DNA of 64,000 nucleotides, taken from Aliihoeflea sp. 2WW (GTDB taxonomy: Bacteria > Pseudomonadota > Alphaproteobacteria > Rhizobiales > Rhizobiaceae). Shown piece after piece: positions 1-64,000 of the stretch. Under the pieces are notes generated by a model. That model saw only the letters and a program-made list of their open reading frames with translations. It was not told the DNA's origin and did no database searches. Position 1 is the first letter of the stretch; every line of letters starts with the position of its first letter. The stretch spans positions 62,001 to 126,000 of the forward strand of contig NZ_AYOD01000015.1 in NCBI RefSeq assembly GCF_000497755.1, written 5' to 3'. The translations under genes and the position numbers were made by a program.

Positions 1-417
1 AAACAGGCGGTGAAGGTCGCGCGCGAGCGCATGGCGGACGGCCGCCAGTTGATCATCTATCCCGAAGGCACGCGCCGTGCGCCGGGCGCCGAGCCGGCCT
101 ACAAATACGGCATCGCCGAACTCTACGCCGCCCTCAACGTGCCCGTCGTGCCGGTCGCGCATGTGGCGGGGCTCTACTGGCCGCGCCGCAAGTTCCTGCG
201 CCATCCCGGCACCATCCGCGCGAAGTTCCTGCCGCCGATCGAGCCGGGGCTCGACAAGCAGGTGTTTCTCGAACGGCTGGTCCGCGAGACGGAAACTGCC
301 TGCGACGAGCTTCTGGTCGAGGTCGCGCGCGACCCGTCCGGCCCGCCTTTGCCGCCGACCGCGCTCGACCGGCTGAAGGCGCTCGGCGTCGAGCCGGCGC
401 CGCGCAAGGCTAGCTGA
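1..417 (+). CDS. plsC: 1-acyl-glycerol-3-phosphate acyltransferase (PlsC family), 3' part
   Basis: This is the C-terminal 138 residues of a gene that begins before the window; the reading frame is open from base 1. The motif YPEGTR (acyltransferase block III) and the following VPVVPVAHVAG segment (block IV) identify a PlsC-type lysophosphatidic acid acyltransferase. Such enzymes move an acyl chain to the sn-2 position of lysophosphatidate at the inner membrane during phospholipid synthesis. The catalytic HX4D block would lie upstream and cannot be checked. Its last bases overlap the end of the convergent cyclotransferase gene by 8 bp. An ornithine-lipid acyltransferase (OlsA-like) is an alternative within the same superfamily. 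Confidence 0.88.
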   Translation, partial: KQAVKVARERMADGRQLIIYPEGTRRAPGAEPAYKYGIAELYAALNVPVVPVAHVAGLYWPRRKFLRHPGTIRAKFLPPIEPGLDKQVFLERLVRETETACDELLVEVARDPSGPPLPPTALDRLKALGVEPAPRKAS

Positions 418-925
418 TTTTCGCGGCCACGCTTTCGAGCCAATGATCGCGAATGCCGAGCGCTTCAAGATGCGCGACGGTGTTGAGGACGTATTCCTCG
501 TTCGGCCCCGACCGCCCGACCGCGCCGCCCACGGCGCGCGCGGCCTCCTCGGCGTCGATCCGGCCGGCATATTGCTGGTGCGCCCGGTCGACGACATAGG
601 TCAACGCCTCGACCACCGGCCCGCCTTCCAGCCTGACCGGCAGGCGTCGCTCCAGATAGACGTTGGTGACGAGTTCGCGCTCGCGGAGGTAGGCGATCAC
701 CTCCTCGCGCAGCGCGTCCGGCACGCGGAACGCCATGCCGATGCACGAGCCGCCGCGGTCGAGCCCTAGCACGAGACCCGGCCGCTCCTCCGTGCCGCGA
801 TGGACGAAGGAGCGCACGCACAGCGCCCGGCGATAGCCGTGCAGCCGCGCCCGATGCGTCTCCGTATGCGCAAAGCCCGGTCGCCACATCAGCGAGCCGT
901 AGCCAAAGACCCAAAAATCGCCCAT
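410..925 (-). CDS. Gamma-glutamylcyclotransferase, ChaC-like
   Basis: The 171-residue protein starts with the family signature FGYGSLMW, which forms the substrate-binding loop of the cyclotransferase fold. The segment YLRERE carries the expected catalytic glutamate. ChaC-family enzymes release 5-oxoproline from glutathione or gamma-glutamyl amino acids in the cytoplasm. The length is a little short of E. coli ChaC but normal for rhizobial members. It converges with the acyltransferase gene and is divergent from the DUF2125 gene, so it is probably monocistronic. The exact substrate, glutathione versus other gamma-glutamyl compounds, cannot be read from the sequence. Confidence 0.87.
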   Translation of the reverse strand: MGDFWVFGYGSLMWRPGFAHTETHRARLHGYRRALCVRSFVHRGTEERPGLVLGLDRGGSCIGMAFRVPDALREEVIAYLRERELVTNVYLERRLPVRLEGGPVVEALTYVVDRAHQQYAGRIDAEEAARAVGGAVGRSGPNEEYVLNTVAHLEALGIRDHWLESVAAKIS

Positions 926-989
926 ATCGCCGTCAGTTTAGTTCGAATGCCGGTCGTTCCGACCGGACCGGGGTAGCGAGGCACGGGGC

Positions 990-1985
990 ATGGCGTCAAG
1001 ACAATCCGGCGGATCGGGATATTCCCGCCGCATCATCCTGCTCGCACTTGGCATCGTCGTCGTCGTCATCGGCTACACCTATGGCTGGAATTATGCGGCG
1101 GATCGGCTCGTGGCCGAGGCGAATGCGCGCGTGGCGGCGCTCAACGCCAGCGGGCGCAGGGCGAATTGCGAGAATGCCGAGGCCCGCGGCTATCCGTTCC
1201 GCATCGGGCTCTTCTGCCGATCGATCATGTATGTCGATGCGCCGTCGGGCGTCGCCGTGCGCGCGGGCGCCTTCCGCTCGGCCGCGCAGGTCTACCAGCC
1301 GCAACGTGTCGTCGGTGAACTCGATGGCCCGGCGATCATCGAGTTTCCGGGCATCAACGCGCTGGAGGTAAGCTGGGAGGAAATGCGGGCAAGTTCGCGC
1401 CTCGCCTCGCCGCGCCCCGACATCGTTTCGGTCGAAGCCACCAAGATTGACATCGGCCCCGATTCGGCTCCCGCCGGCCAGCGCCCCGCTGCCTCGGCCG
1501 ATCGCGCGGAGTTTCACATGCGCCCCGCTGGATCGGGGTCGGACGTCGCCTGGCGCTTCGAGCGGCTGTCGCTCGATCCCGACCTGCTGGGCCAAGGCAC
1601 GCTGCCGCTGATCAGCGGCGAAGCGGATCTGCATTTTCCCGTCGATCCGGTGCCGGCCTTTTCGGGGCGCGGGCTGCGCGGCCTCGCAACGGTCGTCAAT
1701 TCGATGGTGATCCGCACTGCCGGCAACGAGACGGCGGCCCGGGTGGAAGGCCCCTTCTCGATCAACGAAGCGGGGCTGATCGACGCGGAGCTGTCGCTAT
1801 CGGTCGAGAACCCTCAGGTGTTCGCGCAGATCATGGCGGAACTGTTTCCGGCCGCACGCGACCAGATTCGGCTCGCGGTCGCCGGCGCAGCCATGCTGGG
1901 AGACAATCCCAGCCTGCCGATGCGGATATCGAAAGGCAGGGTGTCCATCGGCTTCCTGAACCTTGGAACGCTGCCGCCGCTCTAG
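990..1985 (+). CDS. DUF2125 domain-containing membrane-anchored protein
   Basis: The 331-residue protein has one N-terminal transmembrane helix (about residues 14-30) after a short basic tail. It is followed by a periplasmic domain containing the conserved segment ARGYPFRIGLFC with two cysteines nearby (NCENA and GLFC). This matches the DUF2125 family, common in alphaproteobacteria and without an assigned function. Upstream sequence gives an ATG at 990. Its stop overlaps the stop region of the convergent dehydrogenase gene by 4 bp. I infer an envelope protein facing the periplasm; nothing in the neighbourhood gives a more specific role. Confidence 0.78.
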   Translation: MASRQSGGSGYSRRIILLALGIVVVVIGYTYGWNYAADRLVAEANARVAALNASGRRANCENAEARGYPFRIGLFCRSIMYVDAPSGVAVRAGAFRSAAQVYQPQRVVGELDGPAIIEFPGINALEVSWEEMRASSRLASPRPDIVSVEATKIDIGPDSAPAGQRPAASADRAEFHMRPAGSGSDVAWRFERLSLDPDLLGQGTLPLISGEADLHFPVDPVPAFSGRGLRGLATVVNSMVIRTAGNETAARVEGPFSINEAGLIDAELSLSVENPQVFAQIMAELFPAARDQIRLAVAGAAMLGDNPSLPMRISKGRVSIGFLNLGTLPPL

Positions 1986-2905
1986 TTTTTCTTCGCCGCC
2001 TGCCGTCCGAAGTCCGGCGCGTCGACTTCCTGGCCCGCATCGATGATCGAACGGCGCACTGCGCGCGTGCGGGTGAAGAGATCGAAGAGCTTGTCGCCGT
2101 CGCCCCAGCGAACCGCGCGCTGCAGGGACGCAAGGTCCTCCGAAAAGCGCGCCAGCATTTCGAGAATCGCGTCCTTATTGTGCAGGCACACGTCGCGCCA
2201 CATGGTCGGGTCGGAGGCGGCGAGGCGCGTGAAGTCGCGGAAGCCGGAGGCCGAATATTTGATGACCTCGCTCTTCGTCACCGCTTCCAGATCGTCCGCG
2301 GTGCCGACGATGTTGTAGGCGATGATGTGCGGCAGGTGCGAGACGATGGCGAGCACCATGTCGTGGTGCTGCGGGTCCATCGTGTCGATGTTTGAGCCGC
2401 AGGCGCGCCAGAATTCGGAGAGCTTCGTAAGGGCGTCCGGGTCGGTGCCTTCGAGCGGCGTGAGGATGCACCAGCGATTGGCGAAGAGCTCGGCAAAGCC
2501 GGCGTCGGGACCTGACTTTTCCGTGCCCGCCAGCGGGTGGCCGGGAATGAAATGGACGCCCCCCGGCATATGCGGCGCCATCTGCGCGATGACGGATGCC
2601 TTGGTGGAGCCGACATCGGTGACGATCGCGCCGGGCTTCAAATGATCCCGGATCGCGATGGCGACGGATTCGGAGGCGCCGACCGGCACCGAAACGACGA
2701 CGAGGTCGGCGTCGCGGACGGCCTCGGCGGCATCGATCGTATAGCTGTCGCCAAGCCCGAGTTCCTCGGCCCGGGCGAGCGTATCCGCGCTGCGGGTCGA
2801 GACGACGAGATGGCCGGCGAGCCCTTCCCGGCGCACCACGCGGGCGAGCGAGGAACCGATCAGGCCGATGCCGATGAAGGCGATGCGGTCGAAATGGGGT
2901 TTCAC
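1982..2905 (-). CDS. tyrC: Prephenate / cyclohexadienyl dehydrogenase
   Basis: The 307-residue protein opens with a Rossmann NAD(P) motif (GIGLIGSS, from residue 12) and has the family segment IPGHPLAGTEKSGP with the conserved histidine. It is a TyrA-type dehydrogenase that converts prephenate or arogenate to the tyrosine precursor. There is no fused chorismate mutase or ACT domain. It follows hisC with one base between the genes (2906), so the two are surely cotranscribed; HisC-like aminotransferases often serve aromatic synthesis too. The hisC-tyrC pairing is typical of rhizobia. Whether the substrate is prephenate or arogenate is not visible, hence tyrC rather than tyrA as the label. Confidence 0.92.
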   Translation of the reverse strand: MKPHFDRIAFIGIGLIGSSLARVVRREGLAGHLVVSTRSADTLARAEELGLGDSYTIDAAEAVRDADLVVVSVPVGASESVAIAIRDHLKPGAIVTDVGSTKASVIAQMAPHMPGGVHFIPGHPLAGTEKSGPDAGFAELFANRWCILTPLEGTDPDALTKLSEFWRACGSNIDTMDPQHHDMVLAIVSHLPHIIAYNIVGTADDLEAVTKSEVIKYSASGFRDFTRLAASDPTMWRDVCLHNKDAILEMLARFSEDLASLQRAVRWGDGDKLFDLFTRTRAVRRSIIDAGQEVDAPDFGRQAAKKN

Positions 2906-2906
2906 G

Positions 2907-4001
2907 TCACGCCTTCATGAAGTCGGTCAGCGCCTCGACGACGCCGCGATTGGCCTCTTCCGAGCCGATCGTCATGCGCAGCGCATTGGGAAAGCCGTAG
3001 CCCGTCACGCGGCGCAGGATGAAGCCGCGCTCGGTGAGGAACGCATCGGCCGCTTCCGCCGAGCGCGTCTCGATGAAATGGATCAGCACGAAATTGCCGA
3101 CGCTCGGCGTCACGCGAAGACCGATCTTCGTCAGTTCGTCCGCCACCCAGGGCAGCCAGGCCTCGTTGAAGGCGACGGCCTCCTCGACATGGTTGCGGTC
3201 GCGGATCGCGGCGGCGCCGGCGGCGATCGCCATCGCGTTGACGTTGAACGGTCCGCGCACGCGGTTGACGGCGTCGATGATGCCGGCCGGGGCGTACATC
3301 CAGCCGATGCGAAGCCCGGCAAGGCCGTGAATCTTGGAGAAGGTGCGCGTCATCACGACGTTCTGCGCCGACGAGACGAGTTCGATGCCGGACTCGTAGT
3401 CGTTGCGGCGGACATATTCGGCATAGGCCGCGTCGATGACCAGCACGACATGGGACGGCAGGCCGGCATGGAGCCGGCGCACTTCCTCGAACGGCAGGTA
3501 GGTGCCGGTCGGGTTGTTCGGATTGGCGAGGAACACGATCTTGGTGCGCTCGGTGACGGCGGCGAGGATCGCGTCGACATCCGCGCGCTCATTCGTCTCC
3601 TTGACGACGACCGGCACGCCGCCCGAGGCCAGAATCTGGATGCGGTAGACGAGGAAGCCGTGCTCGGTGAAGATGCCCTCGTCGCCGGCCGTCAGATAGG
3701 TCTGCGCGAGGAGGCCGAGCAGTTCGTCCGATCCGTTCGAGCAGAGGATGTTGTCGGCGTTGAGGCCATGGACCTCGGCGATGGCCCGCCGCAGCTCGTT
3801 GGCCGAACCGTCCGGATAGAGTTCGGCATGGGCGAGCACCTGCGCGGCGGCGTCGATGGCCTCCGGAGAAGCGCCGAGCGGCGTTTCGTTTGAGGACAGC
3901 TTGTGGACCTTGCCCTTCGACGTATCGCCGTGCTTGCCTGGCACGTAGGCTGCAATGTCCATGACGCCGGGGCGTGGCTGCGGGCGAAGCTTCTCATTCA
4001 T
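2907..4001 (-). CDS. hisC: Histidinol-phosphate aminotransferase
   Basis: The protein has 364 residues when started at the ATG at 4001 ([10 protein letters not shown]...); an upstream in-frame extension to 4061 looks non-native. It is a fold-type I PLP aminotransferase with the lysine motif [14 protein letters not shown] and a cofactor-binding region ending [11 protein letters not shown]. It is expected to make histidinol phosphate from imidazole-acetol phosphate. Because it sits directly upstream of the tyrosine-pathway dehydrogenase, it may also transaminate prephenate or phenylpyruvate. It is divergent from metA, sharing about 210 bp of intergenic DNA that holds the metA riboswitch. Confidence 0.93.
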
Positions 4002-4090
4002 GTCGACGGGTCCACTTTGGGAAAGGCGGGCTCCATCTACCAAGCTTTGCGATTGACGCAAAGGGCGTGTGTGCCTAAATGCGCGCGTGA

Positions 4091-4145
4091 ACCCGTGGTG
4101 ATTTGGCCGGTCGGCTTGCAGCCACGTTAAAAAAGTTGCTAAGGG
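4091..4145 (+). ncRNA. SAM-II riboswitch (metA leader)
   Basis: The leader of metA contains the SAM-II pattern. A P1 stem is formed by CGTGG (4094-4098) and CCACG (4122-4126). The loop-rich core GTGATTTG follows the first strand, and TTGCAGCCACGTTAAA runs into AGTTGCTAAGG, which supplies the pseudoknot strand. This arrangement is known upstream of metA in alphaproteobacteria and represses expression when S-adenosylmethionine is bound. The element ends about 70 bases before the metA start codon. Confidence 0.92.
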
Positions 4146-4213
4146 GCCGCTTGCACAGTCCGTTCGGACCGGCCGCGAATCTGCCGCCGGTTTCCTGCGT
4201 TCTGGAGTGCACC

Positions 4214-5131
4214 ATGCCGATCAAGATTCCCGACCAGCTACCCGCCCGCGACATTCTCGTGCGCGAAGGCGTGTCCATCATGGACGAGCAGACGGCGCTC
4301 CGGCAGGACATCCGCCCGCTGCAGATCGGTCTGCTCAACCTGATGCCGAACAAGGTCCGCACCGAGACGCAGTTCGCCCGTCTGATCGGCGCGACGCCGC
4401 TCCAGATCGAGCTGACGCTGGTGCGGATCGCCAACCACAAGGCCAAGAACACGCCCGAGGACCACCTGATCTCGTTCTACCAGACGTGGGACGAGGTGCG
4501 TGATCGCAAGTTCGACGGGTTCATCGTCACCGGCGCGCCGATCGAGCTGCTGCCCTTCGAGGAAGTCGGCTACTGGGCCGAGATGACGCGCATTCTCGAC
4601 TGGACGAAGACCAACGCGCATTCCTCGTTCTTCATCTGCTGGGGCGCGATGGCGGCGGCGTGGCACTTTCACAAGCTGCCGAAATATGCGCTCGAAGAAA
4701 AGGCGTTCGGCGTGTTCCGCCATCGCAACAACGCGCCGGCATCGCCCTTTCTGACGGGCGTCTCGGACGACTTCGCCGTGCCGGTCTCGCGCTGGACGGA
4801 AGTGCGATCCGCCGACATCCGGCCGGAATCAGGTCTCGAACTCCTGATGGAATCGGACGTGACGGGGCCGTGCATGCTGGCGGAGAAGGCCGGGAACAGG
4901 CTCTATATGTTCAACCATATCGAGTACGATTCCACCTCGCTGAAGGAGGAATACGACCGCGACGTCGCTGCAGGCGTCAAGACCGGCCTGCCGCACGCCT
5001 ATTATCCGGACAACGACCCGACCCGCGCGCCGCTCAACCGCTGGCGCTCGCATGCCCATCTTCTGTTCGGCAACTGGATCAACCAGGTCTACCAGACGAC
5101 GACCTACCGGCTCGAAGACATCGGCAAGTAG
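4214..5131 (+). CDS. metA: Homoserine O-acyltransferase (predicted acetyl-CoA type)
   Basis: The 305-residue protein starts at the ATG at 4214 ([15 protein letters not shown]), after the riboswitch; the longer frame from 4103 would translate the riboswitch itself. It is a MetA-family enzyme that acylates homoserine in the first committed step of methionine synthesis. The nucleophilic cysteine is C142 ([10 protein letters not shown]), and the histidine of MFNHIEYD is also present. Residue 111 is glutamate (GAPIELLPF), where E. coli MetA has glycine. In characterised members, glutamate here goes with acetyl-CoA rather than succinyl-CoA. So, although the family is usually named succinyltransferase, this one is likely an acetyltransferase. 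Confidence 0.95.
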
Positions 5132-5148
5132 CAGCTCGGCAGCGGCCG

Positions 5149-5370
5149 CTAGCCCTTTTCGATCACGAAGCGGTGGCCGCCGTCGACGGACGTGCTGTCG
5201 ACGAGCCTGTGGCCGTCTTCCTGGCAGAAGGCGGGGATGTCGAGGGCCGCGAGCGGATCGGTCGTCTCGACCGTCAGGAATTCGCCGGTCCGCATCGACT
5301 GCAGGCGCTTGCGCGTCTTCAGCACTGGAAGGGGGCAGTTGAGCCCCCTCAGATCGTAGATTTCGGTCAA
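5149..5370 (-). CDS. TusA/SirA-like sulfur carrier protein
   Basis: The 73-residue protein carries the TusA signature DLRGLNCPLPVLKTRK near the N-terminus, with the active cysteine in the CPxP motif. TusA-family proteins carry persulfide sulfur between desulfurases and acceptor pathways such as tRNA thiolation or molybdenum cofactor synthesis. It lies 4 bp from the end of the L,D-transpeptidase gene on the same strand, so the two are likely cotranscribed, with this gene second. The partner desulfurase is not in the window, so the exact acceptor pathway is unknown. Confidence 0.88.
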   Translation of the reverse strand: MTEIYDLRGLNCPLPVLKTRKRLQSMRTGEFLTVETTDPLAALDIPAFCQEDGHRLVDSTSVDGGHRFVIEKG

Positions 5371-5374
5371 ATCT

Positions 5375-6553
5375 CTAGTTGCCGAACAGCGTCATCAGGC
5401 GGCCGAGGCGCGAGGGCGGCTCGGCGGGCTGCGGCGCGGGCGCGACGGCAATCGGAGCCGGCTCGGCGACGGGCGCTGCGGCAACGGGTGCCGGCATCGG
5501 TGCGGGAACGGGCTGCGGGGCCGGCTGGTACGCGACGGCCGCAGCGGCCGGGCGTTCGCTCGGCGGACGCGTCGAAACCATCACGCCGGACTGTTCGAAA
5601 TTCGGCGGCTCCTGGCTGACGCGCTCACCGCGCGCGCGCTTGCGCGACCAGTCGGCCACGAGCGCGGCTTCCTTGACACCGGTGATCGACGGCGCGGGCT
5701 TGGAAAAGGCGCTGGAATCGAGGGCCGAGGTAAAGGCGACGTCGAAGGTCGACTTGTAGGTCTTGTAGGCCGTCTGCAGCGCTTCGGGCTGCGTCGCCGC
5801 CGGGCAGGCGCCGGTGGGCGAGAACGGACGCCCGTCCGCCGTGTACTGGTTGAAGACGTAGCGCCGCTCGCACACGTCCACCTTCGGCGGCAGCTTGGTG
5901 ATCTCGAAGTGGTCGTAACCTTCCTTCAGCATGGTCCAGAACTCGTAGTTCGGATCGCTCTTGTAGCGCGCCATGTTCTGCGCGGTCATGCGGAAGGGAT
6001 AGGCCTGCAACTGGAACGCCTGCTGGCCGCCCTTGAAGGCGTCGCGCGCGAAGGCGTAGATTTCCTCGACCTGTTCGTCGGTCATCGAATAGCAGCCCGA
6101 GGACGAGCAACCGCCATGAACCATCAGATGCTGGCCCGAACGGCCATGCGCGCGGTCATAGGCGTTCGGGAAACCGATATTGAACGACAGGTGATAGCTC
6201 GATTGCGGGTTCATCTGATGCGGCCCGACCGCATAGAAGCCCTCCGGCGCCTGGCGGTCGCCTTCGGTGAATTTCGGCCCGAGCTTGCCCGACCATTTGC
6301 AGATCTCGTAGGTCTTCACGAGGTCGAAGCGGCCATTGTCCTTCTGCTTCCAGACTTCGAGGACGGCTTCTTCCTTGAACAGGCGCACCATGATCGGCGA
6401 CGTCGTGCTCATGCCCTTCGCCTTCATCGTCTGCACGACCTTGGCGGGCAATTGCCTCTCGGCTTTGGGCGCAATGTCCTCGAGCGAAGCGTTGCAGCCG
6501 GCCAGCATGGTGGCGGCGGCGAGAAGGGCGACATGGGCAAGGCGAAGATTCAT
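5375..6553 (-). CDS. L,D-transpeptidase family lipoprotein (YafK-like)
   Basis: The start chosen is the ATG at 6553, giving 392 residues with a lipoprotein signal (hydrophobic stretch then LAGC). The catalytic YkuD-type motif HGGCSSSGCYSM is present, with the nucleophilic cysteine in SGC. The C-terminal 60 residues or so are rich in proline and alanine and look disordered. Enzymes of this type make or cut L,D-linkages in peptidoglycan, or attach proteins to it, in the periplasm. The lipid anchor suggests tethering to a membrane. It lies upstream of the TusA-like gene on the same strand. Confidence 0.87.
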   Translation of the reverse strand: MNLRLAHVALLAAATMLAGCNASLEDIAPKAERQLPAKVVQTMKAKGMSTTSPIMVRLFKEEAVLEVWKQKDNGRFDLVKTYEICKWSGKLGPKFTEGDRQAPEGFYAVGPHQMNPQSSYHLSFNIGFPNAYDRAHGRSGQHLMVHGGCSSSGCYSMTDEQVEEIYAFARDAFKGGQQAFQLQAYPFRMTAQNMARYKSDPNYEFWTMLKEGYDHFEITKLPPKVDVCERRYVFNQYTADGRPFSPTGACPAATQPEALQTAYKTYKSTFDVAFTSALDSSAFSKPAPSITGVKEAALVADWSRKRARGERVSQEPPNFEQSGVMVSTRPPSERPAAAAVAYQPAPQPVPAPMPAPVAAAPVAEPAPIAVAPAPQPAEPPSRLGRLMTLFGN

Positions 6554-6694
6554 GGTCGTCGACGGCTCTCTGTGATCCCCCGCGAAGCCGCATGCATAGC
6601 GCACCAGGCCTCGCAAAACCCGACGCTAGACTGGTTAACCTTGAAAAACCGTTACCACAATCGAAAAATTGTCTTGCCCTGCCGCAACGTCGCC

Positions 6695-7648
6695 TCAGGC
6701 GAGACTGCGGCCGATGGCCAGGAACTTCTCGCGGCGATGTTCGCGGTAGTCCATGTTGGCGCCCTGCAGTTCGGCAAAGCCGCGTGAAATCTGCTCGCCG
6801 GCCGCCTCGATGACGTTCTCGCGACCGCGATGGGCGCCGCCGAGCGGCTCGGAAATGATGCCGTCGATGATCTTCAAGTCGAGCAGATCCTGCGCGGTGA
6901 TCTTCATGTTCGTCGCCGCATCCTTGGCGCGCGTCGAATCGTGCCAGAGGATCGATGCCGCCCCTTCCGGCGAGATCACCGAATAGATCGAGTGCTCGAG
7001 CATGTAGACCTTGTTGGCCGTCGCGATGGCGATCGCGCCGCCCGAGCCGCCCTCGCCGATGACGACGGAGACGGTCGGGACCTTCATCGCCAGGCACTGC
7101 GAGGTCGAGCGCGCGATGGCCTCGGCCTGCCCGCGCTCCTCCGCGCCGATGCCCGGATAGGCGCCGGCCGTGTCGACCAGCGTGATCATCGGCACCTTGA
7201 AGCGGTCGGCAAGTTCCATGATGCGCACGGCCTTGCGGTAGCCCTCAGGCCGCGCCATGCCGAAATTATGCTTCAGCCGCGTCTTGGTGTCCGAGCCTTT
7301 TTCCTGTCCGAGGACGGCGACCGGCTGGCCGCGAAAGCGTGCGAAGCCGCCGATGATCGCATTGTCCTCGCCGAAGGCGCGGTCGCCTGCCAGCGGCGTG
7401 AAATCGGTGAACAGCCCGGCGACGTAGTCGACGCAATGCGGGCGATCCGGATGGCGGGCGACCTGCGCCTTCTGCCAAGGCGTCAACTGCCGGTAAAGAT
7501 CGCGCAGCGCTTCGCGCGACCGCTTTTCCAGCCGGGAGATTTCCTCGCCGACATCCACCGCCTCGCCGCTGTCGGCCAGCTTCCTCAGTTCGAGAATCTT
7601 GCCTTCCAGATCTGCGACAGGCTTTTCGAAGTCGAGATAATTATACAT
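6695..7648 (-). CDS. accA: Acetyl-CoA carboxylase carboxyltransferase subunit alpha
   Basis: The 317-residue protein matches AccA through its full length: an N-terminal helical region ([17 protein letters not shown]) followed by the carboxyltransferase domain with [18 protein letters not shown] and the glycine-rich oxyanion region [13 protein letters not shown]. Together with AccD it transfers carboxyl from biotin to acetyl-CoA, giving malonyl-CoA for fatty acid synthesis. The size is normal. It lies downstream of xerD on the same strand with a gap of about 80 bp, an arrangement seen in many rhizobia. Confidence 0.97.
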
Positions 7649-7726
7649 GGACTCTCTGGCTTACCGGGAAAGGTGGCGTGACGGTCCGCGCTTGCGGGAT
7701 GCGGGCTTCACATAGCGGTCACAAGG

Positions 7727-8650
7727 CTAATCGGCAAGCGGATGGTGATTCACGACGAGATCGCTGAGCGTCTTTTCCAGCACATGCGTGTAGATTTGCG
7801 TCGTCGAAATGTCGGCATGGCCGAGAAGTTGCTGGACGGCCCGCAGGTCGGCGCCGTTCTGCAGGAGATGACTGGCGAAGGCATGGCGCAGGACGTGAGG
7901 CGAAAGATCCGCGGCGCGAATGCCCGCCCGGGTGCCGAGCGCCTTCAATTCGCGCGCCACGACCTGCCTCGCCAGATATCCCTCCTTCGACCGTGCCGGG
8001 AACAGGAACCGGCTGTCGGCCGATTGCGGGTCGGCATTGCGCAAGGCGGCCCATGCCTTCACCGCCTCGCGCGCGACCGGCGAGAGGGGAACGAGACGAT
8101 CCTTGCCACCCTTGCCGGTGACGGCGAAGAAGCGGTCATTGCGTGCGGCAACCGCGACCGGAAGCTGGACGAGTTCGGAGACGCGCAGGCCCGTCGCATA
8201 GAAGAGCTCGACGATCGCCTGCATCCGGACGCGCATTGCACGCTCTGCGTCGGACAGGCCGGCTTCGCTCGCTTCCGCTTCGGCACGCGCCAGCAGTCGG
8301 TCGACAAGGCTTTCTCCCATCGTCTTCGGCAGGCTGCGCGCCTTGCGCGGTGCATCGATGGTCGCAGTGGGATCGTCACCGCGCAGTCCTTCGGAATAGA
8401 GGAAGCGGTAGAACTGGCGCAGCGCCGAGAGATGCCGGGCCTGCGTGGTCGATGCAAAGCCGCGCAACGACAGATCTTCCAGATAGAAGGCGATATCGGC
8501 CGGCGCGGCCTTCGCCAGCCCGCCACGCGCTGCCAACACGCCTTGCGCATCCTCGAGGTCGCGCCTGTAGGCGGCGAGCGTGTTGTCGCTCGATCCGCGT
8601 TCGGCACTCATCATCTCGAGAAAGGATTCGATTCGCAGCGCGCTCGACAT
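7727..8650 (-). CDS. xerD: Site-specific tyrosine recombinase XerD
   Basis: The ATG at 8650 has a GGAGG ribosome site 6 bases upstream and gives 307 residues ([14 protein letters not shown]); the longer frame begins at a TTG and lacks this. The N-terminal SAM-like core-binding domain is followed by the catalytic domain with arginine in [21 protein letters not shown], the later histidine in [10 protein letters not shown] and the nucleophile in IYTHV. XerD works with XerC at the dif site to resolve chromosome dimers. The housekeeping context next to accA and normal length argue against a mobile-element integrase. Confidence 0.92.
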
Positions 8651-8758
8651 GGCTGGCCTCCGCCCGGCCAAGATCGGTGCGATTCGTTATCGTTTGATGA
8701 AGCGGCGGGAACCAACTGCGCGGCTTTGCCGTTTCTGGCTCGTGAAAGGGACGTGGTC

Positions 8759-9085
8759 ATGGAACACATCGCTGCCATTCTTCTGATGATCGGGTGCTCG
8801 GGCGATCTCGCGCAATGCGAGGAAATTCCAGCTCCGGTCTTCGCCTATGAAACGGTCGAGGAATGCCGGTCGGACCTTCCCTCGGTGCGATCCGCCGCCG
8901 GGGAAAGCCATCCGAAGATGTTCGCCGAATGCGTTTCCGTCGATCCCCTGCTCGTGGAGGCTGATGCCGAGCTGGTCTGGGATATCGAGGACGGAAAGCT
9001 GGTCGCGTCTCTAGAGCCTTGGGTGGAACCGAGCATGGCAGTCGCCATGGCATTCGGTGATGCCGTTACGAACCGTCAGGAATAA
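8759..9085 (+). CDS. Hypothetical protein, 108 aa
   Basis: The frame begins at an ATG at 8759 with AAAGGGA about 10 bases upstream. The N-terminus is short and hydrophobic (IAAILLMIGC), and there are four cysteines at about residues 13, 20, 36 and 58. The composition otherwise is acidic. This could be a small secreted or membrane-associated protein, but no family was recognised. It is divergent from xerD across about 108 bp and precedes the glycine-zipper lipoprotein gene by 73 bp. Confidence 0.6.
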   Translation: MEHIAAILLMIGCSGDLAQCEEIPAPVFAYETVEECRSDLPSVRSAAGESHPKMFAECVSVDPLLVEADAELVWDIEDGKLVASLEPWVEPSMAVAMAFGDAVTNRQE

Positions 9086-9158
9086 ACGACTTGATTATCC
9101 AACCGCATGCACTTCATTTACCCGCCGAAGGGCATGCCCATCCCTATGGAGGCTGTAA

Positions 9159-9419
9159 ATGAAGAAGACACTCTTGGCTCTCGCCGCAACGATGATGATT
9201 GCTGCCGGCTGCACCACCGCTGAACAGACCGCCGTCGGCGGCGCTGCCGTCGGTGCCGGCGTCGGCGCTATCGCTACGGGCCGCGCGTCGGGCGCTCTGG
9301 CCGGTGCTGCCATCGGCGGTGCTGCAGGCTACCTTGTCGGCCGCTCGCAGGATCGTCAGGGCTACTGCCTGTACCGCGATCGCAACAACCCGTCGCGTAC
9401 CTACGAAGCACGCTGCTGA
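9159..9419 (+). CDS. Small glycine-zipper lipoprotein
   Basis: The 86-residue protein has a classic lipoprotein signal (MKKTLLALAATMMIAAGC), so the mature chain would start at Cys18. A glycine-zipper segment follows (about residues 25-65, many GxxxG repeats), then a short polar tail with two cysteines. Proteins like this, resembling the YMGG/OmpA-like glycine-zipper families, insert in or line the outer membrane. The ATG has GGAGG 10 bases upstream (9144-9148). A strong terminator follows the gene, so it may be a single-gene transcript. Confidence 0.82.
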   Translation: MKKTLLALAATMMIAAGCTTAEQTAVGGAAVGAGVGAIATGRASGALAGAAIGGAAGYLVGRSQDRQGYCLYRDRNNPSRTYEARC

Positions 9420-9444
9420 TCTCAGCCTCAGGCTGAAACGAAAG

Positions 9445-9470
9445 GGAGCGCCGAAAGGCGCTCCTTTTTT
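9445..9470 (+). terminator. Rho-independent terminator after the glycine-zipper gene
   Basis: A perfect 8-bp stem, GGAGCGCC and GGCGCTCC, with a GAAA tetraloop is followed by six T residues. It would stop plus-strand transcription just before the convergent ABC transporter ATPase gene ends at 9469. Confidence 0.93.
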
Positions 9471-10254
9471 ATGCGGCGATCTTCAGGGCGCCCGGCCCCG
9501 GAACGGCTCCGGGCGGGCATTTGCCGAGGATGATCATTCCCAGCACCTCGTCCTGATCGACATCGCTGGTGCGCGCCGTTCCCACCACCTGTCCGTTCTT
9601 CATCACGACCACGCGGTCGGCGAGGTCAAACACGTCGTGGATGTCGTGGCTGATCAGGAAGATGCCGATACCGTCCTGCTTGAGCTGGAGCACGAGTTCG
9701 GAGACCTGCTGCGTCTCCTGCGGCCCCAGAGCGGCGGTCGGCTCGTCCATGATCAGGATGCGCGCGTTGAAGTGGATCGCGCGTGCGATGGCCACGGACT
9801 GACGCTGGCCACCCGACAATTTGCTCACCGGCTCCTTGAAGCGCTGGAAGCGCGGATTGAGCCGGCCCATGACCTTGCGCGTCTCCGATTCCATCGCCAC
9901 GTCGTCAAGCGTGCCCCAGGGTGTACGCAGTTCGCGGCCGAGGAAGAGATTGGCTGCCGCGTCGACATTGTCGGCGAGCGCGAGCGTCTGGTAGATCGTC
10001 TCGATACCGTATTTCTTGGCGTCGCGCGGATTGCCGATCTGCGCTTCCTCGCCATTGACGAAGATTTCGCCGGCATCGCGCTTGTAGGCGCCGGAGAGGA
10101 TTTTGATCAGCGTCGACTTGCCGGCGCCATTGTGGCCCAGAAGCGCGACGACTTCGCCCGGATAGAGGTCGACGCTGGCATTGTCGACGGCATGGATGCC
10201 GCCGAACGAGATCGAGATGTTGCGCATGTCGACGAGCGGCGTGCTTGTTTCCAT
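9469..10254 (-). CDS. Sugar ABC transporter ATP-binding protein (single ABC domain)
   Basis: The 261-residue ATPase has Walker [11 protein letters not shown], signature [15 protein letters not shown] and Walker [12 protein letters not shown]. An AGGAG ribosome site precedes the ATG at 10254. It energises the CUT2-type transporter formed with the permease and XylF-like protein encoded just upstream. E. coli XylG and most CUT2 ATPases carry two ABC domains (about 500 residues); this one has only one, as in the FrcA-type transporters of rhizobia, so it probably acts as a homodimer. The stop codon abuts the facing terminator. Confidence 0.9.
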
Positions 10255-10264
10255 GATCGTTCTC

Positions 10265-11578
10265 CTAGCCCACGCGACGGCGATAGATGGTGTCGAGCCA
10301 GACGGCGACGACGAGGACGGCGCCGACGACGATGTTCTGCAGCGGCGAGTCGACGCCGAGCAGGATCATGCCGGTGGCGAGCGACTGCATCAGCACCGCA
10401 CCGATCATGGCCCCTACGATGGTGCCGACGCCACCGGCAAGCGACGTGCCGCCGATGACGGCCGCGGCAATGACCAGCAGTTCGTCGAGCGTGCCCTGCG
10501 CATTCGTCGCCGCATTGAGACGTGCCGTCGAGATCACCGCGCCGATGGCGGCAAGCGCGCCCATCAGCATGAAGATCTTCATCGTGATCCAGCGCGTGTT
10601 GATGCCGGCGAGCGACGCGGCCTCCGGATTGCCGCCGATGGCGAAGACGTAGCGGCCGAAGCGGGTGCGCGTCGTCACGAAGGTCATGACGATGCCGACC
10701 GTAATCGCGATCAGGACCGGGATGGCGATGCCGTGCGGGATGAAGAGCCCGCCTTCGGGCACCGTGATGTTGTTGACCTCCGCATAGCGCCGGACGGTGC
10801 CTGCCGGCCAGGGATAGGCATTGGCGACGGCGACGGCGCCGAGGATCGCGATGCAGGCGACGCCGGCGAGGAACCCCTCGGCCCAGACCGGACGCAGCGG
10901 GAAATGAAAGCGCCGGCGCTGCTTGCGCGCGTTCCAGATGAAGAAGACGACCGCCAGACAGGCGACGATGCCGACGACCCAGCTCCACTGGGCGCCGATC
11001 GCTCCTTCCGGGCCACCGCCCAGAAGGCGGAATGTCGTGTCCATCGGCGCGACCGTCTGGCCGCTCGTCACCCACCAGGCCGCACCGCGCCAGACCAAAA
11101 GGCCGCCAAGCGTGACGATGAAGGCGGGCACCTGCAGATAGGCGATGATGAACCCCTGAAGGGCCCCGATGGCGATGCCGACGGCCAGCCCGACGAGGAT
11201 CGCGATCGCCCAGATCGCCGGATGGCCGAGCCCGAGATAGTCCGGCAGTATTCGGACCTGCGTGACGGCGATGATCATGCCGGTGACGCCGAGCACGGAG
11301 CCGACCGACAGGTCGATGTTGCGCGTGACGATGACCAGCACCATGCCGGTCGCCATCACCGAGACGGAGGCGGACTGCACCGACAGGTTCCACAGATTGC
11401 GCGGCGTGAGGAACAGCCCGCCCGACATGATGTGGAACCCGATCCAGATCACGGCGAGTGCGCCGAGCATTCCGAGCATGCGCGTGTCGAGTTCGGTGGC
11501 CTTCATGAAGCGTGCGAGCGCGTTCTGCTCGGATGCGCGCGCGGTATCAACCGGCGCCGGGGACGTCGTGTCCGACAT
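10265..11578 (-). CDS. xylH: Xylose-type ABC transporter permease
   Basis: The start chosen is the ATG at 11578, behind GGAGG, giving 437 residues ([11 protein letters not shown]...); two further ATG codons lie just upstream. It is a polytopic inner-membrane protein of the CUT2 permease family, with the typical long insertion (about residues 210-290) seen in XylH. The segment [21 protein letters not shown] near the C-terminus contacts the ATPase in this family. It is ten bases upstream of the ATPase gene and follows the binding-protein gene, so the three form one operon. Confidence 0.9.
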
Positions 11579-11640
11579 CATGTCCTCCATCGCGGTCGCT
11601 CGGGGTCGAGGACCCGACGCGCCGCTATTCATCTTATGAA

Positions 11641-11671
11641 TGCGCCGCGGCTTTCGTCAAACCGCGGCGCA
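11641..11671 (-). other. Intercistronic stem-loop between xylF and xylH
   Basis: A perfect 10-bp stem, TGCGCCGCGG and CCGCGGCGCA, encloses an 11-base loop in the gap between the two genes. No T-run follows on the minus strand, so it is probably not a full terminator. Such hairpins after binding-protein genes commonly protect the upstream message and raise binding-protein levels over the permease. Confidence 0.7.
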
Positions 11672-11694
11672 CGATGTTTTCGACCTGTCGAGAC

Positions 11695-12738
11695 TTAGTC
11701 GCAGGCGGGCGTCGAACCGGCGGACACGCCCTGGCAGACGACGTCCTTGGTCACCCACTCGGCGTCGATCACGACGTCGAGATTGTCCTTGGTGATCGCC
11801 AGCGGCTCGAGGAACACGGCATTCATCTCGGTGCCGTTCGGGCCGTCGGACCAGGCCGTCACCCCTTCGATCTCGTTCATCGCGGTGCCTTCGGCGAGTT
11901 CGTTGGCGATTTCCGCCGCCGACTTGCCGAGTTCGCGCGAATCCTTCCAGACCGAGACGGTCTGCGTGCCGAGCGCGATGCGGTTCAGCGCGGCGTGGTC
12001 GGCGTCCTGTCCGGACACCGGAACCGAACCTGCCAGGCCCTGCGCGTCGAGCGCCGCGATCGCGCCGCCGGCCGTGCCGTCATTCGAGGCGACGACCGCG
12101 TCGACCTCGTTGTTGTTCTGGGTCAGGATCTGTTCCATGTTGCGCTGCGCGTTGGCGGGCAGCCAGCCATCCGTATAGGCCTCGCCGACATTCTTGATCG
12201 TGCCGGCGTCGATCGCCTCCTGCAGCACTTCCATCTGGCCCGAGAACAGGAAGTCCGCGTTCGGATCGGACGACGAGCCCTTGATGAAGACGTAATTGCC
12301 TTCCGGCTGCGCCTCCATGACGGCCTGCGCCTGCAGACGGCCGACTTCCTTGTTGTCGAAGGTCAGGTAGAAGGCGTCGGGGTTCTCGATCAGGCGGTCA
12401 TAGCCGACGACCGGAATGCCTTCCGCGACCGCGTTCTCGACGGCCGGCCCGATGGCCGAGGAGTCCTGCGCCAGGATGATGAGCGCGTTCGCGCCCTGGC
12501 TGATCAGCGACTCGACGTCGGTGAGCTGCTTGGCGGCGGACGATTGCGCGTCGGCGGAGATGTAGCTGTTGCCGGCGGCTTCGATGGCGGCCTTCATCGC
12601 GGCCTCGTCGGTCTTCCAGCGCTCTTCCTGGAAGTTGGACCAGGACACGCCGATGACCTTGCCCTCGGCCTTCGCCGCGGCGGAAAGCGTGAGCGAAAGC
12701 GCGACACCCGCCAGCAAGGCGGTTGCGAAATTCTTCAT
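11695..12738 (-). CDS. xylF: D-xylose ABC transporter substrate-binding protein
   Basis: The 347-residue protein has a cleavable signal peptide ([20 protein letters not shown], cut after AKA). The mature part is a type I periplasmic sugar-binding fold closely resembling XylF, with [20 protein letters not shown] and [18 protein letters not shown] in the ligand-binding cleft. It would deliver D-xylose or a related pentose to the permease encoded downstream. It is divergent from the ROK regulator and sits 64 bp from a perfect palindromic operator candidate. No xylose isomerase or xylulokinase gene is in the window. Confidence 0.92.
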
Positions 12739-12801
12739 GATGTTCCTCCCTGCGCCGCGTGCGGCGCCTCCTCAGATTGCCTCTCGGCAGCGGGAAGCCC
12801 T

Positions 12802-12824
12802 TTTTTTTCGAGCCTCGAAAAAAA
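12802..12824. promoter_or_regulatory. Palindromic operator, xylF / ROK regulator
   Basis: The arms TTTTTTTCGAG and CTCGAAAAAAA form a perfect 11-bp inverted repeat around a single C, midway between the divergent xylF and ROK genes. A+T-rich arms flanking a CGAG centre resemble known operators of NagC/XylR-type ROK repressors. It is the only strong palindrome in the gap, so I infer that it is the binding site of the adjacent regulator and controls both directions. Confidence 0.75.
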
Positions 12825-12897
12825 TAATGACTCAGCATTTTCCGTGTGTCAATATCCTTTCAGAGGTGCTTCAAGACGCCTTTGGGAGGTTGGATCG

Positions 12898-14133
12898 ATG
12901 ATTTTGGGCGTGCGCCACGACGATCTGCGCAAGCGCAATCGCGCCATGGTCATCGCCGCCGTCAGGCGCGAGGGCCAGCCTTCGCGTACCGATCTGGTCA
13001 GCCGCACCGGCCTCAGCCATTCGACGATTTCCGCGATTTCCTCCGACCTGATCGCCGAGGGCGTGCTGCGCCCGGTCAAGAGCGGCGAGAACGAGGTCGT
13101 GCGCCGCGGACGGCCCCAGGTCTCGCTCGGCCTCGAGCCGAAGGCGGCGACCGTGCTGACCGTCGTGCTTCTCCTCAACACGCTTTCGGCGACGGTCTTC
13201 GACTACGCAGGCGAAATCGTCGCGCAGAAGCGCGAACGGCTGTCGACGCTGACCGCAAGCCGCGACGAGCTCGTCGGCGCGGTGACGCACATGATCGAGG
13301 CGGTGCTCCAGGATGCCGGACGCACCCCGAACGACGTCATGCGCATGACGATGGCCGTGCAGGGTATCACGGATTCGGATGCCCGCGCGATGCTGTGGAC
13401 CCCGATCACGCCGGAAAGCGACATCCCCTTCGCCGACATTCTGGAACGGCGCTTCGGCTTTCCCGTCACAGTCCAGAACGACTGCAACATGATCGCCGTC
13501 GCGCTGCGGGCCCGCGACCCGGAGCGCTATCGCGACAATTTCGTCACCCTGCTCCTGTCGAACGGCATCGGCATGGGGCTGGTGCTGCGCGGCGAACTTT
13601 TCACCGGCGCCTATTCCTCGGGGGGCGAGTTCGGACACATGATCCACCGGCCTGGCGGCGCGCTCTGCCGCTGCGGGCGGCACGGCTGCATCGAGGCCTA
13701 TGCGGGCAATTACGCGATCCTGCGCGAGGCGGCGGGGCGCAGCGACCAGACGGTCGCCGATGCCGACGTCGATCCGCAGACCATGCTTGAACTCGCGCAG
13801 GATGCCCGCGCCGCCGACGGACCGGCCCGCGCCGCCTTCACCCGGGCCGGAGAGGCGATCGGCTACGGGCTCGGCTCGCTCTTCGCGCTGATCGATCCGG
13901 CTCCGGTGGCGATCGTCGGGCCGGGTACGCTCGCCTTCGACATGATGGAACCTTCGATCCGCGAGGCGATCGGCCAGACGGCGGGCGGACAGCACGACGC
14001 CGTCATCTCCTTCGACCTCGAAGCCGACGAAATGCCCTTGATCCTCGAAGGCTGCGCGCGGCGCGCGCTGGAGGCCGTCGACAACGAACTCTTCGCACCG
14101 GGCTATATCGCGACGATGCAGGCGGGCGCCTGA
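12898..14133 (+). CDS. ROK family transcriptional regulator (XylR-like)
   Basis: The ATG at 12898 follows GGGAGG at a good distance and gives 411 residues. The N-terminus is a winged helix-turn-helix (RTDLVSRTGLSHSTISAISS), and the rest is a ROK sugar-kinase-like domain with the zinc-binding motif CRCGRHGCIEAYAG. The phosphate-1 motif of true ROK kinases is degraded (VLLLNTLSATVFDYAG), which fits a regulator rather than an enzyme. It most likely represses the divergent xylose transporter and is released by the sugar. Its stop lies two bases from the convergent phoB stop with no terminator visible between. Confidence 0.88.
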   Translation: MILGVRHDDLRKRNRAMVIAAVRREGQPSRTDLVSRTGLSHSTISAISSDLIAEGVLRPVKSGENEVVRRGRPQVSLGLEPKAATVLTVVLLLNTLSATVFDYAGEIVAQKRERLSTLTASRDELVGAVTHMIEAVLQDAGRTPNDVMRMTMAVQGITDSDARAMLWTPITPESDIPFADILERRFGFPVTVQNDCNMIAVALRARDPERYRDNFVTLLLSNGIGMGLVLRGELFTGAYSSGGEFGHMIHRPGGALCRCGRHGCIEAYAGNYAILREAAGRSDQTVADADVDPQTMLELAQDARAADGPARAAFTRAGEAIGYGLGSLFALIDPAPVAIVGPGTLAFDMMEPSIREAIGQTAGGQHDAVISFDLEADEMPLILEGCARRALEAVDNELFAPGYIATMQAGA

Positions 14134-14135
14134 GA

Positions 14136-14825
14136 TCAGCTTTCGTTGATCGAGTAGCCCGCGCCGCGGATGGTGCGGATGACGTCCGGCGCGCTGTCCG
14201 GATTGACCGCCTTGCGCAGACGCCCGACATGGACGTCGACCGTGCGCTCGTCGATATAGATCGTCTCGCCCCAGACATTGTCGAGCAACTGTCCGCGCGA
14301 GAAGACGCGGCCGGGATGCTGCATCAGGAATTCGAGCAGCCGGAACTCGGTCGGGCCGAGATGGACCTCGACCTGATCGCGATAGACGCGGTGCGACTCG
14401 CGGTCGAGCACGATGTCGCCGACCTTGAGCACGCTCGACAGGATTTCGGGCTTCGCCCGTCGCAGGAGCGCGCGCACGCGGGCGACGAATTCGGGCGTCG
14501 AGAACGGCTTGACGAGATAGTCGTCGGCGCCGGTCGAAAGTCCGCGCACCCGGTCGCTTTCCTCGCCCCGCGCCGTCAGCATGATGATCGGCAGGCGCTC
14601 GGTTTCAGCCCGCATCCGCAGGCGCCGGCAAAGCTCGATGCCAGAGACGGCCGGCACCATCCAGTCGAGCACGAGCAAATCCGGCACGGTTTCCTGGAGC
14701 CGGATTTCCGCTTCGTCGCCGCGCGTGATCACCTCGACCTTGTAGCCCTCGGCTTCCAGATTGTACTTGATCAGGACGCCCAGCGGCTCCTCGTCCTCGA
14801 CCACCATGATCCTCGGCGCGATCAT
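14136..14825 (-). CDS. phoB: Phosphate regulon response regulator PhoB
   Basis: The 229-residue protein has an N-terminal receiver domain with the phosphoacceptor aspartate in DLLVLDWMVP (about residue 53). The C-terminal OmpR-type winged helix includes YIDERTVDVHVGRLRKA. Sequence and operon position, last after pstSCAB-phoU, identify PhoB. It would bind Pho boxes such as the one in front of pstS. The cognate kinase gene phoR is not found next to it in this window. Confidence 0.95.
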   Translation of the reverse strand: MIAPRIMVVEDEEPLGVLIKYNLEAEGYKVEVITRGDEAEIRLQETVPDLLVLDWMVPAVSGIELCRRLRMRAETERLPIIMLTARGEESDRVRGLSTGADDYLVKPFSTPEFVARVRALLRRAKPEILSSVLKVGDIVLDRESHRVYRDQVEVHLGPTEFRLLEFLMQHPGRVFSRGQLLDNVWGETIYIDERTVDVHVGRLRKAVNPDSAPDVIRTIRGAGYSINES

Positions 14826-14835
14826 CGGCCGCTCC

Positions 14836-15546
14836 TCATGCCGGCCTGGCCGAGATCGACGTCTCGTCGAGCTTCGGCCGGTGGAGCGGCAATTGCTGGC
14901 CGACCATCACATAGTAGGCGTTCTCGGCGATGTTGGTCGCATGATCGCCGATCCGCTCCAGATTCTTGGCGCAGAAGAGGAGATGGGTGCAGGCGGTGAT
15001 GTTGCGCGGGTCCTCCATCATGTAGGTCAGGAGTTCGCGGAAGACGGCGGTATACTGCACGTCGATATTCTCGTCGTCGGCCCTCAGCGTCACCAGGGCC
15101 TGCGGGTTGCGGCCGACATAATTGTCGATCACGCCGGCAAGCTGCGCGCGCACCAGTTGCGACATCGTGTCGATCGAGTGCGAGAGCTTGCGCTGCATCG
15201 CGCCCGAACCGACCGCGCTGACGCGCTTGGAGATGTTCTTGGCCAGATCGCCGATGCGCTCGAGATCGCTCGCCATGCGGATCGCACCGACCACGGCGCG
15301 CAGATCCTGCGCCATCGGCTGCCGCTTGGCGATGAGCGCGATGGCGCGCTCGTCGAGCTCGCGCTGGCGCGCATCCATCACCACGTCGTCCGAGATGACG
15401 CGCTGGGCGAGCGGCACGTCGTTGTCGAGCAGCGACTGCGTCGCTCCTAGAACCATCGCCTGTCCCAGATCGCCCATGTCGCGGATCAGCCGGTCGATCT
15501 GCCCGAGCTCCTCGTCGAAGGACGCTACGATATGTTGTCCCGCCAT
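14836..15546 (-). CDS. phoU: Phosphate signalling protein PhoU
   Basis: The ATG at 15546 (MAGQHIVASFDEELGQ) gives 236 residues, the usual size; the longer frame to 15657 overlaps pstB. PhoU is an all-helical protein of two repeated three-helix bundles with metal-binding acidic motifs, visible here as repeated ERIGD.A.NI segments (ERIGDLAKNISK and ERIGDHATNIAE). It signals phosphate sufficiency from the Pst transporter to PhoR/PhoB. It lies 25 bp after pstB and 10 bp before phoB. Confidence 0.95.
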   Translation of the reverse strand: MAGQHIVASFDEELGQIDRLIRDMGDLGQAMVLGATQSLLDNDVPLAQRVISDDVVMDARQRELDERAIALIAKRQPMAQDLRAVVGAIRMASDLERIGDLAKNISKRVSAVGSGAMQRKLSHSIDTMSQLVRAQLAGVIDNYVGRNPQALVTLRADDENIDVQYTAVFRELLTYMMEDPRNITACTHLLFCAKNLERIGDHATNIAENAYYVMVGQQLPLHRPKLDETSISARPA

Positions 15547-15571
15547 TGTCCCTGCCCTCTGCGTATGCCGT

Positions 15572-16387
15572 TCAGCCGAAGCGGCCGGTGACGTAGTCCT
15601 GTGTGCGCTTGTCGGACGGTGCCGTGAAAATCTGTTCCGTCGCGCCCTCCTCGACAAGCACGCCCAGATGGAAGAACGCCGTGCGCTGCGAGACCCGCGC
15701 GGCCTGCTGCATCGAGTGCGTCACGATCACGATGGTGAAGTTCGCTCGCAATTCGTCGATCAGTTCCTCGATCTTCGCCGTCGCGATCGGATCAAGCGCC
15801 GAGCACGGCTCGTCCATCAGGATGACTTCGGGCGAAACGGCGATGGCGCGCGCGATGCAAAGACGCTGCTGCTGGCCGCCCGAAAGGCCGGTGCCCGGCT
15901 CGTGCAGGCGGTCCTTGACCTCCTCGTAGAGGCTCGCCTTCTTCAGGCTGGTGACGACGATTTCCTCGAGATCGGTCTTGTTCGACGCAAGACCGTGGAT
16001 CTTCGGTCCGTAGGCGACGTTTTCGAAGATCGATTTCGGGAACGGGTTCGGCTTCTGGAACACCATGCCGACGCGGGCACGCAGTTCCACCACGTCGATC
16101 TTCGGATCGTAGATGTCCTGCCCGTCGAGCGTGATGCTCCCGTCGATGCGGGCGATGTCGATCGTGTCGTTCATCCGGTTGAGGCAGCGCAGGAAGGTCG
16201 ACTTTCCGCAGCCCGACGGCCCAATCAGCGCCGTCACCTGGCGTTCGCCAATGTCGAGATTGACGTCGAACAGCGCCTGCTTGGCACCGTAGAAGACATT
16301 GACGTCACGGCCGCGCATCTTGGCATCGAGCGGCCTTGCCGCACTGGTGATCGCGTTTTCGAGAGCGATTTCGGTCATCTGGTTCAT
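15572..16387 (-). CDS. pstB: Phosphate ABC transporter ATP-binding protein PstB
   Basis: Started at 16387 ([13 protein letters not shown]) the protein has 271 residues. It shows Walker [13 protein letters not shown], the PstB-specific segment [15 protein letters not shown], the signature [15 protein letters not shown] and Walker [14 protein letters not shown]. It hydrolyses ATP for high-affinity phosphate import through PstA and PstC. The gap to pstA is about 53 bp and that to phoU is 25 bp. Confidence 0.97.
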
Positions 16388-16440
16388 CCTTGTAACTCCT
16401 CGCATCGTCGCCCGACTCGGCGCTGCAGGCAACGCGTGGC

Positions 16441-17808
16441 TCACCGGCGTCGCTCAAGCCGGCTTCGCAGGAAGATGGCGACCGCGTTCAGGCTGATCAT
16501 CAGGGCGAGCAGAACGATGATTGCCGCCGAGGTTCGTGCCTCGAAGAAATTGCGGTTCTCATTGCCCTGCCACAGATAGATCTGCACCGGCAGTGCCGAC
16601 GACTGGTCGAAGGGAGATCCCGGCACGGCGGCCACGAAGGCGTTCATACCGATGAGCAGAAGCGGAGCCGTCTCGCCCAGCGCCTGTGCCACGCCGATGA
16701 TGGTGGCCGTCAGGATGCCCGGATACGTGACCGGCAGCACATGGTGAAAGACCATCTGCGTGCGCGAGGCGCCAAGGCCCAATGCTGCTTGCCGCAGCGA
16801 TGGCGGAACGGCCCTCAGCGCCGAACGCGTCGCGATGATGATCGTCGGCAGCGTCATCAGCGTAAGGACCAGACCGCCGACGATGGGAGCCGAAAGGGGA
16901 AGGCGGAAATAGTTGATGAACACGGCCGCACCCAGCAGACCGAACACGATCGACGGCACGGCGGCGAGATTGTTGATGTTGACCTCGATCAGGTCGGTCA
17001 GGCGGTTCTTCGGGGCGAACTCTTCGAGATAGATCGCACTCGCCACGCCGATCGGGACTGCCAGGACGATGACGACCAGCATCATGTAGAGCGAACCCAT
17101 GAACGCGCCGGCAAGGCCTGCACTTGCGGGCGCCGAACGCGAGTCCACGTTGGTGAAGATGTGCCAGGCGAAGGCCATCCTGATCTGCCCGTCTTCGTAA
17201 AGACGATCGGCAAGGGCGCGTGCATCCGCCGAAAGCTGCTGCTGCGCGTCCGGAAGGTCGCGGTTGATGTTGCCCTTCAACCAGTTGTCGGCATTCGCCG
17301 AAGCGAGAAGCTGCATCTCGACGGTTTGGCCGGCCAGTGCCGGATTGGCCACGAACGCGTCCCGCAACTTGAAGCGCTCTCCATTATCGATGATCGACTG
17401 AAGATCGCGCGGTGCGATCTGCGTATCGCCGGTCAGTTCACGGACGGATTGCTCGATGATGCTGTTCCAGTTGAGCATCGTCGCGTCGCGCTGCCAGCGC
17501 AGATCGGCAGCGCGCAAGTCGGCAGGCGACTGGCCGTCCTGAAGCGTCGGACGCGGGTCGATATCGAGGAGTTCGGCATCGAACGTGATCGGGATTGTCA
17601 AGGTCGCCTGCGTGAAAGCGGGCAGGCCCTTGGACAGGATCATGGAGAACAGGATGACCACGAAAGCAAGCGCGGCGCCGATTGCGAGGAGGCCGTAGAG
17701 GCGGAACCGCCGCTCGCGTCCGTGCCGGCGCGCCAGCCCGCTGCGGATTCTCGACAGACGGGCCTGGTTCTCGGCCTGTTCGGTGGATACCGGAGATTGG
17801 TTGGCCAT
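16441..17808 (-). CDS. pstA: Phosphate ABC transporter permease PstA (DUF3333-type)
   Basis: The start at 17808 ([14 protein letters not shown]) lies two bases after the pstC stop and gives 455 residues. A much longer open frame upstream of it is only a shadow of pstC. After one N-terminal membrane helix (about 38-60) comes an insert of some 150 residues outside the membrane, as in the DUF3333-bearing PstA of alphaproteobacteria. The five-helix permease core follows, with [29 protein letters not shown] and the ATPase-contact loop near [17 protein letters not shown]. Confidence 0.94.
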
Positions 17809-17810
17809 GA

Positions 17811-19184
17811 CTACTCGTACTGCTCCCGGAAGCGGCGCACGATGTAGAGCGCAGCCATGTTGAGGAAGAGGGTCATCACGAAGAGCGTGAGCCCGAGCGC
17901 GAATGCGACGAGCGATTGCGGTGACGCGAAATCCTGGTCGCCGGTGAGCTGGTTGACGATGGTCACGGTCACCGTGGAAATCGGCTCGCCGGGATTCGCG
18001 CGCAGGAACGGGCTGTTGCCCGCCGCAAGGACCACGATCATCGTCTCGCCGATCGCCCGGCTGACGGCGAGAAGAAACGCGCCCACGATGCCGGGGAGCG
18101 CCGCTGGCAGGATGACCCGCTTGATCGTTTCCGAACGTGTCGCGCCGAGGCCGATCGAACCGTCGATCATTGCCCGCGGAACCTGACGAAGAATGTCGTC
18201 CGACAGCGACGAAATGAACGGGATGATCATGATTCCCATGACGATGCCGGCCGTCAGGGCGGATGTCGCGCGGATGTTGACGCCGATCGTCTGCCCGAAC
18301 GCGGCGAGGAACGGTCCCACCGTGACGAGCGCGAAGAAGCCGTAGACGATGGTGGGAATGCCGGCGAGCACCTCGACCACCGGCTTGACCAGGCTGCGCA
18401 TCCGCGGGCTGGCATATTGCGACGTGTAGATCGCGGTCATCAGACCGATGGGAAGAGACACGAACATGGCGATGGCCGCGACCATGACCGTACCCCAAAG
18501 GAGCGGCAGGAGGCCGTATTCGCCGCTGCCCGCGCCCGTCGTGGAGAACCGGGGGTTCCAGACCGTGCCGAAGAAGAAGTCGATCGGGCTGACGAAGGAA
18601 AAGAAGCGTGCAGCCTCGAAGACGAGAGAAAGGACGATGCCGAGTGTCGTCAGGATCGCGACGGCCGAACAGCCCAGCAGCAGATAGCGGACGATGCGCT
18701 CGACCTCGTTGCGCGCCTGCAGGCGGACGGCGATGCGTTTGCGCGCAAACAGGAGCGAAACAGCGGCGAATGCCGCAGCGGAGCCGAGCACGGTCGCCGA
18801 AGCGAGGTTCTGAAACTGACGAAACGCGGCGCCGGCAGCCATCTCGTAAGGCTGAACCTCGCCTGCGACGCCAGCACCGGACGCAATGGCCCGTACACGC
18901 TGGATCGCCGACTGAAGGACGTTGCCCCCTTGATCGACGATCTCGGCGGGCAAGTTCATGACGATGTAGGCGCGCGAGGCGGTCGCGCCGAAAAGCGCCC
19001 AGAGCGCCAGGATGACGAGCGCCGGTGCAATCGTCCAGATTGCCACGAGCGAACCATGATAGGGCGGACGCGAGTGCAGCCGCGTGGCTTCAGGCGTCGC
19101 AAGCTTGCGGCTGACCGCCCAGCCCTGCTGATAGGCAATACTCAGGAGAGCCAGCAATAGAGCGATCGTGAGAAGGCTGTACAT
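17811..19184 (-). CDS. pstC: Phosphate ABC transporter permease PstC
   Basis: The 457-residue membrane protein starts at the ATG at 19184 (MYSLLTIALLLALLS). It has extra N-terminal helices and a soluble segment compared with E. coli PstC (319 residues), as usual in rhizobial PstC. The conserved permease core is in the second half, with VLAGIPTIVYGFFAL and the ATPase-contact region SIGLGATRSETIKRVILPAA. It forms the phosphate channel with PstA. It follows pstS by 109 bp, a gap that contains a possible stem-loop. Confidence 0.95.
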   Translation of the reverse strand: MYSLLTIALLLALLSIAYQQGWAVSRKLATPEATRLHSRPPYHGSLVAIWTIAPALVILALWALFGATASRAYIVMNLPAEIVDQGGNVLQSAIQRVRAIASGAGVAGEVQPYEMAAGAAFRQFQNLASATVLGSAAAFAAVSLLFARKRIAVRLQARNEVERIVRYLLLGCSAVAILTTLGIVLSLVFEAARFFSFVSPIDFFFGTVWNPRFSTTGAGSGEYGLLPLLWGTVMVAAIAMFVSLPIGLMTAIYTSQYASPRMRSLVKPVVEVLAGIPTIVYGFFALVTVGPFLAAFGQTIGVNIRATSALTAGIVMGIMIIPFISSLSDDILRQVPRAMIDGSIGLGATRSETIKRVILPAALPGIVGAFLLAVSRAIGETMIVVLAAGNSPFLRANPGEPISTVTVTIVNQLTGDQDFASPQSLVAFALGLTLFVMTLFLNMAALYIVRRFREQYE

Positions 19185-19250
19185 GATTTGACCTGGTTAT
19201 CGAGGTCCGTTTCATCGAACGTCCGGCCGCACTGGCCGATGAACGTCGAC

Positions 19251-19273
19251 AGGGGCCCTCCGGAAGGGGCCCT
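19251..19273 (-). other. Possible stem-loop between pstS and pstC
   Basis: AGGGGCCC and GGGGCCCT can pair as an 8-bp stem with one central G-G mismatch around a 7-base loop. There is no T-run. It may protect or partly terminate the pstS message so that the binding protein outnumbers the permease. Confidence 0.4.
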
Positions 19274-19293
19274 GCGGCTTTGCGGGTGGAAGC

Positions 19294-20334
19294 CTATTCG
19301 ACGTCCGAAGCCTCGAGCGCGTCGCCCGCGTCGAAAGCGGCAAGCACTTCTGCCGTTTCCTCTTCCGGCGCCGGGATCATGCCCGCAGTCTCGAGCGCCC
19401 CGCCCGCACCGGCCATCTGGTCGGACAGGAAGAAGGCGACGTATTCCTCGATGCCGGGAATGGTGCCGATGTGCTCGCCCTTGACGTAGAAATAGAGCGG
19501 ACGCGACACCGGATACTCACCCGATGCGATGGTTTCGAGCGACGGGATGACGCGCGACATGGTCGCGACCTTCAACGTGTCGCGATTCTGGTCGTAGAAG
19601 GACAGGCCGAAGACGCCGACGGTGTCGGGATTGGACTGCAGGCGGGCGAGCGTCTCGGTGTAGTCGCCGGCAATCTCGATCACGACATCCTGACGAAGCG
19701 CCGTGCACGCGGCTTCCATCGCCTCTTCTTCCATCTCGGGCAGCTCGGCTGCCTCGCAACCGGCCACGAGAACGCGCTCTTCGAAGACTTCGCGCGTGCC
19801 GTGATTGGAGGCGGGAATGGCAACGGCGATCGGCTGGTTGGGCAGCGAAGCGTCGATCTCGTTCCAGTTCGCGTAGGTGTTTGCGACCATCTCGCCGTCG
19901 ACCGGGACCTGGGCGGCGATCGCCTTGAAGATGTGAACCGGCTCAAGCGCGAAATCTTCCTTGTCGGCAGAAACGGCAAAGACGATGCCGTCATATCCGA
20001 TCTGGATCTCACGGATGTCGCTCACGCCATTGCCGTTGCAGGCCTCGACCTCGCCGGCGCGGATGCGGCGCGAGGAGTTGGCGATGTCGATCGTGTTCTC
20101 GCCGACGCCTTCGCAGAACTGGCGCAGACCGCCGCCCGAACCGCCGGAACCGACGACCGGCGTGTTGAACTCCGGGAAGGCGTTGCCGAATTCCTCGGCG
20201 ACGATCGAGGCGAAGGGCAGAACCGTCGACGAGCCGGCGATCTGGATGGTGTCGCGCGACTGCGCGGTGGCGACGCCGGCGGACGCGGCGATGGCGAGTG
20301 CTGCGGCGGAAGCCGCGAGAATGACTTTGTTCAT
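19294..20334 (-). CDS. pstS: Phosphate-binding protein PstS
   Basis: The ATG at 20334 lies 8 bases after AGGAG; the GTG nine bases further upstream sits too close to that site. The 346-residue product has a signal peptide (MNKVILAASAAALAIAASAGV) and the phosphate-binding pattern IAGSSTVLPF then GSGGSGGGLRQFC, where the phosphate-coordinating serines and backbone amides lie. An acidic segment of many glutamates (ELPEMEEEAMEAAC) is unusual and probably a surface loop. It is the first gene of the pst operon and carries a Pho box in its promoter. Confidence 0.95.
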   Translation of the reverse strand: MNKVILAASAAALAIAASAGVATAQSRDTIQIAGSSTVLPFASIVAEEFGNAFPEFNTPVVGSGGSGGGLRQFCEGVGENTIDIANSSRRIRAGEVEACNGNGVSDIREIQIGYDGIVFAVSADKEDFALEPVHIFKAIAAQVPVDGEMVANTYANWNEIDASLPNQPIAVAIPASNHGTREVFEERVLVAGCEAAELPEMEEEAMEAACTALRQDVVIEIAGDYTETLARLQSNPDTVGVFGLSFYDQNRDTLKVATMSRVIPSLETIASGEYPVSRPLYFYVKGEHIGTIPGIEEYVAFFLSDQMAGAGGALETAGMIPAPEEETAEVLAAFDAGDALEASDVE

Positions 20335-20343
20335 GGAGCCCAC

Positions 20344-20719
20344 TCCTGTTCAGAATTGTCTTCTGCTGCGCCGTCCGAAGGCGACGCGAGTGGCAATACC
20401 GGCCCCATGTAACAGTTGGATGACAGTTTGATGTCGGCTTGACGAAGCGGCCGGGAATAGGCGTCAAGCGCAACGAAATCCGAAAAGTCGGCTAAGGGGA
20501 GAGGCCGAAAAAGCCGGACGGAAAGGCAACGCCTTCGAGCCGAAACGCTACCGACGCCTGCATTCGCAGAGAACGATCCTTAGTTGGGGCACAGACAGAC
20601 CAATCCAACGTCGGCGGCAGCACTTCCCGTCCGGAAACTCGGAAAATATCGAATTCCGATCACGCAATCTTTCAATGACGCAACCTTGCAGCGGTATGGT
20701 GCGATCACACCATATACGC
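20344..20719. other. Intergenic region upstream of pstS
   Basis: These 376 bases separate pstS from the end of the hybrid kinase gene. Apart from the Pho box near the pstS side I see no gene, RNA or clear terminator; both flanking genes read on the minus strand. Confidence 0.7.
20409..20426 (-). promoter_or_regulatory. Pho box in the pstS promoter
   Basis: Read on the minus strand, the sequence is CTGTCATCCAACTGTTAC: two direct heptamers (CTGTCAT and CTGTTAC) separated by four bases, as PhoB requires. A weaker third heptamer-like unit (CCGACAT) precedes it with the same 11-base period. The box is about 75 bp before the pstS start codon, so PhoB should activate the operon, including its own gene, under phosphate starvation. 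Confidence 0.9.
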
Positions 20720-23638
20720 TCAGTTCACGCCGATTTCCCGCGTCATCTCCCGATCAAGCCACGAAGCGATCTTGTCCGCAAGAGCCTTGGGGCTGACGGG
20801 CTTCGGCAGGTAGTCATCCATTCCGGCTTCCAGACAGCGCTCGCGGTCACCCTTGAGCGCGTGCGCGGTGACGCCGATGATGGGCACCGGCTGTTCCGAT
20901 GCACCGATCGCCCGGATCGCGCGCGTCGCTTCCAGTCCATCCATGACCGGCATCGACACGTCCATCAGGATCAACCGCGCGCCCGTTTCCCGATAGCGCT
21001 CGAGCGCCAGCCGGCCATTGCCGACAATGGCGAAGTTCAGCCCGATCTCTTCCAGTATCTGGCGGAAGACGAGCTGGTTCACCTCGTTGTCCTCGGCCAC
21101 CAGCACATCGAGCGCAGGCCGGTCGCCGACCGCTTCCGCGATGCGCGCCGGCGCGGCCGGCGCCGGCGGCGCGGACCTGAGTCCGATCGGCACCACGACA
21201 TTCGGCACGGCCGAGCGCCGCCGCTGGATGGTGTCGACGAGCGTCTTGAGCAGGACCGCCGAACGCGCCGGCTTGATGAGCTGCGCCTCGATGCCTAGTT
21301 CACGTCCCGGAGCGCCTGTGACCGCCTGATCGACCGAACTTAGGAGCAGGATCGGCGTGCGCGCGATCTCCTCGGTCTGGCGAATGATGCGGGCGGCATC
21401 GACGCCGGTCATTTCGGGCATCTGGTAGTCGAGGATGACGCAATCGACGTCGAGCCCGCGCCGTGCCGCCTCGGTCAGGACCGCGATGCCTTCGGCCGCG
21501 CTCGTCGCCGCGCAGGCGTCGAATTCCCAGCCCTGCATCTGCTCCAGCAGGATCGAGCGGTTGATCGGGTTGTCGTCGATGATCAGCACCCGCGCACCGC
21601 GTACGTCGAGCGCCGGGGAGCGCTGCTGCGTGTTGTCTTCAGCATGGGGAAGGTCGATTGTGAACCAGAAGCGCGAGCCCTGCCCTTCCGTGCTTTCGAC
21701 GTCGATCGCGCCGTCCATCAGCGCGACCAGCCGCGACGAGATGGCAAGGCCGAGCCCGGTTCCCTCGTGCCGCCGCGTCGACGACGCATCGACCTGGCTG
21801 AATTTCTCGAAGACCAATGCCAGCTTGTCGGCTGGAATGCCCATGCCGGTATCGGTCACGGAAATGGTGAGGCAGGTGCCCGTTTCGGACGCGGCGCCGC
21901 TGACGTCGACCAGAACGTGCCCCGTATCGGTGAACTTGACGGCATTGCCCATCAGATTGGTCACGATCTGGCGAATGCGCCCGCCATCGCCGACGAAGCG
22001 GCGCTTCAGCCCCGGCGCGAACCGGACGATCATCTCGAGGTCCTTCTCCTTCGCCCGCGTCGAGACGAGCGTCGCGACGTCCTCGATCGCCTCGGCGAGG
22101 TCGAAGGGTGACGGGTCGAGCGCGAGCTGGCCCGCGTCGATCTTGGAGAAGTCGAGAATGTCGTTGATGATGGTCAGCAGCGCATTGCCGGATTTGACGA
22201 TGATGTCGGCGAATGTCTTCTGCTTGGCGTCGAGATCGGTCTTCCAGAGAAGTTCGGCCATGCCGAGAACGCCGTTCATGGGCGTCCGGATTTCGTGGCT
22301 CATATTGGCGAGGAATTCGGACTTGGCGCGATCGGCCAGCTCTGCCTTGTGCTGGGCGTCCTCCAGTTCCGCCTCGCGGCGCTTCATCGCGGTTATGTCG
22401 AAATAGGAAACGAGCCGCCGCCCGCCGGAAAGCGGCGTCACCGAATAGATCATGGTGCAGCCGTCGGCGCGGGTGAACTCGCGCGGCGGAACGTCACCCG
22501 ACGCGATCTGCGCCAGCCGTTCCTCGACATAGGTCGCCCAGGCTTCGTCGTCGACGTCGTAGATGCCGTTGCGCCGGCTGACTTCCATCATGTGGCGTGC
22601 ATGCGAGCCGACCGGTATCTCCTCCGGCTTCGCGTGCCAGAGCCGGTAATAGGCTTCGTTGATGATCTCGGTGTTGAGATCGCCGTCGAGCACGACCACG
22701 CCAAGGTCCATCGTGTCGAGCGTGCGCTGCAGGTCGGCATAAAGGCTTTCGGCCCGGTCGCGGGCCACGGCCAGTTCGCGCTCGCGCTGCTTGTGGTCCG
22801 TGATGTCGGCGACGATGCCGACGCGGTCGCCATTGGCGGTCACCTGGTCGTGGCGGCGCATCCAGCGTCCGTTGGGCATCGGGAATTCGACTTCGTGATC
22901 GACGAGCGCTTCCCATCGCGCCACCTGCGTGGCGACCCACCTCGTCGCAGTGCCGCGCGCTTCGGCCATGCCGCCCCGCTCCGCAAGCTCGCTGAACAGC
23001 TCCCTGTAGGTCTTGCCGACCTCCAGCTTGATCATCGAGAACTGTTCCTGCAGCGCGGTGTTGAACGCGACGAGCCGGTCCTCTCCGTCCCAGAGCACGA
23101 AGCCGTCCGGCAGCGCGTCGATGGCCGATTGCAGGCGCCCCTGCGCTTCCAGAGCCTCGCCCTTTGCCCTTTCCAGTTCGGCCTCGCGCGCCATCACCGA
23201 GGTGATGTCGGTGCAAACCCCGATCGTGCCGCCATCCTCGGTGCGGATTTCGCGGTGGATGACGTGCCGCCCGTCGCGAAAGACGAGCTGCATCTCGAAG
23301 CTGGGTCCGCTGCGCTGGGCGAGCACATGCGCCCTGAGGTCGCCCGGATCGGCGTCGCCGATCTCCCAGACACGGCGCTCGATGGCGGCGTCGAGCAGAT
23401 CGGCAAACAGCACGCCCGGACGGATGAAATCGGCGATCGGTGCGTAAAGCGCGACCATTGCGTCGTTGTAGTGGACGAGGCGGTCGTCGCGATCATAGTA
23501 GCAGAACGCGTCGCTCATCACGTTGAGCCCGGCCATCAGCCGGCCCGCATGCGCGCGCTCGTCGCCATTCATGGTCGGAACGGACCCTGCGCCTCGCGCC
23601 ACCGCCTTCGCCAAAACTCCGTCAATCCCCACGAGCAT
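20720..23638 (-). CDS. Cytoplasmic hybrid histidine kinase (PAS-PAS-PAS-HisKA-HATPase-REC-REC)
   Basis: The open frame gives 972 residues; a start at the ATG at 23572 (950 residues) is equally possible, since neither has a strong ribosome site. Three PAS-like units fill residues 30-420. They are followed by the dimerisation domain with phosphoacceptor H448 (ANMSHEIRTPMNG) and the ATPase domain with DTGMGIP and GTGLGL. Two receiver domains follow, with D737 (VILDYQMPEMTG) and D893 (LILMDVSMPVMDG). No membrane helix is present, so it senses an internal signal. It occupies the place where rhizobial pst operons often have phoR, but its architecture is unlike PhoR. Its output partner is unknown. 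Confidence 0.9.
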   Translation of the reverse strand: MLVGIDGVLAKAVARGAGSVPTMNGDERAHAGRLMAGLNVMSDAFCYYDRDDRLVHYNDAMVALYAPIADFIRPGVLFADLLDAAIERRVWEIGDADPGDLRAHVLAQRSGPSFEMQLVFRDGRHVIHREIRTEDGGTIGVCTDITSVMAREAELERAKGEALEAQGRLQSAIDALPDGFVLWDGEDRLVAFNTALQEQFSMIKLEVGKTYRELFSELAERGGMAEARGTATRWVATQVARWEALVDHEVEFPMPNGRWMRRHDQVTANGDRVGIVADITDHKQRERELAVARDRAESLYADLQRTLDTMDLGVVVLDGDLNTEIINEAYYRLWHAKPEEIPVGSHARHMMEVSRRNGIYDVDDEAWATYVEERLAQIASGDVPPREFTRADGCTMIYSVTPLSGGRRLVSYFDITAMKRREAELEDAQHKAELADRAKSEFLANMSHEIRTPMNGVLGMAELLWKTDLDAKQKTFADIIVKSGNALLTIINDILDFSKIDAGQLALDPSPFDLAEAIEDVATLVSTRAKEKDLEMIVRFAPGLKRRFVGDGGRIRQIVTNLMGNAVKFTDTGHVLVDVSGAASETGTCLTISVTDTGMGIPADKLALVFEKFSQVDASSTRRHEGTGLGLAISSRLVALMDGAIDVESTEGQGSRFWFTIDLPHAEDNTQQRSPALDVRGARVLIIDDNPINRSILLEQMQGWEFDACAATSAAEGIAVLTEAARRGLDVDCVILDYQMPEMTGVDAARIIRQTEEIARTPILLLSSVDQAVTGAPGRELGIEAQLIKPARSAVLLKTLVDTIQRRRSAVPNVVVPIGLRSAPPAPAAPARIAEAVGDRPALDVLVAEDNEVNQLVFRQILEEIGLNFAIVGNGRLALERYRETGARLILMDVSMPVMDGLEATRAIRAIGASEQPVPIIGVTAHALKGDRERCLEAGMDDYLPKPVSPKALADKIASWLDREMTREIGVN

Positions 23639-23770
23639 GCCCCCACATCCCGACGACGCGGCGACACTGCCCGACAGTCACTTAACGCGACGCTAAAATG
23701 ATGAACATGTGGGGTATTCGACGCAAAAAGCCGCAAGTGCGGGGTCCAAAGCGGCGCGTCTGAAGAAGAT

Positions 23771-23845
23771 TGGTACTCCCAAGGGGAATCGAACCCCTGT
23801 TTTCGCCGTGAGAGGGCGACGTCCTGACCGCTAGACGATGGGAGC
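23771..23845 (-). tRNA. tRNA-Glu (anticodon CTC)
   Basis: The minus strand folds as a 75-base tRNA. The acceptor strands GCTCCCA and TGGGAGT pair (G1-T72 is a wobble), the T arm contains GGTTCGATTCC, and the CCA end is encoded. The anticodon loop reads CTCTCAC, so the anticodon is CTC, decoding GAG. Confidence 0.96.
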
Positions 23846-23913
23846 GTCCAAGTCGCCCATATAGAAGCGAATCCGCGCGAAGGCAACCGGGTCCGGCGTG
23901 ACTTTTTTCTGAC

Positions 23914-24306
23914 TTAAGGTCGCGCCGGCTGGATCAGATCGAAGAGATTTCCATAGCAGTCGGCAAAGACCGCGACCTTGCCGTAGGCTTCCGTGCGCGG
24001 CGCCTCGCGGAAGTCGACGCCGCGTGATTTCATCGCCGCATGATCGGCATCGAAATCGTCCGTTTCAACGAAAAAGCCGACACGCCCGCCCGTCTGGTTG
24101 CCGACCGCGCCGAGTTGCGCCGCTTCATCGGCCCTTGCCAGCAGGAACGCGCAGCCGCCACCGGCAGGCGCCACGCGCACCCACCGCTTGTCGTCGCCGA
24201 GCCGGACGTCTTCCAGAAGCTTGAAGCCGATGACGCCAACATAATGCGCGATCGCCCTGTCGTAATCGTCGACGACCAGCGTCACGGTGGCAAGGCGAAG
24301 TGCCAT
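23914..24306 (-). CDS. VOC (glyoxalase/bleomycin-resistance fold) family protein
   Basis: The 130-residue protein has the two beta-alpha-beta-beta-beta units of the vicinal oxygen chelate fold (starting ATVTLVVDDYDRAIAHYVGVIGFKLLED and later GVDFREAPRTEAYGKVAVFADCYGN). The final segment YGNLFDLIQ is typical of glyoxalase-like members. Family members bind a metal and act as dioxygenases, isomerases or antibiotic-binding proteins; the specific activity cannot be inferred. The stop of the next gene upstream on the same strand (24307) directly abuts this ATG, so the two are cotranscribed. Confidence 0.85.
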   Translation of the reverse strand: MALRLATVTLVVDDYDRAIAHYVGVIGFKLLEDVRLGDDKRWVRVAPAGGGCAFLLARADEAAQLGAVGNQTGGRVGFFVETDDFDADHAAMKSRGVDFREAPRTEAYGKVAVFADCYGNLFDLIQPARP

Positions 24307-24708
24307 CTACTCGCTTACCAGTGCGAAGCGCGCGATGATGCGGGCCGCGCCGATGTCGTAGACGAGGATCTCACGCGCGCCGCCGACCTCGACGAGAAGC
24401 GTCAGCCTGCCGCCGGAAAGCGACTGCGACAGGACGTTCGCTCCTGCAGGCAGAGCAATTTCTCCGGTGATGGTGCTGCCTTCGGGCGGAAGCGGCAGGC
24501 CTGCCGGCGAGGCCTCCTCGGCAGCAGGCTCCGTCGAGACCGCACGGTAGACAAGCGCGCCCACCACGGCCATAAGGGCCAGGAACAGAATTCCCAGATT
24601 GATGACGACGAAGCGCATCAGCTTGGCGCGCACCTTTTCGACGGCCGGATCGAGCGGCTCGTCTGGGTCGATCGGCTGGGGCGTGCGCTCGGTCATAGAG
24701 AAATCCAT
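24307..24708 (-). CDS. Small single-TM protein (DUF6476-like)
   Basis: The 133-residue protein has a charged N-terminal tail, one transmembrane helix (about residues 35-55) and a small beta-rich soluble domain ending ILVYDIGAARIIARFALVSE. An ATG four codons in (24696) is an alternative start. I believe it belongs to a short alphaproteobacterial family annotated DUF6476, but this is from memory. It is divergent from rluD with only a few bases between them and runs straight into the VOC gene. Confidence 0.65.
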   Translation of the reverse strand: MDFSMTERTPQPIDPDEPLDPAVEKVRAKLMRFVVINLGILFLALMAVVGALVYRAVSTEPAAEEASPAGLPLPPEGSTITGEIALPAGANVLSQSLSGGRLTLLVEVGGAREILVYDIGAARIIARFALVSE

Positions 24709-24721
24709 TGGTCACTGCGAA

Positions 24722-25762
24722 ATGAGCGTTCCTGATAGCGAAGCAACCGCCGGTTTGAAAGCCTTCGCCGTCGGCGAGGATGCCGCAGGCACGCGTCTGG
24801 ACCAGTGGCTGGCCGCGCAAACCGCGCCCAATCTATCCCGCAGCCGCATCCAGGCCATCATCAGGGGCGGCGACGTCCGGATCGACGGCAAGGTGGTGTT
24901 GGAGCCCAAATCGAAGCTGGTGGCAGGCACGCTCGTCACGCTCGGCATGCCGGAACCGGAGCCGGCGGAACCGCAGGCCGAGGCGATCGAACTGGCGATC
25001 CTGTTCGAGGACGACGATCTGATCGTCATCGACAAACCGGCCGGCCTCGTCGTGCATCCGGGCGCCGGCAACTGGACCGGAACGCTCGTCAACGCGCTGA
25101 TCCACCATTGCGGGGACACACTGTCGGGCATCGGCGGCGTCAAACGGCCGGGCATCGTCCACCGTCTAGACAAGGAGACGAGCGGCGTCCTCGTGGTCGC
25201 GAAGAACGATCTCGCCCACAGGGCACTTTCGGATGCCTTTGCCGATCATGGACGGACCGGCGATCTCGAACGCGCTTACCATGCGGTTCTCTGGGGCGTT
25301 CCACCGCGACCGGCCGGCATCGTCGACGCCCCGCTCGGCCGGTCGGGCACCGACCGCACGAAACGCGCCGTCGTTCCCGAAGGCCGGCCAGATGCCCGCC
25401 ATGCGGTGACGCACTACCAGATCGTCGAAAAATTCGGCGGGCGGGCCGATGCGACGGCGTTCGCCTCGCTGGTCGAGTGCCGTCTCGAAACGGGCCGCAC
25501 CCACCAGATCCGCGTCCATATGGGCCATATCGGCCATCCGCTGATCGGCGACCAGACATATGGGCGCGCTTTTCGCACGAAGGCGAACAAGCTGCCGGAT
25601 GATCTGAAGGACCTCGTCGCGGACTTCCCGCGCCAGGCACTCCATGCCCGTCTCCTCCAGTTTCGCCACCCAAGGACGGACGAAATTCTGCGCTTCGAAG
25701 CGGCTTATCCGTCCGATTTCGCGGAACTTGTCGAAACCCTGCGTCGTTTGCCATCCGAATGA
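24722..25762 (+). CDS. rluD: RluD-family 23S rRNA pseudouridine synthase
   Basis: Started at the ATG at 24722 (MSVPDSEATAGL) the protein has 346 residues; the longer frame from 24599 reads back into the divergent gene. An N-terminal S4 RNA-binding domain (TRLDQWLAAQTAPNLSRSRI) precedes the synthase domain with the catalytic aspartate in GIVHRLDKETSGVLVVAK. RluD modifies uridines in helix 69 of 23S rRNA; RluC or RluA-like specificity cannot be excluded from sequence alone. The rluD-rpoH order is common in rhizobia. Confidence 0.9.
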   Translation: MSVPDSEATAGLKAFAVGEDAAGTRLDQWLAAQTAPNLSRSRIQAIIRGGDVRIDGKVVLEPKSKLVAGTLVTLGMPEPEPAEPQAEAIELAILFEDDDLIVIDKPAGLVVHPGAGNWTGTLVNALIHHCGDTLSGIGGVKRPGIVHRLDKETSGVLVVAKNDLAHRALSDAFADHGRTGDLERAYHAVLWGVPPRPAGIVDAPLGRSGTDRTKRAVVPEGRPDARHAVTHYQIVEKFGGRADATAFASLVECRLETGRTHQIRVHMGHIGHPLIGDQTYGRAFRTKANKLPDDLKDLVADFPRQALHARLLQFRHPRTDEILRFEAAYPSDFAELVETLRRLPSE

Positions 25763-25937
25763 CGAAATCCCCGGTGACATTGTTCACCTGAGGACGACGC
25801 TATGTTTCAGCGCGAAATGTGCCGTGCAATTCGCCCGCGCGATCCCTATATTGTCGATATGGCGCAACAGGCCCACGGCGCTGCGCCACCTGCCCGCCTT
25901 CAACGGGGGCATGCCGATCTGAGAGAAGGGGTGCTTT

Positions 25938-26846
25938 ATGGCCCAGACACTACCAAGCATTGCGACCGGAGAGGGAGGCCTTTCCCGCTATCTTGAAGAA
26001 ATCCGTCGCTTCCCGATGCTTCAGCCGCAGGAAGAGTACATGCTCGCCAAGCGCTATCTGGAGCATGACGACACCGCTGCCGCCCACAAGATGGTGACAA
26101 GCCATCTGCGTCTCGTCGCCAAGATCGCGATGGGTTATCGCGGCTACGGCCTGCCGATCGGCGAGGTGATTTCCGAGGGCAATGTCGGCCTGATGCAGGC
26201 CGTCAAGAAGTTCGAGCCCGAGCGCGGCTTCCGCCTCGCGACCTATGCGATGTGGTGGATCAAGGCTTCGATCCAGGAATACATCCTGCGTTCGTGGAGC
26301 CTGGTGAAGATGGGCACCACCGCCAATCAGAAGCGCCTGTTCTTCAACCTGCGCAAGGTGAAGGGCAAGATCCAGGCGCTCGACGAGGGCGATCTGAAGC
26401 CCGAGCACATCACCGAGATCGCGACGCGCCTCAACGTTTCGGAAGAAGAAGTCGTGTCGATGAACCGGCGCCTTTCGGGCGACGCGTCGCTCAACGCGCC
26501 GATCCGTGCGACCGAAGGCGAATCGGGCGAGTGGCAGGACTGGCTGGTCGACGACCATGAAAGCCAGGAAGAGATGCTCGTCCAGCAGGACGAACTCGAA
26601 AGCCGCCGCTCGCTGCTCAGCGACGCCATGAGCGTTCTGAACGAGCGCGAGCGCCGCATTTTCGAAGCACGCCGGCTCGCGGAAGACCCGATGACGCTGG
26701 AAGAGCTTTCAGGCGAGTTCGACATCAGCCGCGAACGCGTCCGCCAGATCGAGGTGCGCGCGTTCGAGAAGGTGCAGGATGCGGTCAAGGCCGCAGCGCG
26801 GCGCCAGGCGCAGTCGCTGCGGACGATCGAGGCCGACGCGCGCTGA
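25938..26846 (+). CDS. rpoH: RNA polymerase sigma-32 factor RpoH
   Basis: The 302-residue sigma factor has regions 1.2 to 4.2. These include the core-binding region 2 (ISEGNVGLMQAVKKFEPERGFRLATYAMWWIKASIQEY), the RpoH box QKRLFFNLRKVKGK, which is diagnostic of heat-shock sigma factors, and the C-terminal helix-turn-helix (FDISRERVRQIEVRAFEKV). It directs RNA polymerase to heat-shock promoters. About 175 bp of intergenic DNA precede it. A bidirectional terminator separates it from the convergent gene. Several rhizobia carry two rpoH copies; which one this is cannot be told. Confidence 0.95.
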   Translation: MAQTLPSIATGEGGLSRYLEEIRRFPMLQPQEEYMLAKRYLEHDDTAAAHKMVTSHLRLVAKIAMGYRGYGLPIGEVISEGNVGLMQAVKKFEPERGFRLATYAMWWIKASIQEYILRSWSLVKMGTTANQKRLFFNLRKVKGKIQALDEGDLKPEHITEIATRLNVSEEEVVSMNRRLSGDASLNAPIRATEGESGEWQDWLVDDHESQEEMLVQQDELESRRSLLSDAMSVLNERERRIFEARRLAEDPMTLEELSGEFDISRERVRQIEVRAFEKVQDAVKAAARRQAQSLRTIEADAR

Positions 26847-26869
26847 TCTCGCACCAGCGCCTCAAACAA

Positions 26870-26897
26870 AAAACGCCGGCTTAAACGCCGGCGTTTT
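26870..26897. terminator. Bidirectional terminator between rpoH and the convergent gene
   Basis: AAAACGCCGGC and GCCGGCGTTTT form an 11-bp perfect stem with a six-base loop. T-runs lie on both exits, since further T residues follow on the plus strand and A residues precede on the minus strand, so it can end transcription from both genes. Confidence 0.9.
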
Positions 26898-26903
26898 CGT
26901 TTT

Positions 26904-28496
26904 TTACTGAGGCTGCTCGTCGCTGTCCTCGGCGATCGGAGCCAAAGCGGCCCAGGCCCGCAAGGCTTCCTGGAAGACGCGGTCGCCCGGAATGCCCTTT
27001 TCCATCGTCATCAGCGCGCGGCGTCCCGAGCCGTAGGTGATCGGAATGTCGATCCAGCTCTGGCGGCGCAGCAGCGTGGTGTTCGCCTCGACCTCGGCGG
27101 AAGAGTCCGACAGGGCGACCAGGAAGAAACCGTCCGCGATCTTCGCCGGGATACCGATGAGCGGATTGCCGGCCGCCTGCTCCGTGTCCTTCATCGCGAC
27201 ACGCAGAACGTTGTCGATCGACCCGCCCGAAAAATCGTCGGATGTCAGGAAGATCATCTCGATGATGTGGCTGGCCGGAAGCGACTGGTCGCCATTGCGG
27301 CGGATCGTCATGCGAAGCTGCAGATCGCGCGCGGGGATGGTGACCTCGGCACGGATCGCCGCCTCGGGCGGCAGGTCGCCACCGGGCGATTCCTGCACCA
27401 GAGACCACAGGATCGTGCCCGATTCGGCCGATCCTTCCGCATTGGACGTGCGCTCCTCGTAGAAGATCGCGCGCTGGCCGACTGCCAGTTGCGGCTGGTC
27501 CTGATCCTGGTCCGTGCCCGCTTGAGGCCCGGACGTCGCGCCCTGCGCCTGGTCGGGCGGCGTCACGGCGGCGACGGACGTGCCCTCGCCGATCGTGGGC
27601 TCTTCGCCCGCAACGCCTTCATCGACTTCGGTGCCGTCGGGCATCAGCCGCTGCGTGAACTTTTCAGCCTCCGCCGCCGGCGTTTCCGCAGCGTCCGTCT
27701 CTTCGGTCGGCGCAGACGCGACATCCTCGCCTTCCGGCTCGGCCGTCGGCTCCGTGGCGACGTCCTGCGGCGCGGAGCCGAAGATGGAGGCGAAGTCGTC
27801 GCGATTGAGCCAGATGCCGTAGCCGGCGCCCGCAACCACGATCGCGACGAGAAGCGCGGCGATCAGGCCCGCACTGGCGCGGCGCTTCTTGCGGACCGGA
27901 ACCCGCGGAGCATAGAGCGGCTGCGTGCCGGCACCGTCGTCCTCGTATTCGTCCGGCCGTAGCGCCGCGCGATCGGCGTGCCCGTCGTCCAGAAAGACGT
28001 CGCGCTGGGCCTCGTCCTGCCACTGGGTGTCGTCCGCATAGGCGTCCGAATAGGGGCGCTCTGCGTAGTCGTCGTCATAGCCCGCAGGGCCGGCGGCATA
28101 GGCTGCGTCGCTGGCGGCCGGCTCGTCGTAGATTTCCTCCGCCGCGCGGGAGGGAACGGGCTGATAGGGCTCGACCTCGTCACCTGCCGGCTCGTCGCGA
28201 TATGCGGTGCGCGCTTCTTCCTGCTCTTCGCCGAAGAAATTCGAGAAGTCCTGCTCGAAATCGGGATCGGCGGCGGGCGGCGGCGGCGCGGCATATTCGT
28301 CCCGCACCTGCACGATCGCCGCTTCGAGCGACTGGCGCTGGCGATCGGCAACCGCCGGTGGCGGCGGCGGGTTGAGCGCGGCGAGCTTCGCCTCGATCGT
28401 CGCCCGCGCCTTGTCATAGACCTTCTCGCGCATCTGCGGAGAATTGTCTTTCAGGCCATCGATCGTCTTCTTCAGAACCGCTACGAAATCTGCCAT
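26904..28496 (-). CDS. Large single-pass membrane protein of unknown function, 530 aa
   Basis: No named family was recognised. The first 45 residues form a charged helical segment (MADFVAVLKKTIDGLKDNSPQ). Then comes a long acidic, tyrosine- and proline-rich region that looks disordered (about 46-200), a basic stop-transfer patch (RKKRR), one transmembrane helix (about 208-228), another acidic low-complexity linker, and a globular C-terminal domain of about 200 residues on the far side. The C-terminal domain contains GQRAIFYEERTSNAEGSAESG and many aliphatic strands. This layout suggests a cytoplasmic sensing or tethering tail joined to a periplasmic domain. It lies downstream of purA on the same strand, with 62 bp before the purA end. 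Confidence 0.8.
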   Translation of the reverse strand: MADFVAVLKKTIDGLKDNSPQMREKVYDKARATIEAKLAALNPPPPPAVADRQRQSLEAAIVQVRDEYAAPPPPAADPDFEQDFSNFFGEEQEEARTAYRDEPAGDEVEPYQPVPSRAAEEIYDEPAASDAAYAAGPAGYDDDYAERPYSDAYADDTQWQDEAQRDVFLDDGHADRAALRPDEYEDDGAGTQPLYAPRVPVRKKRRASAGLIAALLVAIVVAGAGYGIWLNRDDFASIFGSAPQDVATEPTAEPEGEDVASAPTEETDAAETPAAEAEKFTQRLMPDGTEVDEGVAGEEPTIGEGTSVAAVTPPDQAQGATSGPQAGTDQDQDQPQLAVGQRAIFYEERTSNAEGSAESGTILWSLVQESPGGDLPPEAAIRAEVTIPARDLQLRMTIRRNGDQSLPASHIIEMIFLTSDDFSGGSIDNVLRVAMKDTEQAAGNPLIGIPAKIADGFFLVALSDSSAEVEANTTLLRRQSWIDIPITYGSGRRALMTMEKGIPGDRVFQEALRAWAALAPIAEDSDEQPQ

Positions 28497-28558
28497 GCGA
28501 AACTATGCCTTATCTGGCTTCCGGTTCAGGAAGTCAGGGTCCCTATGTGAACCCGAAA

Positions 28559-29857
<1,299 letters not shown>

Positions 29858-30054
29858 GAAAACCCATCCTCATCAATGTCGGGACGCGCGGCCCCTCGCA
29901 AAAACGAGAGCCTCTATAGCGGGCAATCAAGGCATGCGCGACCCCTTCGCGTGCGAAAGCTTGGGCTCTGGGTCAATCATTATTTGTTTGCGGCCCGGTT
30001 TACCCTGCGATGGCCGATGAATAGACAGGGGGCCAACCGCCGACGAAGGCCGCA

Positions 30055-30951
30055 ATGGTTCGCACCGCCTATATTCTCCTCTTCCTTACGGCCCTGATGT
30101 GGGCGGGCAATGCCATCGCCGGCAAGCTCGCCATCGGCCACATCTCGCCGATGATGCTCACCTTCAGCCGCTGGGCCGTCGGCCTCATCGTCATCGGGCT
30201 CATCGGCTGGAAGCAGTTGAAGCGGGACTGGAAGGCGGCGCGCGGCAAGCTGGCGCTGCTCTTCATCCTCGGCGCATCGGGCTTCGCCTGGTTCAACGCG
30301 GCGCTCTACAGCGCCCTTCTCTACACGTCCGCGATCAATGTCTCGATCGAGCAGGCGGCCATGCCGATGGTCATCATGGCCGCGAATTTCCTGCTCTTCG
30401 CCATGCGCGTGACATGGGCGCAAATCGCCGGCTTCGTGCTCTCCATCGTCGGCGTGGCGATCGTCGCAAGCCATGGCGAACTCGCCCGCCTCGTCGAACT
30501 CGACGTCAACCGGGGCGACGCGCTGATGGTCGTCGCGGTGCTGCTCTACAGCTTCTACACGGTCGCGCTGCGCTTCAAGCCGGCGATTCACTGGCAGAGC
30601 ATCATGATCGTCATGGTGTTCGGCGCCATGGTCGCCTCGCTGCCCTTCGTCGCCTGGGAAGCGGCGACCGACCGGCTGGTGCTGCCGGACATGCGGGGCT
30701 GGGCGATCGTCGCCTATACGGCACTCTTTCCATCGCTCCTGTCGCAGATCTTCTTCATGCGCGGCGTCGAGCTCATCGGCGCCAACCGGGCTGGGCTGTT
30801 CATCAATCTGGTGCCGATCCTCGGCACCATTCTGTCGATCCTCATCCTCGGCGAAGCGTTCGAAGCCTTCCACGCCGTCGCCATGGTGCTCGTCATGGGC
30901 GGCATCGCGATGGCCGAGGTCAGCGGCCGGCGCGCGGCGGCGCGCATCTGA
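30055..30951 (+). CDS. DMT-superfamily (EamA) transporter
   Basis: The 298-residue protein is almost entirely hydrophobic, with about ten transmembrane helices arranged as two EamA repeats (first starting RTAYILLFLTALMWAGNAIAGKLA, second around GDALMVVAVLLYSFYTVALR). Members export amino acids or other metabolites or import nucleotide sugars; the substrate cannot be read from the sequence. It is divergent from purA and precedes the YqaE gene by 57 bp on the same strand. Confidence 0.87.
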   Translation: MVRTAYILLFLTALMWAGNAIAGKLAIGHISPMMLTFSRWAVGLIVIGLIGWKQLKRDWKAARGKLALLFILGASGFAWFNAALYSALLYTSAINVSIEQAAMPMVIMAANFLLFAMRVTWAQIAGFVLSIVGVAIVASHGELARLVELDVNRGDALMVVAVLLYSFYTVALRFKPAIHWQSIMIVMVFGAMVASLPFVAWEAATDRLVLPDMRGWAIVAYTALFPSLLSQIFFMRGVELIGANRAGLFINLVPILGTILSILILGEAFEAFHAVAMVLVMGGIAMAEVSGRRAAARI

Positions 30952-31008
30952 GGGAAACAAAGCACGGCTCGCGCGTTGAAGGGCACCATTCCCAACGCGT
31001 GAGAAAAA

Positions 31009-31167
31009 ATGGACGTCATCCGCATCATCGCCGCGATCCTGCTGCCGCCGCTCGGCGTCTTCCTGCAGGTCGGCTTCGGCCTTCACTTCTGGCTCAACAT
31101 CCTGCTGACGCTCCTGGGCTACATTCCCGGCATCATCCACGCCATCTGGGTCGTGCTGCGCAAATGA
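31009..31167 (+). CDS. YqaE/Pmp3 family small membrane protein
   Basis: A 52-residue protein starting MDVIRIIAAILLPPLGVFLQ, with two hydrophobic helices separated by a short polar turn and ending in RK. The pattern PPLGVFLQVG...LLTLLGYIPGIIHAIWV is the Pmp3/YqaE signature. Relatives in plants, yeast and bacteria are induced by salt or cold and help keep membrane potential. Its TGA overlaps the ATG of the next gene (ATGA at 31164-31167), so translation of the two is coupled. Confidence 0.92.
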   Translation: MDVIRIIAAILLPPLGVFLQVGFGLHFWLNILLTLLGYIPGIIHAIWVVLRK

Positions 31168-31550
31168 TCGCGACCGCCGCGCCCAGGATCGACCGGCCTG
31201 CTCCCGACTTCGTCAAGGAACTGGACGAGGTGCGGCGGCTGGCGAAGCTGCTCGACACGCGCTGGAAAATTCCCGGCATCGGCGTGCGCTTCGGCATCGA
31301 TCCGGTTCTCGGCCTCATTCCCGGCGCGGGCGACCTCGTCGCGGGCGCCATCTCCACCTATGTCATCGTCAAGGCGCATCGGCTCGGCGTGCCGAAATCG
31401 ATGCTGGTGAAGATGGCCGGCAATGTCGCGGTCGACACGGTCGTCGGCTCCGTGCCGATCCTCGGCTCGGTCTTCGACCTCTTCTACAAGGCATCGACGC
31501 GAAATCTGCGCCTTCTCCAGACCCATCTGGAAGACCGCGACAAGATATGA
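31164..31550 (+). CDS. DUF4112 domain-containing membrane protein
   Basis: The start is the ATG inside the ATGA overlap, giving 128 residues. The family core VRFGIDPVLGLIPGAGDLVAG is followed by a hydrophobic hairpin (AISTYVIVKA) and then NVAVDTVVGSVPILGSVFDLFYKASTRN. DUF4112 proteins are small bacterial and fungal membrane proteins without known function. Translational coupling to the YqaE protein suggests that the two act together at the membrane. A strong terminator follows immediately. Confidence 0.88.
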   Translation: MIATAAPRIDRPAPDFVKELDEVRRLAKLLDTRWKIPGIGVRFGIDPVLGLIPGAGDLVAGAISTYVIVKAHRLGVPKSMLVKMAGNVAVDTVVGSVPILGSVFDLFYKASTRNLRLLQTHLEDRDKI

Positions 31551-31552
31551 AA

Positions 31553-31578
31553 AAGGCGCGGGATCGCTCCCGCGCCTT
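31553..31578. terminator. Terminator between the DUF4112 gene and serA
   Basis: AAGGCGCGGGA and TCCCGCGCCTT form a perfect 11-bp stem with a four-base loop. It lies between convergent genes and can serve both, though the T-runs are short and interrupted. Confidence 0.85.
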
Positions 31579-31599
31579 GTCCTTCAGTCCGGTATCAAA

Positions 31600-33198
31600 T
31601 CAGCCCGCGACGTCGAAATGCAGCGGCTTGGCCGATTCGATCGACGGGTGCGCGCGCACCTCTTCGAGCACCTTTTCAGGGAACGGCGCATCGAGATAGA
31701 GCAGCGCGATGGCATCGCCGCCGGGTCGATTGCGACCGAGCTGGAAGTTGGCGATGTTGACGCCGTTCTTGCCGCAGACCGTGCCGAGCAGACCGATGAT
31801 GCCGGGCGCATCGGCATTGGTGGTGTAGAGCATGTGCTCGCCCACTTCCGCGTCCAGATTGATGCCCTTGATCTGGATGAAGCGCGGTTTGCCGTCCGAG
31901 AAGCAGGTGCCGGCGATCGAGCGCGTCTTGGTCTTGGTCTTGACGTTGAGGCGGATATAGCCGTCGAAGACGCCCGACTTGTCGCGGCGAACCTCGGAGA
32001 GGACGACGCCTCGCTCCTTGGCCATGATCGGCGCGGAGACCATGTTGACGTCGGCGACCTGCGGGCGGATCAGCCCGGCCAGCGCAGCCGAGACCAGCGC
32101 CCGCGTGTTCATCGATGCCGTATTGCCGTCGAACAGGATCTCGACCTCCTGGATCGGCTCTTCGGTCACCTGCCCCACGAACGCGCCCAGGACCTCGGCG
32201 AGCTTGATGAAGGGCTTCAAGCGCGGCGCTTCCTCGGCCGTGATCGACGGCATGTTGATGGCGTTCGAAACCGCGCCCTTGACGAGATAGTCCGCCATCT
32301 GCTCGGCGACCTGCAGCGCGACGTTCTCCTGCGCCTCCGAGGTCGAGGCACCCAGATGCGGCGTTGCGACGACGTTTTCCATGCCGAAGAGCGGGCTGTC
32401 GGTCGCCGGTTCCACTTCGAACACGTCGATGCCCGCGCCGGCGACCTTGCCGGACTTCAGCGCCTCGATCAGGTCGGCCTCGACGATCAGGCCGCCGCGC
32501 GCGCAGTTGATGATGCGCACGCCGTCCTTCATCCTGGCGAGCGCCTCCTTGTTGATGATGCCCCGCGTCTTGTCGGTCATCGGCGTATGCAGCGTGATGA
32601 AGTCGGAGCGGGCGAAGATTTCGTCGAGCTCGACCTTCTCCACGCCGAGTTCCTGAGCCCGGCCTTCCGACAGGAACGGGTCGAAGGCGATGACGTGCAT
32701 CTTGAGCCCGACGCCGCGCATGGCGACGATGGAGCCGATATTGCCGCAGCCGATGACGCCCAGCGTCTTGCCGGTGATCTCGACGCCCATGAAGCGGTTC
32801 TTCTCCCACTTGCCGGCATGGGTCGAGGCGTTCGCTTCGGGAAGCTGACGGGCGACGGCGAACATCAGCGCGATGGCGTGTTCGGCGGTCGTGATCGAAT
32901 TGCCGAAGGGCGTGTTCATCACGATGATGCCGCGCCGCGAGGCGGCCGGGATGTCGACATTGTCGACGCCGATGCCGGCGCGCCCGACGACCTTCAAATT
33001 GGTCGCGGCCGCGATCAGCTTCTCGGTGACCTTGGTGGCCGAGCGGATGGCAAGGCCGTCATATTGGCCGATGACTTCGAGCAGCTTTTCCTTGTCCTTG
33101 CCGAGATCGGGCAGATAGTCGACCTCGACGCCGCGATCCTTGAATATCTGGACGGCGGTGGGCGACAGCTTGTCGGATACGAGTACGCGGGGCGCCAT
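31600..33198 (-). CDS. serA: D-3-phosphoglycerate dehydrogenase
   Basis: Started at the ATG at 33198 (MAPRVLVSDKLSPTAV), the enzyme has 532 residues, the long type with three domains: substrate and NAD-binding domains, an intervening (ASB) domain and a C-terminal ACT domain (about 455-532). The nucleotide motif is GVIGCGNIGS; the catalytic arginine lies in NCARGGLIVEADL and the histidine in ATPHLGASTSEAQ. It makes phosphohydroxypyruvate, the first step to serine, and the ACT domain suggests serine feedback control. It follows serC in an operon. The longer open frame to 34152 is a shadow across serC. Confidence 0.96.
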   Translation of the reverse strand: MAPRVLVSDKLSPTAVQIFKDRGVEVDYLPDLGKDKEKLLEVIGQYDGLAIRSATKVTEKLIAAATNLKVVGRAGIGVDNVDIPAASRRGIIVMNTPFGNSITTAEHAIALMFAVARQLPEANASTHAGKWEKNRFMGVEITGKTLGVIGCGNIGSIVAMRGVGLKMHVIAFDPFLSEGRAQELGVEKVELDEIFARSDFITLHTPMTDKTRGIINKEALARMKDGVRIINCARGGLIVEADLIEALKSGKVAGAGIDVFEVEPATDSPLFGMENVVATPHLGASTSEAQENVALQVAEQMADYLVKGAVSNAINMPSITAEEAPRLKPFIKLAEVLGAFVGQVTEEPIQEVEILFDGNTASMNTRALVSAALAGLIRPQVADVNMVSAPIMAKERGVVLSEVRRDKSGVFDGYIRLNVKTKTKTRSIAGTCFSDGKPRFIQIKGINLDAEVGEHMLYTTNADAPGIIGLLGTVCGKNGVNIANFQLGRNRPGGDAIALLYLDAPFPEKVLEEVRAHPSIESAKPLHFDVAG

Positions 33199-33266
33199 GG
33201 CTGGCCTCCTTGAAACGATGCGAGATGGGGAAAGCGGAAGCCGCCTGGCGGCTTCCGGGAAAGATG

Positions 33267-34469
33267 TCAGGCAGCCGCCTTGAGCGCGGCCTTCTGCGTG
33301 GCGAACGCCCAGTCGAGCCAGGGCGTCAGCGCCTCGAGATCGGCCGTCTCGACGGTCGCGCCGGCCCAGATGCGCAGGCCTGCGGGTGCATCGCGATAGG
33401 CGCCGATGTCGAAGGCGACGCCTTCCTTGTCGAGCGCGGAGACCATCGCCTTGGCGAAAGCCTGCTGCGCATCGTCGGAGAGCGCGGTGAACTCGGGATC
33501 GGCGATCGACAGGCAGACCGACGTGTTCGAGCGTGTCCCGGGCACGACCGCCAGATGCCCCGCCCAGGTCGAACCGGCGACGAAATCGTCGAGCACCTTG
33601 AAATTGGCGTCGGCGCGGGCGACCAGCCCGTCGAGCCCGCCGACCGACTTCGCCCATTGGAGCGCATCGATATAGTCCTCGACGCACAGCATCGACGGCG
33701 TGTTGATCGTCTCGCCCTTGAAGATGCCCTCGATCAGCTTGCCGCCCGAAGTCAGGCGGAAGATCTTCGGCAGCGGCCAGGCGGGCTTGTAGCTTTCCAG
33801 CCGTTCGACAGCGCGGGGCGACAGGATCAGCATGCCGTGCGCCGCCTCGCCGCCGAGCACCTTCTGCCAGGAGAAGGTGACGACATCGAGCTTGTCGAAA
33901 TCGAGCCTTTGAGCAAAGGCGGCCGATGTCGCGTCGCAGATCGTCAGGCCCTTGCGGTCGGCCGGAATGAAATCGCCGTTCGGCACGCGCACGCCCGAGG
34001 TCGTGCCGTTCCAGGTGAAGACCACGTCGCGGTCGAAATCGATCTGCGAAAGGTCGGGCAACTCGCCATAGGGCGCCTCGATCTTGCGCGCATCGTCGAG
34101 CCTGAGCTGCTTCAGGACATCCGTGACCCAGCCCGAGCCGAACGATTCCCACGCGACCATGTCGACGCCGCGCTCGCCGAGCAGCGACCAGAGCGCCATC
34201 TCGACGGCACCGGTGTCGGAGGCCGGCACGATGCCGATGCGGTAGTCTGCCGGCACCTGAAGGACTTCGCGAGTGAGGTCGATCGCCTGTTGCAGCTTCG
34301 TCTTGCCGATCTTGGCGCGATGCGAGCGGCCGAGCGGGGCGTCGGCGAGCGCATCCAGCGACCAGCCGGGACGCTTCGAGCAGGGACCTGAAGAGAAATT
34401 GGGGTTTGCCGGGCGCACTTCCGGCTTGGACGCCGCACGGATTGCGGGCGTGGAATTGGTCGTCGTCAT
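33267..34469 (-). CDS. serC: Phosphoserine aminotransferase
   Basis: The ATG at 34469 gives 400 residues ([20 protein letters not shown]). The PLP-binding lysine lies in [18 protein letters not shown] and the N-terminal signature is [19 protein letters not shown]. This is the alphaproteobacterial/archaeal class of SerC, distinct from E. coli SerC. It transaminates phosphohydroxypyruvate with glutamate. It is the first gene of a serC-serA operon with a 68-bp gap, behind a structured leader that resembles the serC RNA motif. Confidence 0.95.
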
Positions 34470-34520
34470 GGTTCTATCCTTCCAGATAGCTGGCCCCTCG
34501 TTGGGGAGGGGTGGCCCACT
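34470..34520 (-). ncRNA. serC leader RNA motif (candidate)
   Basis: On the minus strand, two hairpins lie directly before the serC start. The first is CCCCTC/GAGGGG (pairing 34494-34499 with 34506-34511) around CCCAAC. The second is CTATCT/GGATAG (34474-34479 with 34484-34489) around GGAA, and its purines are the ribosome site. Corbino and colleagues described a conserved serC motif in front of serC-serA in alphaproteobacteria; the position and shape agree. The ligand, if any, is unknown. Confidence 0.65.
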
Positions 34521-34592
34521 GACGGCGATATTCTTTCCCTCATGCGGCGTCAAGAGGATTGTTGGCGTCGCTTTTGGAGCACGAGAAACGAA

Positions 34593-34617
34593 AAGGGCGA
34601 GCCGAAGCCCGCCCTTT
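34593..34617 (-). terminator. Terminator after the outer-membrane protein gene
   Basis: AAGGGCG and CGCCCTT pair, with an extra inner GC/GC step and an A/C mismatch, around CGAA. T residues follow on the minus strand (AAAA just before on the plus strand), ending the upstream porin-like gene. Confidence 0.75.
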
Positions 34618-34637
34618 GGAAGCCGGTGAAGTGTCGT

Positions 34638-35330
34638 CTACCAGAGATCGTAGCGCAGGCCGACCTTGATCTGGTGATAGTCGATCCCGCGATCGATCGT
34701 CAGTGTATCGGTGTTCAGATACTCGGCGCGCGGGGAATCCACGTACTGGTAGCCGAAGTCCAGCGAGACGTTGTCGGCCACCTGATAGTTGATGCCTGCG
34801 TTGAGGGCATAGGCGAAATTGGTCTGGTTTTCCTGGAACGCGAACATCGACGTGCCACCGACACTGTAGTCGTAGCCCTGGCGGGTGTGCATCAGGCCGG
34901 CGCCCGCACCGATATAGGGTGTGAACCCGGAAACGGTGCCGAGGTCGAGATAGGCGTTTGCCATTCCGTACCAGGCGTCATGCTTGGCATCGAAGCGCTC
35001 GCCGCCGCCCGCGACGGAAAAGCGGTCGCTTGCGAGCAGCCCCGCACTGATATCGCCGCGCAGGATGTCGTTGAAATGGTAGCCGATGCCAACCGAGCCG
35101 CCGAACCGGTTATTGCGCGTGTCCTCTCCGAGAACGGTGAACTCATAGAGCGGATCGCTGACCACATAGGTGACGTCGCCGCGCAGATACCAGCCCGACC
35201 CGACCTCGACCGGGACATATTCCGGCGCCTGTTCGATGAAGATCGGCGGATCGTAGTCGGCCGCCAGAGACGGGCCGGCGAGCGCCGCAAGCAACGCCGC
35301 GGAGGCGGCAAGGCGCAGAATCGTTGGCAT
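34638..35330 (-). CDS. Outer membrane beta-barrel protein, Omp25/31-like (first copy)
   Basis: The ATG at 35330 gives 230 residues with a signal peptide (MPTILRLAASAALLAALAGPSLAA). The mature chain has alternating hydrophobic strands, the family start GSGWYLRGDVTYV and a C-terminal barrel strand ending KVGLRYDLW with a terminal aromatic residue. This is the eight-stranded barrel class common in rhizobia and Brucella (Omp25/Omp31, RopB-like). It shares the WYLRG start and the strand GFTPYIGAGAG with the next gene upstream, a tandem paralogue. Such proteins stabilise the outer membrane rather than being general porins. Confidence 0.88.
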   Translation of the reverse strand: MPTILRLAASAALLAALAGPSLAADYDPPIFIEQAPEYVPVEVGSGWYLRGDVTYVVSDPLYEFTVLGEDTRNNRFGGSVGIGYHFNDILRGDISAGLLASDRFSVAGGGERFDAKHDAWYGMANAYLDLGTVSGFTPYIGAGAGLMHTRQGYDYSVGGTSMFAFQENQTNFAYALNAGINYQVADNVSLDFGYQYVDSPRAEYLNTDTLTIDRGIDYHQIKVGLRYDLW

Positions 35331-35446
35331 CAGCGTGAACTCCCAATGACGGCGGCTAACAGTGCCGAACCCCTGATGCGAACGATCATTAACCATGCCG
35401 GTTAATTCGCGGTTAAGCATAAACCGGAGCGTGTGCCGTCAACGAA

Positions 35447-35473
35447 AAAGGCCCGGCGCATGGCCGGGCCTTT
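35447..35473 (-). terminator. Terminator after the second outer-membrane protein gene
   Basis: AAAGGCCCGGC and GCCGGGCCTTT form a perfect 11-bp stem around a five-base loop. On the minus strand the stem runs out into TTTT, so it ends transcription of the gene at 35494-36297. Confidence 0.9.
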
Positions 35474-35493
35474 CCGTGTCGCACGAAGGCGGG

Positions 35494-36297
35494 TCAGTTG
35501 AACTTGTAGCGGAAGCCGAGCTTCAGGTCGTGCGAATGAAGATCCTTGAAGGTGAAGCCGTCATTCTCACGCGTTGCCGTCGGATCAGGATCGTAGTTGC
35601 GCGCGGTGCCGGTCTTGCCGTCACCCAGATGCGTGTAGCTGTAGCCGAAGTCGAGCGTAAGCTGGTCGGTGACTGCATAGCCGAGGCCGGCATGGAGCGC
35701 CCAGGCCAGTTCCCACTGCGAGTTCGACGGCGCGAATCCGCCTCCACCCTGGATGACATTGGTGTCGTTGAAGTGCGAGATGGTGTTGCGCGAGGCACCG
35801 ATGCCCGCTCCGACATAAGGCGAGACACCGCCGAAATTGCCAAGATCCGCGTAGGCGTTCGCCAGCAGAAGAATTTCGGATTTCTGCGCGGTGTAGTCGT
35901 TGCTGGAGAAGACGTCGCCCGTGGCATCTTCAGTGAAGATGTCGAGCGCGCTGAACGAAGCCTTGCCGCGATACTCGGCCGTAGCGTCTGCGCGCAGCCA
36001 GTCGTTGAAGGCATAGCCGAAACCGCCGCCGAAGATCGGTGCCGAACCGAAACCGCCCTCGTCGAGCCAGGATTGCGTGAAGCCGGGGCTGTTGGTTCCA
36101 AAGTAGCGATAGTCCAGCCCGTCATAGCGCTGGTTGCTCATGCCGACATGGCCGCGCAGATACCAGCCGCCGAACTGCGGCACGGGAACGGGCGCTTCAT
36201 AGACCGGCGGAACGTAGATGTCTGCAGCGATCGACGGGACGACCGGCAAAGCGAGAACTGCACCGGCCGTCAAGGCCGCGACAATGCTGAGTTTCAT
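35494..36297 (-). CDS. Outer membrane beta-barrel protein, Omp25/31-like (second copy)
   Basis: The ATG at 36297 is 9 bases after GAGG and gives 267 residues; a GTG five codons earlier is less likely. A signal peptide (MKLSIVAALTAGAVLALPVVPS) is followed by a barrel starting GGWYLRGHVGMSN and ending LGFRYKFN with the C-terminal aromatic residue. It shares strand motifs with its neighbour (SPYVGAGIGASRN versus TPYIGAGAGLMHT) but carries longer loops. Each copy has its own terminator, so they are separately expressed. It is a tandem duplication that has since diverged. Confidence 0.88.
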   Translation of the reverse strand: MKLSIVAALTAGAVLALPVVPSIAADIYVPPVYEAPVPVPQFGGWYLRGHVGMSNQRYDGLDYRYFGTNSPGFTQSWLDEGGFGSAPIFGGGFGYAFNDWLRADATAEYRGKASFSALDIFTEDATGDVFSSNDYTAQKSEILLLANAYADLGNFGGVSPYVGAGIGASRNTISHFNDTNVIQGGGGFAPSNSQWELAWALHAGLGYAVTDQLTLDFGYSYTHLGDGKTGTARNYDPDPTATRENDGFTFKDLHSHDLKLGFRYKFN

Positions 36298-36446
36298 GAT
36301 CTTCATCCTCACAGACGCCGGGCTCGTCTGATTACCCCCGGGAATTGCACCTGGAGGAAGATCGCTCAGAAAGGTTAAATGGCGCTTAACCCTAATTCTT
36401 TACCTTAATCGACAGTTACTTTTGCTTGGCGGGGCCCGAAACGAAC

Positions 36447-36473
36447 AAGGCCTCCCCTGTGCAGGGAGGCCTT
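36447..36473 (-). terminator. Terminator after glmM
   Basis: AAGGCCTCCC and GGGAGGCCTT form a 10-bp perfect stem around a seven-base loop, located 23 bases after the glmM stop. T residues after the stem on the minus strand are few (TTG), so the strength is uncertain. Confidence 0.8.
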
Positions 36474-36495
36474 CGGGTTCGGACGGGCGCGGGAA

Positions 36496-37848
<1,353 letters not shown>

Positions 37849-37996
37849 CCGTTTCGTCCTGCTGTCTGGTATGGCCAACTCTTGCCATGGCTGAGCTGCG
37901 AAGGAGCATCAATATTTGTAACGGTGCTATAGACGCCAAAATACATGCGCGACAAGTTTGATCCCGATTGCTGAACAATTCTTCAAACGCGAAAGG

Positions 37997-38671
37997 TCAG
38001 ACCGCGCGATCATCGATCTCGCCCATGGGCTTCGCCCGCGTCGACATGCGCTTGATGTGCGGATAGAGATCGCGCGAAAAGACGCCGTAGACACGCCGCA
38101 GCTCGGCGATGGGGTCGTGATGGTGATCGACCCGCACGTCCCATAGCGGATATTCCTCCGTATCGACCACATAGACGGTGGACGACAGTTCTTCCTTGCG
38201 GTCGCCACCATGCGCGTCGCCAGCGGCGATCGCTTCCACGAGGCGTCCGGCAAGCGGCAGGTCGGCATGCGCCTCGAACGCGTCGCGGATCGCCGCGATG
38301 ACCTGAGGCCCCTCCAGCCGATTGCCCTGAACGGTGAGGTTTGGAAAGACGGCGTGGCCGCGCCAGTCGATGCACTTGCTGCCGGTCCAAACCGCCCCGT
38401 GTCCCGTCGAATCCATCACCGCGAATTGCCGGTTCTCGATTTCCGGATCGTCTTTCTTCAGGATATCCAGAACCTCGTCGGACGAATGACCCGCGCGCAG
38501 CAATTCGATCCCGTCGATCCCCAGATAGGGATTGACCAGCGCCTGCGTGGCGACCGCGCCCTTGCCCGGCCAGGCATAGGTCAGCAGCTTGCCGACCGCC
38601 GGCATGGCCGTGACGGCGCCGATGCCGAACTGGCCGGTGCGCGGGCAGCGTGCGGTGAGCGAGAAGGTCAT
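37997..38671 (-). CDS. DUF1028 domain-containing protein
   Basis: The ATG at 38671 overlaps the stop of rppH (38668-38671) and gives 224 residues. The start [28 protein letters not shown] is typical of DUF1028, a family with an Ntn-hydrolase-like fold and no firm function. The N-terminal Thr/Ser and the conserved G-rich turns are present. The overlap with the RNA pyrophosphohydrolase gene implies translational coupling. Hydrolase activity is plausible but unproven. Confidence 0.87.
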
Positions 38672-39183
38672 GCGCCCTGCCGCAGATCGGCCAGATGCCC
38701 GAACGCGTCGACCACCGCCCGGTAGACGTCGCGCTTGAACGGCACGATCAGGTCGGGCAGGTCCGACATTGGCTTCCAGGCCCAAGCATCGAACTCGGCC
38801 GCATGGCCGCCGGGCGGAGGATCGATGGCGATCTCGCTTTCATCGCCCTCGAAGCGAAAGGCGAACCAGCGCTGCATCTGCCCGCAATATTTGCCCTTGA
38901 ACGCCACGCCGACGAGATGCGGCGGCAGGTCGTAATTGATCCAGTCCGGCGCCGCCTCGATGAGCGACACGGTCTTCATGCCGGTTTCTTCGTAGAGTTC
39001 GCGATGCGCCGCCTCGAGCGGGTCCTCGCCGGCATCGATCCCACCCTGCGGCATCTGCCACAGTTGCGCGGCACCCGCCATTTCGCCATCGGGCTCGGCG
39101 ATACGCCGTCCGACCCAGACGAGGCCGTCGCGATTGAGAACCATGATGCCGACGCAAGGGCGGTAGGGAAGCTTGTTCTTCAT
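38668..39183 (-). CDS. rppH: RNA pyrophosphohydrolase
   Basis: The 171-residue Nudix protein contains the full box [22 protein letters not shown] (GX5EX7REUXEEXGU) and the RppH-like start [21 protein letters not shown]. RppH removes pyrophosphate from 5' triphosphate RNA ends and starts mRNA decay; the alphaproteobacterial form is also known as the invasion protein IalA and cleaves dinucleoside polyphosphates. It follows the divergent polysaccharide deacetylase gene by 9 bp, in a conserved envC-ctpA-deacetylase-rppH string. Confidence 0.93.
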
Positions 39184-39192
39184 CCGCCCTGC

Positions 39193-40338
39193 CTATCTGC
39201 GTTCCGGATCGTTTGCGAGTGCGGAATAGCCGACGATCTCGATGCCCCGCAGCCTTGCCTCCGAAATCCACGCCGAAACGGCATCGATCGTCACGTCGAA
39301 ACCGGCCCCGATGGCGATGGCGGAGCCCGTCGCGCGCGCCACCCGCTCCGCCTCGTCGAGCTTTCGCAGGATATCGCCACGCTCGCGCACCGTGTCGATG
39401 GCGACGGACGCGGCGGCGAACGGCACGCCGGCCGACGCCGCCTGCGTATCGGCGATGCTGCGTGCGGACGAGCCGTCGTCGAGGTAACCGAGGCCGCGAT
39501 CGGCGAGTTCCCGCATCAGCGCCTGCATCGCGCCAGTGTCGGCCACGAAGCGCGCGCCCATATAGTTCATGATGCCGGTGTAGTTAGTCATCCGGCCGAG
39601 GGTCCATTGCAGGTCTTCGCGAAAGGTCATCGGATCGGCATCGACCGTCAGCGTGCCGCGACCCGGATCGACATTGGGATAGTCGAACGGCTCCAGCGGC
39701 ACCTGCATCAAGAGTTCGTGCCCCTTGCGCCGCGCCGTCTGCATCCAGCGATCGAGGCTGTTGCCGGCCGGTGCGAAGGCGAGCGTCACCTCGGCCGGCA
39801 AAACCTCGATGGCGCGCTGCGTACCGGTCTGCGACAGGCCGAGCCCGCCAACGACGATGGCGATTCGCGCCCCGCGCGCGCCCGACCAGGGACGCGCATA
39901 GGCGTCGAAGGGCCGTCCTCCGTCAGCCGAACGCCGCGGCAGCGGGCCGTAGTCGGAGGGCTCGACGAGATCGGGATCGGGCAAATGCGCGGTCGCGGCA
40001 TTGCGGGAGAGGCCCGCCGGGTCGCGGATCGTGACGACGCTCGGACTGTCCGTGTCGCTGCGTGGCTCGATCCGCGTGATGGACGGGCCGGAGGCACGCG
40101 GCGTCTCGGCAGCCGGCACTTGCGGCTCGGGCTCGGATGTCGGGGTTGCGACGACCAGCGGTGGCGGCGAGCGCAACCCGTCATCGTGAAGCGTGGCGAG
40201 GACCGAAAGCCCGAAAAGAACGACCGCGGCGGCTGCCGCACCGATGGCCACCCGGCGGCTGCCGGGATCACGCGGCGATCTTCGCCGCGGCCCCTGGCCG
40301 ATCGGCCGGTCGATCTCCCTGTCGCCAAAGTCCAGCAC
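39193..40338 (-). CDS. Divergent polysaccharide deacetylase family protein
   Basis: The 381-residue protein starts at a GTG at 40338 with GAGGG upstream. It has a cytoplasmic tail, one membrane helix (about 32-52), a proline-rich linker and a C-terminal domain (about 150-380) with ARIAIVVGGLGLSQTGTQRA and VTLAFAPAGNSLDRWMQTA. This is the divergent polysaccharide deacetylase (DUF610/YibQ) group, found next to envC and ctpA in many bacteria. The group lacks the usual NodB metal site, so its catalysis is uncertain. Genomic association suggests work on cell-wall division with the two upstream genes. Confidence 0.87.
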   Translation of the reverse strand: MLDFGDREIDRPIGQGPRRRSPRDPGSRRVAIGAAAAAVVLFGLSVLATLHDDGLRSPPPLVVATPTSEPEPQVPAAETPRASGPSITRIEPRSDTDSPSVVTIRDPAGLSRNAATAHLPDPDLVEPSDYGPLPRRSADGGRPFDAYARPWSGARGARIAIVVGGLGLSQTGTQRAIEVLPAEVTLAFAPAGNSLDRWMQTARRKGHELLMQVPLEPFDYPNVDPGRGTLTVDADPMTFREDLQWTLGRMTNYTGIMNYMGARFVADTGAMQALMRELADRGLGYLDDGSSARSIADTQAASAGVPFAAASVAIDTVRERGDILRKLDEAERVARATGSAIAIGAGFDVTIDAVSAWISEARLRGIEIVGYSALANDPERR

Positions 40339-40398
40339 CGCGCGCCCTCAGCCCCGAATCACTATCGCGAAGATCGTGCATTCGTCGCGAATATGCAA

Positions 40399-40428
40399 AA
40401 GGCCGGCGAAGTCGCCCTCGCCGGCCTT
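40399..40428 (-). terminator. Stem-loop after ctpA
   Basis: AAGGCCGGCGA and TCGCCGGCCTT make an 11-bp perfect stem with an 8-base loop; on the minus strand the stem ends in TTTT. It sits between ctpA and the deacetylase gene, so it may terminate or reduce transcription into the downstream genes. Confidence 0.85.
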
Positions 40429-40446
40429 GTTTTGATTGCGCCCGCT

Positions 40447-41778
40447 TTACTGCTGCAGGACGGCGCGGTCCGGATTGGGCGGGAAGGCCGGATCGGTCTT
40501 CTCGCCGCGGATCAGGTCGTAGGCGTAGTTGAGCTGGATGTCGTCTTCCGGCTCCGGCGGCACATAGGCCGAAGAGCCCGAACCTTCCTCGCCTTCCTCG
40601 GCGCCGCGGATATGGCCCGGCAGGGCCGATTCGCCGCGCGTCGCCTCGGCGGCAGCGCTCCTGAGCTCTTCCGGCAGCGGCTGGTCGACCGAGATGTCGG
40701 GCGTGATGCCCTTCCCCTGGATCGAGGTGCCGGCCGGCGTGTAGTAGAGCGCCGTCGTCAGACGCAACGCACCGCTTTCGCCGAGCGGAATGATCGTCTG
40801 GACCGAGCCCTTGCCGAAGGACTGCGAGCCGACGACGGTAGCGCGACGGTGATCCTGCAACGCTCCGGCGACAATCTCGGAAGCGCTGGCCGAACCGCCA
40901 TTGACGAGCACGATCAGCGGCTTGCCGTCGATCGCATCGCCCGGTCGCGAGTCAAAGCGCGTCACGTTGGATGCCTCCCGGCCGCGGGTCGAGACGATCT
41001 CGCCGCGATCGAGGAAGGTGTCCGTCACGCTGACCGACTGGTCGAGCAGACCGCCCGGATTGAGACGCAGGTCGAGCACGTAGCCCTTGAGGTTCTCATC
41101 CGGAATCTCGGCCTTGATCGCCTCGATCGCGGCATTGAGGTCGTCCTGCGTCTTCTCGGTGAAGGAATTGATCTTGATGTAACCGATGTCTTCCTCGACG
41201 CGGTGACGCACCGCACGCACCTTGATGATGTCGCGCACGATCTCGATCTTGATCGGTTCAGAAGCGCCTTCGCGCAGAATCGTCAGCTCGATCGAGGTAT
41301 CGACCTTGCCGCGCATCTTGTCGACGGCATCGGCGAGCGTCAGTCCACGAACCTCTTCGCCGTCGATCGCCGAGATGAAATCGCCGGCCAGGACGCCTGC
41401 GCGAGCGGCGGGCGTATCCTCGATCGGGGAAATGACCTTCACGAGGTCGTTTTCCATCGTCACCTCGATGCCGAGGCCACCGAATTCGCCGCGGGTCTGC
41501 ACGCGCATGTCCTGCGCCGCGTCGGGTGTCAGATAGGAGGAATGCGGATCGAGCGATGTCAGCATGCCGTTGATCGCGTTCTCGATCAGCTTTGCGTCCT
41601 CGGGCTCGGTCACATACTGGGCACGCACGCGTTCGAAGATGTCTCCGAAGATCGCCAGTTGCCGGTAAGTCTCGGACCCGGCCGCGTTCGCCGACGTCCC
41701 GGCACCGCCATGGACGAGGCTCATCGCGGACGCGCCCATCAACGCACCGGCAATCAGAAGAGACATTCTACGTATCAT
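40447..41778 (-). CDS. ctpA: S41 family carboxyl-terminal processing protease CtpA
   Basis: The ATG at 41778 gives 443 residues with an N-terminal signal anchor (MIRRMSLLIAGALMGASAM). A PDZ domain (about 90-170) precedes the S41 catalytic core, with the serine in GGSASASEIVAGALQ and the lysine in GSQSFGKGSVQT. The protease trims or degrades periplasmic proteins, including peptidoglycan hydrolases. The start codon lies inside the last codons of envC (11-bp overlap), so the two are translationally coupled, which fits joint control of wall hydrolysis. The tail is proline and glutamate rich. Confidence 0.93.
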   Translation of the reverse strand: MIRRMSLLIAGALMGASAMSLVHGGAGTSANAAGSETYRQLAIFGDIFERVRAQYVTEPEDAKLIENAINGMLTSLDPHSSYLTPDAAQDMRVQTRGEFGGLGIEVTMENDLVKVISPIEDTPAARAGVLAGDFISAIDGEEVRGLTLADAVDKMRGKVDTSIELTILREGASEPIKIEIVRDIIKVRAVRHRVEEDIGYIKINSFTEKTQDDLNAAIEAIKAEIPDENLKGYVLDLRLNPGGLLDQSVSVTDTFLDRGEIVSTRGREASNVTRFDSRPGDAIDGKPLIVLVNGGSASASEIVAGALQDHRRATVVGSQSFGKGSVQTIIPLGESGALRLTTALYYTPAGTSIQGKGITPDISVDQPLPEELRSAAAEATRGESALPGHIRGAEEGEEGSGSSAYVPPEPEDDIQLNYAYDLIRGEKTDPAFPPNPDRAVLQQ

Positions 41779-43087
41779 TTCCTGTCCTTCCAGAACTGCG
41801 CTCCGCCCACCATGGTGAGGGATCGACGGGTTTTCCTTGCCTGCGGAACTCCACGTAGAGTTCCGGGCCATTGTTCGTACTCCCGAAGGCGGCAGTGCTT
41901 GCCACCCTCGCCTCTCCCATGGCTCCGACCGGCTCACCCGCCATCAGGGTCTGGCCGAGCGACACGCTCACCCGACCCAATCCCGCCAGGACGACATGAT
42001 AGCCCTCGCCCACATTCAGGATCAAGAGTTGTCCATAGGATCTGAACGGTCCCGCATAGAGAACGGCCCCGGCCGCCGGAGCCGTGACGATTGCGCCCGA
42101 ATGTGTTTTAACCATGTCGCCCATGAGGGGCCTTCCAGCCGCGTCCGACTCGCCGAAGCGCTGTCCGATCTGGCCGAAAACCGGCAATGCGACCTGATTC
42201 TTGAGGGCTTCGAAGGGAAGGCTCGCGGCAAGGTTCGGCTCCCGCGCCGGAGGTAGCTGGCGCCGCGCTTCCTCTGCCGCCTTCGCGGCCTCTTCCGCCG
42301 CTTCGCGCGCGCCCGAAATGTCACTTTCCAGTGAAGCGATCAGGTCCTGGAGCGTTCCCGCCCGCCCCGCCATCTCCTCGGAGCGCGCCTGCTGCTCGGC
42401 GAGATCGGCCGCCGACTGCTCTTCGAGCTTCTGCTTTTCCGCGATCAGGCCCGCCAGACGATGCTTTTCGCCGGCCTGATCGGCGACGGTCCGAAAGAGG
42501 CGGGCGCGCTCGCCTTCGATCGACGCCTTCAGCGACGACAATTGCTTGAGGTCGGCGAGGAGTTCGGCGGTCTCGTGGCGCATTTCCGGAACGACCGAGC
42601 CGAGCAGGATGGCGCTGCGTACGGAGGCGAGCGCATCTTCCGGCTGCACCAGGATCGCGGGCGGCGGGTTGAGGCCCATGCGCTGCAGCGCAGCCAGAAC
42701 CTCGCCCAGCAATTCGCGCCGCTCGCCGAGCGATAAGCGCAGCCGGTCTTCCTGATGCCGCATCCCGTCCAGCCGCGCGGCGATGTCCTCGATATCCTGC
42801 TGAAGCTTGCGCTCCGTCTTGGCTGCCTGAACCAGCGCGGCCGATAGCGCGGCGTGGTCCTTGCGCACCGCCTCGATCTCGACTTCCAATTCCAACAGCC
42901 GCTCGCTCGTCAGCGCGATCTGCGACTGGATTTCCTCGTATTCGTCGGTCGACTGCGCGTGCCGAAGCTCCATGGCCGCGATGTCGTCGGCTTCCGGACT
43001 CGCCAGCGACGGCGAGGCGAACTGGCACAGCATCATGAATGCCAATGCAAGGCCGCCCGTCCTGCCAATCGTCGAAAGCTGCCGCAC
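41768..43087 (-). CDS. envC: EnvC-like murein hydrolase activator (degenerate LytM domain)
   Basis: The 439-residue protein has a signal peptide, a long coiled coil (about 35-250: alternating Leu/Glu/Arg/Gln heptads) and a C-terminal LytM/M23 domain. In that domain the zinc ligands are not intact: HSGAI replaces the HxxxD motif and ELYVEF replaces the HxH motif. The same loss is known in E. coli EnvC, which activates amidases instead of cutting wall itself. I therefore read it as a divisome-linked amidase activator. Its end overlaps the ctpA start by 11 bp. Confidence 0.9.
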   Translation of the reverse strand: MRQLSTIGRTGGLALAFMMLCQFASPSLASPEADDIAAMELRHAQSTDEYEEIQSQIALTSERLLELEVEIEAVRKDHAALSAALVQAAKTERKLQQDIEDIAARLDGMRHQEDRLRLSLGERRELLGEVLAALQRMGLNPPPAILVQPEDALASVRSAILLGSVVPEMRHETAELLADLKQLSSLKASIEGERARLFRTVADQAGEKHRLAGLIAEKQKLEEQSAADLAEQQARSEEMAGRAGTLQDLIASLESDISGAREAAEEAAKAAEEARRQLPPAREPNLAASLPFEALKNQVALPVFGQIGQRFGESDAAGRPLMGDMVKTHSGAIVTAPAAGAVLYAGPFRSYGQLLILNVGEGYHVVLAGLGRVSVSLGQTLMAGEPVGAMGEARVASTAAFGSTNNGPELYVEFRRQGKPVDPSPWWAERSSGRTGNDT

Positions 43088-43156
43088 TGAATTCCGTCCA
43101 ACCCGAATCGTCGATGCCGATCCTGGGGCGCGATCGTTAAGGAACGATCAACCATG

Positions 43157-43636
43157 TCAGGCCCGGTGGTAGGGATGGTTCGAAAGGATGGTCGAGGCGC
43201 GGTAGAGCTGTTCGGCGAGGAGCACGCGCACGAGCTGGTGCGGCCAGGTCAGGGCGCCGAAGGAGAGCAGCAGGTCCGCCTTGGCGCGCAGCGCCGGATC
43301 GTGCCCGTCGGCGCCGCCGATCGCGACGATCATCGTCTTCCGTCCGCCATCGATATGGCGCGAAAGGTAGTCGGAGAAGGCCGGCGAGGTCATGTTCTTG
43401 CCGCGCTCGTCGAGAAGCACCAGCGCGGCATCGCCCAGGGCACTTTCGAGCCTGTCGGCCTCCTCGCGCATGCGCTGTTCGGCACTGCGCGCTTGGCTTT
43501 CCGCGATCTCGGTGACGCCGGAAAACTCCATGCCGACCGCCGGGCCCGCCTTGGCGAGACGGTCGAGATAGCGCGCAACGAGGTCGCGCTCGGGCCCGGC
43601 CTTCATGCGGCCGACAGCATGTATGGAGAGGCGCAA
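43157..43636 (-). CDS. rlmH: 23S rRNA (pseudouridine1915-N3)-methyltransferase RlmH
   Basis: The 159-residue protein appears to start at a TTG at 43636, as the product MRLSIHAVGRMKAGPERDLV aligns with the family start and no other start codon fits. It is a SPOUT-fold methyltransferase with the SAM-binding knot region IVAIGGADGHDPALR and the C-terminal YRASTILSNHPYHRA. RlmH methylates pseudouridine 1915 of 23S rRNA on the assembled ribosome. Gene order rsfS-rlmH is conserved widely. Confidence 0.94.
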   Translation of the reverse strand: MRLSIHAVGRMKAGPERDLVARYLDRLAKAGPAVGMEFSGVTEIAESQARSAEQRMREEADRLESALGDAALVLLDERGKNMTSPAFSDYLSRHIDGGRKTMIVAIGGADGHDPALRAKADLLLSFGALTWPHQLVRVLLAEQLYRASTILSNHPYHRA

Positions 43637-43719
43637 GCGGGCGCTCCGGTTTCAAGCCGAACGTGTCGATCCCCGCCGGATGCGGGCATTTCGAGCCGGC
43701 GGAGGTCTACGCCCGCGGC

Positions 43720-44097
43720 TTAGTGCACGGTCTCGTCGTCGAGATCGGGAGCCTGCCACATCTTTTCGATGTTGTAGAACTCACGCACCTCGAGCCGGAA
43801 GATGTGCACGATGATGTCGCCCGTATCGACGAGCACCCAGTCCGCACTGGCCAGGCCCTCCACGCGCGGCGTACCCAGTCCTGCCTCCTTGACCGCCTTG
43901 ATCAGATGATCGGCGACGGCGGCGACATGACGATGGGAGCGGCCCGACGCGACGACCATGAAGTCGCCGAGGCTGGACTTGCGCTGAATGTCGATGGGGA
44001 CAATGTTTTCGGCCTTGGAGTCTTCCAGACTGGCAAGGACCGAGTTCAGGATCTGGGACGGCTCGACCATGCGGGTCATCCCGGACGACGAAGGCAC
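43720..44097 (-). CDS. rsfS: Ribosomal silencing factor RsfS
   Basis: The 125-residue protein begins at a GTG at 44097 with GGAAGG 8 bases upstream; ATG codons at 44079 and 44070 are alternative starts. The fold signature is clear: DIQRKSSLGDFMVVASGRSHRHVAAVADHLIKAVKE and VEGLASADWVLVDTGDIIVHIF. RsfS binds ribosomal protein L14 and blocks 30S/50S joining during starvation. It lies between nadD and rlmH, as in most bacteria. The 168 bp to nadD contain no gene or RNA that I can recognise. Confidence 0.93.
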   Translation of the reverse strand: MPSSSGMTRMVEPSQILNSVLASLEDSKAENIVPIDIQRKSSLGDFMVVASGRSHRHVAAVADHLIKAVKEAGLGTPRVEGLASADWVLVDTGDIIVHIFRLEVREFYNIEKMWQAPDLDDETVH

Positions 44098-44265
44098 GTG
44101 TTCGGCCTTCCCTTGGAGTGCTGTTCTCAGCGTTTTTCCTTTCGATCAAGAACAACAGTGGGGCGATCTAATGTCGGTCCGTGAATTCGAATCCGATGAT
44201 CTTGCCCGCACCATAGATAGGCAGAGTCCCGTTAAGGTTTCAAGACACGCGAAGAAACGATCCAA

Positions 44266-44889
44266 TCACGATCGTTCGGCCGATCGGATGGCGGTGGAGG
44301 AAAGCGAGGATCGCGGACCGTGGATGAAGGTCCAGGCCGGCGGCCGGGTGCGCGCGAGCGTGGCCGCATCGCTTTCGTCGACGCGTGAGCGGCTGAAGGT
44401 CTGCGCCATCTTCGACGACAGGAAGGCGAGCGTCGCGCCCGGCCTGTCGATCACCGCGATCGGCACGGTTCGCGCGATCTCGCGCCAGCGCTGCCAGAGG
44501 TGGAAATCGCGCAGATTGTCCGCGCCCATGATCCAGACGAAATCGACGCCGGGATTGCGCGTCGTCACATGATCGATCATGTCGGCCGTGTAGCGGATCG
44601 CCGATCCGGCCTCGAATGCGGTGATCTTGATGCGGGGGTTCTCAGTCAGCGTTTCGGACAGCGCGATGCGCTCGGACAGCGGCAACGCCTCGCGCCCGGC
44701 CTTGAGCGGATTGCCGGGCGTGACGATCCACCAGAGCTGGTCGAGGCGAAGCGCACGCAGCGCGATCTCGGCGACGAGTGCATGTCCGCCATGTGGTGGA
44801 TTGAACGACCCGCCGAAAAGGCCGACGGCCATGCCTTTTTCGACGTGTGGCATGTGCAGGTGTTTTGGAGAGATGGGGGTCTGGCTCAT
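44266..44889 (-). CDS. nadD: Nicotinate-nucleotide adenylyltransferase
   Basis: The 207-residue enzyme carries the nucleotidyltransferase motif GLFGGSFNPPHGGHALVAE and the C-terminal SSTAIR motif; FVWIMGADNLRDFHLW is the usual mid-region. NadD adenylates nicotinate mononucleotide to give deamido-NAD. The start at 44889 or the internal ATG (MAVGLFGG) both remain possible. It lies downstream of proA, from which it is separated by a pair of inverted repeats. Confidence 0.93.
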   Translation of the reverse strand: MSQTPISPKHLHMPHVEKGMAVGLFGGSFNPPHGGHALVAEIALRALRLDQLWWIVTPGNPLKAGREALPLSERIALSETLTENPRIKITAFEAGSAIRYTADMIDHVTTRNPGVDFVWIMGADNLRDFHLWQRWREIARTVPIAVIDRPGATLAFLSSKMAQTFSRSRVDESDAATLARTRPPAWTFIHGPRSSLSSTAIRSAERS

Positions 44890-44894
44890 CGCGA

Positions 44895-45056
44895 GGCACC
44901 CCCCTCTGGCCTGCCGGCCATCTCCCCCTCAAGGGGGGAGATCATTCGCGTCAAGCTCGCGCCCACTCTGCGACATTCAATGTTTGGCGAACCCACCGCC
45001 ACAGCATGATCTCCCCCCTTGAGGGAGAGATGCCCGGCAGGGCAGAGGGGGGTGCC
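44895..45056. repeat. Inverted pair of palindromic intergenic repeats
   Basis: A roughly 50-base unit (GGCACCCCCCTCTGG..., ending CTCAAGGGGGGAGATCA) occurs at 44895-44944 and again, in reverse complement with a few substitutions, at 45008-45056. Each unit contains smaller internal palindromes (CTGCCGGCCAT and CTCCCCCTCAAGGGGGGAG). Units like this are scattered through rhizobial intergenic DNA. Together they form a large hairpin between proA and nadD that could end transcription or act as a REP-like element. Confidence 0.85.
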
Positions 45057-45079
45057 TGGCGCAGACTGACCCGAACCTG

Positions 45080-46366
45080 CTATGGCCGCACCTGTCCGGC
45101 CCCGCGCACGCGATATTTGAACGACGTCAACTGCTCGACACCCACCGGCCCGCGCGCGTGCATGCGCCCCGTCGCGATGCCGATCTCCGCGCCCATGCCG
45201 AACTCGCCGCCATCGGCGAACTGGGTCGAGGCGTTGTGCAGCAGGATGGCCGAATCGATCTCGTTGAAGAACCGCTCCGCCGTCGCCGCATCGTCTGTGA
45301 CGATCGCCTCGGTATGATGCGAGGAATAGTGCTCGATATGGTCGATCGCGTCGGAAACGCCATCGACAAGCTTCACGGAGATGATCGCATCAAGATACTC
45401 GGTAGACCAGTCTTCTTCTTTCGCTGGCGCGGCCTTGGCGAAAACGGAACGCACCTCGTTCTCGGCGCGGATTTCGCAGCCCGCCGCATCGAGCGCGTTC
45501 AAGATCGGCAACAGGTGCGTGTCCTTCACCGCGCGGTCCACGAGCAGCGTCTCGGCCGACCCGCAGATGCCGGTACGCCGCATCTTGGCGTTGACGGCGA
45601 TCTGCACCGCCATGTCGAGATCGGCGCTGCGGTCGATATAGAGATGGCAGATGCCTTCGAGGTGCGCGAAGACGGGCACCCGCGCTTCCGTCTGCACGCG
45701 GCCGACGAGGCTCTTGCCGCCGCGCGGCACGATCACGTCGAGATTGCCCGACAGCCCGGTCAGCATCTCGCCGACGGCGGCGCGGTCCGTGGTCGGGACG
45801 AGCTGGATCGCATCGCCGGGCAACCCCGCCGCCTTCAGTCCCTCGATGAGGCAGGCGTGGATCGCCTGCGAGGAATTGAGCGAATCCGATCCGCCGCGCA
45901 GGATGACGGCATTGCCGGCCTTGAGGCACAACGCGCCGGCATCGGCCGTCACGTTGGGGCGGCTTTCGTAGATGACGCCGATGACACCAAGCGGCGTGCG
46001 CACCCGTTCGATGTGAAGCCCGTTCGGCCGGTCCCATTCGGCGATGATTTCGCCGATCGGATCTTTCAGTTCGGCGATCGCGCGGATGCCGTCGGCGATC
46101 GCGCGGATTCGGCCTGAATCGAGCTTGAGGCGGTCGAGCATCGCAGGCGACAGCCCGGCCTCTTCACCATTGGCCATATCGAGTGCATTGGCAGACAAGA
46201 TCGCCTGCTCCTGCCGCGCAACAGCCTGCGCCATGCCCACCAGCGCCGCATGCTTGCGCTCCGCCGACGCCAGCGCCAACGGTCGCGCCGCCGCCCGCGC
46301 GCGACGACCGATCTCGGCCATCAGCGCTGCGACGTCGTTTCGCGATCCTTCATGCGCCTGGAGCAT
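45080..46366 (-). CDS. proA: Glutamate-5-semialdehyde dehydrogenase (gamma-glutamyl phosphate reductase)
   Basis: The 428-residue enzyme belongs to the aldehyde dehydrogenase superfamily. The catalytic cysteine lies in [14 protein letters not shown]; the NADPH-binding region and the C-terminal oligomerisation part are complete. It reduces gamma-glutamyl phosphate made by ProB to glutamate semialdehyde on the way to proline. It follows proB by 11 bp with a strong ribosome site (GGGAG) and is upstream of the inverted repeats and nadD. Confidence 0.96.
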
Positions 46367-46377
46367 GATGCTCTCCC

Positions 46378-47505
46378 TTACCCTGCAACCACCGCGCGGG
46401 ACATGACGAGATCGTCCCGATGCACCATCGCCGCGCGCGCTTCATAGCCGAGAACCGTTTCGATCTCGGCCGTTTTCAGTCCCGCGATCTTTACGGCATC
46501 CGTTGCGTCATAGGCAACAAGTCCGCGCGCGACCTCAGCGCCGTCTGGCCCCAGGATCGCGACCGTGTCGCCGCGCGCGAACTGGCCGGAGACGAGCGTG
46601 ACGCCCGCCGGCAGCAGCGACTTGCCCGCCTGCAGAGCCCGCACCGCGCCGGCATCGACGGATATGCGGCCCGCCGGCTCGAGCTGGCCCGCGATCCATG
46701 TCTTGTAGCCGCGCACCGGATGGGCGCTCGCCTCGAAATAGGTCGCCCGCTCGCCGGCATCGATCGCGGCAAGCGGGTTCTGCCGCGCGCCGGAGGTGAT
46801 GATCATGGCGGTTCCGGCGGCCGTCGCGATCTTGCCGGCATCGATCTTGGTGCGCATCCCGCCGCGCGAAAGTTCAGACGCGGCCGCGCCCGCCATCGCC
46901 TCGATCTGCGGCGTGATCGCCTCGACATGGGGGATGAAAATCGCGTCGGGATCGAGTTGCGGCGGCGCGGTGTAGAGGCCGTCGATGTCGGAGAGTAGCA
47001 CGAGCAGGTCGGCGCCCATCATGGTGGCGACGCGCGCGGCGAGCCGATCATTGTCGCCATAGCGGATTTCTGAGGTCGCGACCGTGTCGTTCTCGTTGAT
47101 GACGGGAACCGCGTTGAGTTTCAGAAGCGTCGAGATCGTCGCGCGGGCATTGAGATAGCGCCGCCGCTCCTCGGTATCGCCGAGCGTTACGAGGACCTGG
47201 CCGGATTTGAGCCCGACGCGGCCCAATTCCTCGGCCCAGGCACCCGCAAGCGCGATCTGGCCCGCAGCGGCCGCCGCCTGGCTTTCCTCCAACCGCAAGG
47301 CACGACGCCCGAGGCCGAGAATGTTGCGTCCAAGCGCGATGGCTCCCGACGAGACGACGAGCACTTCGCAGCCTTCCGCGGTCAGCCTGCCGATATCCTC
47401 CGCGAGCGAGGCCAGCCATTCCCGCTTCAACCCGCTCGCACGGTCGACGAGAAGAGCCGAGCCGATCTTGACCGTGATGCGGCGGTGAGACGATAGCGCC
47501 TTCAT
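46378..47505 (-). CDS. proB: Glutamate 5-kinase
   Basis: Started at the ATG at 47505 ([20 protein letters not shown]) the protein has 375 residues. An amino-acid kinase domain (GSALLVDR and [13 protein letters not shown]) is followed by a C-terminal PUA domain (about 275-375). It phosphorylates glutamate in the first, proline-inhibited step of proline synthesis. It lies between obgE (5 bp upstream) and proA, in the conserved obgE-proB-proA order. Confidence 0.96.
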
Positions 47506-47510
47506 CGCGC

Positions 47511-48587
<1,077 letters not shown>

Positions 48588-48637
48588 TCATCTAGCCCAT
48601 CATGCGCCCAAGTGCGAGGGGCGCGGGGGTGAAACCG

Positions 48638-49504
48638 ATGAAATGCGTGTCCTACAACATCCAGTATGGGATCGGCCTCGACAAGCGATACGACATCGCG
48701 CGCATCGTCGACGCGGTGCGCGGCGCCGACCTGATCGCGCTGCAGGAGGTCTCGCGCAACAACCCCAGCAATCAGGGCCGCGACATGCCGGCCGAAATCC
48801 GCGCTTTGCTGCCGGACTATTTCTCCGTCTTCGGCCCCTCCTTCGAGATCGACATGGGCTCGCATGTGAAGGACGGAAAAGCCGTCGATCTGCGCTTCCA
48901 GTTCGGCAACATGATCCTGTCCAAAACGCCGATCCTTGCCTCGCGCAACCTTCTCCTGCCGCGCCGGCGCTCCATCGCGAAGATGAACTTCCAGCGCAGC
49001 GCGCTGGAAGCCCTGGTCGACACACCGCTCGGCCCGATCCGGTTCTACTCCACCCATCTCGACCACCGCTCGCCCGACGAGCGCCTGATGCAGATCCGGC
49101 ACCTGATGGAACGCGTCCTGGCCTACCCGCATGAAGGCGGCGGCCTGACCGGCGTCGCGGAAATGGGCTTCCCCGAACCGCCCCGTCCCGAAAACGCGGT
49201 GCTGCTGGGTGATTTCAACATGCTCCCCGGCTCGCCCGAATATCTCGAAATGACCGGCAGCATCGACCACGAGTTTGGCCTGCCGCTGGTGGCGGATAAA
49301 TTCGTGGACGCGGCAGCGCACCTCAAATCGGAATCGCATAGCTGGGTCGATCCGGAACGACCGACAGACGCCGCGCGACACAAGCGCATCGACTACGCAT
49401 TCGTCACGGCCACCCTCGCCGCCCATCTTGCTTCATCCCATGTCGATATCGACGCACAAGGCTCGGACCACCTGCCGCTATGGTTGGACCTTGCAGCACA
49501 ATAG
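48638..49504 (+). CDS. Endonuclease/exonuclease/phosphatase family protein
   Basis: The ATG at 48638 follows a GGGGG stretch and gives 288 residues (MKCVSYNIQYGIGLDKRYD). It has the metal-dependent EEP fold motifs: YNIQYG, ALQEVSRNN, THLDHRSPDER, LLGDFNMLPGSPEY and the C-terminal GSDHLPLWLDL with the catalytic Asp-His. Members cut DNA, phosphoinositides or sphingomyelin; no signal peptide is seen, so this one is cytoplasmic. It interrupts the obgE...rplU order on the opposite strand, which suggests a local insertion. The specific substrate is unknown. Confidence 0.87.
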   Translation: MKCVSYNIQYGIGLDKRYDIARIVDAVRGADLIALQEVSRNNPSNQGRDMPAEIRALLPDYFSVFGPSFEIDMGSHVKDGKAVDLRFQFGNMILSKTPILASRNLLLPRRRSIAKMNFQRSALEALVDTPLGPIRFYSTHLDHRSPDERLMQIRHLMERVLAYPHEGGGLTGVAEMGFPEPPRPENAVLLGDFNMLPGSPEYLEMTGSIDHEFGLPLVADKFVDAAAHLKSESHSWVDPERPTDAARHKRIDYAFVTATLAAHLASSHVDIDAQGSDHLPLWLDLAAQ

Positions 49505-49519
49505 TTGACTCCGTCAACT
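49503..49519. promoter_or_regulatory. Palindromic operator before the MarR-GNAT gene
   Basis: AGTTGAC and GTCAACT form a perfect 7-bp inverted repeat around TCC, 33 bases before the start codon. Size and symmetry fit a MarR-family operator, so autoregulation by the gene product is a natural reading. Confidence 0.6.
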
Positions 49520-49552
49520 TAATGCGCAAATGCTCGTGGCGGAGGATTTGCC

Positions 49553-50488
49553 ATGGACGCTCGCCCCGCTGATACGGAACCGTCACCTGAAGAGGCATTG
49601 CGGGCATTTGGCCGCTTCTACACAAGGCGCATGGGCTTGCTCGAACATGGATTTCTGGCGAGCAATTTCACCCTGACGCAAGCACGCATCCTCTACGAAC
49701 TCGCCACGCGCGAAGGACTGGTGGCAAGCACGATCGCCCGCGAACTGGGGCTCGACGCAGGCTATCTGAGCCGCATCCTGACGCGGTTCAAGGCAGCCGG
49801 TTTGCTTGAGGCGACCCCATCGACCAAGGACGGTCGCCGCGCCATTCTCGAACTGACCGCTGCCGGTCGCGCCGCGTTTGCCCCGCTCGATCGCGCCTCG
49901 CAAATGCAGGCCGCCGAACTCGTCGATGGATTGGCATCCTCTGACCGCAGTCGTCTGGTGCGCGCCATGTCGGAGGTTCGCTCTCTCCTCGAGCCTGCAA
50001 TCGCAGAGCCGCCGATCCGTCTGCGTGATTTCGAAGTCGGCGATCTCGGCTGGATCGCGCATCGGCAGGGCCTGCTCTACCACCACGAATACGGCTTCGA
50101 TGCCACGTTCGAGGCGCTGGTGGCGGAAATCCTGGTCGCTTTCGCGCGACGCCCACGCGAACTTGGGGAGCGCGCCTGGATCGCCGATCGCGGCGGCGCA
50201 ACGGTCGGTTCGGTCTTCCTGATGCGCGACAGCGCAGACGTCGGACGCCTGCGGCTTCTCTACGTCGAACCCGCATTGCGTGGGCAGAAACTGGGACGAA
50301 GGCTCGTCGATGCCTGCATCGAAGGCGCGCGAGAGGCCGGCTATTCACGTCTAGTGCTCTGGACGAACGACATCCTGTCGTCGGCGCTGCACATCTATCA
50401 GGCAGCGGGTTTCACATGCGTCGCGCGTAAGCCGCACTCTTCCTTCGGACAGGAAATGGTCGGCGAAGACTGGGAACTTGCGCTCTAG
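49553..50488 (+). CDS. MarR-type regulator fused to a GNAT N-acetyltransferase
   Basis: The 311-residue protein joins an N-terminal winged helix-turn-helix of MarR type (about 20-140: ASTIARELGLDAGYLSRILTRF) with a C-terminal GNAT acetyltransferase domain (about 150-311). The acetyl-CoA loop is YVEPALRGQKLGRRLVDACIE. GGAGG precedes the ATG by 7 bases. The fusion suggests a ligand-responsive repressor that also modifies its ligand or another small molecule by acetylation. A palindromic operator candidate precedes it. Its end overlaps the convergent DUF3833 gene by 4 bp. Confidence 0.9.
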   Translation: MDARPADTEPSPEEALRAFGRFYTRRMGLLEHGFLASNFTLTQARILYELATREGLVASTIARELGLDAGYLSRILTRFKAAGLLEATPSTKDGRRAILELTAAGRAAFAPLDRASQMQAAELVDGLASSDRSRLVRAMSEVRSLLEPAIAEPPIRLRDFEVGDLGWIAHRQGLLYHHEYGFDATFEALVAEILVAFARRPRELGERAWIADRGGATVGSVFLMRDSADVGRLRLLYVEPALRGQKLGRRLVDACIEGAREAGYSRLVLWTNDILSSALHIYQAAGFTCVARKPHSSFGQEMVGEDWELAL

Positions 50489-50988
50489 TCGCGACGGAAA
50501 TCGACGCGTGTCCACGCTACGGGAAAGCCGTATTTCATCACCGTGGCCTTGTTCAAAACAGTGCCGTCCTCATTGAGGACCATTCGGTCGAAGAAGGTGA
50601 CCAGGTTTTCCTGCGTTTCAGGCGTCAGATAGACCTGATAGGAGAACGTCGCGACATTGCCGTCGCTCGTCACCAGCGTCTGCCCGACGACGTCCTCGCG
50701 TGTTCCGGTATAGGTCGTAGGCGAGGTCTTCGTGAACCGCCACGTCTTGGTGTCGCGCTCGCCATCGTCATAGACGAAGTCTTCACGCAAGGTCAGCGTG
50801 CGCCCGTCCCACGTCCCCGTCAGATCGACGGTGAATTTGCGGCTCGTGAAATTGATCGCCCGAAACGATCCTTCGGCGACGGTCTTGCCGGCGAAGTATT
50901 CTTCGAGCAGGAAATTCTTGGCCTCGGCATGCCCAAGCGAAAGGCAGGCGGCCAGCATGATCGATGCGAAAGCGGCGAGACGGCGCAT
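50485..50988 (-). CDS. DUF3833 domain-containing secreted protein
   Basis: The ATG at 50988 follows GGAG and gives 167 residues with a signal peptide (MRRLAAFASIMLAACLSLG) cut after AEA. The mature domain is a small beta-rich fold with the family segments YFAGKTVAEGSFRAINFTSRKFTVDLTG and YDDGERDTKTWRFTK. DUF3833 proteins are periplasmic or lipid-binding-like; the function is unknown. It lies 63 bp downstream of the GNAT acetyltransferase gene on the same strand. Confidence 0.85.
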   Translation of the reverse strand: MRRLAAFASIMLAACLSLGHAEAKNFLLEEYFAGKTVAEGSFRAINFTSRKFTVDLTGTWDGRTLTLREDFVYDDGERDTKTWRFTKTSPTTYTGTREDVVGQTLVTSDGNVATFSYQVYLTPETQENLVTFFDRMVLNEDGTVLNKATVMKYGFPVAWTRVDFRRD

Positions 50989-51051
50989 GACAGTGATCTC
51001 CAGTCCGGATTTCACCAGTCTACGCACACGTCTCGCCGCCGGATTTGCCGG

Positions 51052-51642
51052 TCAAGCCATGCCCCAGCTTCTAAGGCTCACCCACGTCTTGCGGTCGAGC
51101 CGGTAGCGTTCGACGGGAACGCGCCCGACGACGCGCGAATCCAGCATTCCCTGACCCGAATACTGGAATCCGCATTTGTGGATGACGCCGCGCGAGCCGG
51201 CGTTGATGACGCGGCACGAGACGTGCAGCACGTCGATCGGCGTAGCCCGGAAGGCGAGATCGACCAGCGCGTGCGCGGCTTCCGTCGCATAGCCGCGGCC
51301 CCAATAGGGCTCGCCGATCCAGTAGCCGAGCTCCAGCCCGCGCGAGGTCGCATTCAGCCCCGCGCAGCCGATGAACGCGCCATTGGCGCCGAGCGCGATG
51401 GCGTAGACGCAGCCCGCTTCGCGATCCTGACGCGTGGAGTCGAGAAATTGACGAGCCTCGGCCGAACCGTACGGATGCGGCATGCGGCCGAGCATTTCGG
51501 CGACGCGGCGGTTGTTGGCAAGTTCCGCCAACTCCTCGAGGTCGTCTTCATGCGGCGGGCGCAGGACCAGCCGTTCGGTGACGAGGACGGGGCAGTCGAT
51601 CCGCCAACATTCCTCTTCGAGGTCTTCCTTTTCCAGAACCAT
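51052..51642 (-). CDS. GNAT family N-acetyltransferase (RimJ/RimL-like)
   Basis: The 196-residue protein is a single GNAT domain of the RimJ/RimL type: LVTERLVLRPPHEDDLEELAEL at the start, the core ELGYWIGEPYWGRGYATEAAHALVDLAF with the acetyl-CoA loop, and the C-terminal VIHKCGFQYSGQG. Such enzymes acetylate protein N-termini or small amines; the substrate is unknown. It lies downstream of rpmA on the same strand, after a terminator, an arrangement common in rhizobia. Confidence 0.9.
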   Translation of the reverse strand: MVLEKEDLEEECWRIDCPVLVTERLVLRPPHEDDLEELAELANNRRVAEMLGRMPHPYGSAEARQFLDSTRQDREAGCVYAIALGANGAFIGCAGLNATSRGLELGYWIGEPYWGRGYATEAAHALVDLAFRATPIDVLHVSCRVINAGSRGVIHKCGFQYSGQGMLDSRVVGRVPVERYRLDRKTWVSLRSWGMA

Positions 51643-51670
51643 GGGTCTTCCTCCAGATCAAAACGGCAAA

Positions 51671-51696
51671 AGGGGAGATGGCGACCCATCTCCCCT
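51671..51696 (-). terminator. Terminator after rplU-rpmA
   Basis: AGGGGAGATGG and CCATCTCCCCT form a perfect 11-bp stem around a four-base loop; on the minus strand the stem runs into TTTT. It ends the ribosomal protein transcript before the acetyltransferase gene. Confidence 0.9.
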
Positions 51697-51767
51697 GTGC
51701 TTTGTTCTGGATTGTCGACCAGACACCGGACCCGAGATGGGGCGCCGGTGTTGTGGTGCGGAACCGA

Positions 51768-52037
51768 CTACTCCGCTGCTTCCTTGACCGCATCCACGGA
51801 TACGTAGGTTCGGCCGTTGGCTTTGCGCGCAAACGACACGACGCCTTCTTGCATCGCAAAAATCGTGTGGTCCTTGCCGAGGCCGACATTGGTGCCCGGA
51901 TGCCACTTGGTGCCGCGCTGGCGAATGATGATGTTGCCCGGAATGACGGCTTCGCCACCGAACTTCTTCACGCCAAGGCGCTTGGATTCGGAATCGCGAC
52001 CGTTGCGCGAGGAACCGCCAGCTTTCTTATGTGCCAT
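51768..52037 (-). CDS. rpmA: Large ribosomal subunit protein bL27
   Basis: The 89-residue protein starts [28 protein letters not shown], the universal L27 N-terminus that reaches into the peptidyl-transferase centre. There is no cleavable N-terminal extension of the Firmicutes type. It follows rplU by 25 bp in the standard operon. Confidence 0.97.
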
Positions 52038-52062
52038 GGGAGTTCTCCTTTATGCCTTGTTC

Positions 52063-52512
52063 TTATTCGCCGGCTTCGGCAGCTTCGGTCTTGGCGGCGG
52101 CCTTCTTCGGCGCTGCCTTCTTGGCGGCCTTCGGCGTCTCGTCGCCGGCCTCTGCCTTCGCAGCCTTCTTCTGGGAAGCCTTCTTCGAGGGCTTGGCGCC
52201 GTCGAGCAGGATCTCCGAGATGCGGACCGTCGTCAGAAGCTGACGGTGGCCGCGCTTGCGGCGCGAATTCTGGCGGCGGCGCTTCTTGAACGCGATGACC
52301 TTCTCGGCGCGGTTCTGGTCGATGATCTCGGCGGAGACCGAAGCGCCCGACACGAGCGGCGCACCGATCGTCACGTCGTCGCCATTGCCATGCGCGAGCA
52401 CGTGGCCGATCTCGACGATGTCGCCGATCTCGCCGGCGACGCGGCCGATTTCCAGAACCTGGTCGGCGGCGACGCGATACTGCTTGCCACCGGTCTTGAT
52501 GACTGCGAACAT
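52063..52512 (-). CDS. rplU: Large ribosomal subunit protein bL21, with a C-terminal extension
   Basis: The first 103 residues are a complete L21 ([23 protein letters not shown], then [26 protein letters not shown]). A further 45 residues made of lysine/alanine-rich repeats ([11 protein letters not shown]) form a basic disordered tail. Tails like this occur in some alphaproteobacterial L21 proteins and may touch rRNA. It is the first gene of the rplU-rpmA operon; the 306 bp upstream hold its promoter and otherwise nothing that I can name. Confidence 0.96.
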
Positions 52513-52818
52513 TTTTTGTCCTTTCTGTTCGGTTCCGGCTCTGGATGCGCGAGCACCCGGCCGGCTTCTTGTTCAGTCGGTTGAAACTGTCCCTGCGGGC
52601 GAATTTTCCAGCAAAGAACCGGCGCGGCGAGACGCCACACCGGATTTTCGAGGCTGCTCATACGTCAGCGCGGCCCTGAAGTCAACGCGAACCGGCCCGC
52701 TGCGGCGCTTTCGCGTCGCTCCGTCCGAGCGCCGCCATTTCGTCGACAAAACCCCTTGTGCCGCTCCATCACAATGGCTATGTGTGCGCCGCGTTCGAAA
52801 GAGCGAACCACGACCCGC

Positions 52819-52908
52819 GGAGAGGTGGCAGAGTGGTCGAATGCACCGCACTCGAAATGCGGCATGGGTGCAAGCCCATCGGGGGTTCGAATCCCTCCCT
52901 CTCCGCCA
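52819..52908 (+). tRNA. tRNA-Ser (anticodon CGA)
   Basis: A 90-base class II tRNA: the acceptor strands GGAGAGG and CCTCTCC pair, followed by the discriminator G and an encoded CCA. The long variable arm CATGGGTGCAAGCCCATC is typical of serine tRNA. The anticodon loop CTCGAAA gives CGA, decoding UCG. It marks the left edge of the catabolic cluster that follows. Confidence 0.97.
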
Positions 52909-53170
52909 TTTCGAATGTCAAGCAATTGTTTTTGCAGATGATTCCCCGCTGACGCGGCGGACCGACCTGGCGTTGTTTCAGTTCAGTTAGCCGGGAGGCG
53001 CAATCGAGCCGGTCATGCCGCTAGGTCGCCTTGGCCGGCCTCTTCGAGCTGCCAACATTGCAAATCAGATTCAGCCAATGTGCACCGGGTCGAACGATCG
53101 GCGGCAGGGATGTATCCCGGAAGGCCAGGAACATCAGGGCCATACACAATCCGCCCGCCGAAAATCCCGC
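52909..53170. other. Intergenic region between tRNA-Ser and the TRAP permease
   Basis: No gene, repeat of the tRNA 3' end or terminator was recognised here. It is the boundary between the housekeeping block and the accessory cluster. Confidence 0.6.
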
Positions 53171-55048
53171 CTATTGTCCCGGCACCAACTTCATCTGCGA
53201 CTGATGAAACGGTTTTGCGAGATGGATTCCGATGCACAACAGAATAATGGCGGCACCGAGCGCCAGCTCGTTGGGATAGAGAGCAAGAAGTGCTGATGGA
53301 GCGAAGATAGCTCCTGCGAGCATTCTGCTGCCGCGCAGACTGACGCCGGACGTCAGCATTGCCGTCGATATGACGAGCACCAAGCCTGAAAGAGCGGCCT
53401 CCGCGATGCCCAGCCCGCTGCCGGACCAGAGCATGCCGGGATAGGCCAGGAACATGAACGGCACGACATAGGTCACGGCGCCGAGCCGAACCGCGTTGAG
53501 GGCCACAGGCCACCACCCAACATTTGCGATGCTCGCCGCGACGAAGACCGCGATGCAAACGGGCGGCGTTATGACGGAGATCGTCGCGTAGTAGAACACG
53601 AACATGTGGGCGACCAGCGGCTCGACCTGAACGGCGATCAGCGCCGGCGCCATGACCGATGCGACGAGCACATAGGCGGCCGTCGTCGGGATGCCCATGC
53701 CCAGGATCAGACAGGAGCCGGCGACGATAAGGCCGATCAACACGATGTTCTGGCCGCCGATGGCAACGACCAGCGAAGACAGCGTCACGCCGATGCCCGT
53801 GAGGTTCAGCAGCGATACGAGGATCTGAGCGCCAGCCAGCATCACGCCGATGATGACGATGCCGGCACCACCCTCGACGAGCGCGTCGAACAAGGTTCGC
53901 GAGGTCGCGGCAACGTTTCGCCGTCGCCACAGATCGCCGATGACGAACGGGATCAGCATGCACGCAATGCCGATCGCCGCGGAATAGGCGACCGAACGGC
54001 CGGAGACCAACATGAAGATCAGGCCGCCGAGACCGCCGAGTACCGGGATCAACCGCAGGGGATCGAGCGCCTGGCGGGCGGAGGGAATTTCCTCGCGCGG
54101 CACCAGGCCGACATTGCTGCGCAGCGCGACCAGGTGAATGGTCAAAAGCACGGCGATGTAGAACATCGCGGCCGGAATGACGGCGGCGAGCGCGATGCGC
54201 AGATACTCGACGCCGATCATTTCAGCCATGATGAACGCAGCAGCACCGAGGATCGGCGGCGTCACCTGCCCGCCGGTCGACGCCACCGCCTCGACCGCGG
54301 CAGCGAACTGCGGCGGATAGTTCAGCCGCTTCATCAGCGGGATCGTCAAGGTTCCGGTCGTCGCGACATTGGCGACGGCACTGCCGTTGACCGTGCCGAA
54401 CGAGGCTGAAGCGATCGTCGCCATCTTGGCCGCTCCGCCGATCGAACGACCCGAGACGAGGAGCGCGATGTCCATGAACGTCTTGCCGCCGCCAGTATGC
54501 AGGAGGACGGCTCCGAACAACACGAAGGCGGCGATCAAGGTCGAGGCAAGGCCGGTCAGCGATCCCCACACGCCGATATCGGAGAGGTAGATCGTCTCGG
54601 CAATGAAGTAGACGTCGAAGCCGCGGTGGCCGAGTCGTCCCGGAATGAGGTGGCCGAGGAAGACGTAGGAGAGGCCGACGATCACGAGGATCGGAAAGGC
54701 GAGGCCGACCGTGCGGCGGGCCAATTCGAGCAGCACGACGACGAGACCCAGTGTCAGGCCAAGCTCGAGGGGAGACGCCATCGGCAAGGTCGTCATGATG
54801 CGATTGGCGTTGAAGGTGACGTAGACCGCGGCGGCGATGCCGATTCCCGCAAGCACGACGTCGAGCGCGATCGACCATCCCCGCGTCCGCCCGCCGGGCC
54901 GTAGCGGGTAGGTCAGGAAACCGAGAAGAAGAAGCAGCGCGACCATGACGGACCGCTGGACGAGGGATTCGAACTGACCCGCAAAGGCCGTCCACAACAC
55001 GAAAGCACCGATCGTCGCGGCGACCAGTCGGCGGGAGTTTTCAAGCAT
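53171..55048 (-). CDS. TRAP transporter, fused small and large permease subunits
   Basis: The 625-residue membrane protein combines the 4-helix (DctQ-like) and 12-helix (DctM-like) parts, as in TAXI-type TRAP systems. Typical large-subunit segments are FGTVNGSAVANVATTGTLTIPLMKR, GGQVTPPILGAAAFIMAEMIG and GMGIPTTAAYVLVASVMAPAL. With the TAXI binding protein encoded just upstream, it would import an organic acid or amide using the sodium gradient. It is the last gene of a minus-strand operon starting at the AtuA gene. The C-terminal extra helices (about 540-620) belong to this group. Confidence 0.93.
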   Translation of the reverse strand: MLENSRRLVAATIGAFVLWTAFAGQFESLVQRSVMVALLLLLGFLTYPLRPGGRTRGWSIALDVVLAGIGIAAAVYVTFNANRIMTTLPMASPLELGLTLGLVVVLLELARRTVGLAFPILVIVGLSYVFLGHLIPGRLGHRGFDVYFIAETIYLSDIGVWGSLTGLASTLIAAFVLFGAVLLHTGGGKTFMDIALLVSGRSIGGAAKMATIASASFGTVNGSAVANVATTGTLTIPLMKRLNYPPQFAAAVEAVASTGGQVTPPILGAAAFIMAEMIGVEYLRIALAAVIPAAMFYIAVLLTIHLVALRSNVGLVPREEIPSARQALDPLRLIPVLGGLGGLIFMLVSGRSVAYSAAIGIACMLIPFVIGDLWRRRNVAATSRTLFDALVEGGAGIVIIGVMLAGAQILVSLLNLTGIGVTLSSLVVAIGGQNIVLIGLIVAGSCLILGMGIPTTAAYVLVASVMAPALIAVQVEPLVAHMFVFYYATISVITPPVCIAVFVAASIANVGWWPVALNAVRLGAVTYVVPFMFLAYPGMLWSGSGLGIAEAALSGLVLVISTAMLTSGVSLRGSRMLAGAIFAPSALLALYPNELALGAAIILLCIGIHLAKPFHQSQMKLVPGQ

Positions 55049-55116
55049 TGTGGGGCTCGCGGCTGGAAAGACGGGGATCGGCCAAATCCGATCCCCCTTG
55101 CGGCGCAGGGCCGTGC

Positions 55117-56082
55117 TCAGGGACGCAGGCGCTCGGGAATCTCGACGCCGACCTCCTCAAAATAGCGGATCGCGCCGGGATGGAGAGGCGAGGTCGCCAG
55201 TGCCATCGTCATGTCGGGGAGTTGCGAGCCTTTCAGATTCGCGAAGGCGGCAGACTGGACGGTTTCGTCTTCCACCGCTGCCTTCGTAATGGCGTAGGCC
55301 ATGTCGTCGCTCATTTCGGGATGGGCGACCGTGGCGGTGCCGAACGCCCAGGTGCGATAGGCGGGATAGCCATCACCGGCGGCGTTTTCGCCGATCTCGA
55401 TCACCGCGAGATTCGGAAAGGCATCGGTGACGGATTGGGCCTGCTCGTCGTCGAGGCTGATCAGGGACACGGGGGTGAGCGTGGCGATGTCCAGGCTCGA
55501 CGCATCCAGCCTCTCGCCGGCGCCGCTTTTCACATAGCCGACCGCACGGTCGTCCTTGATGGAATCGACGACGTCGCCGGTCGAGCCGCGAACCCAGTCC
55601 GGCTCGACGCCGAGATGGGCGAAAACCGCCTCCGTGGTCTTCTCCGTCGCAGATCCGGTGATGCCGGGATTGATGCGCTGGCCTGCAAGATCCGCAATCG
55701 TCTCGAGCCCGGCATCCTGACGCACGACGACGTTCTGGGGTGCGGACGAATAGACCCACAAGGTCAGCATCTTGTAGGGCTGACCCTCGAAGTCCCCCTG
55801 TCCGGCCCAGGCGTCATATGCGACGTTCGTCGTGACCAGGCCCATGTCGATCTGGTTGCGCTGCAGCCGGCGCATATTGTCCATGGTCGCGCCCGTTTCG
55901 ACGACCGTCGCCGAAACGCCCTCGACACCGTCATTGATGAGCTGCGAGACGGCGACATAATAGCCGTAATGGCTCGACGACGACGAAGACGACCCTATGA
56001 GGATACGCTCCTGCGCATGCGTCGCGCTGCCGGCCAAGAATGCGATCGCCGTGGCGGCCAAGATCTTTCCCGAGTTGTTCAT
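55117..56082 (-). CDS. TAXI-family TRAP transporter solute-binding protein
   Basis: The ATG at 56082 follows GGGAGGAG and gives 321 residues with a signal peptide (MNNSGKILAATAIAFLAGSATHA). It shows the TAXI pattern: SSSSSSHYGYYVAVSQLIND, the segment VETGATMDNMRRLQRNQIDMGLVTTNVAYDAW and GRINPGI-like loops (AGQRINPGITGSATEKT). It captures the substrate in the periplasm and passes it to the fused permease. TAXI ligands include glutamate and related compounds; the ligand here is not readable. It is flanked by the permease (68 bp) and the ferredoxin-fold gene. Confidence 0.92.
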   Translation of the reverse strand: MNNSGKILAATAIAFLAGSATHAQERILIGSSSSSSSHYGYYVAVSQLINDGVEGVSATVVETGATMDNMRRLQRNQIDMGLVTTNVAYDAWAGQGDFEGQPYKMLTLWVYSSAPQNVVVRQDAGLETIADLAGQRINPGITGSATEKTTEAVFAHLGVEPDWVRGSTGDVVDSIKDDRAVGYVKSGAGERLDASSLDIATLTPVSLISLDDEQAQSVTDAFPNLAVIEIGENAAGDGYPAYRTWAFGTATVAHPEMSDDMAYAITKAAVEDETVQSAAFANLKGSQLPDMTMALATSPLHPGAIRYFEEVGVEIPERLRP

Positions 56083-56114
56083 TTTAGTTCTCCTCCCTTG
56101 GATTTTTTTTGGTG

Positions 56115-56483
56115 TCACCCGGTCGCATTTTCCGAATTGCGATTACCGACAAGTGCGGCGGGTACGGTCACGTCCATCGACAGCAGATGGAACGCGGTGG
56201 TCTTGCCGTGCGTATCGAGGTTGAGCGCCGAGTTGACGCCCCCCTCCAGTGCGTCATCGATGACGAAATTCAGCGCCTGGATGTTTTCGAGGACGTAGCG
56301 CTTCACCTTGGACGCGCTGCGATGGGCGAACATGGCGAGCACGCGCGCCTCGGTCACCTCCCGAACGAGGATCGGCCATGCTTCGGGACGATAGGCGATG
56401 ACACTGATGTTCAGTCGATTGCCCTTGTCGCCCGATCGGCCATGCGCAATGTCGTGCAGCGGCACGGTCAACATCTCGCTCAT
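56115..56483 (-). CDS. AtuA-associated ferredoxin-fold protein
   Basis: The 122-residue protein has the segment LHDIAHGRSGDKGNRLNISVIAYRPEAWPIL and later HRSASKVKRYVLENIQALNFVIDDALEGGVN. In many bacteria this domain is the C-terminal part of AtuA-type (DUF1446) proteins; here it is a separate gene. The AtuA stop and this start overlap as ATGA (56480-56483), so the two are made together and probably form a complex. GGGAGGGCGAGG precedes the ATG. Confidence 0.85.
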   Translation of the reverse strand: MSEMLTVPLHDIAHGRSGDKGNRLNISVIAYRPEAWPILVREVTEARVLAMFAHRSASKVKRYVLENIQALNFVIDDALEGGVNSALNLDTHGKTTAFHLLSMDVTVPAALVGNRNSENATG

Positions 56484-57844
56484 GCCTCGCCCTCCCAGAA
56501 CGTATGGCGCTCCTCGACCATCGATCGGGGCACGAGATATGAAGCCGTGTTGATGCGCGACTGAAGGCGTGTCCGGATGCCGCCGCCGCCGGCCGGGCCG
56601 GTACAGTAGAGTGCACCGACTTCGCGCAGGGCCAGCTCGGCCTCGGCCTTGTCCGAAGCGCTGACGGCAAGGCGCATCCGGATGTCGGGGCCTTCAGGCA
56701 GAACCTGACCCGGAGGACTGGCGTCGTCGCCTCCGAAGACGCTCAGCGCGCCGATGAAGTCGTAGCGCCGGCGCACGCGCGACGTCTGCGACCTGAGGCG
56801 CGTTTCCACCACATCCGCCGCCAGACGGGCACGCGCGAGCGCGTTCGGTCCCGCATAGGATATCTCGGCCTCGCCGAGCCAGTCTCCCGAAACGCCGATC
56901 GTGGCCTTGAGGCGATCGGGCGCCGGCCTGCCGCGCGCCCCACTGACGGCGACGCGATCCTTGCCGACTTGAGCGATCGCCACCTGCGTCATGTCGAGTA
57001 TGACGTCCGGCGTCAGATAGGCCGCCGGATCATGAATTTCGTAAAGGATCTGCTCCTTGACGGTGCGCAGATCAACCACACCGCCGGTGCCATGGGGCTT
57101 CGTGATGGTGAACGAGCCGTCCGCCTCGACCTCGGCGATCGGAAACCCGACATCGGCAAGATCGGCGACGTCCTTGAAGCCGGGGTCGGCAAAATAGCCG
57201 CCGGTTACCTGGCTGCCGCATTCGAGGAGATGGCCGGCCAGCGTTCCCGCCGCCAGCCTGTCCCAGTCGGTCCAGTCCCATCCGAAATGCGCGACCAGCG
57301 GACCGAGCACCAGCGAAGGATCGGCCACTCTCCCCGTGACGACCACTTGCGCACCGTTTTGAATAGCTTCTGCGATGTGCCGCGCGCCGATATAGGCATT
57401 GGCGGAAATGATGTCGGACGGACCGGCGCGAAGTTCGGTATCACCCTCCCATCGCTCAAGGCCCGACAGGTCCAGCCCCTCGCGAATATCGTCGCCTTCG
57501 ACGACGGCGATCTGGATGCCGTCGAGGCCCAGCTCGCCTGCCAGCCGGGCGATGCGATCGGCCGCCGCACGTGGATTGGCAACGCCGAAATTGCCCACCA
57601 CGACGATGCGGGAACGGATGCAGTCGGCGAGGACCGGCGTTAGAAGCTCAGACAGTAGCGGATCGTAGCCATGGCGCGGATTCGATCGGCGAGCCAGGTG
57701 ACCCAGCGCCAGCGTCCGCTCGCCGATCGTCTCGAAGATCAATGCGCCGCCGCCGCCATCGGCGATCATCTGCCGCACGACAGGGATGGCCGCATCGACG
57801 CGATCGCCTGAAAAACCCGAACCGCTTCCGATCCTATACGTCAA
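56480..57844 (-). CDS. AtuA-like acyclic terpene utilization family protein (DUF1446)
   Basis: The best start is a TTG at 57844: GGAGG lies 7 bases upstream and the product begins LTYRIGSGSGFSGDRVDAAI in family register; it has 454 residues. The core contains FETIGERTLALGHLARR, SANAYIGARHIAEAIQNGAQVVVTGRVADPSLVLGPL and HPHG-like TKPHGTGGVVDLRTVKEQ. AtuA is named from citronellol breakdown in Pseudomonas, but DUF1446 proteins occur with many acid- and amide-degrading clusters, so the reaction is unknown. It heads the minus-strand operon with the ferredoxin-fold, TAXI and TRAP genes. Confidence 0.87.
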   Translation of the reverse strand: MTYRIGSGSGFSGDRVDAAIPVVRQMIADGGGGALIFETIGERTLALGHLARRSNPRHGYDPLLSELLTPVLADCIRSRIVVVGNFGVANPRAAADRIARLAGELGLDGIQIAVVEGDDIREGLDLSGLERWEGDTELRAGPSDIISANAYIGARHIAEAIQNGAQVVVTGRVADPSLVLGPLVAHFGWDWTDWDRLAAGTLAGHLLECGSQVTGGYFADPGFKDVADLADVGFPIAEVEADGSFTITKPHGTGGVVDLRTVKEQILYEIHDPAAYLTPDVILDMTQVAIAQVGKDRVAVSGARGRPAPDRLKATIGVSGDWLGEAEISYAGPNALARARLAADVVETRLRSQTSRVRRRYDFIGALSVFGGDDASPPGQVLPEGPDIRMRLAVSASDKAEAELALREVGALYCTGPAGGGGIRTRLQSRINTASYLVPRSMVEERHTFWEGEA

Positions 57845-57875
57845 TGAAAATCCTCCCGTCGTCTTTATCGGAATG

Positions 57876-57887
57876 ATTATCGATAAT
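57876..57887. promoter_or_regulatory. Palindrome in the AtuA / GntR intergenic region
   Basis: ATTATCGATAAT is a perfect 12-bp palindrome between the divergent AtuA-type and GntR genes. Its half-sites TTATCG and CGATAA recur near the hydantoinase promoter (62314-62351), which supports a role as the operator of the adjacent GntR regulator. Confidence 0.6.
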
Positions 57888-57948
57888 GTCAACGCTTGGA
57901 TTGTCGAGCCGCTGCGAGGTAAGGTGGAGCCGGTACACAGGGGCTCAA

Positions 57949-58638
57949 ATGACTGACTACGCATTATCCGAACACAAGCGCGATCCCGGCCGATGGGAAG
58001 CTCTTTTCAAGGAACTGCAGCGCGAGATCATCTTCGGCACCCTGCGGCCCCGAGAACGGCTCGTTGAAGACGAAATCATCGCGCGCCTCGACGCGACGCG
58101 GCATGCCGTGCGCAGGGCCTTTGCGGAACTGGAACGCGTCGGTCTCGTCATACGCATGCCGAATCGCGGCGTTCAGGTGCGCGACTACACGCTCGTCGAG
58201 GTCGAGGAGCTTTACGAAATCCGCGAAATTCTCGAGGCACGAGCAGCAAGGCGCATGTCTCTGCCGGCCCCCAAAAGGCTCCTCGAAGAACTTGGCTCGA
58301 TCGCCGAGGCGCATGCGCGCGCTTCAAGGGAAGAGCGGTATCTCGACATCTTCCTGCTCAACAACGAGTTTCACGAGAAGCTCTACGGGCATTGCGGTAA
58401 CGGGCTTCTGGCCGAAGCCATCAAGTCATACACATTCGCCAGCCACCCGATCAGGAGCAGAGGCTTTCCCGACGCCGAACTTCGGCGTCTGGCGGTCGAG
58501 GAGCACAGGCAGATTCTCGACGCGCTCGCGGGCGGCGACGCCGATGCTCTCGCAAAGCTTTGCGTGGCGCACATTCAGCGCCCGAAGGACTATTATCTGC
58601 GCGCGAACAGGATGCTCGCACAGAGTGCCACGCCGTAG
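57949..58638 (+). CDS. GntR family transcriptional regulator (FCD type)
   Basis: The ATG at 57949 gives 229 residues (MTDYALSEHKRDPGRW). The N-terminal winged helix is LQREIIFGTLRPRERLVEDEI...GNRGVQVRDYT-like (MPNRGVQVRDYT), and the C-terminal all-helical FCD ligand-binding domain includes NNEFHEKLYGHCGNG with the metal-binding histidine. FCD regulators usually bind a carboxylate made by their pathway. It is divergent from the AtuA operon and convergent with the hydantoinase gene, so it sits in the middle of the cluster it is likely to control. Confidence 0.92.
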   Translation: MTDYALSEHKRDPGRWEALFKELQREIIFGTLRPRERLVEDEIIARLDATRHAVRRAFAELERVGLVIRMPNRGVQVRDYTLVEVEELYEIREILEARAARRMSLPAPKRLLEELGSIAEAHARASREERYLDIFLLNNEFHEKLYGHCGNGLLAEAIKSYTFASHPIRSRGFPDAELRRLAVEEHRQILDALAGGDADALAKLCVAHIQRPKDYYLRANRMLAQSATP

Positions 58639-58652
58639 CCAGCGAGCACGTA

Positions 58653-61600
58653 TCAGCCCTCGGACGTTCCATATCCGCCGCCCGTCGGGGTGGTGAGGAT
58701 GAAGGCGTCTCCTGGCTGGAGAACCGTTTGATCGCAGCCGCTCAGCGTTTCAACGGCGCCGGATGCGCGGCGGACGTGGTTGGTTCCCACTTGGCCTGAC
58801 TGCCCTCCTTCGAGACCGAAAGGCTGGACTTTTCGGTGGCCTGAAAGGATGGCGAACTCCAGCGTCTCGCGGGCTCGGATGGTGCGCCTTGTGCCGTCGC
58901 CCGCATTCCACTTGCCACGACCGCCCGATCCCTGCCGGATATGGAAATCCTCGAGGACGACCGGAAACCGCGTCTCCAGGATTTCGGGATCGGTGAGGCG
59001 GGAATTGGTCATGTGGGTGTGAATGGCGTCCGCTCCGTGGAAACCCGGCCCGGCAGGCGCGCCCGAGCAGATGGTCTCGTAGTACTGGTATTCCTCATTG
59101 CCGAAGGTCAGGTTGTTCATCGTCCCCTGCGCGGCCGCCATCGCGCCGGTAGCGCCGAACAGGCAGTTCGTCACCGCCTGACTGACCTCGACATTGCCGG
59201 CGACGACGGCGGCCGGATAGCTTGGCGACAGCATCGAATTTTCAGGCACGACGATGCGGATCGGTCGCAGGCAGCCGGCATTCATCGGGATGTCGCCCTG
59301 CACCAGCAGGCGGAAGACGTAAAGGACAGCCGCCCGCGTGACGGGCGCCGGCGCGTTGAAATTATCGGGACGCTGGGCTGACGTGCCGGTGAAATCAACC
59401 GTCGCTTCCCGCTTCGCACGGTCGACCGTCACGCGCACCTTGATCTGGCATCCCTGATCCATCGGATAGGTGAATTCGCCATCGGGAAGCCGGTCGAGCA
59501 CGCGCCGCACGCTTTCCTCAGCATTGTCCTGGACATGGCCCATATAGGCCTCGACGACGTCGCGGCCGAAGAGGTCGATCATGCGGGAAAGTTCCGACAC
59601 GCCCTTTTCATTGGCCGCGATCTGGGCCTTCAGGTCGTTGACGTTCTGGACGAGATTGCGCACCGGATAGCGTGCGCCGGTCAACAGTTGCGACAGCTCG
59701 TCCTCGCAGAACCGACCTTTGTCGACGAGCTTGAAATTGTCGATATAGACGCCTTCCTCCTCGATCGTAGTGGCGAGCGGCGACATCGAGCCAGGCGCGA
59801 GGCCGCCGATATCGGCATGATGCCCGCGACTTGCGACCCAGAAACGGATGGTGCGCGCGTCGGCGTCGAAGACGGGCGTGCAGACCGTCAGATCCGGCAG
59901 GTGCGTGCCGCCATTATAGGGCGCGTTGATGAGGAAGACGTCACCCGGATTGACGACCGGGTTCTCGCGGATCGCGGTGGCGATGGATGCGTCCATCGAG
60001 CCCAGATGGACAGGCATGTGCGGCGCGTTGGCCACCAGATTGCCCGCGGCGTCGAAGACGGCGCAGGAGAAGTCGAGCCGCTCCTTGATGTTGACCGAAT
60101 AGGCCGTGTTCTGCAACGTCACGCCCATCTGCTCGGCGATCGACATGAAGAGATTGTTGAAAATCTCCAGCATGACCGGATCGGCCTGCGACCCGATCGC
60201 CAGCCGCGCGGGCAAAGGCTTTATGCGCTCGAGGACGATGTGGTCGCGCGCGGTCAGTCGGCCCTGCCAGCCCTCCTCGATCACGATCGTCTGGTTGGCC
60301 TCGATGATGATTGCCGGGCCGGCCACGAACTGGCCGGGGATCATGCCGGAGCGCAGAACCACGCCCGCATCGTGATCCGCACCTTGCGAATGGAAGCGTG
60401 CCCGTCCGGCCGGAACGGCTGCAGATGGCGCTTCAACCGCACCCGCAAGCTCGGCCTCGACCGCGCCGCCGCCGACAGCTTCCAATTCGACCGCCTCGAT
60501 CACGAGCGCCTTGTTTTCCGCGATGAAGCCGAACCGGCGACGGTGGACGTCCTCGAAGCCGGCGCGCAGACGCGCGGCGTCGTCGATCTGCGGATAGCTC
60601 GCCTCGACGGCGAGGAGTGTGTCGGTTCCGGCATAGCGGATATGGGCGCGAAGGTGGCGCGTGATCGACGTCTCGCCGATGCCCTGCGCGGAAAGTTCGG
60701 CGCTGCATTCTGCATCGAGTTCGCTGCCAAGGCCGGCGAGTGCGGCCGGCGCTTCGTCGTCGAGCGCAACGCCGAGCGCTTTTTGCCGCGTCGCACGAAT
60801 GTCGGCCAGACCCATGCCATAGGCCGAAAGCAGGCCGGACATCGGGTGCAGGAGAACGCTTTTCATCCCGAGCGCATCGGCCACCAGACAGGCATGCTGA
60901 CCACCCGCGCCGCCGAAACAGTTCAGCGCATAGCGCGTCACGTCATAGCCGCGCTGGACCGAAATCTTCTTGATTGCCTCGACCATGTTGGCGACCGCGA
61001 TGCGGATGAAGCCGTCGGCGACGTCCTCGGCACTGCGACCATCGCCGATCTGCCGCGCCATCTCCTCGAACTTTTCGCGCACGATCGCGACGTCGAGCGG
61101 CTGGTTTTGCGCGGGCCCGAAGATCGCCGGAAAGCGCTCCGGCAGGAGTTTGCCGAGCATGACGTTGGCATCCGTGACGGTCAGCGGGCCGCCATTGCGA
61201 TAGCAGGCCGGGCCGGGATTGGCGCCGGCCGAATCCGGCCCGACGCGAAACCGCCCGGCGTCATAATGCAGGATCGACCCGCCGCCGGCTGCGACGGTGT
61301 GGATGAGCATCATCGGCGCGCGGACGCGAACGCCTGCGACCTCGGTTTCGAAGGCGCGTTCGAACGTGCCGTCGAAATGCGCGACGTCGGTCGACGTGCC
61401 GCCCATGTCGAAGCCGATGACCTTGTCGAACCCGGCGGCATCGCCGGTGCGGGCTAGCCCGACCACACCGCCCGCCGGACCGGACAGGATCGCATCCTTG
61501 CCCTGGAAAAGGTCGGCAGCGGTGAGGCCGCCCGACGACATCATGAACATCACCCGCGCACCGGTCCGCGCGACGTCGAGTTCGTCGGAGACCTGCGCGA

Positions 61601-62264
61601 CATAGCGGCGAAGAACGGGTGAGAGATAGGCGTCGACGACGGTCGTGTCGCCGCGCCCGACCAGCTTGATGAGCGGCGAAACCTCGTGGCTGACGGAGAC
61701 CTGGCCAAAGCCGATCTCGCGCGCGATCCGCGCCGCCTCGATCTCATGGGCGGGATATTTGTAGGCGTGCATGAACACGATCGCGATGGCGTCGTGGCCT
61801 TCCTGTCGCAACGCCAAGAGTTCGAAGCGAAGCGCGTCCGCGTCGAGCGACGTCTCGACCGTGCCATCGGAAAGCACGCGCTCGCCAACCTCGACGACCC
61901 TGTCATATAGCGCTTCAGGCTTGACGATCTCGGTGGCGAAGATGTGCTTGCGCTCCTGATAGCCGATCTTCAGCGCATCGCGGAAACCGCGCGTCGTCAC
62001 CAGCGCGAGCCGTTCGCCCTTGCGCTCCAGAAGCGCGTTGGTGGCGACGGTGGTGCCCATGCGCACTTCGCCGATCAGACCGGCGGGGACGGGTTCGCCC
62101 GGTTGCAGGCCGAGCAGCTTGCGAATGCCGTGGACGGCCGCGTCGCGGTAGGCCGACGGATTTTCCGACAGGACCTTGATCGGGTGGAAGATGCCGCCCG
62201 GATCGCGCCCGATCACGTCGGTGAAGGTGCCGCCCCGGTCAATCCAGAAATCCCACTGTGCCAT
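58653..62264 (-). CDS. Hydantoinase / 5-oxoprolinase family protein (HyuA-HyuB fusion)
   Basis: The ATG at 62264 ([24 protein letters not shown]) gives 1203 residues. The N-terminal half is the HyuA ATP-binding part (GGTFTDVIG, later [16 protein letters not shown]), and the C-terminal half is the HyuB part (starting near [23 protein letters not shown]). Full-length fusions of this size are 5-oxoprolinases or N-methylhydantoinases, which open a cyclic amide using ATP. The exact ring cannot be chosen from sequence. The end faces the GntR gene 14 bp away; the start is divergent from the AllA gene, with TTATCG/CGATAA sites in between. A 640-residue antisense frame over it is a shadow. Confidence 0.93.
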
Positions 62265-62313
62265 CGCTTCGTCATCCCGGTTTGAAGATGACGGCAATCT
62301 TGTCGATCCCGTT

Positions 62314-62351
62314 CGATAAGTCGAATTATCGTTTTGGATCAAAATCGATAA
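62314..62351. promoter_or_regulatory. TTATCG/CGATAA half-sites between the hydantoinase and AllA genes
   Basis: Three half-sites lie here: CGATAA at 62314-62319, TTATCG at 62326-62331 and CGATAA at 62346-62351. The first two face each other around 6 bases; the last two form a wider inverted pair. They match the palindrome next to the GntR gene and so are candidate GntR sites for the divergent hydantoinase and AllA promoters. Confidence 0.55.
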
Positions 62352-62460
62352 ATAAATCGACATATGATAGACGCGCTCGATCGCTCGCGATCAGCAACGA
62401 CAATTCGACATTCGGCGTTGAATTGCGCATTGCAGGGGTGATGATCCGAAGGAGACGAGG

Positions 62461-62979
62461 ATGGCCCATTCAGTTGCAATCGAGCCGCTGACGGCTGAGG
62501 CCATTGCGCCTTATGGCTGGATGCTGGGCAAGCCCTGCGACCCGGCGGATGCGGCGAGCTTCGTCAGCCCGGCCAGCGATTTCTGGAGCGAGCATGTCTT
62601 CGACACCGCGGGCGGGCAGACCGAGATACTGTGGGTCGTCTATCGCAGCCGCGATGTCGCGATCGCCCGGCTGGAGGCCCATTTCCTGACGCAACAGGCC
62701 ATCATCCCTCTGAACGGCGCGATCATCCAGATCGTTGGCCTCGGACTTCCGGACGGGTCGCTGGACGAGGCGAGCGTCAGGGCGTTCCAGATTCCGCCTG
62801 GACAGGGCGTTTGCATGCGGCCAGGCTGTTGGCATGCCACGCGTATCGAGGACGACGAAGTCACCTGCGCGATGCTGACGCGCCGGTCCACGACGCTCGA
62901 TCTCGCGCGCCATCTCAACACCGGCGGCGTGCTTGACGAAAGCGCGTTTCAGCCCGTCTCGCTCGTCCTCGCGCGATAA
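62461..62979 (+). CDS. Ureidoglycolate lyase family protein (AllA-like)
   Basis: The 172-residue protein follows AAGGAGACGAGG and starts MAHSVAIEPLTAEAIAPYGWMLGKP, as in the AllA/ureidoglycolate hydrolase cupin family. The middle IPLNGAIIQIVGLGLPDG and the segment PPGQGVCMRPGCWHATRI supply the cupin histidine. AllA splits ureidoglycolate to glyoxylate and urea at the end of purine breakdown. Here it is linked to the hydantoinase and not to allantoin genes, so it may act on an analogous carbamoyl-hydroxy acid. It is divergent from the hydantoinase and precedes the Old Yellow Enzyme gene by 119 bp. Confidence 0.87.
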   Translation: MAHSVAIEPLTAEAIAPYGWMLGKPCDPADAASFVSPASDFWSEHVFDTAGGQTEILWVVYRSRDVAIARLEAHFLTQQAIIPLNGAIIQIVGLGLPDGSLDEASVRAFQIPPGQGVCMRPGCWHATRIEDDEVTCAMLTRRSTTLDLARHLNTGGVLDESAFQPVSLVLAR

Positions 62980-63098
62980 GCGCGATTGATCGGCGGCGAT
63001 CAAAACTGACCATTCGACTCGGCCCATCCGCCATGCACCAATCTGCGGCAGATGGATGGGCCCCAGCCCCCATGGGATCGAGCGGACAGGAGCAGCGC

Positions 63099-64000
63099 AT
63101 GACCAAACCGGCCAGCCAGAAGTCGAGCACGGATTCGCGGGTTTCGGGCGAAGATGGCCGCCGCATTTTGCGCCGCGATCCGCGGCCCCATCTGTTCCGG
63201 CCGATCAGTTTCCGGTCCGTCGAGACGCGCAACCGCATCATGCTGTCGCCGATGTGCCAGTATTCCGCCGTCGACGGGATGGCGAATGACTGGCACCTCG
63301 TTCATCTGGGTGCGCGCGCCGTTGGCGGTGCGGGCATCGTCTGCACGGAAGCGGTGCACGTTGCGCCGCATGGCCGGATCACGCAGCACGATCTTGGCCT
63401 GTGGAACGACGACCAGCGCGATGCGCTGGCGCGCATCGCGCGGTTCGTCTCCGCGCAAGGGGCCGTGCCTGCCATCCAGCTTGGCCATGCCGGACGCAAG
63501 GCGTCGGTCGGCAGGCCGTGGGAGGGAAGCGGGCCGGTGGCGCCGGAAGATGGCGGATGGGAAACCGTATCGTGTTCCGACCTGCCCTATGCCGCCGCAT
63601 GGCCCGCGCCGCGGACGCTCGACGAGGACGGCATCCGCACGGAAATCGAGGCACTGGCGCAGGCGACCCGCCGCGCCCGCGAAGCCGGTTTCCGGATACT
63701 CGAAATCCATGCGGCCCACGGCTACCTGATCCACCAGTTCTATTCGCCGGTCAGCAATTCTCGCGACGACGCCTATGGCGGCAGCTTCGAAAACCGCATC
63801 CGCTTCCTGCTGCAATCGCTCGACGCCGTGCGGCGCGAATGGCCCGACGACCTGCCACTGTTCCTGCGCCTGTCGGTGACGGACTGGGTGGAGGACGGCT
63901 GGAATGTCGACGACACGATCCGGCTCGTTCGCATCTTGAAGGAACGCGGCGATGTCGATCTCGTCGATTGCTCGTCAGGCGGCAATGATCCGCGCCAGTC
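63099..64000 (+). CDS. NADH:flavin oxidoreductase, Old Yellow Enzyme family (3' end cut off)
   Basis: The frame starts at the ATG at 63099 behind AGGAGC (an in-frame ATG at 63072 is the alternative) and runs open to the window end, giving 300 residues of an enzyme of about 370-410. It is a YqjM-type flavoenzyme: MLSPMCQYSAVDGMANDWHLVHLGARAVGGAG carries the cysteine that tunes the FMN, IQLGHAGRKAS follows, and IHAAHGYLIHQFYSPVSNSR holds the substrate-binding histidines. It reduces activated C=C bonds or related xenobiotics. Being on the same strand as the AllA gene, it is probably cotranscribed. Confidence 0.92.
   Translation, partial: MTKPASQKSSTDSRVSGEDGRRILRRDPRPHLFRPISFRSVETRNRIMLSPMCQYSAVDGMANDWHLVHLGARAVGGAGIVCTEAVHVAPHGRITQHDLGLWNDDQRDALARIARFVSAQGAVPAIQLGHAGRKASVGRPWEGSGPVAPEDGGWETVSCSDLPYAAAWPAPRTLDEDGIRTEIEALAQATRRAREAGFRILEIHAAHGYLIHQFYSPVSNSRDDAYGGSFENRIRFLLQSLDAVRREWPDDLPLFLRLSVTDWVEDGWNVDDTIRLVRILKERGDVDLVDCSSGGNDPRQ

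Follow-up and report, generated by a model that had tools for sequence, protein, structure and literature searches.

Eight neighbouring protein genes behind a tRNA gene of Aliihoeflea sp. 2WW raise the question whether they encode one catabolic pathway. They lie at the end of the window, i.e. the whole analysed stretch of 64,000 nucleotides of contig NZ_AYOD01000015.1. A preliminary description had named a tRNA-Ser and eight proteins with their families, and had combined them into one system for cyclic amides. The inventory was confirmed by open reading frames, tRNA and profile matches. The tRNA-Ser(CGA) is located at 52819-52908, an Rfam scan of 45000-64000 gave nothing beyond it, and all eight proteins are open frames with Pfam or NCBIfam profiles at the positions given below. 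The cyclic-amide function could be retained, as a probable one, for the fused hydantoinase/oxoprolinase (HyuAB) and the AllA-like protein, but not for the TRAP permease, the TAXI protein, AtuA, its partner and the GntR regulator.

The genes were assigned to two units. Unit A (53171-58638) comprises the fused TRAP permease, the TAXI protein, the AtuA ferredoxin-fold partner, AtuA and GntR. Unit B is represented in the window by the divergent pair HyuAB/AllA-like and an Old Yellow Enzyme (OYE), and extends 8 kb beyond the window. GntR is the last gene before the border and the hydantoinase gene the first after it (58638/58653). We consider it fairly probable that unit A serves hydroxy-acid import and a citramalate-type lyase reaction, and unit B 5-oxoproline uptake and ring opening by HyuAB. 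Thus, two independent catabolic units would stand tail to tail, with 14 bases between them, in a strain-variable stretch behind tRNA-Ser. The G+C content is without a step at the border (0.61-0.68 across 44000 to 64000) and thus does not point to recent import. The last 14 bases of tRNA-Ser are not repeated in 82 kb of the contig, so no island borders were found.

One pathway of all eight genes would mean that TAXI-TRAP imports a cyclic amide, which is then degraded in turn by OYE, HyuAB, AllA and AtuA. The genes are indeed adjacent in this one genome, but co-occurrence elsewhere was not detected: no fused hydantoinase (at least 45% identity), AllA-like gene or OYE (at least 45% identity) was present in the 67 AtuA loci. 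For 57 of these loci, the sequence covered 5.2 kb or more on the side in question. In two Chloroflexi AtuA loci the hydantoinase genes are split and about 30% identical, and two plasmid copies of unit A are also without HyuAB. The GntR gene recurs with AtuA where HyuAB is missing, and the models of AtuA and its partner appear to resemble a carbon-carbon lyase. Furthermore, the proposed role of TAXI/TRAP as importer of the cyclic amide was not borne out, since unit B has its own DctPQM importer. Because the gene set is not conserved together, an observation that the preliminary description itself had set against its reading, the single pathway fails; it was rejected on the linkage in the 67 AtuA loci and is regarded as extremely improbable.

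The importer of unit A is encoded on the reverse strand by the fused TRAP permease (625 aa, 53171-55048; TIGR02123 491 bits, cut-off 321) and the TAXI solute-binding protein (about 321 aa, 55117-56082; TIGR02122 154 bits, cut-off 84). TAXI-TRAP would import a small hydroxy carboxylic acid. By eye, the alignment with VcGluP shows that Tyr45 is kept and that Gln93 is replaced by Thr, Glu125 by Ala and Ser75 by Thr in the TAXI protein. Gln93 and Glu125, the amino-group ligands of VcGluP, are not kept. A function of TAXI as glutamate or 5-oxoproline importer for HyuAB is disfavoured by these binding residues and by linkage. TAXI and fused TRAP were found near AtuA in 7 of the 67 loci. The GntR/FCD regulator (57949-58638, forward strand, divergent from AtuA; Pfam GntR 38 bits, FCD 81 bits) recurs with at least 50% identity in 14 of the 67 loci and adjoins AtuA in 13 of these 14 (by eye). 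We infer regulation for both units; GntR would control the unit A operon.

AtuA (DUF1446; 56480-57844, reverse strand, PF07287 460 bits) has about 454 aa, as judged from the sequence with a probable TTG start at 57844; a longer AtuA model had low confidence in its first 19 residues. The ferredoxin-fold partner (122 aa, 56115-56483, reverse strand; AtuA_ferredoxin PF23544 120 bits) is present in 64 of the 67 AtuA loci. Against the sequences of solved structures, AtuA had three matches, all weak (E 0.4-0.7) and all to the same unrelated protein. The structural models were compared with 9evf, a citramalate lyase according to its PDB title. AtuA matched chain A (Z 32.2, 406 residues, 3.5 A, 17% identity) and the partner matched chain B (Z 10.6, 98 residues, 2.8 A), so that the fold and the division into two separate chains are both as in 9evf, at a sequence identity of just 14-17%. 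From this match of both models, on fold at this identity, the most likely role of unit A is the import and cleavage of a citramalate-like hydroxy acid. As the two subunits of a nucleotide-dependent enzyme of the citramalate lyase type, AtuA and its partner would split the substrate into an oxo acid and an acid resembling acetate. No paper on 9evf was found among those listed in literature searches from 2020 on and, for citramalate lyase by itself, from 2023 on, with most subscription journals outside the search. The AtuA of acyclic terpene utilisation is described in the accessible part of PMC4847356 for a lyase step splitting off acetate. Pfam AtuA is common to both systems; however, the terpene AtuA is one protein of 615 aa, whereas unit A has two of 454 and 122 aa, and in contrast to acyclic terpene utilisation, as far as covered by that source, no atu carboxylase or hydratase genes are adjacent to unit A. 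A candidate enzyme class is proposed for the pair of AtuA (DUF1446) and ferredoxin-fold protein, to date annotated under acyclic terpene utilisation.

HyuAB of unit B (1203 aa, 58653-62264, reverse strand) is a single chain of Hydant_A_N, Hydantoinase_A, Hydant_A_C and Hydantoinase_B (Pfam) with an ATG start at 62264. Its assignment is based on Pfam, ATP motifs, metal ligands and linkage. The family of ATP-dependent lactamases, with its ATP-site motifs and the metal-ligand numbering of CapB, is described in the accessible part of PMC8453981. Aligned with CapA, HyuAB carries the motifs DxGGTFTD, DMGGT and GANPGP, and the ligands matching Asp41, His99, Asp102 and His124 of CapB are kept (by eye). 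ATP motifs and metal site are thus common to HyuAB and caprolactamase CapAB (6yra). In contrast to CapAB, HyuAB is fused, lacks the vicinal cysteines 410-411 of CapB and scores below the NCBIfam caprolactamase cut-offs (360 and 156 bits; cut-offs 1000 and 1000). Caprolactamase activity is disfavoured by the missed cut-offs and the absent cysteine pair. Lys40 of CapA, said to be absent from oxoprolinases in the same part of PMC8453981, could not be placed in the alignment with HyuAB.

The genes of unit B past the window were picked by codon-usage score. After OYE, on the same contig and strand, follow genes for a hydro-lyase, DctP, DctQ, DctM, DUF2848, an amidase, a membrane protein and LysR. 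By profile match, this hydro-lyase is a member of the D-glutamate cyclase family (PF07286 220 bits vs 25; NCBIfam PRK05463 400 vs 324). By family match and gene order, the predicted importer of unit B is a DctPQM TRAP located outside the window. DctP matched 2pfz (E 7e-17, rank 5) and 2pfy (E 1e-15, rank 9), neither being the best of 58 matches; we take these to be DctP7 and DctP6 of Bordetella pertussis, respectively. 5-Oxoproline (pyroglutamate) or a closely related compound would enter through the DctPQM TRAP. The hydro-lyase would take care of the D form, and the fused HyuAB would open the ring at the expense of ATP, with glutamate as the product. Accessory steps would fall to DUF2848, amidase, AllA-like protein and OYE. 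We infer the substrates, the direction of the reactions and the roles of these four proteins from families, motifs, linkage and folds.

Linkage was investigated in 385 alphaproteobacterial genomes. HyuAB was present in 175 of them, and the linkage count covers 146 of these. Both HyuAB and the hydro-lyase occurred in 60 genomes; they lay within 12 kb of each other in 10, the own genome included, and apart in 50. Random placement of single copies in 4 Mb would, by simple arithmetic, give about 0.4 linked genomes. The hydro-lyase was within 12 kb of DUF2848 in 15 of 37 genomes with both, and loci of DUF2848 were examined for 14 of 47 genomes. HyuAB and DUF2848 were together in one of 35 genomes, only that of Aliihoeflea sp. 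2WW itself. Among plasmids, 2 of 979 HyuAB, 4 of 648 unit B and 2 of 515 unit A/HyuAB records were examined. The order LysR-hydro-lyase-DctPQM-DUF2848-amidase was found on three plasmids. PxpABC, a 5-oxoprolinase unrelated to HyuAB, takes the place of HyuAB in related operons: PxpBCA lies inside such an operon in genome G303 and adjoins it in Thioclava. Of 37 PxpA-bearing genomes among 78, 5 had PxpA no more than 12 kb from the hydro-lyase (compared by hand). Because of the linkage to the hydro-lyase and this replacement by PxpABC, the most likely function of HyuAB, as judged from sequence and gene context, is that of an ATP-dependent 5-oxoprolinase, in an operon for 5-oxoproline supplied by a TRAP importer.

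Two other explanations have to be weighed for unit B. The compound imported by DctPQM might be another cyclic amide, i.e. a hydantoin, an imide or a hydroxylated or unsaturated lactam, whose ring is reduced by OYE and opened by HyuAB before amidase, DUF2848 and AllA-like protein finish the open-chain product. This corresponds to the preliminary proposal, with DctPQM instead of TAXI-TRAP as importer. In its favour, 5-oxoproline alone does not account for OYE, AllA-like protein and amidase, which stand in the same gene run. Among solved structures, the fused chain nearest to HyuAB is an N-methylhydantoinase, and the core operon also occurs without HyuAB. However, it is a 5-oxoprolinase that replaces HyuAB in related operons, and the hydro-lyase falls into the D-glutamate cyclase family; we regard another cyclic amide as unlikely. 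Still less credible is a stand-alone HyuAB, 5-oxoprolinase or hydantoinase, beside an unrelated operon of TRAP, hydro-lyase, DUF2848 and amidase. Most HyuAB genes are without such neighbours, including 16 of 20 loci examined, which were the top of a listing with several rows skipped and not a random sample. Two plasmid copies of 80% identity, from Phyllobacterium and Sinorhizobium, stand alone as well, and HyuAB is transcribed away from the unit B operon. Against this stand the 10 linked genomes out of 60, compared with about 0.4 expected by chance, and the location of HyuAB elsewhere: a Sulfitobacter plasmid has it inside the operon, flanked by DctM and DUF2848, and in genomes G297 and G182 it lies downstream of DctM.

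A wider reading, in which both units would be new variants, is put forward only tentatively and is rather doubtful as a joint claim. AtuA and its partner would be widespread two-subunit, nucleotide-dependent hydroxy-acid lyases with interchangeable importers (TAXI-TRAP, tricarboxylate-type, peptide-type ABC). Unit B would be an undescribed pathway for modified 5-oxoproline, in which OYE, AllA-like protein, DUF2848 and amidase prepare unsaturated, hydroxylated, N-substituted or D-form lactams for HyuAB.

For Corynebacterium glutamicum, the accessible part of PMC13274462 describes pxpTABC for 5-oxoproline use. An importer, an ATP-dependent 5-oxoprolinase (probable for HyuAB) and a regulator in one cluster are common to both systems. 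In C. glutamicum these are the secondary carrier PxpT, PxpABC and a GntR regulator, whereas unit B has DctPQM, probably HyuAB, and LysR; compared with pxpTABC as described there, hydro-lyase, DUF2848, amidase, AllA-like protein and OYE are additional. The same part of PMC13274462 also tells of the TRAP receptors DctP6 and DctP7 (5-oxoproline) of B. pertussis near a eukaryotic-type 5-oxoprolinase. Both thus combine a DctP-type TRAP with a nearby oxoprolinase of the fused type (probable for HyuAB), but the similarity of the DctP of unit B to these receptors is only moderate. In a literature search, with most subscription journals outside it, neither the unit B operon nor the AtuA-TAXI unit nor the name DUF2848 was found. 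For the recurrent TRAP operon with DUF2848 a candidate substrate class is proposed. Moreover, genes that adjoin each other behind a tRNA gene, at a variable site of a single genome, do not necessarily serve one pathway.

OYE (63072-64000, forward strand, Oxidored_FMN PF00724) is cut by the window edge. The gene is complete in L009 (1072-2256), and its end would be at 64256. It has no conserved linkage and is tied to unit B only by its place in the gene run. The AllA-like protein (172 aa, 62461-62979, forward strand) is separated from the divergent HyuAB gene by 196 intergenic bases (62265-62460, from the coordinates). Its description as an AllA-like lyase stood with regard to the family (Ureidogly_lyase PF04115 46 bits, cut-off 23), but its best NCBIfam ureidoglycolate lyase score was 44 bits, below the cut-off of 160, so that neither equivalog nor subfamily cut-offs were reached. 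The ureidoglycolate lyases AllA (2bdr, 1xsq, 1yqc) are distant sequence matches (E 1e-5 to 6e-4). Compared with 36 more distant AllA-family proteins, E72, H74, Q79, P83, W124 and H125 are kept, whereas positions 41, 65, 73, 75, 78, 143 and 145, with residues common in this family, are changed. A true ureidoglycolate lyase is disfavoured by the missed cut-offs and these changes. Fifteen plasmid matches comprised 11 close and 4 distant ones, and the neighbourhoods of 6 of the 11 close relatives were examined. LysR was located beside all six, DUF2848 beside five and amidase beside four.

Behind the tRNA-Ser gene (52819-52908), the eight genes of the preliminary description were all confirmed as open frames in the proposed places, and each matched its family in family profile searches. 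Unit A (53171-58638) comprises the fused TRAP permease, the TAXI binding protein, the ferredoxin-fold partner of AtuA, AtuA (DUF1446) and the GntR/FCD regulator. The gene of this regulator (+) and the gene of the fused hydantoinase/oxoprolinase HyuAB (58653-62264, -) lie tail to tail with 14 bases between them. The source assembly is a draft of 4.14 Mb, and reading contig C15 beyond the window (C15:62001-126000) showed that the gene set is truncated by the right edge. Past the Old Yellow Enzyme (OYE), the same strand encodes a D-glutamate-cyclase-family hydro-lyase, a three-part TRAP transporter (DctP, DctQ, DctM), DUF2848, an amidase, an unmatched protein and a LysR regulator. The intergenic gaps in this run, which starts at the AllA-like gene and forms unit B together with HyuAB, are -4 to 148 bases. 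The protein between amidase and LysR had no family match and looks like a membrane protein from its sequence.

The eight genes had been proposed to form a single cyclic-amide pathway. With AtuA as query, 67 loci were drawn from bacterial genomes (flanks up to 10 kb per side); in 57 of them the flank that corresponds to the HyuAB and AllA side of the window measures 5.2 kb or more. The small partner was present in 64 of the 67 loci, a GntR with 50% identity or more in 14, TAXI in eight and TAXI with fused TRAP in seven. A fused hydantoinase or an OYE of at least 45% identity, an AllA-like gene, the hydro-lyase and DUF2848 were each found in none of the 67. Two Chloroflexi loci (L075, L077; 10.0-21 kb) carry AtuA and partner with split hydantoinase genes (about 30% identity) behind them; weak matches to OYE (28-30%) and amidase (about 30%) occurred in three and two AtuA loci, respectively. 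On plasmids of Palleronia and Skermanella, AtuA, partner, TAXI and TRAP also occur without hydantoinase. Thus, TRAP, TAXI, partner, AtuA and GntR make up a separate unit, and the split into units A and B is well supported. The joint pathway is contradicted by this lack of co-conservation, as is the expected recurrence of the whole set in other genomes. The proposed interpretation is therefore supported in part: unit B probably handles a cyclic amide, but unit A is very probably not part of the same pathway.

In three of the four other genomes of the genus (L190, L192, L193), DNA matched the window at 92-94% until 2-4 bases past tRNA-Ser (window 52819-52912), where the match stops; the fourth has its tRNA match on a different contig. 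By eye, the genes after tRNA-Ser differ among the three genus mates, and in genome G487 a gene resembling a large recombinase follows it. AtuA occurs elsewhere, with 39-40% identity, in two of the four genus genomes and is absent from the other two. Since homology ends at tRNA-Ser, differing genes follow and AtuA is variably present, it was probably at a variable site that units A and B came together. A search of 82 kb of contig for a repeat of the last 14 bases of tRNA-Ser found none, and base composition shows no step.

Linkage within unit B was investigated in 385 alphaproteobacterial genomes, own genome included. HyuAB (E 1e-200 or better) was detected in 175, the hydro-lyase (1e-30) in 78, DUF2848 (1e-20) in 47 and an AllA-like protein of at least 57% in three, own among them. 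With linkage counts for HyuAB drawn from 146 of its 175 genomes, HyuAB lay within 12 kb of the hydro-lyase in 10 of 60 genomes having both (own counted; about 0.4 expected by our arithmetic for single copies randomly placed in 4 Mb). The hydro-lyase lay equally close to DUF2848 in 15 of 37 genomes (own counted), and HyuAB to DUF2848 in one of 35, the window's own. These counts indicate the hydro-lyase as hub of unit B. Plasmids of two Paracoccus species and Thioclava share the core order LysR, hydro-lyase, DctPQM, DUF2848, amidase. On a Sulfitobacter plasmid, HyuAB sits between DctM and DUF2848 and the amidase is absent; two genomes (G297, G182) have the order LysR, hydro-lyase, DctPQM, HyuAB.

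The unrelated 5-oxoprolinase PxpABC was found in the same setting. In G303, DUF2848 is directly followed by PxpB, PxpC and PxpA, and in Thioclava the PxpABC genes adjoin the operon. Of the 78 genomes with the hydro-lyase, 37 have PxpA; in five of these (G151, G198, G268, G303, G365; positions compared by hand) it lies no more than 12 kb from the hydro-lyase, and none of the five belongs to the HyuAB-linked set. The chief argument that the substrate of unit B is probably 5-oxoproline or a close relative is that two unrelated enzymes share one setting. Against a 5-oxoproline operon count the 50 of 60 genomes in which HyuAB lies away from the hydro-lyase and two 80%-identical HyuAB copies that stand alone on plasmids. 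In locus L140 (8939-13019), hydro-lyase and DUF2848 are adjacent without transporter, and a gene of the Asp/Glu racemase family, some 2 kb downstream, is consistent with D-glutamate chemistry. The own genome also encodes PxpA (G000:C29:15754-16467) and so may possess 5-oxoprolinases of different kinds.

The closest solved fused chain to HyuAB is an N-methylhydantoinase (419 bits), and the N terminus of HyuAB may resemble eukaryotic 5-oxoprolinase. In the alignment, HyuAB shares the ATP motifs and all four metal ligands with caprolactamase, but the caprolactamase cysteine pair is absent (features as described in PMC8453981). The AllA-like protein had 15 plasmid matches, 11 of them close (55-58%) and all from Paraburkholderia and Caballeronia. 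In six of these 11 examined, LysR was adjacent in all six, DUF2848 was a neighbour in five and the amidase in four; in two genomes the gene adjoins an acyl-CoA synthetase gene (family match for locus L123 only). Set beside 36 more remote members of the AllA family, it keeps E72, H74, Q79, P83, W124 and H125 and has several common residues altered. The AllA-like protein belongs with unit B, but ureidoglycolate is probably not its substrate. OYE, whose closest solved relatives are ene-reductases, is assigned to unit B by position only: among 36 loci one match of 34% and no conserved linkage was seen.

For unit A, AlphaFold2 models were built from 33 aligned homologues of AtuA and 31 of the partner (mean pLDDT 87.6 and 88.9). 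The AtuA model matched chain A of 9evf, entitled a citramalate lyase - ADP - pyruvate complex (Foldseek E 9.5e-22; Z 32.2, 406 residues, 3.5 A, 17% identity); the runner-up reached Z 11.9 and spans residues 340-451 only. Queried alone, the partner model had chain B of 9evf as top match (E 3.3e-4; Z 10.6, 98 residues, 2.8 A, 14% identity; runner-up Z 7.0). The chief argument is that two neighbouring genes match the two chains of one enzyme: AtuA and partner probably form a lyase of the citramalate lyase kind, fold likeness alone being no proof of function. This agrees with the acetate-releasing lyase step assigned to AtuA of the terpene pathway (PMC4847356), with a DUF1446 gene located downstream of the gene for methylaspartate ammonia-lyase in mesaconate clusters of enterobacteria (PMC4682846), and with families near AtuA in some relatives: 3-oxoacid CoA-transferase, thiolase, carnitine or hydroxyacyl-CoA dehydrogenase and histidinol dehydrogenase. 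The TAXI protein was aligned with 8s4j, taken as the glutamate receptor VcGluP (residues from PMC11574862) from the residue letters at numbered positions. Tyr45 is kept, and Gln93, Glu125 and Ser75 are replaced by Thr, Ala and Thr; a glutamate or pyroglutamate receptor is disfavoured by these replacements and the protein is probably neither. For both units the substrates are inferred. In general, most parts are explained by known kinds; tests are worthwhile for the DUF2848 operon and for the class of enzyme that AtuA and its partner represent.

Histidinol-dehydrogenase-family genes lie close to AtuA at L043:8115-9392 and L069:11808-13133. Importers named by reading sequences, with no library match, accompany the AtuA pair in Devosia and relatives (peptide-type ABC set) and in L070-L072 (tricarboxylate-type binding protein). 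The own genome carries another fused hydantoinase gene with 63-66% identity (G000:C50:29587-33256; L010:9518-13259), whose two overlapping frames are a frameshift or assembly error. At L011:8019-14412, a split hydantoinase pair lies beside an isocitrate lyase family-like gene and two aconitase/isomerase-like subunits (named by eye).
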